DNA of 39,197 nt from a virus. The stretch is from positions 1 through 39,197 of the IMG/VR virus record IMGVR_UViG_3300035698_006961. One strand, given 5' to 3'. Numbering within the stretch: position 1 is the first letter of the stretch; every line of letters starts with the position of its first letter. The translations under genes were made by a program, and so were the position numbers. The notes beneath the pieces are model-generated. The model did not search any database. It was not told where the DNA came from and was given only the letters and a program-made list of their open reading frames with translations. This document shows, piece by piece, positions 1 to 39,197 of this stretch.

Positions 1-930
1 ATGGGTCCTGATTCTCGTCCAAGAAGAGTTTTGTCTACTTGTGTTGGTTCGGATGACATGTTTCGTATATCTCCTAAAAGAGGAGATTCTTTTGTTGTTA
101 ACAGGCTACACATTTTGTCTTTAAAAATGACAAAAGGGTCAAGGAGAGATGGAGAGATAGTAAACGTCACTGTAGAAGATTATCTGAAAAAGAACAAGAC
201 GTTTAAACATTGTGCAAAAGGATACAGAGTACCTATAGAGTTTAGTCGAAGAAATGTCCCTCTGGACCCATATTTTTTGGGAGTATGGCTTGGTGGCGGG
301 AATTCAGATTACCCATTAGTTACGACAAAAGATCGTGAGATAGTAGAATTTTTAGAGACATTTTCAAAATCTGTAGGATTGAAATGCATTAACAAAAAGA
401 GTACAAATAGGTGCCAGCAATATGCGATATCGAATGGAGAGCGTGGTGGGGGACAGAAAAATTGTGTTCTTGATACTTTGAGAAGATTAAATGTAATCAA
501 TGACAAGAAAGTACCTGAAGTCTATAAGTATAATAGCAGAGACATTAGGCTGAGTGTGTTGGCGGGATTGATTGATACGGACGGGCATCTGCACAACAGT
601 GGATATGATTACATATCTAAGATTGAAGAGTTGTCACTTGACGTTGCTTACCTGTCTAGGTCGCTAGGGCTTAGGGCAAGAGTTACAAAATGTAAGAAAA
701 CATGTTCGAACAATGGTGTTACTGGCGATTATTATCGTGTTTCTATTAGTGGGGATTGCTCTAAAATTCCAGTTAAAGTAGCCAGGAAGGTTGCTTCTAA
801 ACGGAAACAAAAAAAAGATTGCTTGATGTTTGGGTTTGACGTAGAGCCTCTTGGAAAGGGGAAATACTACGGATTTGAGATTGATAAAGATGGATTGTTT
901 CTTTTGGGAGATTTTACAGTAACACATAAT
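1..930 (+). mobile_element. Intein 1 in helicase Walker A, LAGLIDADG type, N-terminus outside window
   Basis: Residues 1-310 belong to an intein whose N-terminal splicing block is upstream. A block B-like stretch (GDSFVVNRLHILSL) is near residue 29-42. Two dodecapeptide motifs of a LAGLIDADG homing endonuclease follow: YFLGVWLGGG near residue 92 and LAGLIDTDGH at 187-196. The C-terminal blocks end in TVTHN, followed by Thr as the +1 residue. Cleavage after Asn310 would rejoin a GK-T P-loop, a well-known intein insertion point in ATPases. Splicing must occur for the helicase to work. Confidence 0.88.
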
Positions 931-3480
931 ACATGCATCGCCAGTAGCATTATTTCGAAGCTGTCTGTGAGTCCGACTATCTTCTATGTTACATCGATTG
1001 ACTTATTGGAACAAGCTTATAACGAAATACAGAAGTTTGTTCATCTCAACGGAATCCCTGTAGAGGTTGGCAGAATTGGTGGTGGTCACAAGGATATCAA
1101 ATCGATCACCGTAATGACGGTACAGACCGCTATACGTTCTTTGGGAGAAGAGTACTTAAAGGACTACAAGTTTGATGATGAGGACGACATTGATAAAACA
1201 GATATTCAGGATATCAAAGCAGATATTTGTGATTTGATTAGAAGTGCCAAGTGTATAATATGCGACGAAGTTCAGCATTGGTCCTCGAAAACATGCCAGT
1301 TGATTTCAGATCATTCAGAGGAAGCGTTCTACAGGTACGGGATGTCCGCGACACCTCATCGAGACATGGGGGACGACATTATGATCGACGCCTGTTTCGG
1401 GAGAGTGTTGGCTAATATCTCTGCATCTTATCTTATTCGGGAGGGATATCTTGTTAGACCAGATATTTTCTTCGTTGAAGTAGATAACATGTCTGATTGC
1501 CCATATTCTACCTATGCGAATATTTATAAGCACGCACTTAAGGAAAATCCTCTTCGTAATGAGTGGATTGCAAAGTCTGCGACAACATTCTTTGAGGACG
1601 GCAGGCTTCCCCTTGTCCTTTGCAAGCACATCGATCACGGTAAGTTACTTCAGTCCATGATCCCAGGGAGTATTTTTCTTCATGGGTCTATTTCTAAGAA
1701 GAAAAGATTAGCTCATCTCGATCTTATGCGAGAGAAAAAATGCGGAGTCACCATAGCCACATCACTGCCATATGAAGAGACACTACTAGTGAGGGACAAT
1801 GGTTATATAAAGCAAGTTCAGATAGGAGAACTGTATCACGATTATTCGGACAGCATACAGAGTGGGAACATATACGTTCTTGGATCAACTGATGGAAGTT
1901 CTACTAGATGGAAGAAAGTAACATTAGCACATAAGCATAAAAAGCAAAATGATATAGTAAATGTTATTACAAATCAGAATGAAGAAGTTCTTGTCACTGA
2001 AAACCATTCGTTAATTAGGCCAGATTTATCGGAGGTTAATCCGTGTGTTGGCGAAGAAGCTGTTTGTCCCAAAGTAGATCTTGAAGATCAAAGACATCGA
2101 CAATTATCTGAAATAAATCTTTTGGAATTATTCTCTACTATTGACGACGATTCTTTAGAGGTAGAGATACTTGGTATAACACAAGGAGGAATAAGGTCTC
2201 TAAAGAGTCAGTTGAAGTACTTTGTCAACAAAGACTCCGTTAGCAAAAGCACTAGGATAAAATATAAAAAAGAATTGGTTGACAAGAACGATTCATATTT
2301 TTTGGCGATAAAAGAACTATTGGTGCATTTTAAGTATTACAAATATAGGTATAGGGCAACATTAAAACAAGTCGCACATTTGAAGAATGTATATAAGTAC
2401 TTTGAAGCACGTATATTTATAAAAAGAAGCAGAAAACGTGCTAGTCTTCCAATATCTATTCCTATAACAAAAGACCTGGGAGTACTCTCTGGGCTATTAT
2501 GCTCTGAGGGACATATAAAAAAACAAACGTGTAAGAGTTGTTTTTCTAGATATGATGTAGTATTTTCTGCGATTGATCGTAGTCTTTATAAATCCAGTGA
2601 TGGTAAGCATGATTTGGATAAGAGAAATATTAGAAATATATTTGAGGCCGCATTCCACAAGTCGTTTGGTGACATTGAATTAATAAAAACTGACAAACAG
2701 ATTAGGATCAATGGAAAGTTGTTGTACTATCTATTTCAAGCAACTGGACATATTGACGAATATGGAAACAAGACTGTACCAGAGTACGTATATAACAGCG
2801 AGAAGAGTGTCCAGGACCATTTCCTTTGGGGGTTTTATTTGGGAGACGGCAGCAAGAAACTCAACTATGGTAAGGGGGAAAAGGAGAAAGGTAGATATTC
2901 TGGAATAATTTTATCAAATAGCAGTAGACCATTTGTTTCTGGATTATGTTCGTTATTGGCTATGATGGGGCTTAGGTACTATATATCGATTCACGACAAC
3001 GTGCTTAAGAATGTTAAAAGAAGATATAATATTGTTATTGTTGACCCAATATTGCATTTGAAACCAGACAGGGTTTATTACAAAAAATCAATAAACTCCA
3101 CAAAGAGGACGCAAAAGAAGGTAATCGCATTAGATAGAAATGACGACTTCGTATATGATATAAGCGTAGACGAGTGCGAAAACTTTGTCGCTGGTGTCGG
3201 CAACGTACTGTGTCACAACTCTATTTTTGACGAAGGAATTGATGTTCGACCATTGGACACGTTGATTCTGGCGGGTTCAGGCAAATCATCAACGAGAGCA
3301 TTGCAAAGAATTGGAAGAATACTTCGTCCTTGGCCCAACAAGGACAACAATATGAAAAAAGAGGCAGTCGCAATAGACTTCATGGATAGGTGCGATTATT
3401 TATGGGACCATGCTCAGAGAAGGTTAGATATCTACAAAGAAGAGGAAGAGTTTAATATCAAGCAGATGAGGATAACATGA
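1..3480 (+). CDS. UvsW-like SF2 DNA helicase, 5' end missing, carrying two inteins
   Basis: This is an ATP-dependent SF2 helicase of the DEAD/DEAH type, resembling phage UvsW and RecG/XPB-like branch-migration or R-loop helicases. The frame is open from base 1 and the window starts inside an intein, so the true start lies upstream. Host-protein segments are bases 931-1761 and 3220-3480. They carry a Walker B/DEVQ box (residues 422-425), motif III SATPHR (449-454), a motif V region whose spliced form reads IATSIFDEGID, and motif VI QRIGRILRP (1102-1110). Intein 1 splits Walker A (GK/T) and intein 2 splits motif V. The stop overlaps the next gene as ATGA. The family assignment is strong; the exact role (origin activation or recombination) is inferred from the neighbouring replication genes. 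Confidence 0.88.
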   Translation: MGPDSRPRRVLSTCVGSDDMFRISPKRGDSFVVNRLHILSLKMTKGSRRDGEIVNVTVEDYLKKNKTFKHCAKGYRVPIEFSRRNVPLDPYFLGVWLGGGNSDYPLVTTKDREIVEFLETFSKSVGLKCINKKSTNRCQQYAISNGERGGGQKNCVLDTLRRLNVINDKKVPEVYKYNSRDIRLSVLAGLIDTDGHLHNSGYDYISKIEELSLDVAYLSRSLGLRARVTKCKKTCSNNGVTGDYYRVSISGDCSKIPVKVARKVASKRKQKKDCLMFGFDVEPLGKGKYYGFEIDKDGLFLLGDFTVTHNTCIASSIISKLSVSPTIFYVTSIDLLEQAYNEIQKFVHLNGIPVEVGRIGGGHKDIKSITVMTVQTAIRSLGEEYLKDYKFDDEDDIDKTDIQDIKADICDLIRSAKCIICDEVQHWSSKTCQLISDHSEEAFYRYGMSATPHRDMGDDIMIDACFGRVLANISASYLIREGYLVRPDIFFVEVDNMSDCPYSTYANIYKHALKENPLRNEWIAKSATTFFEDGRLPLVLCKHIDHGKLLQSMIPGSIFLHGSISKKKRLAHLDLMREKKCGVTIATSLPYEETLLVRDNGYIKQVQIGELYHDYSDSIQSGNIYVLGSTDGSSTRWKKVTLAHKHKKQNDIVNVITNQNEEVLVTENHSLIRPDLSEVNPCVGEEAVCPKVDLEDQRHRQLSEINLLELFSTIDDDSLEVEILGITQGGIRSLKSQLKYFVNKDSVSKSTRIKYKKELVDKNDSYFLAIKELLVHFKYYKYRYRATLKQVAHLKNVYKYFEARIFIKRSRKRASLPISIPITKDLGVLSGLLCSEGHIKKQTCKSCFSRYDVVFSAIDRSLYKSSDGKHDLDKRNIRNIFEAAFHKSFGDIELIKTDKQIRINGKLLYYLFQATGHIDEYGNKTVPEYVYNSEKSVQDHFLWGFYLGDGSKKLNYGKGEKEKGRYSGIILSNSSRPFVSGLCSLLAMMGLRYYISIHDNVLKNVKRRYNIVIVDPILHLKPDRVYYKKSINSTKRTQKKVIALDRNDDFVYDISVDECENFVAGVGNVLCHNSIFDEGIDVRPLDTLILAGSGKSSTRALQRIGRILRPWPNKDNNMKKEAVAIDFMDRCDYLWDHAQRRLDIYKEEEEFNIKQMRIT
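1762..3219 (+). mobile_element. Intein 2 in helicase motif V, Ser1-type, LAGLIDADG endonuclease
   Basis: This is a 486-residue in-frame insertion. The first residue is Ser (SLPYEETLLVRDNG) rather than the usual Cys, and it ends VLCHN with Ser at +1. Removing it restores IAT-SIFDEGID, the expected motif V of this helicase family, so both borders are well supported. A block B histidine is in TENHSL. Dodecapeptide motifs LGVLSGLLCSEG (residues 826-837) and FLWGFYLGDG (941-950) indicate a LAGLIDADG homing endonuclease domain. The Ser1/Ser+1 pair means both acyl shifts use hydroxyl chemistry. Confidence 0.9.
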
Positions 3481-4553
3481 AAACTATAGATAGATATGAA
3501 ATCGATTTTGAAACTGGTATTTGTGAAGAGACTACTGGGCAAAGTATAGCAATATTGGCTGAACGTCTGAAATCCATACATAGCCCGTATACTGGAAACA
3601 AGCGAAAGATTCTCGTCAAGATTTTTCAGACGATAGAAGAGAAGGGGATTGAGTATAAGACGTTTCTTGACCTGTTTAGCGGTAGTTCTGTTGTTTCTCT
3701 AGCAGCGAAGTGTTTGGGCAAGAAGGTAATCTCTAACGACTGTGGCCCCTTCGCTTTTGCTACAGCTATTGCACTTGTTCGCAATGATAACTGGTTAACT
3801 GAAGACGAGATGGAGACCTTAAGGACGAACAAGCCAAAGTCCCAGAAGCATATCGTTAGAGACCATTATGGAGATAAGTTCACGGAGTTTGAGTGTGATT
3901 TTTTAGACAGGTATCGCGCATCAATTGAAGATATTTCATCGTCAAAACAAGATCTTGCCAAAATACAAATTCTCCACTATGTGATGGACCATTGTTTCGT
4001 CGGTGGGAGACTGAACAAGGGGCAAGTTATTGCTGAAAGAGATCACAGGATCAAGCATGATCGAAACAAAGGAATGGAGATGAACTTTCTCGATATACCA
4101 AGATACGAACTAGATCTCAGGGTGCCTGCGAAATGTCATCTTGCTTACCACGAAGACGCTGTAGACCTTTTGAATAGCGACAAAGCAGATGAGGTAGATC
4201 TGTGTTATATAGATCCACCATACGGAGGTCAGCAGAGCGATTATTCGTTTATGTATAAGTTTTTTGATGATTATATCTCGAACGAGTGTTCTGTTCTACA
4301 TAAAGGAGATATAGGTACAAAGTTCATTTCCTCGAAAAACTATTTGAATAATTTTACAGAGTTGATCGAAGCGGCTAGGAGGATTCCATTTCTCGTGTTG
4401 TCGTTTAACGATTCAAGTTGGGGAAAAATCGAAGATATTAGTAGTGTGTTACAAAAGGCGGGTCGAAAAGTTGATATAAGTGAAGTTAACTATGAGTACA
4501 AGTATAGAGCAGAGCACAGTGGCGGCAAAGAATATATCATAGTAGCGGAGTAA
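3477..4553 (+). CDS. D12-class DNA adenine-specific methyltransferase
   Basis: This 358-residue protein probably methylates adenine N6 in DNA using S-adenosylmethionine. The order of motifs is that of the D12/Dam class: a SAM-binding FLDLFSGSSVV (around residues 62-72) comes first and the catalytic DPPY (in CYIDPPYGG, around 244) comes later. An SPYTGNKRK segment near the N-terminus resembles the Dam substrate-recognition start. It begins within the stop codon of the helicase (ATGA). It may protect phage DNA from host restriction or mark DNA for replication control. No matching restriction endonuclease is seen, so an orphan methylase is likely. Target specificity cannot be read from the sequence. 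Confidence 0.85.
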   Translation: MKTIDRYEIDFETGICEETTGQSIAILAERLKSIHSPYTGNKRKILVKIFQTIEEKGIEYKTFLDLFSGSSVVSLAAKCLGKKVISNDCGPFAFATAIALVRNDNWLTEDEMETLRTNKPKSQKHIVRDHYGDKFTEFECDFLDRYRASIEDISSSKQDLAKIQILHYVMDHCFVGGRLNKGQVIAERDHRIKHDRNKGMEMNFLDIPRYELDLRVPAKCHLAYHEDAVDLLNSDKADEVDLCYIDPPYGGQQSDYSFMYKFFDDYISNECSVLHKGDIGTKFISSKNYLNNFTELIEAARRIPFLVLSFNDSSWGKIEDISSVLQKAGRKVDISEVNYEYKYRAEHSGGKEYIIVAE

Positions 4554-4556
4554 AAA

Positions 4557-5381
4557 GTGAAAGCCGAAGATCTAATCAAAAAAGCCCTACAGAAACCTGT
4601 AGATGGCATGGTTGACGGAGTCGTCATCATCGGTGACGGCAAAGAAGAAATTGAAGAGAAAAAGAATAAGCGTAAGAAAAATAGTCGCCACATATTGCCA
4701 GAAGATGTTAGCAAATGGACCCCCGCTCATTTCGTTACGTTTTCTCTCCGACAGTTCAAGGCTCGATACGGCAAAACATGGGGATTGAACTACAGTGCTC
4801 AATGCCAGGAGGTTCTAACTGTTAGAGACAGTCTTGTAGACAAATTCGGATACTGCGATAACGGTATGCTAAAAAGATATATCGTTTGGTTCTTTCGTAA
4901 TCAAGCAGACTATTTTGTCGAGAAATCTGGAGAGTTTTTCTACTCTCAAATGCGCAAGGAAGTTCCTTTGTCTAGGTTCTTTTTGAACCATAGTATTGAA
5001 TTGGGAACAAGTGACGACAACTTGGGTGATGAATTACCAGTTGAGGTTATGAATAAAAATGTCGAGTTAAGTATCAGTGACGCATTTTTACTAAACGAAG
5101 AAGACTTTGTGTTAGGGTTTGGGATTATCATTGCTGTCAACTGGTTGCTTGAGAAGAAGGACTTTTCCATGAGAGAAGCGATATACTACGTTTACAAAGC
5201 ATGTCGCAAACCTTATGAGGAAGGCAAGTTCGATCAGATAGCAGATGTAACAAGAGACAAGGGACCGTACCCTAGTCGATTATCATTCTTAAGTGCCGAT
5301 CAGTTAGCGAAGAAGATAGATCCGTCATTGTCCGTAGAGGTGGTAATGACAGAAGATGAACGACAGGATTTGCCAGTATGA
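4557..5381 (+). CDS. Protein of unknown function in the replication operon
   Basis: I do not recognise this 274-residue protein. A GTG start at 4557 is favoured because a GGAG motif sits six bases upstream. The next in-frame ATG is at 4608 and would remove 17 residues. The first 50 residues are charged, with a Lys/Glu-rich stretch (EEIEEKKNKRKKN). The rest looks globular and mixed alpha/beta. It lies between a methylase and the helicase loader and overlaps the loader by ATGA, so it is probably co-transcribed with, and possibly part of, the initiation machinery. No catalytic motif is visible. Confidence 0.7.
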   Translation: MKAEDLIKKALQKPVDGMVDGVVIIGDGKEEIEEKKNKRKKNSRHILPEDVSKWTPAHFVTFSLRQFKARYGKTWGLNYSAQCQEVLTVRDSLVDKFGYCDNGMLKRYIVWFFRNQADYFVEKSGEFFYSQMRKEVPLSRFFLNHSIELGTSDDNLGDELPVEVMNKNVELSISDAFLLNEEDFVLGFGIIIAVNWLLEKKDFSMREAIYYVYKACRKPYEEGKFDQIADVTRDKGPYPSRLSFLSADQLAKKIDPSLSVEVVMTEDERQDLPV

Positions 5382-6244
5382 CAAATATAACAAACGAGAA
5401 GAAAAAACTACTAAAGACATATGCTAAGAAGTATTGCAATCTAGGAGATCCCTCTAAGTGCGAGAAGGTTCCCTGTACCTGTTTGTTGGCGGCTGAATAT
5501 CGAGCATTCTTAAATATGACTGTTCCAGACGGATTTCGAGATTTTACGATCAGAGATTTTGTAGGAACGTTGAAAAACGGGTCAAGAATAGATCCAGAGA
5601 TTGCTGTTGCTGCCAAGAAGAAATTGTTTCAATATTGTTGGGGAGATGTAAAAAAGCTAGATCGACTGTCAATGATTAGTGATTCTGACTTAGACAAAAT
5701 GTCTATCATGCCACAAAGAATGGAGAGAGGTCACAACGTCGTCATCCACGGAGATCCCATACGACAGATTTCTAACGCTGCGGACGGACAGGGAAGAGTC
5801 ATAAAAAGACTGCCGATGGGAAGAACGTTTATTGCTTCGATCATCACAAGAGAGGTCATTAAGCTAAGGCTGTCTACAAACTGCTCAAAATATACGATGG
5901 CGAACTACGAGTGGATTGAGTTCAATTCTCTTCTTTCATCTCTGACTGACTATAAGGACGAAACAGATCATCTAGAAACATGCGACTGGCTTGTAGTTGA
6001 CAATATCCCAGAGTCAATTCTAGGGTCATCAAATGCGCAGAAGTCGTTCTTGCAGGGACATATTGATTCTTTCTTTGACAGTAGAATAAGTGGCAAGAGA
6101 CCTACGATATTCGTTTTTAGGTTTGACGTAGAGAAGAGGATGACAGAGGTAGAAGACTTGTTGGGGGTATCTGTTTGCAAGACTATTGAAGATCCGAATA
6201 CTTGTCTCATCTCATTGACGCAACGGAGGAAAGATTCAGAATGA
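5378..6244 (+). CDS. DnaC/DnaI-like helicase loader with degenerate P-loop
   Basis: This 288-residue protein is probably an AAA+ helicase loader that delivers the DnaB-type helicase encoded immediately downstream. The fold is suggested by VVIHGDP (121-127), then GRTFIASIITREVI (148-161), a Walker B-like LVVDN (205-209), and a sensor-I-like region SGKRPTIFVF (238-247). Normally GxPGxGKT is continuous. Here about 20 extra residues separate the GDP and GRT halves, and the P-loop lysine is replaced by Arg149. ATP binding may therefore be lost or altered. The N-terminal part has a four-cysteine cluster (C20, C28, C33, C35) that could bind zinc or Fe-S. It is linked to its neighbours by ATGA overlaps on both sides. 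The assignment rests on weak motifs plus strong context. Confidence 0.68.
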   Translation: MTNITNEKKKLLKTYAKKYCNLGDPSKCEKVPCTCLLAAEYRAFLNMTVPDGFRDFTIRDFVGTLKNGSRIDPEIAVAAKKKLFQYCWGDVKKLDRLSMISDSDLDKMSIMPQRMERGHNVVIHGDPIRQISNAADGQGRVIKRLPMGRTFIASIITREVIKLRLSTNCSKYTMANYEWIEFNSLLSSLTDYKDETDHLETCDWLVVDNIPESILGSSNAQKSFLQGHIDSFFDSRISGKRPTIFVFRFDVEKRMTEVEDLLGVSVCKTIEDPNTCLISLTQRRKDSE

Positions 6245-7809
6245 AGGATGGATTTGAAACAGAAAGACATTTTTTGTCGCTATTGACTAGGCACAAGGAT
6301 CTTGTTCAGGACTATATAGATGGCCCACTTACAGTGGAACATTTTAGTCCAGATAACCGTGTTGTTCTTCATGCAATAACATCGTGTCTTGATGATGATG
6401 TTCTTCTAACAAGAAAGGCCTTCTTGGATTTTGTAGGGAAACGAATCGGCAAGAAAAAAGACAGGGCAAGACTAGAGATTGTGTATGGACAGATATCGTT
6501 TGCGTCAGTTGATAGAAATGAATATCCAACATTGCGAGATCAAATTGTTAGCGACTATTTATCAGAGGGAGTTGCAAGCAGCGTAACAGACTTCAATGCA
6601 GATGTTGACGAACACGATGTTCGATTCGCTGTTGAAAAAATGGCAGATCGCCTTAACGATCTAGTAGTTGGAACTTCATGGAAAAAAAGTAAGATCGTTT
6701 ATCAAGACATCAATGAGTTTACAACAGACCACATGGCATGGATGAGAGGTGTAAGAGACGGTAGCATCGAAGATGATGAATTCATATCCTTTGGGATTGA
6801 CGAGCTTGATCAAACGTCTTCTGTAGGTCTGATCCCTGGTTCTTTGACATTGTTCTGCGGCGATGTTGGAGGCTACAAAAGCACGATGATGTTAAACGTT
6901 GGTGCTCATGTGTGGTGGAACGAGAACAGAGATGTATTGTTCGTCCCGCTTGAAATGCCTCAAAGAATGATGATGAATAAATTAATCTCAAGGCAGACGG
7001 CTACTCCGTTTGATCTTTTGAAAAGTCCAGGAGACATGACGGAAAGTCAATTTAATGCAGTAGCCAAAACGATAGAGAAGGATTGGCCAGAACATGAGTC
7101 CAGATTTTTCATCATGGATTCGTTTGAAGACAGAACAAAGGTTTCTGTAATTAAGAAATCGATTGAAAAACACCTTGAGATTTTCAAGCCTCGCCTTGTC
7201 GTAGTAGACTATATCGCTAACTTGCAACCAGACTCTGCTATGAGCGGTAGAAATGACCTTGAGATTGGTAATATGCTTAAAGACCTTCGTCATATGGGGA
7301 GACCCGGAGTTATCCATGATGAAGGATTCGCGATTGTCTCAGGCGCTCAGCTTGGACGAGAGGCACTGAAAAGAGTTCGTAAAACAAGCGGGGACAAGAC
7401 AGTATTCAATTCTGAGGACATTCGAGGTTCTCACGAATATTCAGCAGACTCTGACTTCATGTATGCACAGATGCCAGATCCTCAGCAGCCAGACGATAAG
7501 CTTTGGCTGTATTGCATCAAATCAAGATATGGGAAGAAGACATTCCCGAACGGTTCTCATAAGGCGGTTCTGGATCTAAGTCCAAGCATGGGTTGGATCA
7601 AGAGTTCAGTCGGACTTTATAGTGGAGAAGATAGGGAAGAAATTTTGCAAAAGGCGATTGACGAATCTCCTAACGATCTGGACTTTAGTTCTACTTCGGA
7701 GACTACAACAGAATTGGTGGCAGACGATGTTTTTCCATCGAGTGCCGGCGCTGTTTCTGATGATTTCTTTGACGACATGAATAGAGGTGACCAATTAAAA
7801 CAGGACTAA
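6241..7809 (+). CDS. dnaB: DnaB-like replicative DNA helicase
   Basis: This hexameric 5'-3' replicative helicase is 522 residues long, similar to other DnaB proteins. The start at 6241 is chosen over the upstream in-frame ATG at 6202 because GGAGG lies at 6225-6229 and the start forms an ATGA overlap with the loader. The N-terminal 170 residues would be the DnaB N-domain. The RecA-like core has a Walker A variant GDVGGYKST (207-215) and a Walker B VVVDY (320-324). It also has the expected SGAQLGREA segment and a C-terminal KSRYGKK motif. In the P-loop a Tyr replaces the glycine normally before the lysine, which is unusual. Confidence in the family is high. Confidence 0.9.
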   Translation: MKDGFETERHFLSLLTRHKDLVQDYIDGPLTVEHFSPDNRVVLHAITSCLDDDVLLTRKAFLDFVGKRIGKKKDRARLEIVYGQISFASVDRNEYPTLRDQIVSDYLSEGVASSVTDFNADVDEHDVRFAVEKMADRLNDLVVGTSWKKSKIVYQDINEFTTDHMAWMRGVRDGSIEDDEFISFGIDELDQTSSVGLIPGSLTLFCGDVGGYKSTMMLNVGAHVWWNENRDVLFVPLEMPQRMMMNKLISRQTATPFDLLKSPGDMTESQFNAVAKTIEKDWPEHESRFFIMDSFEDRTKVSVIKKSIEKHLEIFKPRLVVVDYIANLQPDSAMSGRNDLEIGNMLKDLRHMGRPGVIHDEGFAIVSGAQLGREALKRVRKTSGDKTVFNSEDIRGSHEYSADSDFMYAQMPDPQQPDDKLWLYCIKSRYGKKTFPNGSHKAVLDLSPSMGWIKSSVGLYSGEDREEILQKAIDESPNDLDFSSTSETTTELVADDVFPSSAGAVSDDFFDDMNRGDQLKQD

Positions 7810-7820
7810 TAAAAGCAATA

Positions 7821-8408
7821 TTGGATGCCAACTCTTTGACAGATTACTTAACATCTGCGGGATTGCAGTCTTCTTTTTCTTCTGGCGGAAGGACTCGATA
7901 CAAGTGTCCTTTGCACAATGATTCGGACCCGTCTTTTTATGTGTTTACTCAATCTGAATACGAATATTTTCACTGCTTTGGGTGTTCGGCCCACGGCGAT
8001 GTGATTGATTTTGTATCCATGTATGAGAATTGTGATCTTCGTTCTGCAATGGCAAAATTGGCGAAGGGCCTTGACATACAGTATGACAAGATCCTAGAAG
8101 AGTACGCAGAGAGTATTCGATTCCACAAGTTAGAAAGGAAAACTCGTACTCTTGAAGAGATCTTGATAAGCCTTTCTCTGGTATTCCGTGCATATCTTGA
8201 CTCTGTAGGAAACGACGCAGGAGAAGTTGACTTTATGGAAAAAGTATTTGATAAGATAGAGTCAGTAGTAGCTTCTGCCAATATTGATGAACTTGAAAAG
8301 ATGGAACAGTTTATTATCGAAGAAGGCCTTAGAAGGAGAAGTGACAAGTTCCATTTTGAGGCAGAAAAAAAGCTACAAGAATCATCGATCAAGGATTGGA
8401 TGGAATAG
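7821..8408 (+). CDS. CHC2 zinc-finger primase domain protein (N-terminal piece of a split primase)
   Basis: This 195-residue protein carries the zinc-binding domain that DnaG-type primases use to recognise template DNA. The ligands fit CHC2: C29, H32, C52 and C55, in YKCPLHNDSDPSF and FHCFGC, followed by GDVIDFV. No TOPRIM catalytic domain is present. That domain is encoded separately at 23555-24235, so the primase appears to be split. The C-terminal half is helical and charged and may mediate helicase contact. The start is uncertain: TTG at 7821 follows AGGA at 7802-7805, and no in-frame ATG is available. It follows dnaB after an 11-base gap. Confidence 0.85.
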   Translation: MDANSLTDYLTSAGLQSSFSSGGRTRYKCPLHNDSDPSFYVFTQSEYEYFHCFGCSAHGDVIDFVSMYENCDLRSAMAKLAKGLDIQYDKILEEYAESIRFHKLERKTRTLEEILISLSLVFRAYLDSVGNDAGEVDFMEKVFDKIESVVASANIDELEKMEQFIIEEGLRRRSDKFHFEAEKKLQESSIKDWME

Positions 8409-8409
8409 C

Positions 8410-9276
8410 ATGGTCAAGAGTTACATAAAATGGGTTGGCGGCAAGAAGCAACTGTCAAGTTTTCTCATCCCCAGATTTCCTAAAACGTTCAGCGTCTATC
8501 ATGAGCCGTTCTGTGGCTCTGCGATATTGTTCCTACTGTATTCTGACAGGGAAGGGGATGTTTTTTACCAGAAGCCACCTAGAGCCATTCTGAGCGACAC
8601 AAACGAGCATCTGATCAACTGTCATCAACAGGTCGCTCATCATGTAGAAGATGTTGTAAAATTGATTCTTGAATTGGATACTAGATATATCTACGAAGAT
8701 TCAGAGACGATATACAAAGAAATACGAAAAGAGGTTTCTTTACCTCTTAATTCAAGTGATCAAGACGAAAAATGCAAACGTGCTGCACAGTTCATTTTTA
8801 TCAATAAGACTTGCTTCAATGGTCTATGGAGAGTTAACTCGAAAGGAAAGTTTAATACTCCTTGGAATCAAACTACTAGACTTTCGTTCTCTGATATGAC
8901 GCTACATAACTGTTCTCGACTACTAAGGAATGCTGAGATTAAAGTCGGGGATTATCAATCAGAATTACTCAGTGCAGAGAAGGGTGACTTTTTCTTCCTC
9001 GATCCACCATATGAGCCTGTTTCAAGAACAGCTTCTTTTACTTCGTATACTAAATCTGGTTGGAGCGAAGAAGATACAGTAAAATTGAGAGACGCGATAA
9101 ACGTGGCACGGGACCGTGGAGCCAAGATTATGATGACAAACAGCGATGCTCCTTTGATTCACGAGTTGTTCAAGGATTACAGTATTGAGACCGTTCAAGC
9201 TCATAGATTTGTAAAAGCAGTATCTGGAGACGAAATTAGAGAAAAAGTGACGGAAACTGTGGTAAAAAACTATTAG
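8410..9276 (+). CDS. dam: Dam-like N6-adenine DNA methyltransferase
   Basis: This 288-residue protein closely follows the Dam/D12 layout. An N-terminal YIKWVGGKKQL opens it, then HEPFCGSAILF for SAM binding, then FINKTCFNGLWR typical of Dam, then the catalytic DPPY in FLDPPYEP. The likely product is N6-methyladenine. The start at 8410 is preferred because it places the conserved KWVGGK near the N-terminus, as in the family. The open frame extends upstream to 8284 inside the primase gene, which is not likely coding. A stop-codon gap of one base separates it from the primase gene. It is the second adenine methylase in this operon. Confidence 0.9.
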   Translation: MVKSYIKWVGGKKQLSSFLIPRFPKTFSVYHEPFCGSAILFLLYSDREGDVFYQKPPRAILSDTNEHLINCHQQVAHHVEDVVKLILELDTRYIYEDSETIYKEIRKEVSLPLNSSDQDEKCKRAAQFIFINKTCFNGLWRVNSKGKFNTPWNQTTRLSFSDMTLHNCSRLLRNAEIKVGDYQSELLSAEKGDFFFLDPPYEPVSRTASFTSYTKSGWSEEDTVKLRDAINVARDRGAKIMMTNSDAPLIHELFKDYSIETVQAHRFVKAVSGDEIREKVTETVVKNY

Positions 9277-9277
9277 A

Positions 9278-9595
9278 ATGATTCATGTCACAAACAAGAA
9301 AACGTATAGGGGAGATGGAGAATACATCGGTAGACCGTCTCCGTTAGGAAATCCTTTTTCTCACATCAAGAGCAAGTACGCAAGTATAATAGTCAAGACA
9401 CGAAGAGAAGCAGTAGGAAAATACAGAGAATGGTTGGAGTCTCAGCTAGAAGATTCAGAAGCGAAGCAGGAATTTAAAAGACTTGTAGAGAAGTATAAGA
9501 AAGATGGAGAACTCTGTTTAATTTGTTGGTGTTCGCCTGCGGATTGTCATGGACACGCTTTAGCAGAGATGATTGAGGAGATTATTGATGAATGA
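9278..9595 (+). CDS. DUF4326 family small protein
   Basis: This 105-residue protein matches the DUF4326 pattern. An N-terminal YIGRPSPLGNPF segment is followed by a charged helical middle, then CLICWCSPADCHGHALAEMI near the C-terminus. The family is common in phages and its biochemical role is not established. The conserved Cys and His residues suggest metal or nucleotide-ligand binding, but this is only inference. The gene starts one base after the Dam-like gene and overlaps the next by eight bases. Its position between methyltransferases hints at a link to DNA modification, although gene packing alone could explain it. Confidence 0.8.
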   Translation: MIHVTNKKTYRGDGEYIGRPSPLGNPFSHIKSKYASIIVKTRREAVGKYREWLESQLEDSEAKQEFKRLVEKYKKDGELCLICWCSPADCHGHALAEMIEEIIDE

Positions 9596-9914
9596 AAACT
9601 ATGCGAAAATCAAAGTCGAAAGGGTAGTGTGGCTATGCGATTGGCTAAGACGGCTGTTTCGAGTGCCGAGCTATATCTCTCGCGAATCAGCGATAAAAGC
9701 TTTGAAGAAGGCTTATTGGAACGGAAGCCATCCAACCCAGTTCGGCAAATTCTTTAAGGACATAGCCGAGGAGACGAGAGCGCTAGCTCTCAACTCCAGC
9801 AACGGTCACGTTCTAATGAGCACGACTGGCTACAAATCGATCTGCATTGTGGAGAACAAAATTGAACCAGAAAAGTGGGGGCGACTCCAATACGAGTTAA
9901 AGGAAAAGAAATGA
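9588..9914 (+). CDS. Hypothetical protein
   Basis: This 108-residue protein is not recognised. The start at 9588 (MNENYAK) is chosen because a GAGGAG stretch lies at about 9575-9580, inside the preceding gene. The sequence is basic and Trp-rich near the N-terminus (VVWLCDWLRRLFRVP), with no clear transmembrane segment or signal peptide. Its stop overlaps the following methyltransferase start as ATGA, so the two are probably translationally coupled. Confidence 0.6.
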   Translation: MNENYAKIKVERVVWLCDWLRRLFRVPSYISRESAIKALKKAYWNGSHPTQFGKFFKDIAEETRALALNSSNGHVLMSTTGYKSICIVENKIEPEKWGRLQYELKEKK

Positions 9915-11875
9915 TTAAATATTCGGAAGTAAACGACATACCGATGCAAGTTGACGAAGTGAGAAACGAGATTATACTCGGTGACGTTTTGGATAGTTTG
10001 AGCCTAATCCCAGACGAATCCGTACATGTTGTTTTTACTTCTCCGCCTTATAATGTAGACATACCTTACGGAAATAAGGATGACAATATGCCGTGGGACA
10101 AATATCTCGAATGGCTGTCAGAGGTATGGAGGGAATGCTGTAGGGTACTTGTCAAGGGTGGTCGATTGGTAATCAATATCGACGCTGTCACAAACAGGGT
10201 TGACCCTGTTGAATCAAAAGAGTACGTTCGTCCAATCAATGCTGAACTGGTTTATCAGATGCGTCAGATCCCCGACATGATGTACAGATCTGAGATGGCG
10301 TGGTTTAAGCATCAAGTGGTTGGAAGGGCTACAGCTTGGGGATGTTATGACGACAAAACGAGGGTGATGACAAAAAACGGATTAAAAAGATTTTGTGATA
10401 CAACTGATGAGGACGAGTTTACTACTCTTAATCAGGACACTATGAAGATAGAATACCAAAGAAGAGAAGGATACATATGCGCTCCATACGACGGCGAGAT
10501 GTTTCATCTGAAAAGTAGTGATTTTGATCTATTAGTCACTCCAAATCACAACATGGTTTTGTGGAATAATTACAAGAAAAAAGTAGAGAAACGTGAGATT
10601 CAGGATTGTCCTAAATCTATAATGATTCCCCAGGGACACATGGGGCCAGAGAAAGACAATCCAGAACAAGATACTTTTGTTTTGCCAACAGTCGAATATG
10701 GAAAAAGAACAAAAAAAGAATATATCTGTGGAGAACAGTCTGTTGATATGGATGATTGGTTAAGGTTTCTTGGAATATTCTTCACTGACGGTAATGTTGA
10801 TTTTAGTACAGAACGAAGGTGTTACAAGGTATCTATTTATCAAAAGAAACAGACCCATATGGAGGAAATTAAAAATCTTCTTGATAGGTTGCCTTTTTCG
10901 TTTACGTACAAAAAGAACAAGGATGAGTTTTACACTTGCGACAAGAGACTTGCGTATTGGCTTAACCAGTACTGCAATAAGAATAATAGAACGATTCCAC
11001 TATTTATTCACGAACTGTCAGTGCGGCAAAAGAAGATTTTTATTGATTGGTTATTCATAGGAGACGGGCATAGAGGAAGGACGGATTATCTAGCTGTTTC
11101 ATCTGACAGTTTTTCCGACTCGCTATCTTCAATCTTAACAGATGTTGGATATAAGTTTTCCATATCAAAGAAGAAAAAACAAGATTCACATCAGTTAAAT
11201 GGACATGAAGTTGTGAGCAATGTTGAGATAAATATTATAACATTGAAAAAAAGTGACTTTTATCACATACATCATTCAAATGGAAATGTAAAAAAGGAAC
11301 AGTATTCAGGCAACGTATATTGTGTACAGGTCCCCAACGGAATTCTGCTTGTTGAAAGAAATGGGTGCTTTTCTTGGTGCGGAAATTCCTACTGCAGTTG
11401 TTCCAACCCTGTCATGCGAAGAAATCACGAGTATATTTTAGTTTGGTCCAAGGGGAGCTACTGTCTTGAGGGAGACTCAGAACTGTCTGACATGACAGAT
11501 AAGGAGTTTCAAGAGTGGACGATGAGTTATTGGTATGTTACTCCTGAGACAAGGAATATGGGAGGTCATCCGGTACCTTTTCCAGAAAAGTTGGCAGAGC
11601 GAGTAATTAAACTGTATAGCTATCGCGGGAATACTATTCTTGATCCGTTCGTCGGATCTGGCACAACTTGTGTAGTTGCGGCACAGAATGCAAGAGAATT
11701 TATTGGTATTGACAACAATGAACCATACGCAGAATTTGCAGAGAGAAGGATTGAGGTAGAGTTGTCATCTGTTTTTGCACCAAGCTATAAACCTCGATCT
11801 GAACGACTAAAAAAGTCAAAGATAGATCAGGAAGACAAAAAAGACAAAAAAGAAGTTCCACAGGTATTCGAATGA
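9911..11875 (+). CDS. N4-cytosine/N6-adenine DNA methyltransferase (beta class) with intein
   Basis: The precursor is 654 residues; after removing the 348-residue intein the enzyme is about 306 residues, normal for this family. Beta-class order is visible: catalytic TSPPYNV comes early (residues about 39-45) and the SAM motif DPFVGSGTTCVVA comes late. The pair ILGDVLDSL and GIDNNEPYAEFAERRI supports the N6_N4_Mtase family. The spliced junction reads TAWG-SYCSCSNPV, a conserved region of such enzymes. The start at 9911 is set by AAGGAA upstream and the ATGA overlap. The C-terminal tail is Lys/Asp-rich. It is the third DNA methyltransferase of the window. Whether it makes N4-cytosine or N6-adenine cannot be decided from SPPY alone. 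Confidence 0.88.
   Translation: MIKYSEVNDIPMQVDEVRNEIILGDVLDSLSLIPDESVHVVFTSPPYNVDIPYGNKDDNMPWDKYLEWLSEVWRECCRVLVKGGRLVINIDAVTNRVDPVESKEYVRPINAELVYQMRQIPDMMYRSEMAWFKHQVVGRATAWGCYDDKTRVMTKNGLKRFCDTTDEDEFTTLNQDTMKIEYQRREGYICAPYDGEMFHLKSSDFDLLVTPNHNMVLWNNYKKKVEKREIQDCPKSIMIPQGHMGPEKDNPEQDTFVLPTVEYGKRTKKEYICGEQSVDMDDWLRFLGIFFTDGNVDFSTERRCYKVSIYQKKQTHMEEIKNLLDRLPFSFTYKKNKDEFYTCDKRLAYWLNQYCNKNNRTIPLFIHELSVRQKKIFIDWLFIGDGHRGRTDYLAVSSDSFSDSLSSILTDVGYKFSISKKKKQDSHQLNGHEVVSNVEINIITLKKSDFYHIHHSNGNVKKEQYSGNVYCVQVPNGILLVERNGCFSWCGNSYCSCSNPVMRRNHEYILVWSKGSYCLEGDSELSDMTDKEFQEWTMSYWYVTPETRNMGGHPVPFPEKLAERVIKLYSYRGNTILDPFVGSGTTCVVAAQNAREFIGIDNNEPYAEFAERRIEVELSSVFAPSYKPRSERLKKSKIDQEDKKDKKEVPQVFE
10343..11386 (+). 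mobile_element. Intein in DNA methyltransferase, LAGLIDADG type, Gly-Asn C-terminus
   Basis: This in-frame 348-residue insertion begins with Cys (CYDDKTRVMTKNGLKRF) and ends SWCGN, with Ser at +1. Block B is in TPNHNMV. Dodecapeptide-like motifs FLGIFFTDGN and FIDWLFIGDGH mark the homing endonuclease. The penultimate residue is Gly instead of the usual His, so Asn cyclisation must proceed without the standard histidine. Phage inteins ending in WCGN or WSGN are familiar to me as a subgroup. Excision joins TAWG to SYCS without disturbing the frame. Confidence 0.88.
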
Positions 11876-12342
11876 GCAGAGAGATAGAGATAGGTATCAA
11901 CTTTACAGATGTAACCCTACAGCAGACCGATGGAGAATACGATGCTGTACTGGAAATATTCAGGTCAGAATTCCCTTATACTGACGATTGGATGATCTCT
12001 TCGACTGTAACTATAGACAATCAGTTTGGCATGGCAAGCCTTGTTGTTCATTTTTTTGCTGATCGATCTACTAGGATTTTGGAATATTCGCCATCTGTTG
12101 GGAACGTACTATATAGTCCAGATATAGGGCTGTTGAGTGGATGGTTGCAATCTTCTGGCTGGGGAGTTCCATCTCCGCATCCTGATCTTGTAAGATCTAA
12201 TCTTGAATTCTGGAAGCACCACTGGAGTACTCTCTTGGTTGATTCGGAATATCTAGATAAAGTTTTCGGCGAGAGACAACACGCTAACCCCGATTGGGAT
12301 GGTGAGCCAGACAGCTATGAAGATGAAGAAATTGAAGAATAA
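11872..12342 (+). CDS. Hypothetical protein
   Basis: This 156-residue protein is not recognised. It starts in the stop of the methyltransferase (ATGA). It is acidic overall, with a strongly acidic C-terminal tail (EDEEIEE). The body looks like a compact mixed fold with several Trp residues (SGWLQSSGWGVPSP). No signal peptide or membrane segment is seen. It ends the first operon block; the structured non-coding region begins directly after its stop. Confidence 0.65.
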   Translation: MSREIEIGINFTDVTLQQTDGEYDAVLEIFRSEFPYTDDWMISSTVTIDNQFGMASLVVHFFADRSTRILEYSPSVGNVLYSPDIGLLSGWLQSSGWGVPSPHPDLVRSNLEFWKHHWSTLLVDSEYLDKVFGERQHANPDWDGEPDSYEDEEIEE

Positions 12343-12375
12343 TCGTCAGAAGAGACGAAATAGATTTATCTGCTC

Positions 12376-12418
12376 CCGCCAAGAAACCCCCTTCCTTCAG
12401 GGAGTGGATAAATTGGCG
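12376..12418 (+). repeat. IS200/IS605 right-end-like hairpin, degenerate copy
   Basis: Positions 12376-12383 read CCGCCAAG, identical to the edge of the inverted copy at 36615-36651. An inner hairpin CTTCC-TTCA-GGGAG follows at 12391-12404. Arms CGCCAA/TTGGCG close the whole structure. It may serve as a terminator for the upstream operon, although no long T tract follows directly. The resemblance to IS605-type right ends comes from family knowledge; no transposase is present. Confidence 0.5.
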
Positions 12419-12468
12419 CACTTATTATTTGAATCATCTAAAGTTTTTTCTTTCCTTAGGTCGAATAT

Positions 12469-12474
12469 TATAAT
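12469..12474 (+). promoter_or_regulatory. Possible -10 promoter element (TATAAT)
   Basis: A perfect TATAAT lies in an AT-rich tract after a run of pyrimidines. There is no TTGACA-like -35 at the usual spacing, so a phage activator, another sigma factor or an UP-like tract may be involved. Transcription from here would begin close to 12481, placing the CTGTCG/CGACAG hairpin at or next to the 5' end of the message. Confidence 0.35.
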
Positions 12475-12542
12475 ATAACTGTCGGGACGACAGGGTTAGC
12501 TCACTAAATATATCAGGTTATTAACTGGTAGTTCGTGAGAAT

Positions 12543-12566
12543 CCCCTTTAGGTAGGGGAGGTTCAA
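12543..12566 (+). repeat. Hairpin repeat, same unit as inverted copy at 36615
   Basis: The 22 bases at 12545-12566 are an exact reverse complement of 36615-36636. Arms CCCCT and AGGGG enclose a six-base loop. GAGGTTCAA follows the hairpin, as in many IS200/IS605-like right ends. The next bases, AAGGAG, form the ribosome binding site of the gene at 12578, so the element sits in its leader. Confidence 0.65.
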
Positions 12567-12577
12567 GGAGAACTTAT

Positions 12578-13219
12578 ATGCCTATTAAAACTAACACAAA
12601 CATTATCATTGAATTCGACTGGGAAAGTACGTCAGATCCTGAGCAGCCAGTACTCAGCGTGAAGCATCATCTCATTAATGGAATCCCAACAGTATCCACA
12701 TCTGCGGATGGGAATGAATGGTTTAACTTGCCAACTGAATTTTTTGTTGAGGTTATTCAATTCTTGAACTCCAAGGGAGTAAGTTTAAAGGTTCCTACGG
12801 AACAGAGAACAACTGGTTTAAAGTCTGTAGGTCTGCCTGTTAGCTCTGGTCTTGTGACAGATGATATAAGTTCGACGTTTGTTGATCCTCCACAGACTTC
12901 TACTGCTTCACAACAGCCTATTGATGGTAGGTTGCCGTTACCAATGATACAAAAACAAGGCAGCGTAGACACCGTTAGAAGAGATGTGAGTATGGAGGAT
13001 ATCGCTGACATAGTTCCCATTGAGAATCTTGAAGGACTGGGGAATACTCCGATGCTCGGTCACCAATCGTCAGAAAAGACAGAATCGGCAAGAGCACGTC
13101 GCCAGCGACTTGCAGAAGAGGAGAGGGAAGATTATTCTCGTCCTGTAATTCGTGGAGATGAGGCTTCGTCAGCAGCCCAACGAGGAGCGAATCTTGACAA
13201 ATCAATTCGCAAGTTGTAA
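12578..13219 (+). CDS. Hypothetical protein with low-complexity C-terminal half
   Basis: This 213-residue protein is not recognised. The N-terminal 75 residues look folded (NIIIEFDWES and NEWFNLPTEFFVEVIQFL). The remainder is rich in Ser, Thr, Pro and Gln and then charged (ARARRQRLAEEEREDY), so it is probably disordered with a short helix. A good AAGGAG lies at 12565-12570. It is the first gene after the structured leader, and its stop overlaps the next start (TAATG). A scaffold or regulatory role is possible but unsupported. Confidence 0.65.
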   Translation: MPIKTNTNIIIEFDWESTSDPEQPVLSVKHHLINGIPTVSTSADGNEWFNLPTEFFVEVIQFLNSKGVSLKVPTEQRTTGLKSVGLPVSSGLVTDDISSTFVDPPQTSTASQQPIDGRLPLPMIQKQGSVDTVRRDVSMEDIADIVPIENLEGLGNTPMLGHQSSEKTESARARRQRLAEEEREDYSRPVIRGDEASSAAQRGANLDKSIRKL

Positions 13220-13434
13220 TGAAGTATAGACATAAAACAGTTCCATTGACAAAGGTAATTATAAGTCACATAGGTGTCATAGAACCTTTGTGCAATAGCT
13301 GTAAGACTAGAGATTGTGAACATCTTGTTGAGCCAAAAGATGTAAGCGTCATGGGGATCAAAAAGCCGTGGAGAGTTGTTCGTCAACGAGGAGACTCTGC
13401 TGTGGTCGTTAGTTGCGAAGGATACTCTAACTAA
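13219..13434 (+). CDS. Small cysteine-containing hypothetical protein
   Basis: This 71-residue protein begins in the stop of the preceding gene (TAATG) and ends overlapping the next start by one base. It has CNSCKTRDCEH (three Cys and one His in 11 residues), which could bind a single zinc ion. The rest is basic. I do not recognise the family. Tight overlaps on both sides argue that it is a real gene. Confidence 0.6.
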   Translation: MKYRHKTVPLTKVIISHIGVIEPLCNSCKTRDCEHLVEPKDVSVMGIKKPWRVVRQRGDSAVVVSCEGYSN

Positions 13435-13703
13435 TGCCAGTTTATGTTTTCTTAAATCCAAAGACGGAAGAAGAATTTGAGATTCTACTTCCACCCAGTA
13501 AAAGAAACGATCCATATGTAACGGAAGATGGGGTTAAGTGTAAACGTATTTTGTTCACGAAGGGGTCTGGCGGGAAAGGAGTCATCGACAAGAATGCTGA
13601 AGTTTGGGAAAAAGATTCACATTACGTGAAGCAGATCAATCCTAAATATGTTCGTCGTCGTGATGGCATCAAAGAAAAATACGATCCGACTCGACATTGT
13701 TGA
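13434..13703 (+). CDS. Small protein, possibly related to phage FmdB-like proteins
   Basis: This 89-residue protein begins MPVYVFLNPKTEEEFEI. That resembles the start of FmdB-like phage proteins (MPTYxFxxxxTGEEFE) but lacks the zinc-binding cysteines of bacterial FmdB. The middle has a Gly/Lys-rich loop (FTKGSGGKGV) and the C-terminus is basic. It overlaps the previous stop by one base. The family link is a guess from the N-terminal pattern only. Confidence 0.55.
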   Translation: MPVYVFLNPKTEEEFEILLPPSKRNDPYVTEDGVKCKRILFTKGSGGKGVIDKNAEVWEKDSHYVKQINPKYVRRRDGIKEKYDPTRHC

Positions 13704-13715
13704 GAATTCTTTCAG

Positions 13716-13772
13716 TAGTGGAAGCTGTTTGGTTATACTTGTTTCATTGAAGTAGATGAACAAATTCCACTA
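13716..13772 (+). promoter_or_regulatory. Inverted repeat in the leader of the gene at 13787
   Basis: TAGTGGAA at 13716-13723 is the exact reverse complement of TTCCACTA at 13765-13772. The second arm ends four bases before GGAG (13776-13779), the ribosome binding site of the next gene. The long loop of about 41 bases makes a simple hairpin only moderately stable; a protein-binding site is another possibility. Confidence 0.4.
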
Positions 13773-13786
13773 GACGGAGAAAAACA

Positions 13787-14329
13787 ATGGATCAAATAAC
13801 AGACGTAGATGCTATCCTTAATGAGGTAGTAGCCGTAAGCAAAAATCACAAAAGAACAGTAGCTATCTGTTCTCAAACATTTAGACGAATGGGATATGAG
13901 ATCAACGAAGAAGACTCTTCTAACGCAATCGACATGATTGTTCAAAAAGACGGAGAAGCATATTCGCTTTCTGTATTCGACGATGACTGTATTGGCGATC
14001 AATATCTAAAAATGCCAGTTTGGTCTACTGGCTCCGGACAAACTGTATTCAATACAGATGCTAACTCTGTCGCCATTCATAAGGATAAAGATATTTATCA
14101 ATTCGATTCTTCTTATCTCCGAAAATGCTTGGGAAAAAAGGTAACATCCATGCGAGAAGGTGAAAAGATTTCTTATACAAGAAATAGAACCGCCGCCATC
14201 GCTACCAAGTATCTACAGGCACAATATAATGAGTCAAGAGATTGTTATGATCTTGTTTTGTATGTGCCTCTAGATGTGGTATCTACAAAGATGGAAGTAC
14301 AAGTTCTACATGGGAAAGATAATGGATAG
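13787..14329 (+). CDS. Hypothetical protein, possibly with a degenerate PD-(D/E)XK-like core
   Basis: This 180-residue protein lies directly upstream of the first polymerase gene and overlaps it by eight bases. A stretch AIDMIVQKDGEAYSLSV resembles the D-x(n)-xxVK core strand pair of restriction-like nucleases and Holliday-junction-type folds, but the catalytic (D/E)xK is missing. A following segment (SVAIHKDKDIYQFDSSYL) fits the later strands of such folds. If the fold is right, the protein is a DNA-binding relic rather than a nuclease. A GGAG ribosome binding site precedes the start. The fold call is weak. Confidence 0.55.
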   Translation: MDQITDVDAILNEVVAVSKNHKRTVAICSQTFRRMGYEINEEDSSNAIDMIVQKDGEAYSLSVFDDDCIGDQYLKMPVWSTGSGQTVFNTDANSVAIHKDKDIYQFDSSYLRKCLGKKVTSMREGEKISYTRNRTAAIATKYLQAQYNESRDCYDLVLYVPLDVVSTKMEVQVLHGKDNG

Positions 14330-16913
14330 AAAGTTTTCTAACAAGCAGTTCGTTCACTGGCACGTTCACAGCGAATTCTCCTCATTCGATGGTCTTGGTA
14401 AAATTTGCGATATAGATGCAAATAAGCCAGAAGATAATCTGGTCTTGATGGCCAGAAAGATGGGGTTCCCCGCCTTGGCTATTACAGATCATGGTAATGT
14501 CGGAGGTCTCATTAAGTTCATGGCAGCATGCGCTGCGACTTCTGATAAAGATGGCAATGAAATTCCATATCCGAAGATAAAGCCAATCTTAGGATGCTTA
14601 GTGCGAGGACAGGAGATCGTGACTGTAGACGGCATTAAGGCCGTAGAAGAGATTGCTGTTGGCGATCTTGTTCTAACGCATCGTGGAAGATTCCGAAGAG
14701 TTGTTAAGACGATGGCTCATAAACATGTGGGAAAAGTATTCACGTTGAAATTTGCTGGATGTTCGAAAACACTGACCATAACCGACGAGCATCCGGTTCT
14801 GATAAAGACTATTTCTGAACAAGAGCCTGCTGACGAAGATCGAAGTTCAAATGTAAAATGGGTTCGCGCTGACGAGATAGTTGCCGGGCGAAAAGGGAGA
14901 ACGCTTGGCTATTCAACGTATAATTCGTATGCGTGTCTCCCAAAGATTAAGTGCTTCAATAATTCTGTGGATTCTGCTCAGTATCTTCCAGACAATCTTG
15001 GGGGCGTGGGTGGACCGATAAAAAAAATATCCAAGGGAAATAAATATGAATCATTAGATGGGTGGGACTTGCCGTGCAGTTTTGAGATAAGTAGAGATAT
15101 TGCTTACTTTATGGGATTATTTGCTGCGGAGGGATCTTTTGGAAGAAAAGAGACCGGAGAGGTTAACGGAGATTGCTGTTTTACTTTTGGATTACATGAG
15201 CAACACTTGGCAGACAGGGTTCGCGACATAGCGTTGCAATCTTTTGGCTTATCGTCTCATATATACCACAGACCAGATAAAGGAAGTATAAAAGTATCTA
15301 TATGCTGTTTGCCTTTGGCGTATCTTATTGAAGGAATGTGTGGTTCCGGATGCACTAATAAAAAAGTTCCAAAGGAGATTATGACTGCTACAGAATATCT
15401 ACAGTCAGCTTTTATAGATGGAGTTTTTGATGGAGATGATAGCAATAGTAAACAAAAAACGCTGAGAGTAACTTCTAAGCTTCTAGCCTATGGCGTTCGG
15501 AACTTGTTGGTCAATAAAGGTTGTTGGTCAACTATCGAAGAGTCAATCTCAAAAGACAGACAAACTATTTATTCAATTTCCTACTCTACTGAAAGAAAAT
15601 ACGCTAGGACAGATCAAGATCAAGATAACGATTACGTTTACAAACCTATTGCGGAGGTGTCTTGTGAGGAGACTCAGGCTGATGTATTTAATTTTGAAGT
15701 AGAAGATGACAATAGTTACGTTACTGATTGTATACTACATAATTGCGAACTATACCTGTGTCGTAAACACGAATATGGATCAAAAGAAAAGGCAGCAATA
15801 TCTGGAGGGTTTCAGAAGGACGGGAAGAAAGGCAACAGACACATCAATCTATATGCGATGAACTGGGAAGGGTATCAGAATCTTTGTACGTTATGTAATC
15901 TTGGTTATACTGAGGGTTACTCTTTTGGTGCTGCAAGGATTGACTTTGAACAGTTAGCGGCGCACTCTAAGGGGCTAATGGGTGGCTCTGCATGTCTGTC
16001 TAATATTATTAATTCCAATCTATTGAATGATGATTACGATAAGGCCTTGAAGTCGGCTGCTGCTTTTAAGGAAATCTTTGATGGAAACTTCTTCTTGGAG
16101 ATAATGTATCATGGAATCCCAGAGCAGAAGCTAATTATCCCTGACATCTTAAAAATTTCGAAAGAGTTAGATATCCCGGTCGTAGCAACGAACGACATAC
16201 ACTACATTAGAAAAGACCAATATATGTCGCATGAAGTTTGGGTTTGTGCTGGAACGCATAGTAGCTTACCTGAACCTAATAGAATGCATTTTGATTATGC
16301 GGAAATGTATCTAAAGTCTGCGGAGGAAATGGCAAAAGTATTCAAGTCAGTTCCTCAGGCGTTAGATAATTCTTTTGCTCTTTCTGAACGAATCGACACT
16401 AAGGATATCCAGGATAATTTATTCGGAGGCATGAGGCTTCCGGAATTTGTTATCCCGAAGGATTTTAAAACACCATTGCAATACCTCGTTCATTTGGCAA
16501 AAGAAGGAATGAAAAGAATTGGATGGGATCAGAGCCAACCACATATCGATGCTTTGCGAAAAGAGCTACTAGATATTAAGGTTGCCCTAGATAATAACGG
16601 TTATGATTTTGCGACGTATTTCTTGATTGTGTCTGACTATGTACAATACGCTAAGAACAACGGCATTATTACAGGTTGTGGTAGAGGCTCTGGTTATGCT
16701 AGCATATTGCTTCGAGTGTTAGGGATTACATATGGACCTGATCCTTTAAAGTACGGTCTTCTCTGGGAAAGGTTTCTTGGATTTGACTCTAAAAGGTTCT
16801 TCCTTGAAGAAGACTTTGGATTCAAGAAGAAGGTAACGGCAGAGCAGCTACTGGAAAAAATGGAAGAATCAAGAGATATAGAAAATGATGCTGGCGGAGT
16901 AGATAGGTATTAA
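14322..16913 (+). CDS. dnaE: DNA polymerase III alpha subunit, N-terminal half (PHP and start of palm), with intein
   Basis: This is the first half of a split bacterial C-family replicative polymerase. The PHP domain starts with HWHVHSEFSSFDG (H12, H14, H16) and has AITDHGN. Later come NDIHYI and GRGSGYASILLRVLGIT, then LLWERFLGF, which belongs to the palm. The catalytic aspartates are not here; they are in the second gene. The protein ends shortly after ENDAGGVDRY. The start at 14322 gives the expected distance to the PHP motif. The intein removes 383 residues and rejoins KPILG-CELYLC. The mature chain would be about 480 residues and must pair with the product of 17504-19948. Confidence 0.9.
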   Translation: MDRKFSNKQFVHWHVHSEFSSFDGLGKICDIDANKPEDNLVLMARKMGFPALAITDHGNVGGLIKFMAACAATSDKDGNEIPYPKIKPILGCLVRGQEIVTVDGIKAVEEIAVGDLVLTHRGRFRRVVKTMAHKHVGKVFTLKFAGCSKTLTITDEHPVLIKTISEQEPADEDRSSNVKWVRADEIVAGRKGRTLGYSTYNSYACLPKIKCFNNSVDSAQYLPDNLGGVGGPIKKISKGNKYESLDGWDLPCSFEISRDIAYFMGLFAAEGSFGRKETGEVNGDCCFTFGLHEQHLADRVRDIALQSFGLSSHIYHRPDKGSIKVSICCLPLAYLIEGMCGSGCTNKKVPKEIMTATEYLQSAFIDGVFDGDDSNSKQKTLRVTSKLLAYGVRNLLVNKGCWSTIEESISKDRQTIYSISYSTERKYARTDQDQDNDYVYKPIAEVSCEETQADVFNFEVEDDNSYVTDCILHNCELYLCRKHEYGSKEKAAISGGFQKDGKKGNRHINLYAMNWEGYQNLCTLCNLGYTEGYSFGAARIDFEQLAAHSKGLMGGSACLSNIINSNLLNDDYDKALKSAAAFKEIFDGNFFLEIMYHGIPEQKLIIPDILKISKELDIPVVATNDIHYIRKDQYMSHEVWVCAGTHSSLPEPNRMHFDYAEMYLKSAEEMAKVFKSVPQALDNSFALSERIDTKDIQDNLFGGMRLPEFVIPKDFKTPLQYLVHLAKEGMKRIGWDQSQPHIDALRKELLDIKVALDNNGYDFATYFLIVSDYVQYAKNNGIITGCGRGSGYASILLRVLGITYGPDPLKYGLLWERFLGFDSKRFFLEEDFGFKKKVTAEQLLEKMEESRDIENDAGGVDRY
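14595..15743 (+). mobile_element. Intein in DnaE PHP domain, LAGLIDADG type
   Basis: This 383-residue insertion begins CLVRGQEIVTVDGIKAVEEI and ends CILHN, with Cys at +1. Block B is TITDEHPVL. Dodecapeptide motifs IAYFMGLFAAEGSFG and FIDGVFDGDD mark a LAGLIDADG homing endonuclease. All key splicing residues (Cys1, block B Thr/His, penultimate His, Asn, Cys+1) look intact, so splicing should be efficient. Confidence 0.92.
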
Positions 16914-16922
16914 GGAAAGATT

Positions 16923-17495
16923 ATGAACAGTGTAGCATTTAAACATCCAGACGACAACCACGGCGGCAACAAAAAAGGTGCTATGGCACAGGCTATGTTC
17001 GAAGCGATTCTAGAAAATGGAAAAAAAACAAGCATCGTGGAGTGGAAGAAGACAGGTAGGGCAGAAGACGTCAAAGGCGTAGATTATATTGTCAACAACA
17101 ATGGGCATATAATGAAGATAGGGGTGACATCGTATTGGGTATCGCAATTTCCAAATCATATTAGGATGAGGATTGGAGCAGAGGGGGGAAGAATCCCACA
17201 TTTATTCAATTCGACAGCAACACACTGGGCAATTTACTCTTCTGCTAAAGACAAGTTTTACATCTACCTAGTTTCAGAATTACAAGACTTCATGAAGTTG
17301 GCGTTGAAATCAATAGACATTCGTGACTGTAGGGTAGCGGACGCCATTGAAGATAACGTTATTCAAAGAAGAAAGAGAAAGACATACGGATCTGCTGACC
17401 TATTTTATTATCCGACACTGACAGCACTGGAGGTATTGAATCATTCAGTAAAACCTGTCCTTGAGGAGTCTAATATAGGCGTAGTTTACAAATAG
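16923..17495 (+). CDS. Unknown protein inserted between the two dnaE halves, possibly nuclease-like
   Basis: This 190-residue protein has its own AAGGA site before 16923 and separates the polymerase halves. It is basic. A segment VKGVDYIVNNNGHIMKIGV resembles the Asp strand followed by the xVK strand of PD-(D/E)XK folds, but the usual (E/Q)xK is not conserved (GVT). A later HWAIYSSAKDKFYIYLVSEL fits the next strands of such folds. A free-standing homing-type nuclease, or a relic of one, that invaded and split dnaE is an attractive explanation. The alternative is a small polymerase accessory factor. The function is unproven. Confidence 0.6.
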   Translation: MNSVAFKHPDDNHGGNKKGAMAQAMFEAILENGKKTSIVEWKKTGRAEDVKGVDYIVNNNGHIMKIGVTSYWVSQFPNHIRMRIGAEGGRIPHLFNSTATHWAIYSSAKDKFYIYLVSELQDFMKLALKSIDIRDCRVADAIEDNVIQRRKRKTYGSADLFYYPTLTALEVLNHSVKPVLEESNIGVVYK

Positions 17496-17503
17496 AGGAT
17501 AGA

Positions 17504-19948
17504 ATGTCAGATAAATCAAAATTTCGAGTAGAGATTGAAAAAAGCATTACAGTCAAGGATGCTGACATATTGAAAAAAATAGATGAGGAGCTTAACCTCA
17601 TGGAGAGCACAGAAGGTGTCAGCAGCAAGTCTAATCTAGAATCGTTTTACAATTTGTGGAAAGACAACATAGGTAGCGTTGGAGACAAGAATGTTAGCAA
17701 CTCGTGGACAGCTTTTGCAATTGGTATGACTACCAAGAAACCAGACGGTGAGTTTCTCCCTCTTCGTAGAGCATTCGCTAGAGCAAGTTTTCCTGATATT
17801 GATGTTGATTTTGATGACGAAAAGAGATCTGATATTTACGAGTATCTCATCGATAAGTACGGAAGAGACGCTGTTGGAAATATCGGGACATATTTAAGGC
17901 AAAAAATAAAATCATCGATTAAATCCGTTACTCGTGCAGTAGACGCCTCTAACTCATTTTATAAGGGGAAACAAGAGTGTACTTCTGCTAATTTTGAATT
18001 AGCAAACGAAATCAATCAAACTTTACCAGTAACGTCAACCGGGATAATACGTTGGACAGACAGTGATGGAAAAGACATTAATATCAAATCTTTAGATCAG
18101 GCATATAGATATATCCCTGATTTTAAAGACTACATGGATCGTTATCCAGAGATCCTTCGCCATGCGAGAAACATTGAGTGCCTTGGTGGTGCATTCGGTC
18201 AACACCCATCTGGCGCTGTTATCTCGGATGTTCCGTTATCTACGTTGTGCCCGCTTAGGGTAAACAAAAAGGGTTTAGCAACACAGTTTGCAATGGAAGA
18301 TCTTGAAGCTATCGGGTTGATTAAGTTTGATATTTTGTCGCTTGCTGCTATGACTGTAATCCGAGATGCTTGTGGACTTGTTGAAAAGAACTATGATTTG
18401 AAGTTGGATATTGAGGATATTCCACTAGACGATGAGCCGACATTATCATTGTATCGAAGTGGACAACTCAATGGAGTATTTCAATGTGAAAATGGAGGAA
18501 TGCAGCGGACAATGCGAGATATCGGCGTGACATCGTTTGATGACATCATGGCAGCGGTTGCTCTGTATAGACCAGGACCCATGGATAACATTCCCGAGTA
18601 CGTTGCTCGCAAGAAGGGCAATAGCCCGGTGGAATATTTTCACCCGGCTATTGCTCCCTTCGTGAAGCCTTACCTTGAGAAAACATATGGAGTCCTCGTC
18701 TACCAAGAGCAGGTTATGCAGATTTGTAACTCTCTTTGTGGATTGACGATTACTGATGGTTACGTTATGATTAAGGCAATCGGCAAAAAGAAGATTTACT
18801 TGATGAATAAGTTTGAAAACAAGTTCATCCAGGGCGGAGTAAACAACGGTATCCCAGTAGATGTCATGAAACAGTATTGGGATAGGTTCATTGTTCCGTT
18901 CTCTGATTACGGTTTCAACGCAAGTCACTGTCTGTCTGGCGGGATGAGGGTTAGAGATAAGATTACTGGCTCTTTTTGTACTATAGAAGATCTAGAGACT
19001 ATTGATTCAAAAGACTTAGATGTCGTTCTTGACTCTTACGCTGACGGAAAATTTGTAGAAGATAGACTTATTGATGTGTTCTGTACTGGCGAGAAGGAAG
19101 TCTTTTTCGTGCAACTTTCAAATGGGATGGAAATTGAATGCACAATGAAACATAAATTTCTTTGTTCAGATAGAGAGATAAGAACATTGGAAAATATTAT
19201 CCAAGGAGACTATGAGATACTGTCGGGGTTCATTATCAGTGAAGAACCAGTAGCAAAAGTTAATGAGGAATATTTAAAGCGAAATCACAAAGTTATCTCG
19301 ATTAAGAGTATCGGTAAAAGAAAAACATACAATATGACGATGGAGTCAGAGCAACACAATTACGCACTGTATGACAGTGAGAATGATTCAGAGTTTGTTA
19401 TTAGTCGAAATAGTTGCTGTTACGGTTATATTTCTTATCAGACAGCTTACCTCAAGGCGAATTATCCAGATGAGTTTGCTTGTGCGTTTTTGAATTCTTT
19501 CTCTCGTAGAGCGATGTTTAAGAGTGCGAGTAGCTGGGAACAGGTTGAGATGATGGAAAAGGATGCTAGAAGGAGTCTTGGGATTAAGATTCTTCCTAGA
19601 AGATTGTCCGATTGTAGCCTTGAGTATGCTGTCGTTCGAAAACGGGATGAGTCAAAAGGGATTTTACAAACAGAAGTAATTCCATCAATTTGTTGCAAGG
19701 GGCTTGGCTGGGAGAAGGCTAAGGAAATTGTAAAACATGCGCCGTATGAAAGTCTTGAAGACTTGGCTATCAAAACGGAGAGTAAAACTGTTACGAAAGA
19801 AGCGATAGCGTCTCTGATTGACGCAGGTTACTTTGGACAAAAGGGGCAGCGATTAAAAGATGAACTTCTTGTTAAATTCGGGAAGATCCGAAATGGAATA
19901 AAAGCATCGAAGGCAAAGGGAATAGATTCTTCTATCAGCGTATTCTGA
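17504..19948 (+). CDS. dnaE: DNA polymerase III alpha subunit, C-terminal half (catalytic palm, fingers), with mini-intein
   Basis: This second half of the split C-family polymerase is 814 residues as precursor. The first 95 residues form a charged linker-like region. FPDIDVDFDD then supplies two catalytic aspartates, and IGLIKFDILSL supplies the third. Fingers motifs include GVFQCENGGMQRTMRDI, LYRPGPMDNIPEY and YGVLVYQEQVMQI. The spliced FNASH-SCCYGYISYQTAYLKA matches the conserved DnaE FNKSHS motif. The tail has a helix-hairpin-helix-like region but appears shorter than full bacterial DnaE, with no evident OB-fold or tau-binding part. It starts eight bases after the inserted gene, with AGAGGA upstream. 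Confidence 0.9.
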   Translation: MSDKSKFRVEIEKSITVKDADILKKIDEELNLMESTEGVSSKSNLESFYNLWKDNIGSVGDKNVSNSWTAFAIGMTTKKPDGEFLPLRRAFARASFPDIDVDFDDEKRSDIYEYLIDKYGRDAVGNIGTYLRQKIKSSIKSVTRAVDASNSFYKGKQECTSANFELANEINQTLPVTSTGIIRWTDSDGKDINIKSLDQAYRYIPDFKDYMDRYPEILRHARNIECLGGAFGQHPSGAVISDVPLSTLCPLRVNKKGLATQFAMEDLEAIGLIKFDILSLAAMTVIRDACGLVEKNYDLKLDIEDIPLDDEPTLSLYRSGQLNGVFQCENGGMQRTMRDIGVTSFDDIMAAVALYRPGPMDNIPEYVARKKGNSPVEYFHPAIAPFVKPYLEKTYGVLVYQEQVMQICNSLCGLTITDGYVMIKAIGKKKIYLMNKFENKFIQGGVNNGIPVDVMKQYWDRFIVPFSDYGFNASHCLSGGMRVRDKITGSFCTIEDLETIDSKDLDVVLDSYADGKFVEDRLIDVFCTGEKEVFFVQLSNGMEIECTMKHKFLCSDREIRTLENIIQGDYEILSGFIISEEPVAKVNEEYLKRNHKVISIKSIGKRKTYNMTMESEQHNYALYDSENDSEFVISRNSCCYGYISYQTAYLKANYPDEFACAFLNSFSRRAMFKSASSWEQVEMMEKDARRSLGIKILPRRLSDCSLEYAVVRKRDESKGILQTEVIPSICCKGLGWEKAKEIVKHAPYESLEDLAIKTESKTVTKEAIASLIDAGYFGQKGQRLKDELLVKFGKIRNGIKASKAKGIDSSISVF
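18929..19411 (+). other. Mini-intein in DnaE C-terminal half, no endonuclease
   Basis: This is a 161-residue insertion from CLSGGMRVRD to VISRN, with Ser at +1. It has block B TMKHKF and no LAGLIDADG, HNH or GIY-YIG motif, so it is too short for an endonuclease. GEKEVFFVQLSNG and IGKRKTYNMTMESEQHNYAL recall the halves of cyanobacterial split DnaE inteins (GEQEVFEY and GKQNVYDIGVERDHNFAL), but here as one continuous chain. The site, after FNASH, is five residues downstream of the cyanobacterial one. The penultimate residue is Arg instead of His. Confidence 0.87.
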
Positions 19949-19965
19949 AAGAAGTGAGAATACTC

Positions 19966-19976
19966 TGTGCTAAAAT
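19966..19976 (+). promoter_or_regulatory. Possible extended -10 promoter
   Basis: TGTGCTAAAAT contains a TGn extended -10 followed by TAAAAT. It lies in the 55-base gap before the gene at 20004. A similar TTAAAATAG occurs in the leader at about 21631-21639 before the ssDNA-binding gene. No clear -35 is present. Confidence 0.28.
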
Positions 19977-20003
19977 AGTTTCTACCACAATAGGAGAAGA
20001 ATA

Positions 20004-20348
20004 ATGGAAGACAAGATAACAAAAGTACGTAAGGAAATTTCTAGGACTATTCAAACTAAACCTTACGAATCCCTTGTAGTTAGCTGTTCATGGGAAGATG
20101 AGATTAAATGGAAAAATCCAGAAGAGAGGCAGGAAAAGCTTGACAAGATCACAAATGCTGGTCTTGTTGATTTTAAGAGATCCTTTATGACGATTCAACG
20201 AGATCTAGGAGTAGAAGTAAGAGATGTTGGTGTCACTCTAAAGGAGGCAGACGGCACTGTTAAGACAGGAACGATTCAATCTACTTCTGCGACTGAAGAA
20301 GCTGAAAAAATAAAGGCTGAAGATAATGACTTTTTTGACGGGATCTAA
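20004..20348 (+). CDS. Hypothetical protein
   Basis: This 114-residue protein is not recognised. The start is supported by a TAGGAGAAG site. It is charged and probably alpha/beta, with an acidic C-terminus (KAEDNDFFDGI). It lies two bases before the acidic protein gene, in the interval between polymerase and ssDNA-binding genes, so it is likely expressed with the replisome. Confidence 0.6.
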   Translation: MEDKITKVRKEISRTIQTKPYESLVVSCSWEDEIKWKNPEERQEKLDKITNAGLVDFKRSFMTIQRDLGVEVRDVGVTLKEADGTVKTGTIQSTSATEEAEKIKAEDNDFFDGI

Positions 20349-20350
20349 AA

Positions 20351-21619
20351 ATGAACAAAGCAGTACTTGAAGATTTGAAAGAATTATTTCCTGAGCCTAC
20401 AGACAACAGGAGTGGAGAAACTGGAGAATATGACTCAGGAGACTCCGCACAGGGTTTTGATGACCTAGTTGGCGACATTGGCGACATGATTGGTGATGAC
20501 GCACTTGGTTCTCCTGTTTTAGAGGTCGCTGAGACGGTCTCAGATGATAAAAGTGAAGAAACCGTCTCTACGGTTGAAGAAACTGCCCCAGAGGTCATAG
20601 AGACATTACCGACCATCACAGAGCCTTCTGTTGAAGAAAAGACTGTAGACAATAGTGGAGATTTTGATGCTGATGATCTTTTTGGAAAAAACGAGTCAAG
20701 TTCAGAGGAATTTTCTTACGAAGATGGTAATATAGATACGGAAACAACCTGTACTGTTGAGGAACCCGACGAGGGTGAGTCAGAAATGATTCATGCTGAG
20801 GACTCGGAAACTGAGACAGTACCAAAAAAGGTTGAGACAGCCGAGGTACAGCCTCCAGAGGACATACCGTTTGACTCCGCAGATTCCGGAGCAGACGAAC
20901 TTCCACATGAGGTAGAGAGTATCCAGGCCAATGTTAAGGTAGAAAAGAACGTGCGAATAGTGGATGGAAAATTTCAATGGCTCCTCAACTCTCCAGTTGA
21001 AAAGTTCGAGCCTTTCTATGAAGCAAAGCGAGAAATGCTTTGCGATCTCTTACCTGATGGACAGGTCCCTTTTGATCAATACCGAAAAGATTTACAGTCA
21101 GCGTCTGTTGACTTGAACGTTCGGAGTCTTGATCCAAATGAACTCATGAACAAGATGACAGAAGTCCAGCAATGGCACGAACGGATTTCTGCAATCATGA
21201 TTCATGTAGATTCTCAATACTACATATGGGAGCGAGTGGTAGAACTCCTTCACGGAGTTTTAGCACGTCGCGAATATGAAAAACCAGCATTGAAACAAGA
21301 TGGTGTCGTATTTGTTCACATGCGTGATTTTGAATTATATCACAGCAAATTAAAATCATTGCACCATCTTGGTTCAATGATCTCAAAGAACCTTGATACG
21401 GCTCGCGAGACATTGAGTAGAAGAGTCACTATTGCACTTAACGAATGGCAAGTTAGAGACAGATATCATCAACCACAAAAAGAAACATTACCACCTACCC
21501 GCACTTCTGCGGAAAGCTCAACGGAGAGCGATCCACTAGAGGACTACGATGAGCTTAACGGTGCTCCAGCGCAGCCCTCTCAGAAAGCAGATGAGCAAAA
21601 TATAGAGGTAGATTGGTAG
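20351..21619 (+). CDS. Large acidic protein of unknown function, upstream of ssDNA-binding gene
   Basis: The 422 residues fall in two parts. The first 195 or so are highly acidic and Ser/Thr/Glu-rich, almost certainly disordered. Residues of about 200-375 form a helical, charged domain (ELMNKMTEVQQWHERISAIM; YYIWERVVELLHGVLARREY). A final disordered tail ends NIEVDW. An acidic tip with an aromatic residue resembles the protein-contacting tip of ssDNA-binding proteins, and the next gene ends in DDPLNW. It may be a DNA-mimic-like or replisome adaptor protein, but no family is recognised. Confidence 0.65.
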   Translation: MNKAVLEDLKELFPEPTDNRSGETGEYDSGDSAQGFDDLVGDIGDMIGDDALGSPVLEVAETVSDDKSEETVSTVEETAPEVIETLPTITEPSVEEKTVDNSGDFDADDLFGKNESSSEEFSYEDGNIDTETTCTVEEPDEGESEMIHAEDSETETVPKKVETAEVQPPEDIPFDSADSGADELPHEVESIQANVKVEKNVRIVDGKFQWLLNSPVEKFEPFYEAKREMLCDLLPDGQVPFDQYRKDLQSASVDLNVRSLDPNELMNKMTEVQQWHERISAIMIHVDSQYYIWERVVELLHGVLARREYEKPALKQDGVVFVHMRDFELYHSKLKSLHHLGSMISKNLDTARETLSRRVTIALNEWQVRDRYHQPQKETLPPTRTSAESSTESDPLEDYDELNGAPAQPSQKADEQNIEVDW

Positions 21620-21649
21620 CACTTAACCGTTAAAATAGGAGTTTGTATA

Positions 21650-22345
21650 ATGGCAAACACAGTAGAATGGGACGACATCGCCCCACAACAGTCCGGCGGA
21701 GGTTCGAGTGGATCAGATAGGTTCGTAAAGTTGGCAGCAAACACAAGTGTATTGTTTCGCCCACTGAAGAAGCCTGTTGAGTTCTACAAGGTAGGAAACA
21801 AATTCAACGGCAGATATCGTAGTTGCGTTATCAGCGAGACTGATCTTGAGATTTTTAAGGCTTCTCATCCGGACATTCGTCCGTCGAAGCGTAGAGCTTG
21901 TCTTGGTTTTGAACGTTCTGATAATGTGTTAAGAATCCTTGAAGGACCTCTTAGTATGTTTGACAATTTCAAGCCCTACAAGACGATCACTGGCAAGGAG
22001 CCTGGTGGGAATGATGGCGGCGATTTTAAGATCGACACCATGTGCCCGTCTGGCGTCAAGGACAGGAAGACTACATATGGTGTTGACTTCCAGCCGCCAG
22101 CAAAACCCTTCACTGCGGAAGAGAGGGCACAGTGGGACGAAAAGAAGAATGACCTCGATCTGAAGGAGATCTTCAAGCCACAGAGCATGGAAGAAATCGA
22201 GCGTCGTCTATTCTCGGATGACGAACGCCCAGACAACGATCAGGCGCAGGCACAGACAAAAGTAGTCGCAGCGCCAGCAGAAGCAGAAGGATCAACAGCC
22301 ACAGTAGCACCACCAGCGGGCGGCGATGATCCGCTAAACTGGTAA
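21650..22345 (+). CDS. Putative phage ssDNA-binding protein
   Basis: This 231-residue protein sits between polymerase and recA, where phages often place their ssDNA-binding protein. The body contains FVKLAANTSVLFRPL, VGNKFNGRYRSCVI, CLGFERSDNVLRILEGPLSMF and GGDFKIDTMCPSG. I associate this pattern with gp32/SSB-like proteins of large phages. The C-terminal 60 residues are Ala/Glu/Gln-rich and disordered, ending in an acidic, aromatic tip DDPLNW, as SSB proteins do to recruit partners. AGGAG precedes the start. The OB fold is inferred, not seen by motif. Confidence 0.65.
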   Translation: MANTVEWDDIAPQQSGGGSSGSDRFVKLAANTSVLFRPLKKPVEFYKVGNKFNGRYRSCVISETDLEIFKASHPDIRPSKRRACLGFERSDNVLRILEGPLSMFDNFKPYKTITGKEPGGNDGGDFKIDTMCPSGVKDRKTTYGVDFQPPAKPFTAEERAQWDEKKNDLDLKEIFKPQSMEEIERRLFSDDERPDNDQAQAQTKVVAAPAEAEGSTATVAPPAGGDDPLNW

Positions 22346-22365
22346 CCCAGACAGGAGGATAAGTA

Positions 22366-23622
22366 ATGTCGAAAATGAAAAAGAGTGACGTAGACGACAG
22401 TTTGAAGAATTTAGGAGGTTTTTTCAGAAAGGGAGCGTCTACACGTTCGCCTGGGAATATTCCCACTGGACATTTTAATCTCGACTTCATTTTGCATCAC
22501 GGAGTTAATCCTGAGTCGGTTGATTTTGGAAGTCTTGAGGGGTACGACCCCAGCCACAAGCTGGGGCTACCCCTCGGGAAATTAGTAGAACTCTACGGAG
22601 AAGAGGGTGCTGGTAAATCATCTTTGGCATACCGCGTTTGCGGTTATGCTCAAAAAATGGGATTACTGGCATGTTGGTTTGACGTTGAGCAGTCTTGGTC
22701 CGATGATCTTGCAAAGATTAATGGCGTTGATAGATCGTCCATTATTTTCTCAGATCTAATCAATGACGAAGATCCTGACACCGTATATGCAGCAGAAGAT
22801 GTATTTGATAACATGATTAGTGTTATTAAGGAATTGGGTCCTTCAGGCAAACTTGGAGTCGTTGTATTAGACTCCGTTGCAAGTTTGCTCCCAAGGGCGC
22901 AAAGGGATAAAAATGCTGGAGAAAAGACAATCGCTGAAGTTGCTAGATTGATGAGTGAAAATCTCAAGAAGGTTGTGAACTGGGCATCGAAGCATGGTGT
23001 TTTGGTAATCATGATCAACCAGATTCGAGAAAAGGTTAATATTGCATGGGGAAACCCTGAAACAACACCAGGTGGCAAGGCATTGAAGTATGCTGCCTCC
23101 GTTCGACTTCGCGTTGGCAAAGCTAATAAGGCTGGCGAGATTTGGATGTCAATGGATGGAATAGGAGAAACATTGATTGGTGCAAAGGCAAAGGTTAAGA
23201 TAGATAAGAACAGATTTGCTAAACCTTATCGAGATGCTATAGAGGTTCCTGTATATTATGAACCTTACTTCCCGACGCTTGACGAGATTATCTTTGATGT
23301 CGCGAGACAATTGAAGATTGTAAAGCCCTATATGGGGGAATACAGATGGAAAGAAGTAGACGCCAAGGTCGTTGGAAGGTTAAACTTCATCGAATACCTG
23401 AGACTAGAGTCATTGTCCGACAGGCTGTTGGCTCAAGTCTACAAAGAATCACAGAATCAGAATGTGCTATTGCCGCCTGAGTTGTCAATAGCTATTGACG
23501 AAAAACAATCAGATATAGAACAGTATCTGAACCCAGAAGAAAAAGAAGAAAAAAGTGGAACAGAAGTGGGTAAATCGGCTAAAGGATCTCGAAAGAGAAA
23601 AGCTAGTCCAGAAGGCAAGTGA
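22366..23622 (+). CDS. recA: RecA/UvsX-family recombinase
   Basis: This strand-exchange recombinase is 418 residues, longer than bacterial RecA (about 350). Walker A is GEEGAGKS (78-85), the catalytic Glu is in FDVEQSW (E108), Walker B is VVVLD (165-169), and NQIRE (218-222) is followed by the L2-type segment NPETTPGGKALKYAASVRL. The N-terminal 65 residues differ from bacterial RecA. The C-terminal 50 residues are Glu/Lys-rich and likely disordered. A strong AGGAGG site lies ten bases upstream. It probably acts with the UvsW-like helicase and ssDNA-binding protein in recombination-dependent replication. Confidence 0.93.
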   Translation: MSKMKKSDVDDSLKNLGGFFRKGASTRSPGNIPTGHFNLDFILHHGVNPESVDFGSLEGYDPSHKLGLPLGKLVELYGEEGAGKSSLAYRVCGYAQKMGLLACWFDVEQSWSDDLAKINGVDRSSIIFSDLINDEDPDTVYAAEDVFDNMISVIKELGPSGKLGVVVLDSVASLLPRAQRDKNAGEKTIAEVARLMSENLKKVVNWASKHGVLVIMINQIREKVNIAWGNPETTPGGKALKYAASVRLRVGKANKAGEIWMSMDGIGETLIGAKAKVKIDKNRFAKPYRDAIEVPVYYEPYFPTLDEIIFDVARQLKIVKPYMGEYRWKEVDAKVVGRLNFIEYLRLESLSDRLLAQVYKESQNQNVLLPPELSIAIDEKQSDIEQYLNPEEKEEKSGTEVGKSAKGSRKRKASPEGK

Positions 23623-24235
23623 AACCCTCTGGACCGATGAAGGCGTAGATGCCCTCAAGTACCTATCAGGGGAACGTGGCTTATCTGAATCTGTTATTCG
23701 TAACTTTCAGGTAGGCTATGTTCCTCTGCGGGTAAATCATCAACTTCGAGGAAGATTAATAACACCGATCTATACTCCAAGTGGGGGATTAGTTGCTGTC
23801 TCTACGAGACATCTAACAAAGAAGCGTGAATTTTGGCATGAGGAATATGACAAAAGCTTCAACTTGTACGGTATACAAGTTGCGAAGAAAGCGATGCTGA
23901 AGTACGGACGAGCCTTAGTCGTTGAAGGGGAATTTGATGTCCTAAGCTTACACTCTCATGGAATGCCTTTTTCTGTAGGGTTGCTGGGAAGTTCATTCAC
24001 TATATTTCAAGCAGCCATGATCGCTAGGTACGCTAGAGAGATCTATGTCATGTTTGACGGCGATGAAGCAGGACGGGCTGCATTTGTTAGAACAAAGAAG
24101 ATGTATGTGGACGACTTAGAGGGTATGATAAAGCTAATCCCATGTCGTCTACCGGATGACTACGACCCTGACAAATTTATCAGGGAACGGGGATTAGCTG
24201 AATTTACTAACCTAATGAAACAAAAGAAGGACTGA
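23555..24235 (+). CDS. TOPRIM primase domain protein (catalytic piece of a split DnaG)
   Basis: This 226-residue protein covers the DnaG catalytic core without the zinc finger and without a helicase-binding domain. It shows YLSGERGLSESVIRNFQVGY, then RGRLITPIYTPSG, FNLYGIQVAKKA, the TOPRIM glutamate motif VVEGEFD (122-128) and DGDEAGRAA (168-176). The zinc finger is encoded at 7821-8408. The GTG start at 23555 overlaps recA by 68 bases, which is long; no later ATG would keep the fold complete, so an internal start near the recA end is possible. It would synthesise RNA primers at the fork. Confidence 0.88.
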   Translation: MEQKWVNRLKDLEREKLVQKASETLWTDEGVDALKYLSGERGLSESVIRNFQVGYVPLRVNHQLRGRLITPIYTPSGGLVAVSTRHLTKKREFWHEEYDKSFNLYGIQVAKKAMLKYGRALVVEGEFDVLSLHSHGMPFSVGLLGSSFTIFQAAMIARYAREIYVMFDGDEAGRAAFVRTKKMYVDDLEGMIKLIPCRLPDDYDPDKFIRERGLAEFTNLMKQKKD

Positions 24236-24236
24236 C

Positions 24237-25199
24237 ATGGCTGAAAAAATGTACATCCCGCCAGATATGACATCGTTGATGGGACTTGTAGACACTCACA
24301 TGAGATGGAAACAAAAGCAGGAATCTGGAGAAAGATCGTATCTCAAGTACCATCCCAGTGAATGGGGGGCCTGTCTTAGGGTACAACAGTATAGACATCT
24401 CGCTAGTAGAGGTTTTCTTGACGTAAGGGCGTCAGAACATCCTGGCCGAATTCTTCGTCTTTTCGATGTTGGTCACTCCATGCACAGTAGATGGCAACAA
24501 CAGTATTTTGCTGATATGGGGATTATGAGAGGAGTTTGGGTTTGTCCACGATGCGTCAAGAAGTACGGAGAAGGCGAAAAGTGGGGAGACTTTAGACCAG
24601 AAGAATGTACTTGCGGTCATAAAGGATTCTTCCATTACGAGGAACTGACTGTCGATTCAGAAGAGTTAAATATCAGAGGTCACGTTGATGCACTTCTTGA
24701 CTTCTCTAGGTTTGATCCGAAAAAGTATGATGGCGTTAGAAAAACATTCAACTTCAACTACCTTCCAAAAACTCCAATCGTCGTAGACATGAAAACATGT
24801 TCTGATTGGCAATGGAAAGGTCAGGTCATGAAGCATGGAATTCACAAGAAATACATTGTTCAGCTAAGTATCTATATTCATCTTCTTGGCGTTGAATATG
24901 GCGCAGTCGTCTATGAAAATAAAAACGATTCGACTGTTGCTGCTTTCAAGGTTGAGCATAGCGACAGGATTATCGAGACGATTAAATGGCAAGCCAAGAG
25001 GATGCAAAGCTTAGCGAATAATATTGATAAAGACACTGGCAAGGCGAGACCAAAGCTCCCGCCACCGAAGCCAGATGATAAAAGTTGTTGGGATTGTGGG
25101 AACTGTGAGTTCTCAGATCTGTGTCATGCCTCTCCGGTCTGGGATGACGCGGAACGTTTGAAAGATATGCAACAGGAGTTTTACCGAAATCTATTGTAG
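24237..25199 (+). CDS. Cas4/RecB-like PD-(D/E)XK exonuclease with Fe-S cysteines and zinc ribbon
   Basis: This 320-residue nuclease resembles Cas4 and the RecB/AddB C-terminal nuclease. Seen: H80 (VGH), D151 in NIRGHVDALLDF, D184 and K186 in VVDMKTCS, and QLSIY (209-213), the helix motif of this family. An early Cys46 (GACLR) with the C-terminal cluster C284, C287, C290, C296 would hold a 4Fe-4S cluster. An insertion at 103-126 with CPRC and CTCG looks like a zinc ribbon, not typical of Cas4. There are no cas1 or CRISPR repeats, so the likely role is DNA end processing for recombination. Confidence 0.85.
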   Translation: MAEKMYIPPDMTSLMGLVDTHMRWKQKQESGERSYLKYHPSEWGACLRVQQYRHLASRGFLDVRASEHPGRILRLFDVGHSMHSRWQQQYFADMGIMRGVWVCPRCVKKYGEGEKWGDFRPEECTCGHKGFFHYEELTVDSEELNIRGHVDALLDFSRFDPKKYDGVRKTFNFNYLPKTPIVVDMKTCSDWQWKGQVMKHGIHKKYIVQLSIYIHLLGVEYGAVVYENKNDSTVAAFKVEHSDRIIETIKWQAKRMQSLANNIDKDTGKARPKLPPPKPDDKSCWDCGNCEFSDLCHASPVWDDAERLKDMQQEFYRNLL

Positions 25200-25207
25200 T
25201 TCAATGC

Positions 25208-25249
25208 CTTGTGCCGATGTGCTTAGTAGAAATACAAGCCTCACAAGGA
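25208..25249 (+). promoter_or_regulatory. Hairpin sequestering the ribosome binding site of the SpoVS-like gene
   Basis: CCTTGTG at 25208-25214 is the exact reverse complement of CACAAGG at 25243-25249. The second arm contains the first four bases of the AAGGAG ribosome binding site (25246-25251) of the gene starting at 25257. Pairing would hide the site, so translation may depend on RNA structure, antisense RNA or a bound protein. Confidence 0.5.
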
Positions 25250-25256
25250 GAAAAAA

Positions 25257-25571
25257 ATGGCTACAGATGTTAGAAGCGAAGAAGTAGATCCGGCACTATT
25301 AAAAGTTAATGGAAGTCGAGGAAAAGACGTTGATAAAGCATACGTCAAACAACTTGCAAATGCGATTCTTAAAACGTTTGAGAATTGCAAAATTGCCAAA
25401 CTGAGATGTGTTGGTGCAGCAGCAGTCAACAATGCAGATAAGGCAGTAATTATTGCTTCAGGAGAAGCAAGCAAGCGTGGGATTGAACTGGTAGAAAAGA
25501 AAAGTTTCACGGTTGTTGAATTTGGAGACGTAAAGAAAACAGGAATACTAAAAGAGGTGTTCCAACGATAG
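25257..25571 (+). CDS. SpoVS/Alba-like small nucleic-acid-binding protein
   Basis: This 104-residue protein matches the stage V sporulation protein S family. LLKVNG opens it, a VKQLANAILKTF helix follows, then the hallmark VGAAAVNNADKAVIIASGEASKRGIEL, and a later FTVVEFGDVKKTGILKEV. SpoVS belongs to the Alba-like fold, which binds DNA or RNA. Bacterial SpoVS is about 86 residues; the extra length is at the N-terminus. It may coat phage DNA or RNA or act as a regulator. The hairpin over its ribosome binding site suggests controlled translation. The family assignment is strong; the role is inferred. Confidence 0.85.
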   Translation: MATDVRSEEVDPALLKVNGSRGKDVDKAYVKQLANAILKTFENCKIAKLRCVGAAAVNNADKAVIIASGEASKRGIELVEKKSFTVVEFGDVKKTGILKEVFQR

Positions 25572-25581
25572 GAGAAAGATT

Positions 25582-26193
25582 ATGAACGGACCAGTAGTAG
25601 GAATGAAGAGTGTAGTAGAAGCAATGAATCAAGGAACCTTAGTCGGACTTGAGGACGCGAATAGTATCGAGGCTGCGATTGAGATTATTAGTAGATACGA
25701 AGAGAAGATCGCGGACCTAAAGGCTTTCAAAAAAGCGAAGATGGAAGTAATTAATCAAGATATCGAACAGTCTCAAGGGAAAGTAGAATTTTTACGTTCT
25801 CTAGTCATCGCTACCTTGAAGAAGGCAGGTAAGAAGTCTTTAAAGTTCCCCGGCCTTGGTAAAGTCACAAGAAGTGAACTCAAGGGAACGTGGAATGTCA
25901 CGGACGAAGAAGCGATGTTGAAAGTTCTAGCAGATGCTGGCGAGAACGAATGCTTTGAAGAGGTATCGACAACTAAGATCAAGAAGACTCCTTTGAACAA
26001 ATACCTTGACATGTTGAAGGGGATTGACAGTCTTCCTGATTGTGTAGAACAAGGTCCAAGTAGGGATTCGTTGAAGATTGCTTTTGAAGCACCAGTTACG
26101 GATACATCTACAGTTACTGTTGTAAAGAAGCAAGCTATTGATCTAGATCTTGATACTTTGGTCATTGATGCAAATGCTGTTGATTTCTCTTAA
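25582..26193 (+). CDS. Gp157-like phage protein
   Basis: This 203-residue protein has an N-terminal coiled-coil half (SIEAAIEIISRYEEKIADLK, then KVEFLRSLVIATLKKAG) followed by KSLKFPGLGKVTRSELKGTWNV. This pattern is typical of siphovirus Gp157-type proteins: a helical hairpin then a small beta part. Family members are often encoded beside recombination and ssDNA-binding genes, as here. Gp157 has been linked to phage resistance or recombination, but the mechanism is unclear. A GGAG site precedes the start. The C-terminal 50 residues are Thr/Val/Asp-rich. Confidence 0.6.
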   Translation: MNGPVVGMKSVVEAMNQGTLVGLEDANSIEAAIEIISRYEEKIADLKAFKKAKMEVINQDIEQSQGKVEFLRSLVIATLKKAGKKSLKFPGLGKVTRSELKGTWNVTDEEAMLKVLADAGENECFEEVSTTKIKKTPLNKYLDMLKGIDSLPDCVEQGPSRDSLKIAFEAPVTDTSTVTVVKKQAIDLDLDTLVIDANAVDFS

Positions 26194-26204
26194 TAGGAAG
26201 AGCC

Positions 26205-27026
26205 ATGACAAAGAAAAAGGATAGACGGATAGACAAAGCCATCAGGGACATGAAGGTCTTATACAAGACGATTCCAGAGACCAAGGGATGTCTTGACAAT
26301 ATCAATAAAACAGAAGAAGATGGCGGATGCGGAGGTTGGTGCTGTAGAATTCAATGCCCACAGTCTCTGTATATTGAGTTTCTTAATGCTTGGAGAGTTG
26401 TTATCAATTGGGGGCCGGACGATTTTGCAGATTTGCTAGAGAGATGTTTGAAAAACTATTTATCAGATGGACCAACGAAGGGTTGTGTTTTTTGGGATCC
26501 AGAAACAAAAATGTGCGGCATTCATGATCAGAGATGTTTTAACTGCTTTTTGCCGGATACCTGGATATTTACTTCTTTGGGACCAAAAAGGATTGGACAC
26601 GTTTTGGCGGGGGACAAAGTTCTTGGAAAGGATGGAGAGTTCCACGATGTAATATCAACGGTATCTCGTCTTTATGACGGCAAGGTATATGCTCCGCACC
26701 AGGGAGGAAGTCAACTTGATTGTTGGAGTACATCAGACCATTTGTGGCTTTCCTCTAAACAAAAAGATAAAAGGAAAAAACTAAGGCCGCGATGGATAAA
26801 AGCTTCATCTTTAGAGAAGAAAAGGACAAAAAAGGAAGGAAATTATTTATTGTTCCCTTATGTGGGTACGGGGGGTGGAGAAACTTGTCAATCCATATCG
26901 CGTATTGATGTTTTAGATCACATCAATGGAGAGGAACTTGGTAATACAGTAATTCCTTTTACAGGCAAAAAACGCAATCCAATTCCCAGATATATACCTA
27001 TTGACGATGGTTTTTGTTTATTCTAG
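26205..27026 (+). CDS. YkgJ-family metal-cluster protein, N-terminal part, plus intein N-half; ends at frameshift
   Basis: The first 113 residues are the N-terminal half of a YkgJ-type (putative zinc- or iron-chelating) protein. Cys clusters are GGCGGWCCRIQC (C42, C46, C47, C51) and CVFWDPETKMCGIHDQRC. An intein begins at residue 114 (CFLPDTWIFTSLGP). The frame then closes at a TAG (27024-27026) inside the endonuclease domain. A single extra T in the five-T run at 27011-27015 would continue the frame into the ORF at 27014-28093. YkgJ-like proteins are thought to bind metals; the function in phages is unknown. Confidence 0.75.
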   Translation: MTKKKDRRIDKAIRDMKVLYKTIPETKGCLDNINKTEEDGGCGGWCCRIQCPQSLYIEFLNAWRVVINWGPDDFADLLERCLKNYLSDGPTKGCVFWDPETKMCGIHDQRCFNCFLPDTWIFTSLGPKRIGHVLAGDKVLGKDGEFHDVISTVSRLYDGKVYAPHQGGSQLDCWSTSDHLWLSSKQKDKRKKLRPRWIKASSLEKKRTKKEGNYLLFPYVGTGGGETCQSISRIDVLDHINGEELGNTVIPFTGKKRNPIPRYIPIDDGFCLF

Positions 27027-27658
27027 GGATATACCTCGCAGAAGGATACAGTTCTCAACAAACTGTGAGTTTCTGTATGAATGTGTCCGAGAAAGCATAT
27101 TTAGATAGAGTTGCAAATTGGATGAAGAAGATGGGGTTAGAGTACAAATTCTATAAACAAAAAAACAATTTAGTGTTGAAGTCTTGTTCTTGTCTTCTTG
27201 GAAGACTTATGAAGTCGTTATGCGGTAACCTGTCCTACAACAAGAGGCTTCACGAGTCCATTTTTGATCTTTGTTCTTATAGCGAATTGATGGACATATT
27301 CTACGCCTGGGACATCGGAGACGGGATAGTTGACAAGGACAGGCTGGCTTATTCTGTTACAACAACATCAGAGTCTCTTGCTATTCAAATGCAGCAGATA
27401 CTTGTGATGAATGGAATCTATCCGAGAGTAAGAAGAAATGATAGTAGAAAAAGAGAAGTTTCTTATTGCCTTCTTGTAAATCACAGTTCGTTAAGCTCTA
27501 GGAAAGATTTTGGGAAGGGTAGCTGTTTAATGAGGGACGAAAAGTATTTTTACGCACCAATCTCTGAGATATCGAGTATGAGATACAATGGTCCAGTAAT
27601 AGATATACAGGTTGATGGGGTAGAGTCATTCGTTACTGCTTCTGGAATTGCACATAAT
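26544..27658 (+). mobile_element. Intein in YkgJ-like protein, LAGLIDADG type, frameshifted
   Basis: It begins CFLPDTWIFTSLGPKRIGHV and ends SGIAHN, with Cys at +1. Removal joins RCFN to CRIYG, the expected YkgJ continuation. Dodecapeptide motifs are FILGIYLAEGYSS and FYAWDIGDGIV. The span is 1115 bases, not a multiple of three: the frame breaks at GGTTTTTG near 27009-27016. One more T, or a -1 slip on TTT, restores DDGFLFILGIYLAEG. As read, splicing would fail. Confidence 0.87.
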
Positions 27659-28093
27659 TGCAGGATTTATGGGATTACTCCTTACGAAGAGTTCCATCCT
27701 AGATACGAGAAGATTAAGGAAGAATTAGGAGATAGTATCGACATTGATATACGAGATCAGTGCGATAAGATTTCTACAGCAGATAGGACAGAAGTCACCA
27801 CAGGAATGACAAATTCTTGGTGGAAAGACCTAGTAAACATAGAGGTAGATGCTGGGATTAAGAAGAAGTTTATTCATGACGGTCCTGGTGGATCGTACTT
27901 GACGTATCATGATCATCTTCTGATTAAGGTTCTGCCAGAAGCAGTAATGAGGAATCTTGAGATTGCACGAAAGCATGGAGACAGAACCGAGAAGAACCAG
28001 GTCATTAAGGGTATAGTCGATGCGTTTCGAAAGAATCTAAAAGTTCAAACGGAGAAATTAAATGAGCGAACTAAGGAAACTAAGGCTGAGTGA
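27014..28093 (+). CDS. Intein C-half and YkgJ-family protein C-terminal part (downstream of frameshift)
   Basis: This 359-residue frame continues the broken gene. It holds the intein endonuclease and C-terminal splicing blocks (up to HN at 27658) and then 145 residues of the host protein, beginning CRIYGITPYEEF. No ribosome binding site precedes the TTG at 27014, so independent translation is unlikely; the fragment is best read as the rest of the upstream gene. The C-terminal host segment has several charged helices. It overlaps the next gene by 32 bases. Confidence 0.7.
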   Translation: MFILGIYLAEGYSSQQTVSFCMNVSEKAYLDRVANWMKKMGLEYKFYKQKNNLVLKSCSCLLGRLMKSLCGNLSYNKRLHESIFDLCSYSELMDIFYAWDIGDGIVDKDRLAYSVTTTSESLAIQMQQILVMNGIYPRVRRNDSRKREVSYCLLVNHSSLSSRKDFGKGSCLMRDEKYFYAPISEISSMRYNGPVIDIQVDGVESFVTASGIAHNCRIYGITPYEEFHPRYEKIKEELGDSIDIDIRDQCDKISTADRTEVTTGMTNSWWKDLVNIEVDAGIKKKFIHDGPGGSYLTYHDHLLIKVLPEAVMRNLEIARKHGDRTEKNQVIKGIVDAFRKNLKVQTEKLNERTKETKAE

Positions 28094-28481
28094 TTATGAG
28101 TATGATGCAGATAAGGATTTGATCCTATGGCATGTACGAGACGAGACTGATAAGGACTCTTCTCCTTCAGAGTATACTCTCGCTTGGCTTGGTTCCGATT
28201 TGGGTCGCCAGTTCGGTATCGAAAATTCATTGCCGCCTGAAATCGTTGTAAAGTTCTCGGAAGATATGAAGAACAGGGCAGAGCCATTCTTAATGGAAGC
28301 AATTGTTACATCGCGTCACGAGGCTGCACTTGCTAAACTAAAAAGTTTTAGAGCGGATGATGGAGAAGTGGGGACGATGGGGGAATCTTTTGACACTGAA
28401 TTTAAGGAAATGCACGACGACATTGATCGGTATCCGTTCAAGGAAGTTTGTGAGAAACTTAGGGAAGGATCTGAGGAATGA
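28062..28481 (+). CDS. Hypothetical protein
   Basis: This 139-residue acidic protein is not recognised. A GGAG about eight bases before 28062 supports the start, which lies inside the end of the YkgJ-like gene. It contains DKDLILWHVRDETDKD and a helical C-terminal region. It ends overlapping the glutaredoxin-like gene by ATGA. No membrane or signal sequence is seen. Confidence 0.6.
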   Translation: MSELRKLRLSDYEYDADKDLILWHVRDETDKDSSPSEYTLAWLGSDLGRQFGIENSLPPEIVVKFSEDMKNRAEPFLMEAIVTSRHEAALAKLKSFRADDGEVGTMGESFDTEFKEMHDDIDRYPFKEVCEKLREGSEE

Positions 28482-28738
28482 AGTACAGACTTTTTGGCTT
28501 TGACGGCTGTGAAAATTGCGAGCGTATGAAAAAGAGCCTTCGAGACGAGAAGGTTGTTTACTTCTATGTAGACGTTGAGGCAGATGAATCTCAAGATACT
28601 TGCGACAAACACGACGTAGATGAAGTTCCGCACATCCAGCTTGTCGGGAAAAATAACAAAGTAGAGTATGAGCATATTGGTTTTATTGATGTCAAGAAGC
28701 TCAAAAATATAGCTGAACGAATTGAAAAGAAGAAGTAA
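28478..28738 (+). CDS. Glutaredoxin/thioredoxin-like protein
   Basis: This 86-residue protein fits the thioredoxin fold of small phage glutaredoxins. An N-terminal strand (YRLFGF) leads to a dithiol active site CENC (C11, C14). FYVDVEAD follows, then the cis-proline region EVPHIQL and a C-terminal helix. The likely role is thiol-disulfide exchange, often electron supply to ribonucleotide reductase, but no reductase gene is in this window. It starts in the stop of the previous gene. Confidence 0.85.
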   Translation: MKYRLFGFDGCENCERMKKSLRDEKVVYFYVDVEADESQDTCDKHDVDEVPHIQLVGKNNKVEYEHIGFIDVKKLKNIAERIEKKK

Positions 28739-28746
28739 GGAATACG

Positions 28747-31689
28747 ATGCAACTGAATCCGCAGCAAGAAGAGGCGGCAAGCCATGTAGATGGACCTTGC
28801 CTAGTCGTAGCAGTCCCCGGTAGTGGCAAGACCAGAATTTTGACCGAGAGAGCAGGTCGTCTGGTAGAAATGGGGGTCCGTCAACAAAATGTCGCCTGCA
28901 TGACATTTACCAACAAAGCCGCTGGCGAGATGAAGAAACGAATCTGCACAAGACTCGGTTCTACTCCATCCGATCTCAAAATGTACGTCGGCACATTCCA
29001 CAAGCTCTGCGTAGGACTACTGCGCAAATTTGGTGATCGTATTGGGTACTCTGATAATTTCACGATTGTTGATTCAGACGATCAGAAAGAAATGATCAAA
29101 CAGGCTGCTCGCCAAGCTGGTATAGAGATTGAGAGAAAAGATCTGTTTATAATAGCTAAGTGCGTCAATAACTATCGTGAGAATCAGTTGGACCATGATG
29201 GTCTTGATGACCTTTGCGGAAACGATGATTTTCTACACATAGCGGATCTATATTTGGAGAACATTTTCTCTGCAAATGCAATTGATTTTACTGGCTTGAT
29301 GTCGGAAACGATTCGGTTGTTTGAAGAGAATACTGATGTTCTCGAAAAAGTACAGACTGCGATGAAATATGTTCAGGTTGATGAGGCTCAGGATACCAAC
29401 GTTGCGCAGTTCAAACTAATCAACATGTTTATGGGCAAGTGGAATAATATGTTCTTAGTTGGCGACATTAGTCAATGTGTTGTAGAGGGGACAGTAGTTG
29501 AAACTCGTCATGGAGTTAAAACAATAGAGAACATTGTAGTTGGAGACGAAATCCTTTGTGCTTCTGGAGCAGGGAATCAAAGCTGGGGTTGTGTAAAGAA
29601 AAAGTATTCTAGGTCGGCGTCTAATCTAGTTAGGATTAAGACCAAGACCGGAAAAGAGCTAGTATCCACAAAAGATCACATATGGTTCGCTGGGTACAAG
29701 CCATCTAATACTACGCATTTTTTCACTTACTTGATATACAAGGACGGGCTTGGATATCGTGTCGGAACGACAAGGTCATATTCAGGGAATTCGGATCATG
29801 GATCATTGGGAGAGGCCGCAGACAAGGTTTGGGTTATTCGTGTTCACGATACGGAAAAAGAGGCAAAAATGTGGGAGCAGTATTTTTCAGTGAGATACGG
29901 TCTCCCGACTTGGACGTTCGTGAAACATTCTTCTGTAGATAACTCTTACGGGATAGAAGAGATTAATAAATTATTTTCTATGATAGATACTACAGTAGGT
30001 GCTTCTGATTTGATGTTTGACTATGATTTAAGGGAAGATTATCCTCACCATGTTCCTAAATCAATGAGCAGCAGGCGGCGTAGAAATTTCTCTATTACAC
30101 TGTGTGGAGATTCAAGAAGTAAAAAGAAGCCTCTGCACTGTTATGCAATGTCTGGGTCAGACAATAGTGATATGGATATTCTTCGTAAAGCAGGACTAAA
30201 TATAAGGCCAGCAAAGAAATCAAAAGGTTGGAGACTAGAGGGCGTAAAATCCGATATGGGGGTCATAAAGAATATACTAGATAAAGTTGTAAACTTGGTA
30301 GATGTTAACGTTTCTGAAAAAGCTAGATTTACGGACAAATCTCTGCCATTTATGCCTGCTGGATCTGTTCGAGAAGGGATGACGGTATTTGTTAAAGATG
30401 GAGACTCCATAGCAGAAGACGAAGTTACTTGTGTAGAGTCAGTCAGCGAATCTAGAAATGTTTATGACATCGACGTAGAAAGATTCCATAACTTTATAGG
30501 TAATGATATTGTAACTCATAATTCCATTTATCGGTTCCGTGGAGCTAGATACGAAAACGTCAAACTATTTATCGACAATCATAACTGTAAAATTGTTGAG
30601 CTACCGCTAAACTATAGATCTACTCCAGAGATTGTTGCATCAGCAGACAAGCTGATTAAAAACAACTCTTCGCATATGGCTGAACAGTTCATAACAGAGA
30701 ATGATAGCGGAGAGGACGTACAGTGCATATCCTTTAGAGATCAAGGTAAGGAAGCAGAGTTTGTAGCTAGTCATTGCAAGAGGATGATTGAGGAAGCTGG
30801 TTGGAGTCCTGGCGAGATCTCTGTCTTGTATCGAACCAACGCGATGTCTGAGCCTTTGGAAAGAGCTATGGCAAATCATCAAGTTGCTTATCAGGTCATT
30901 GGCGGTCGTAGCTTTTATGATAGACGAGAAATAAAAGATTGTTTATCTCTGCTTCGTATCATAGTAAATCCAAAAGACTGCATCGCATTTAGCAGGATAT
31001 GCAAGATGATTCCGGGCATTGGAGATAAAACCATCGGAGCAATTGAATCTCTAGCTATGTCTAAAGGGATTTCAATCAGAGACGCTGCAGTAGAGTACAG
31101 GCAAGGGATTAAGAGAAAAAGCATATGTGACGCAATAGATTGGATTGTTGAGAGATTGTCCAAGAAGTATGTAAGTTATTCTGCTAGCGATTGTTTAATT
31201 GATCTTGTAGAGAAATTTAATGTAGAAAACAGGCTTGAGAAAGACTACGGTTCAGATGAAGCTACCAGTAGGATCGAGAATGTAAACCAGTTGATTCAAT
31301 CCGCTGGCGCTTACGCGAAGGATACCGGAAATACGTCTCCTGCGTCTTATTTGCAAACTGTTTCGTTGATGACTTCCTCAGACAAAAAAGAGGATAAGGA
31401 AAGAGTATCATTGATGACTCTACACGCAGCGAAGGGTTTAGAGTTCCCTGTAGTTTTCATGGTAGGTGTCGAGGAGAACATTCTTCCTCACATGTTATCT
31501 GTTGCAGATGACCCGTTCGAAGGCATCGAGGAAGAACGCAGATTATGCTATGTTGGCATGACTCGTGCAGAAGAACTATTGATTATGACGTTCTGTCGTG
31601 GTCGTAGTCAGTTTGGTAGGGGCGGTCAATCTTGGTTGAAGGCAGCGAAGCCTAGTCGATTCTTAAAAGAAGCAGGATTAGAGACGTAG
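28747..31689 (+). CDS. uvrD: UvrD/PcrA-type SF1 DNA helicase with intein
   Basis: This 3'-5' SF1A helicase has a 980-residue precursor and about 631 residues when spliced, near the size of PcrA. Motifs are: Q-motif LNPQQEEAA at the N-terminus; Walker A AVPGSGKT (22-29); MTFTNKAAGEM; TFHKLC; Walker B VDEAQD (211-216); the spliced GDISQ-SIYRFRGA; LNYRS; VSLMTLHAAKGLEFPVVF; and EERRLCYVGMTRAEE. The intein sits in motif III. It could remove recombination intermediates or help repair at the fork. A short AAGGAATACG leader precedes it. Identification is secure. Confidence 0.94.
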   Translation: MQLNPQQEEAASHVDGPCLVVAVPGSGKTRILTERAGRLVEMGVRQQNVACMTFTNKAAGEMKKRICTRLGSTPSDLKMYVGTFHKLCVGLLRKFGDRIGYSDNFTIVDSDDQKEMIKQAARQAGIEIERKDLFIIAKCVNNYRENQLDHDGLDDLCGNDDFLHIADLYLENIFSANAIDFTGLMSETIRLFEENTDVLEKVQTAMKYVQVDEAQDTNVAQFKLINMFMGKWNNMFLVGDISQCVVEGTVVETRHGVKTIENIVVGDEILCASGAGNQSWGCVKKKYSRSASNLVRIKTKTGKELVSTKDHIWFAGYKPSNTTHFFTYLIYKDGLGYRVGTTRSYSGNSDHGSLGEAADKVWVIRVHDTEKEAKMWEQYFSVRYGLPTWTFVKHSSVDNSYGIEEINKLFSMIDTTVGASDLMFDYDLREDYPHHVPKSMSSRRRRNFSITLCGDSRSKKKPLHCYAMSGSDNSDMDILRKAGLNIRPAKKSKGWRLEGVKSDMGVIKNILDKVVNLVDVNVSEKARFTDKSLPFMPAGSVREGMTVFVKDGDSIAEDEVTCVESVSESRNVYDIDVERFHNFIGNDIVTHNSIYRFRGARYENVKLFIDNHNCKIVELPLNYRSTPEIVASADKLIKNNSSHMAEQFITENDSGEDVQCISFRDQGKEAEFVASHCKRMIEEAGWSPGEISVLYRTNAMSEPLERAMANHQVAYQVIGGRSFYDRREIKDCLSLLRIIVNPKDCIAFSRICKMIPGIGDKTIGAIESLAMSKGISIRDAAVEYRQGIKRKSICDAIDWIVERLSKKYVSYSASDCLIDLVEKFNVENRLEKDYGSDEATSRIENVNQLIQSAGAYAKDTGNTSPASYLQTVSLMTSSDKKEDKERVSLMTLHAAKGLEFPVVFMVGVEENILPHMLSVADDPFEGIEEERRLCYVGMTRAEELLIMTFCRGRSQFGRGGQSWLKAAKPSRFLKEAGLET
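29476..30522 (+). mobile_element. Intein in UvrD helicase motif III, with GIY-YIG-like nuclease instead of LAGLIDADG
   Basis: The 349 residues start CVVEGTVVETRHGVKTIENI and end DIVTHN, with Ser at +1; excision restores GDISQ-SIYRFRGA. Block B is STKDHIWF. No LAGLIDADG dodecapeptides are visible. Instead, FFTYLIYKDGLGYRVGTTRS, followed by VWVIRVHDTEKEAKMWEQYF and RYGLPTWTF, resembles a GIY-YIG/URI-like nuclease core. The nuclease label is an interpretation of this spacing; the intein itself is certain. Confidence 0.88.
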
Positions 31690-31729
31690 ATGGTCAAAGA
31701 GGACTAAGTATACCGATGAATAGTTAGTC

Positions 31730-32497
31730 ATGAATTCTAATTCGAAACTAAAAAACTATGTTCACCCCTATACTATTTTACGCGATAAACATGTTGATCA
31801 ATCTTGTTTTGTTTGCGGTGCAGGACCCAGCCTCTACGACTGCCTGTGTCATGAGGATTTTGGGAAGCTAGACAACCATGTATCAATATCTGTCAACTCC
31901 TCTATCCTAGCAATGCCATGGAAAGACGGGAACCCAGACGAACGGTATTGGATCAGCAATGATGCTCTCTGCCGTCGTTGGACTTACTGGCAAGACGTAC
32001 TTAGGTCTAAATGTATCAAAGTTGTGAGAGATAGCTGGGAGAAATATTACGAAGAGTTGCCAGGCTTTTTGTATTTCAAACCCAGACCTACATCAGAAGG
32101 AATAATCAACTCCTCTGACGAAGGACTCGCCTATTGTTCCAGCGTTCCTAGCGCTGTTGATCTCTGCTTACAGATGGGCATCAAGAAGATTTTTCTGCTA
32201 GGAGTAGATCACAACCGCCGAGAAGGTAAGTCTCACTTCTGGCAATTTATGCCACGGAATCGACAGCCAATTGGTCCTCTTGCTCAGTATAAACAGCAGT
32301 CTAACGTGTTCCAAATTAATCTTCAGGCATATTCTGCACTGAAAGGTTATTCAGAAGAGGTTGGTGCGACGATATATAATTGTAGTCCAGATAGTAAACT
32401 GGATATTTTCGAGAAGATAACATTTGATAAAGCCCTAAAAATTGGAGAAAATAACTGTAAAGATTGTAGTAGTCCAGAGCGGTTATTGGTTAACTAA
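31730..32497 (+). CDS. DUF115/MptE-like protein, paralogue 1
   Basis: This 255-residue protein has a dinucleotide-type start (FVCGAGPSLYDC) and a distal IKKIFLLGVDHNRREGKSHFWQF. These are the two conserved parts of the DUF115 family, which includes archaeal MptE (6-hydroxymethylpterin diphosphokinase) and bacterial Maf flagellin glycosylation factors. Beside sialic-acid genes, a Maf-like glycan-transfer role fits better than pterin synthesis. It overlaps the next gene by one base (TAATG), and the two are paralogues. No strong ribosome binding site is seen close to 31730. Confidence 0.72.
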   Translation: MNSNSKLKNYVHPYTILRDKHVDQSCFVCGAGPSLYDCLCHEDFGKLDNHVSISVNSSILAMPWKDGNPDERYWISNDALCRRWTYWQDVLRSKCIKVVRDSWEKYYEELPGFLYFKPRPTSEGIINSSDEGLAYCSSVPSAVDLCLQMGIKKIFLLGVDHNRREGKSHFWQFMPRNRQPIGPLAQYKQQSNVFQINLQAYSALKGYSEEVGATIYNCSPDSKLDIFEKITFDKALKIGENNCKDCSSPERLLVN

Positions 32498-33243
32498 TGA
32501 AAATCTGTGACCTCAAAGATAAACATAGTGGGCAAATGGGATTCGTTATCGGAGCGGGTCCGTCTGTTCACGGAGTAGATCCTGATCTTCTCAGGGGTCA
32601 TGTCGTTACGTGCGTTAACTCAACAATATCGAAATTTGGAAAAGTAGCTAACTATTTTGTTGCCGATGACATCGGAGTAAAACATTGGAACTATTTCAAG
32701 ATCATGCTTCCAGGCATGGACTGTACATCTCTTCTTTTTAGAGACAAACTAAAGAACGAAGTTGGACACTTGGACCCCGAAAAGGTTATCTTCTTTAGTC
32801 ACAAGACTTGGTACGAACCAAGTAAAAAGAAGTACCATGATGATGGTCTTATAATGACGAAAGAGGAACCGATTATCGGGGCCAGAACATCGGCAGGCTC
32901 TGCTATCCACTTAATGCATATCATGGGATGTGATCCTATTGTTATGCTTGGATGCGATTGCTGCTACAGCGGACAGAAACGGTACTACTGGCAATTCCCA
33001 GGCGAATCCCCATGCTACCGCCTAAACAAAGATAAAGTCTTCTCTACGCCTAACAGGGGCATTCACAAGGGCAAGCCAGTAGACTCTCATTCAATGGACT
33101 TCTTGGATTACTGGGAAGAGTTATCTAAGAAATCAAAAGCAGAGGGCATCAACATTATCAATGCTTCTGGTGGAATTCTCGAATCGTTCCCAAGAGAAGA
33201 ATTAAAAGTGCTTTTAAAAAAGTATGGAGACAAAAAGACATGA
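32497..33243 (+). CDS. DUF115/MptE-like protein, paralogue 2
   Basis: This 248-residue protein shares its plan with the previous one. GFVIGAGPSVHGV opens it, then VNSTISKFGKVANYFVADD, then TSAGSAIHLMHIMGCDPIVMLGCDCCYSG and a YYWQFPGE similar to the HFWQF of paralogue 1. It could bind a nucleotide or CMP-sugar and transfer a sugar, like Maf proteins or sialyltransferase-like enzymes. Its stop overlaps the NeuA start by ATGA, which ties it to nonulosonate activation. Confidence 0.75.
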   Translation: MKICDLKDKHSGQMGFVIGAGPSVHGVDPDLLRGHVVTCVNSTISKFGKVANYFVADDIGVKHWNYFKIMLPGMDCTSLLFRDKLKNEVGHLDPEKVIFFSHKTWYEPSKKKYHDDGLIMTKEEPIIGARTSAGSAIHLMHIMGCDPIVMLGCDCCYSGQKRYYWQFPGESPCYRLNKDKVFSTPNRGIHKGKPVDSHSMDFLDYWEELSKKSKAEGINIINASGGILESFPREELKVLLKKYGDKKT

Positions 33244-33998
33244 TTAGAGGAAAGACAATATTGGCGGTAATTACAGCGCGTGCTGGTTCTAAAGGAATAC
33301 CGGGCAAAAATTACAAAGATCTTCTTGGTATGCCTCTTGTGTGTTGGTCTGTAAAAGCAGCTTGCCAAAGTGTCTATGTAGACCACGTCTATATTAGTAC
33401 GAATTGCGAACATGTTAAAAAGGCTTGCAAGAAATTTAAGCACGATTTAGGGATTGGCGGCAAGAATATCAAGATCATTGACCGGCCAGCAGAGTTATGC
33501 ACAGACAAAAGCAAGAACGAGGAAGCTCTGATTCATGCGGTACAGATGATGGAAGAGAAAACAGGAAAGACTCCTGACATCGTAGTCAACTTACAACCTA
33601 CTTCTCCTATCCGGAAAGAATTTCTTATAGATGAAGCTATTGGTATCATGAAAGAGATGGGGGCAAGTTCTCTTTTAACTGTGTCTCAGCACACTCCATT
33701 TTTCTTACAGGATTGTGAAGAAGGCACAGTGTGGCATTATGACAGAAAAAATAGGCCAATGAGACAAAGTCTAAAAAGAAACGACTGGTACTACCACGAT
33801 GACGGATGTCTTTATATTGCAGAAACAAGTGTGCTATTTTCTGAGATGTGCAGAATAGACGAAGACCCATGGCTTTACATTAATGACAAGTATTCTTCAT
33901 TCCAAATTGACGATGAGGTCGATTGGAGAATAATGGAGAGTATAATGAAGGAGATATTTGTGACAGGAGAGTATATAGGCAGTGAGACTATCCAATAG
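33240..33998 (+). CDS. neuA: CMP-nonulosonic acid synthetase (CMP-sialic acid synthetase type)
   Basis: This 252-residue cytidylyltransferase would activate a nine-carbon sugar acid with CTP to the CMP-sugar. It has AVITARAGSKGIPGKN (the CTP-binding loop, 9-24), LLGMPLVCWSVKAA, DIVVNLQPTSPIR and the late acidic pair IDDEVDWRIME. Length and motif order match NeuA/KdsB-like enzymes, and ARAGSKGIPGKN is nearer NeuA. Legionaminic or pseudaminic acid cytidylyltransferases are alternatives. It runs toward neuB, with a structured 65-base gap between the two stops. Confidence 0.9.
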   Translation: MIRGKTILAVITARAGSKGIPGKNYKDLLGMPLVCWSVKAACQSVYVDHVYISTNCEHVKKACKKFKHDLGIGGKNIKIIDRPAELCTDKSKNEEALIHAVQMMEEKTGKTPDIVVNLQPTSPIRKEFLIDEAIGIMKEMGASSLLTVSQHTPFFLQDCEEGTVWHYDRKNRPMRQSLKRNDWYYHDDGCLYIAETSVLFSEMCRIDEDPWLYINDKYSSFQIDDEVDWRIMESIMKEIFVTGEYIGSETIQ

Positions 33999-34020
33999 CG
34001 AGATATCCTATGCCTGTCAC
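33960..34020. terminator. Inverted repeat between convergent neuA and neuB, candidate terminator
   Basis: GTGACAGG (33960-33967) is the exact reverse complement of CCTGTCAC (34013-34020). Inside, ATAGG (33975-33979) pairs with CCTAT (34007-34011) and CTAT/ATAG pairs around CCA (33988-33998). The structure straddles the neuA stop. No long T tract follows on either strand, so a classical intrinsic terminator is not certain. Confidence 0.4.
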
Positions 34021-34063
34021 ATTAAAATACTTGATACTGATATTGAGTTTGATATTATCGAAA

Positions 34064-34966
34064 TCAATTGCAACCAAGAACGTTCTTATTTGATCTTAGC
34101 TTGGTTTTTTCGTCACTCTCTTCTTTAACCAGTTTCTCAGGTCTTGATGACATTGCGTCGTAGACGTGGTTCAGATCTTCGCGCAGTTGAGATAACTCAT
34201 GAGGAGTTAGGCTTGCTGCTGCGTCTGTATGTGGATATTCTTTATCATCGATAAAGTGCCTCTCGAACCATCTAGCACCATTGGCCAGTGCAGCAATGTC
34301 GGTAGCTATGCCGTGTCCATGATTACTGAACCCGACGAAAGGTTGTGTTTTTCTGAGTTTTTTGATTTCATTTAGATACAACTCTTTGAATGGGCATGGG
34401 TAGATTGATGTGCAGTGATAGACGACTGTATCGCGAGGATATACGTGATGTTGTCCGCAGTTTCCGTTCAGTAATGAAAGCAACTTTTTATTTTCTTCTG
34501 GAGTAACCATTCCTAAAGAAATATGTATTTCGCCCTTAAAGTTGCAATCATTGTATAGGTATTTGACGATATCGTAGTCTTGGTTTTTGGCGCTGGGGAT
34601 TTTTATGATTTTTGGTTCTAGAGAGACAATCTCTTTTGCTGACTTACAGTCCCATACGGAACATGAGTAAATCACTCCAATATCTTCACAATACTTTTTT
34701 AATTCGGCATGTTGACCCAACGAGAACTCAAGTACTCTTCTATGTTCTAGGTACGTCTCCCCGAATGCGAATTCCGGATTGGGATGAGGTTTGTCCTTGA
34801 GGATCTCTGGTGTTGAGAGATTGATGTCGCGTTTTTGAAATTTTACTACGTCAGCCCCGCTAGTGGCAGCTAAGTAGATTAGTCTTTTTGCACGAGACAT
34901 ATCACCACCGTGATTGCAGCCTATTTCTGCTATTAAAGTGGGATGAGTCGAAGGTATAATTATCAT
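34064..34966 (-). CDS. neuB: Sialic-acid-type synthase (NeuB family), lacking the SAF domain
   Basis: This 300-residue TIM-barrel enzyme would condense phosphoenolpyruvate with an N-acyl-hexosamine to a nonulosonic acid. Seen: IAEIGCNHGGDMSRAKRLI, VVKFQKRD, IKIPSAKNQDYDIVKYL, ISLGMVTPEENKKLL, YHCTSIYPCP, GFSNHGHG and ARWFERHFIDDKEYPHTDAAASL. Typical NeuB is about 340-350 residues with a C-terminal antifreeze-like (SAF) domain; here the chain ends about 45 residues short, in a charged tail. It is the only minus-strand gene and faces neuA. No clear ribosome binding site precedes it. Activity without SAF is uncertain. Confidence 0.87.
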   Translation of the reverse strand: MIIIPSTHPTLIAEIGCNHGGDMSRAKRLIYLAATSGADVVKFQKRDINLSTPEILKDKPHPNPEFAFGETYLEHRRVLEFSLGQHAELKKYCEDIGVIYSCSVWDCKSAKEIVSLEPKIIKIPSAKNQDYDIVKYLYNDCNFKGEIHISLGMVTPEENKKLLSLLNGNCGQHHVYPRDTVVYHCTSIYPCPFKELYLNEIKKLRKTQPFVGFSNHGHGIATDIAALANGARWFERHFIDDKEYPHTDAAASLTPHELSQLREDLNHVYDAMSSRPEKLVKEESDEKTKLRSNKNVLGCN

Positions 34967-35020
34967 GTAATAATCATCGTAAGAAAATGCACTTTTAGTA
35001 AAGCATTAGGAGACCAAAAC

Positions 35021-35653
35021 ATGAAGACAGGAGACGGGACGGAACTCTCTGAGAGGATCAAAAACATAAAATTATTAGTTGTTGACTGTGATGGAACTTT
35101 GACAGATGGAAAATATCACGTATCGTCTGAAGGAGTGACAACAAAGGCATACACTACCCATGATTGGTGGGCAATGCAGAAGGTTCAGGATTGTGGTATT
35201 ATGGTATTGATTTTGACGCATTGTAATGATAACTCAATTGACTATAGGATCAGGAATCTCCCGTATCTTGCTCGTCATAGAATGGTTTTGACTAAACTAG
35301 ATTGGGGAGAAACAAAGTCGGATTATATCAGGGATTTTATTCGTGATAGAAACATAGAGTTAGATGAAGTTGCCTTTATCGGAGACGCAGAGAATGACTT
35401 ATGCTCTATGAAAATATGCGGTTACACTGGCTGTCCAGCCGACGCTGTGTCGATAATAAAAGAGGAGTCGAACTTTGTTTCAGACGTAAACGGGGGAGAA
35501 GGTGCTGTACGAGAATTTATTATCAGCATCATCGGAGAACAGGCGTACTCGGAACAACCGATAAAGGATAATTATGGCAATCAGCGTAACAGGACGAATG
35601 GTAAAAGCTCAAACAGTATCGAACTTGTCGAACCGCAGGATGAAGTTTCCTAA
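35021..35653 (+). CDS. KdsC-type HAD phosphatase (nonulosonate/KDO phosphatase-like)
   Basis: This 210-residue HAD-superfamily phosphatase has motif I VVDCDGTLTDG, motif II ILTH, a lysine in TKLDWGETKSDYI, and motif III AFIGDAENDLCSM. This is the C0-type layout of KdsC, which dephosphorylates KDO-8-phosphate and related sialic-acid-9-phosphates. With neuB and neuA it completes a synthase-phosphatase-cytidylyltransferase set. The start at 35021 is favoured by AGGAG at 35009-35013; an upstream in-frame ATG at 34943 would overlap neuB. The last 30 residues after the fold are low complexity. Confidence 0.83.
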   Translation: MKTGDGTELSERIKNIKLLVVDCDGTLTDGKYHVSSEGVTTKAYTTHDWWAMQKVQDCGIMVLILTHCNDNSIDYRIRNLPYLARHRMVLTKLDWGETKSDYIRDFIRDRNIELDEVAFIGDAENDLCSMKICGYTGCPADAVSIIKEESNFVSDVNGGEGAVREFIISIIGEQAYSEQPIKDNYGNQRNRTNGKSSNSIELVEPQDEVS

Positions 35654-36041
35654 GCAAGCGTTATCTTTCAATCACTTGAGGATACAGTTTTCAGATTCAT
35701 CTGATATTCATCTACTTCTCACAGACAAGCAGGTAGATTCAGCAATTAAGCGAGCTAAAGAATCTGGCATATCTGATCCTACTACATGGGTTCACGAATG
35801 CTGGCTTGAAGGAATCGTGTCGAATAAGGCCTGTGATAAAGCTCAGGACGTGGACTATCACGGGCTTCCTAAAGTAGCTCAGAAATTTAGTCATGTACGG
35901 GTGAATCTTGATGGGAGTATTATGCATATGGTGTTGAAGCACGGTCCACTAAAAAGTGCGATCAAAAGAGCCGAGACGTTTGACGGTTCATTGCCGAAGG
36001 TAAGTTGGTTTTCAGATAAATTTGAGGAGAACGATGAGTAA
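35574..36041 (+). CDS. Hypothetical protein
   Basis: This 155-residue protein is not recognised. It has two similar segments: a DKQVDSAIKRAKESG region near the middle and a PLKSAIKRAETFDG region near the end, each following a hydrophobic strand (HLLLT, HMVLKHG). This suggests an internal duplication. The start at 35574 follows AAAGGA and overlaps the phosphatase gene by 80 bases; ATG 35640 is the alternative. It overlaps the deformylase start by eight bases. Confidence 0.6.
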   Translation: MAISVTGRMVKAQTVSNLSNRRMKFPKQALSFNHLRIQFSDSSDIHLLLTDKQVDSAIKRAKESGISDPTTWVHECWLEGIVSNKACDKAQDVDYHGLPKVAQKFSHVRVNLDGSIMHMVLKHGPLKSAIKRAETFDGSLPKVSWFSDKFEENDE

Positions 36042-36618
36042 CAAAGTCAAAAGTAGAAAAATTCGAGCCAAAGCGTCCCAAAAGAAGAATATGCTTTTTC
36101 GAGGACAGAGGCTCGGTGCCGAAAAGAAACTTAGAAATGGAATCATAAAATGGGACGATCCTATCCTGTCTCAGGTTTGTGATATAGTTTCTCAAGATGA
36201 CGATATCAAATTTGTGAATACAATGAAGAAGACGATCTTGGCAACAAGAGATGGCCTTGGATTAGCTGCATCTCAAATTGGTTTTACAAAACGCGTGATT
36301 GCGTGGAGACATAGTCTGTCTGAGAAGATGGTCAAGGTCATGATCAATCCTATCCTTGAATCAGCTAGCGAGCATACAATGAAAGTTCGAGAGGGATGCC
36401 TGTCTTATCCGAAGAAGTCTGCTGAAGTTGAACGAAACATATCTGTCAAGGTTCGTTGGAAAGATGAAAGATGGACAGACCATACTCGCGAGTTCAGGGG
36501 AAGAGACGCCGTCATAATTCAGCACGAATTGGATCATCTCGAAGGAATTTGTAAAGTTGGCGAGTCTGTAAAAAGAGAACAGGAAGAAGCAGATCCGAAC
36601 TTTGTCCCTGCCCGTTGA
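36034..36618 (+). CDS. def: Peptide deformylase
   Basis: This metalloenzyme removes the N-formyl group from new proteins. It is 194 residues. All three signatures are present: GLGLAASQIG (motif 1), EGCLSYP (motif 2, Cys ligand) and HELDHLEG (motif 3, two His ligands and the catalytic Glu). The N-terminal 35 residues are basic and extra. The start at 36034 follows GAGGAG at 36024-36029. Phage deformylases are known to speed processing of phage or host proteins. The stop is at the start of the inverted hairpin repeat. Confidence 0.93.
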   Translation: MSNKVKSRKIRAKASQKKNMLFRGQRLGAEKKLRNGIIKWDDPILSQVCDIVSQDDDIKFVNTMKKTILATRDGLGLAASQIGFTKRVIAWRHSLSEKMVKVMINPILESASEHTMKVREGCLSYPKKSAEVERNISVKVRWKDERWTDHTREFRGRDAVIIQHELDHLEGICKVGESVKREQEEADPNFVPAR

Positions 36619-36651
36619 ACCTCCCCTACCTAAAGGAAGGGGTCTTGGCGG
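36615..36651 (-). repeat. IS200/IS605 right-end-like hairpin, inverted copy
   Basis: Read on the minus strand, this 37-base element has CCGCCAAGA, then a hairpin CCCCTTCC-TTTA-GGTAGGGG (one T-T mismatch), then AGGTTCAA. Its 22 bases at 36615-36636 match 12545-12566 exactly in reverse complement, and its CCGCCAAG matches 12376-12383. It overlaps the deformylase stop codon and lies in the leader of the glycosyltransferase. Confidence 0.65.
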
Positions 36652-36673
36652 AATCAATGAAATAACGGGAAGA

Positions 36674-38626
36674 ATGAAAAGACAAATTGTTCATGTTATC
36701 GAAAGTCTTGGCGTCGGTGGAGCGCAGACAATGCTGTATGAATTGTACAGCGCCATAGCTAAATATCATCCAGAAGTAGATCAGAGACTTATTGTTATCC
36801 ATCCAAAAAAGATGGGTAAGGGTATGGTCGAGTCATACAACATACCGTACCACCAGACAATTTCTGGTCTTTTTAATAGGATGATGATTGAGAAGGCTAA
36901 TGATCATGTAGTATTGTATCACAAGTTGATGTGCTCTAACATGTCGGTCCTTCAGAGGCTATATGGAAAAGTTCCTACTGTTCTAATAAATCACACGCAC
37001 TCTGGCTCCCGCGTTCATAACAGATTACACAACATTGACCAGTTGGTAGTTGTCTGCAAAAACATGAAGCACAGCTTAAAAAAGCTAGGAGTTAGGACTC
37101 CTTGTGTTGTTATACCGAATGCCGTAAACGGAAATACATATGACGCTATAGAGCCTATCACGGCGGATCCTGATTTTTTAACAACAGGAAGATTAAACTC
37201 GATGAACTCAATCAAATATCAGCAGGATTGGGTTCCTTGGATTATGGGTATGGATTTGCCTAAACCGATCCTCCATCAATATCTTGGTTCTGGCCCACCC
37301 TATAAGAAGGCGTTAGGGATAGCTGAGAATCTTGGAAAGAAAAGTCAGAACAAGGTAGAGTTGCCGGGTCTTATCAAAGATTTTGAAGAGAAGGTACAGA
37401 CAATAAAGGGCTGGGACCTATTCTTATACGAGATCAATAGACCAGAGGGGATGAGCATGGCTGTGCTTGAGTCTTTGGCTTGTGGGGTCCCTGTGGTCTG
37501 CAGTAACCATGCTGGAAACAATGAGATCATAGAGAACGGTGTAAATGGATATATATTCAAGAACAGGAGTCATGCTGAAAAGATTCTTCGCGACCTGTGT
37601 AATCGTCCAGACAAACTAGAGGAATTGAAGAAAACAACGAAGCGTCACTTTGATGAGAATCTTGATGCCAGGTTTATGGCAGATAGATATGTGTCTTTGA
37701 TTGGAGAGGTTTGTGACAAGTGGGTTAAGGGAAAACGAACATCGAAGCAAGTGAGCGTTCATAGGCATCAAAAAAGGTTGCCAAAGAAAAACAAGTCAAA
37801 CCGTCGAAAAAAGGTTAGTAGCGTAACCAAGAAAAAGGTAGAAACCATGGACGATACCGTGAGAGATGGGACATTTACGATCCTGACTGCAGGAAGAAAT
37901 AATGCACGGTACATAAAGGACTGGGCAAAAAGTATCTTGTGTCAAGACTACCGACCGTTAAATGTTGTGTTCGTCGATGACGCTTCTACAGATGAGACGG
38001 TAAACAAAGTCGCAAGTTTTAAACCCAAATTTGAGGAAAAGGGGATTGGGATTACTATCGTCAAAAACTCAAAGAGGCAATACTGTTCTGGCTCTTACAA
38101 GATAGCTTATGAGCATTCGGTTGACTCATCTTACTGGGGAGTTGTAGATGCAGACGACATGCTTGCAGCCGGAGCTACATCGTATATAGCGAATCTGTAT
38201 GATGAGAATCCAAAAGTTTCTTGGATCTATACTCAGTACCAAGTATGCGATGTACATATGAATCCAAAAAGGAAGGGATTCTGTAAAGCACCACAAAAAG
38301 GTCAGTCGTTATTGGACATGGGTAATAGTGGGGTTCATGCGTATTCGCACTGGAGAACGTTTTCTTATAGGTTCCCCAAGCCTAATAAAATTTGGAAGCC
38401 GGGGTTAAGGTCTTCTGTAGACAAGTTCATGGGTTATCGTCTTGAGGAGTGGGGGATCGGTATGTTTGTAGACAAAGTCTGTTATCATTATCGTCTAGGG
38501 ACACCGTCATGCATCTCTAAGACAGAGAAGACTAGACAAGCGTGGGATAGCGTCAAGAAAGAGGCTATAGCAAGAAGGAAGAAATATGGACTTAGACCAC
38601 AAAAAGTGATTATTCACAAAGGATAG
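36674..38626 (+). CDS. Two-domain glycosyltransferase (GT4 plus GT2)
   Basis: This is a 650-residue fusion of two glycosyltransferase folds. Residues 1 to about 350 are GT-B/GT4: VIESLGVGGAQTMLYEL at the start and EGMSMAVLESLACGVPVV...NNEIIENGVNGYIF as the donor-binding end. A basic linker (about 355-390, RKKV and KKNKSNRRK) leads to a GT-A/GT2 domain from about residue 400: FTILTAGRNNARYI, VVFVDDASTDETV and the metal-binding VVDADDM, with a likely catalytic DXD-type center. It probably builds a disaccharide step on a surface glycan or virion protein. The start at 36674 puts the GT4 motif at the N-terminus. Confidence 0.88.
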   Translation: MKRQIVHVIESLGVGGAQTMLYELYSAIAKYHPEVDQRLIVIHPKKMGKGMVESYNIPYHQTISGLFNRMMIEKANDHVVLYHKLMCSNMSVLQRLYGKVPTVLINHTHSGSRVHNRLHNIDQLVVVCKNMKHSLKKLGVRTPCVVIPNAVNGNTYDAIEPITADPDFLTTGRLNSMNSIKYQQDWVPWIMGMDLPKPILHQYLGSGPPYKKALGIAENLGKKSQNKVELPGLIKDFEEKVQTIKGWDLFLYEINRPEGMSMAVLESLACGVPVVCSNHAGNNEIIENGVNGYIFKNRSHAEKILRDLCNRPDKLEELKKTTKRHFDENLDARFMADRYVSLIGEVCDKWVKGKRTSKQVSVHRHQKRLPKKNKSNRRKKVSSVTKKKVETMDDTVRDGTFTILTAGRNNARYIKDWAKSILCQDYRPLNVVFVDDASTDETVNKVASFKPKFEEKGIGITIVKNSKRQYCSGSYKIAYEHSVDSSYWGVVDADDMLAAGATSYIANLYDENPKVSWIYTQYQVCDVHMNPKRKGFCKAPQKGQSLLDMGNSGVHAYSHWRTFSYRFPKPNKIWKPGLRSSVDKFMGYRLEEWGIGMFVDKVCYHYRLGTPSCISKTEKTRQAWDSVKKEAIARRKKYGLRPQKVIIHKG

Positions 38627-38630
38627 GGAT

Positions 38631-39197
38631 ATGTTATCATCAACAGTAATCGGGGTTGTAGGAGCCGGATATGTCGGGAAGGCAGTCGCTAAGGGTTTCT
38701 CCTCGTCGGGTCGCGTAAAAATATATGACATAGATCCTGAAAGATATGAAGATTCTCTAAGAATTACCATATGTAGTACATTCGTATTTATTTGTCTCCC
38801 TACACCTGATTTAAACGGAGAATGCGATCTTAGTGCAATCTATGATTTCTTCGCCGAAGCGAGCGACTATGCGGGTACGGATACTGTATTTGTAATCAAG
38901 TCTACTGTCCCGATAGGTACGACTTCCGAGTTAAGTAGGACTTATCCAAAAATGAGGATAGTACACAATCCTGAGTTTTTGACGGCGAAGTCTTCATTCC
39001 GAGATTTTGCTAACCCCTCTCGGATAGTTATCGGTGGAGAGGATGGACCAGCAGTACGGGATCTTGCGAATTTGTATCACGAGAGGTTTCCCGGAGTGCA
39101 TGTACACTTGATGTCTTCTATGGATTCAGAAACCGTAAAGTATGCTGCAAATTCTTTTCTTGCGACGAAAGTAGTCTTTTTTAACGAAATCAAGATG
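38631..39197 (+). CDS. UDP-glucose/GDP-mannose dehydrogenase family protein, 3' end missing
   Basis: The frame is open for 189 codons and leaves the window without a stop. It begins MLSSTVIGVVGAGYVGKAVA, an NAD-binding GxGxxG loop. It continues with FICLPTPDLNGECDLSAI (the conserved VPTPxxxxGxxDLS region), VIKSTVPIGTT, HNPEFLTAKSSFRDFANPSRIVIGG and ETVKYAANSFLATKVVFFNEI. This is the UDP-glucose 6-dehydrogenase family; a nonulosonate-route nucleotide-sugar dehydrogenase such as WecC or WbpA is also possible. The start at 38631 lies four bases after the glycosyltransferase stop, with AAAGG upstream. It extends the sugar module beyond the window. Confidence 0.9.
   Translation, partial: MLSSTVIGVVGAGYVGKAVAKGFSSSGRVKIYDIDPERYEDSLRITICSTFVFICLPTPDLNGECDLSAIYDFFAEASDYAGTDTVFVIKSTVPIGTTSELSRTYPKMRIVHNPEFLTAKSSFRDFANPSRIVIGGEDGPAVRDLANLYHERFPGVHVHLMSSMDSETVKYAANSFLATKVVFFNEIKM

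Follow-up and report, generated by a model that had tools for sequence, protein, structure and literature searches.

How a replicative DNA polymerase can be encoded in two pieces that part within its own active site, and what divided it, is the question raised by one locus of a virus record. The window (the whole stretch of DNA analysed) is the complete IMG/VR record IMGVR_UViG_3300035698_006961, 39,197 b long and classed linear. Three ORFs lie in a row on its + strand, at 14274–16913 (879 aa), 16923–17495 (190 aa; here called M), and 17504–19948 (814 aa), with intergenic gaps of 9 nt on the 5′ side of M and 8 nt on its 3′ side. The DnaE domain set (PHP, palm, finger, and HhH) is present in order, shared between the first and third ORFs. 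SD-like AAGGA and AGAGGA motifs occur in this region, and the start codons of both M and the dnaE C-half are accompanied by SD-like sites. The features on which the argument rests are as follows.

14274–16913, + strand: dnaE N-subunit, comprising PHP (1.8e-27), the first palm part with the GRGSG loop (DNA_pol3_alpha 1.6e-17, profile 1–98), and an acidic C-terminal tail ending GGVDRY; aligns to E. coli DnaE 82–396.
14595–15743, + strand: complete LAGLIDADG intein within the N-subunit, at about residues 108–490 (LAGLIDADG_3 5.6e-9 plus Hint matches; CLVRG...LHN/C ends from the translation, boundaries by eye).
16674–16703, + strand: GCGRGSGYAS loop, equivalent to E. coli GPGRGSGAGS (translation; alignment to solved DnaE).
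16785–16910, + strand: acidic C-terminal tail of the N-subunit (DSKRFFLEEDFGF...GGVDRY), kept in most split relatives.
16923–17495, + strand: M, 190-aa middle gene with a probable PD-(D/E)XK fold and without the catalytic E-x-K (no Pfam match; weak AF2 model; Foldseek and VIA).
17504–19948, + strand: dnaE C-subunit, comprising an N-terminal extension, catalytic palm (DNA_pol3_alpha 3.3e-29), thumb/fingers (finger 4.7e-48), and HhH (HHH_6).
17504–17788, + strand: N-terminal extension of the C-subunit, about 95 aa, a probable decayed copy of a palm segment (hhalign, PF07733, shuffle test).
17795–17803, + strand: catalytic D98/D100 (E. coli D401/D403) in FPDIDVDF, from alignment to solved DnaE.
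18329–18331, + strand: third catalytic aspartate, D276 (E. coli D555 region, KFDIL), from the translation and Pfam/PDB alignment.
18929–19411, + strand: mini-intein within the C-subunit, at about residues 476–636 (Intein_splicing 4.7e-6; flanks GFNASH/C...SRN/SCCYGYISYQTAYLK from the translation).

ORFs, Pfam matches and PDB alignments agree that dnaE is divided around the 190-aa ORF, as the original prediction had read it from the sequence. Gene 1 matches PHP and the first part of DNA_pol3_alpha (profile 1–98); gene 3 matches the remainder of that profile (66–259), the fingers and HHH. The two DNA_pol3_alpha matches overlap by about 33 profile positions, which would be a first sign against a plain cut. 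In the PDB alignments gene 1 ends, and gene 3 begins, at E. coli DnaE residue 396. The palm of gene 1 runs to LLWERFLGF and is followed by the 42-residue acidic tail that ends GGVDRY. Gene 3 opens with about 95 residues that have no match to a named domain, ahead of FPDIDVDF and the remainder of the enzyme. In solved DnaE and PolC structures the GRGSG loop binds the dNTP phosphates and D401, D403, and D555 are the catalytic aspartates. The loop lies in gene 1 and the three aspartates (D98, D100, and D276) all lie in gene 3, where they had been placed at the outset; the break therefore crosses the active site. It had been described as a break with the active site on one side and PHP and some of the palm on the other; the division is real, but the dNTP-binding loop stays with gene 1, so the cut goes through the active site rather than beside it. 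The AF2 model of the C-subunit has a mean pLDDT of 86 and matches DnaE with a VIA Z of 22; its C-terminal SISVF could be a clamp-binding peptide.

Protein-guided scanning of viral contigs brought up relatives on contigs of up to 548 kb, the close ones sharing about 41–59% identity. The same-point split recurs in 14 other distinct records (L003–L009, L085, L087, L090, L094, and L097–L099) and is thus neither chance nor a sequencing error that broke the frame; L014, a near copy of L007, was left out of the distinct count, which stands at 15 with the window. Uninterrupted dnaE was found in two relatives, L002 and L101, where the gene runs straight through. The extension on the second half is present in every split record and absent from the unsplit relatives, so the junction, which had been taken for an unstructured loop, is instead the site of a conserved domain of about 95 aa. 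The first ~250 residues of the C-subunit have a mean column identity of 64%. Tail and extension are under purifying selection, with dN/dS of 0.05–0.31 for the two together where computable (many pairs were saturated) and 0.06–0.31 for the N-tail in close pairs where computable. In the tree of N and C parts combined, holding the split rows as one clade costs nothing (AU p 0.51), which would allow a single split event; in the tree built from the C part only, unsplit forms are nested within the split clade, which would call for re-fusion or recombination.

Both inteins of the window's dnaE were overlooked in the first reading; each is internal to its own half and neither lies at the break. At the break ends themselves no intein blocks or Hint match were found in any of the 15 split records, which bears out the claim that no split intein joins the halves. 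An arrangement of this kind is familiar from cyanobacterial DnaE and from the fractured genes with split inteins and a free-standing endonuclease that Dassa et al. reportedly described in 2009: there, as here, the gene (dnaE in cyanobacteria) occupies two ORFs with a nuclease-like gene between them, whereas the break considered here carries no intein sequence and covalent rejoining is not expected. A split intein that formerly joined the halves and has since decayed and been lost would be in keeping with the split inteins and free-standing endonucleases found elsewhere in these dnaE genes (L002, L008, L009, L097, and L098). Against it stand the lack of intein blocks at either end in the 15 split records, the resemblance of the extension to DnaE palm and not to Hint, and the unsplit relatives, which have no intein at this point; we regard such a history as very improbable.

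Inteins are abundant in and around these genes. In the 39-kb window one or more occur in each of a helicase, a DNA methylase, both dnaE halves, and a UvrD helicase (intein-bearing regions 1–3480, 9875–11875, 14274–16913, 17504–19948, and 28747–31689). At 26205–28093 a Hint-domain ORF (26205–27026) overlaps a LAGLIDADG ORF (27014–28093) out of frame, and the pair resembles a single intein of a Cys-rich protein, its frame broken near 27014. The position taken by the mini-intein in the window's dnaE-C is occupied in L002 (9440–10700) by a split intein that encloses a free-standing LAGLIDADG gene, so that one intein site in one family appears in a mini state and a split state. In L008, L009 (6789–7712), L097 (7978–8850), and L098 (7985–8842) dnaE-C is broken again, by a split intein at a HAAG site, leaving the polymerase in three pieces; in L009, L097, and L098 a gene for a zinc-finger, Vsr-like endonuclease lies inside this split intein.

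Two further features of these records were seen in passing. The window has at 31730–38626 genes for NeuB, a cytidylyltransferase, an MptE-like protein, a HAD phosphatase, and a glycosyltransferase, a block that suggests synthesis of a nonulosonic-acid type sugar on a phage record, and a peptide deformylase at 36022–36618. In record G001 (350,866 b; loci L172–L189), 27 otherwise different ORFs of at least 60 aa end in R-F-(E/D)-I-L-D-L, where 0.05 are expected from shuffled C-termini; the peptide also occurs in L004, L008, L090, and L098, is absent from record G002 and the window, and is perhaps a shared C-terminal tag that serves as a binding peptide for a common partner.

What lies between the two halves differs from record to record. 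L003 and L085 have a ClpP-like protease in the gap, L087 a cytidine/dCMP-type deaminase, L090 a gene for a zinc-finger, Vsr-like nuclease (the Vsr assignment made by eye), and L006, L007, and L097 a small nuclease-like gene followed by one for a D12 adenine methylase; the gap of L094 is empty, only 3 nt separating its halves, and the remaining split records have small ORFs without assignment. The methylases of L006, L007, and L097 are 66–76% identical to each other, but the gene before them differs, being a homologue of M in L007 and of another type, mutually weakly similar, in L006 and L097; the position beside the first half thus changes its occupant rapidly, whereas the polymerase halves stay. 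Unrelated genes come and go in this gap, which behaves as a slot. A 110-aa slot ORF of L090 (6173–6505) repeats the ELEDDLGGVDRY tail, with its stop, of the DnaE N-half; the reappearance of the tail in a separate ORF indicates that it is portable, and a fresh DNA duplication was rejected as its source, since with 30/39 bases identical the copy is not recent.

For the M family, Pfam, PHROGs, PADLOC, and a sequence search of the PDB gave nothing significant, and 8-mer scans and the phage collection yielded no relatives except L007/L014, which have a homologue at the same slot (27% identity, E 1.6e-10); M has no significant similarity to the slot genes of L006 and L097. An AlphaFold2 model of M, built from two sequences, has a pLDDT of 47 overall and 60–74 over most of the core. 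Nearly all of its top structural matches are PD-(D/E)XK enzymes, the best being the homing endonuclease I-Ssp6803I (2ost; Foldseek E 1.6e-5; VIA Z 10.7, rmsd 3.0 over 113 residues). On this low-confidence model M probably has, provisionally, a PD-(D/E)XK alpha-beta core fold nearest to that of I-Ssp6803I, from which it differs in sharing 14% identity and in having no (D/E/Q)-x-K part of the active site. D54 is conserved, but the (D/E/Q)-x-K position reads IGVT in the window and, in a weak alignment, AVC in L007, and the E-x-K catalytic motif is absent from both; the corresponding position in the L006 and L097 slot genes, its equivalence again taken from a weak alignment, reads VEVK and AEIK. 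The weak PD-(D/E)XK pattern first seen in M is supported, on that low-confidence model, as a homing-endonuclease-like fold, but the motif itself is lacking. Most likely M has a homing-type or resolvase-type nuclease fold, modelled as above, whose active site has been lost or moved.

It had been suggested that M, as a free-standing homing-type nuclease, broke up a once intact dnaE by invading it, in the manner of mobE in nrdA of Aeh1. The best fold match of M, the presence of its homologue at exactly the same place in L007/L014, the nuclease-like genes that also sit in the slot of L006, L097, and L090, and the existence of uninterrupted forms in L002 and L101 are what such an invasion would leave. 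Most of the 15 split records, however, have no M-type gene or other such nuclease gene in the gap, and that of L094 is empty, so that the split is older than M; the extension domain is common to all split records; and M and its homologue lack E-x-K. The suggestion is unlikely on this evidence, and as the cause of the split M is rejected on comparison across the clade (varied or empty gaps; tree of N and C parts): it cannot be the maker or the keeper of the clade's split, although an earlier, different endonuclease could have made the original break.

One continuous polymerase might also be made if the middle region were a self-splicing intron or were bypassed. In Lactobacillus phage Maenad (NC_047931; L211, 1258–5490) the DnaE annotation consists of two CDS that flank, near this point and immediately ahead of the DxD motif, a gap of 292 bp that by eye resembles a group I intron; and in L094 (6919–6926) only a TAG codon and one sense codon part the two halves, which share a frame, so that stop read-through would fuse them. 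Yet Rfam gave no match at E<=1 in 16500–18000 of the window (though it gave none for Maenad's intron-like gap either), tail and extension are protein-coding and under purifying selection, gap contents and lengths vary widely, and the start codons have SD-like sites. An intron or bypass at this break is accordingly a very slim prospect.

The extension of the C-subunit bears on how the gene was divided. In tblastn searches it is colinear with the palm segment of intact DnaEs, through FPDIDxDF; distant DnaEs that had seemed to have the extension were in fact intact, their palm segment being what aligned with it, and from this alignment came the idea of a duplication. When 15 extensions were compared with 53 intact palm segments by hhalign, the match had E 8e-6 and a score of 34.4 in the expected colinear register; 300 column shuffles averaged 11.6 and went no higher than 26.8. 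PF07733 (DNA_pol3_alpha) runs unbroken through the extension in L099 (residues 6–301, profile 13–260) and L008 (residues 10–220, profile 6–213). With the extension alone shuffled and the core kept, 9/15 sequences scored above all 100 shuffles, and several single sequences failed to beat theirs. The N-tail was also tried as a remnant of the DxD strand and did no better than shuffles.

The main rival at this step sees in the extension a docking module gained at the split, a new domain without kinship to the palm. It is favoured by the comparison with the clade's own N-half palm profile, in which hhalign found no significant match, and by the AF2 model of the C-subunit, in which the extension is all-helical and is mostly left off the DnaE palm by VIA (most DnaE alignments begin at residue 87–96, and one, to 7pu7, at 46 with an rmsd of 7.7). 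The colinear register recovered by hhalign, Pfam, and the shuffle tests weighs against it, and we give an unrelated docking domain an appreciable but minor chance. Overlapping duplication with complementary decay is, on these sequence comparisons, the most likely origin of the extension, though well short of assured. A more specific idea is that fission passed through the active site by overlapping duplication, and that the decayed palm copy is an assembly or placeholder domain that would keep the catalytic subunit shut until the genuine dNTP-binding segment arrives with the N-subunit; this we put forward tentatively.

Each of 17 records of up to 548 kb has one DnaE only, in two pieces where split and in three if a split intein interrupts the second half as well. 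Searches of the 17 records for PolA and PolB domains, with positive controls that worked, found neither, and there was no family B (PF00136) match in these records, which are classed linear and may be fragments, so that another polymerase could lie beyond their ends. As neither PolA nor PolB was found in any of the 17, the halves very probably assemble non-covalently, as had been supposed. Together with the purifying selection on tail and extension, these results are in keeping with an obligate two-subunit polymerase.

Taken as a whole, an obligate two-subunit DnaE that arose by a single ancestral division, with duplication and decay, and only later acquired a cargo slot is the reading we favour, with a probability of about 0.7. 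A single division would have taken place in an ancestor of this clade of large phages, the most likely route being a partial, overlapping duplication and then complementary decay that left a palm segment in both halves. The copy in the N-half would have stayed functional, whereas that in the C-half would have lost its GRGSG loop and become the conserved helical N-terminal domain of about 95 aa, which probably aids folding or assembly. After each half has spliced out its own intein, the two would assemble without covalent joining, with PHP and the dNTP-binding palm part supplied by the N-subunit and the catalytic aspartates, thumb, fingers, and DNA-binding parts by the C-subunit. The gap would then have become a cargo slot, with M as one occupant of homing-related nuclease fold, probably catalytically degenerate.

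Split phage polymerases and genes in pieces are already known. In Rhodococcus phage Grayson (MH153812) DnaE is likewise annotated as two adjacent genes without an intein, but its break falls after the PHP part and before the palm, whereas here it is inside the active site. In group 2.2 jumbo phages the Pol III core is divided between its NTP-binding and Mg2+-binding subdomains, and the enzyme is expected to re-form from the two proteins (Iyer et al., 2021; PMC7824862). The division falls at the corresponding subdomain boundary; the group 2.2 version, however, is minimal, with a nucleotidyltransferase core and template-binding domain only, and is encoded at distant loci alongside a PolB (PMC7824862), whereas the enzyme described here is a full PHP-bearing DnaE with adjacent halves at one locus, an extra extension domain, and no PolB found. 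Among T4-like phages, genes in pieces include nrdA/mobE of Aeh1 and gp43A/43B of phages 25 and 44RR; the split NrdA of Aeh1 is functional, 43A and 43B co-purify and have polymerase activity, and the endonuclease may have invaded a gene 43 that was already split (PMC2988022). These too are essential replication genes in two frames, with a nuclease gene or spacer between and no intein, and experiments on gp43 (phage 25) and NrdA (Aeh1) show that such pieces can work together without covalent joining (PMC2988022). The present case differs in that the polymerase is of the C family and not the B family, the split is kept across a diverse clade, the occupants of the gap vary, and both halves appear to be palm-bearing.

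In the literature searched, which largely left out subscription journals, no description of this clade was found. What sets the present case apart is a full PHP-bearing DnaE that is cut in its active site at one locus and is the only recognisable polymerase, together with a conserved extra palm-like domain and a slot of changing cargo. A DnaE whose dNTP-binding loop and catalytic metal ligands lie on opposite sides of a cut, apparently kept so in a diverse clade, is a natural test of how far an active site can be divided; the unsplit relatives, the one with an empty gap, and the apparent doubling of the palm segment form a series in which fission, repair by a new interface, and colonisation of the gap can be followed.
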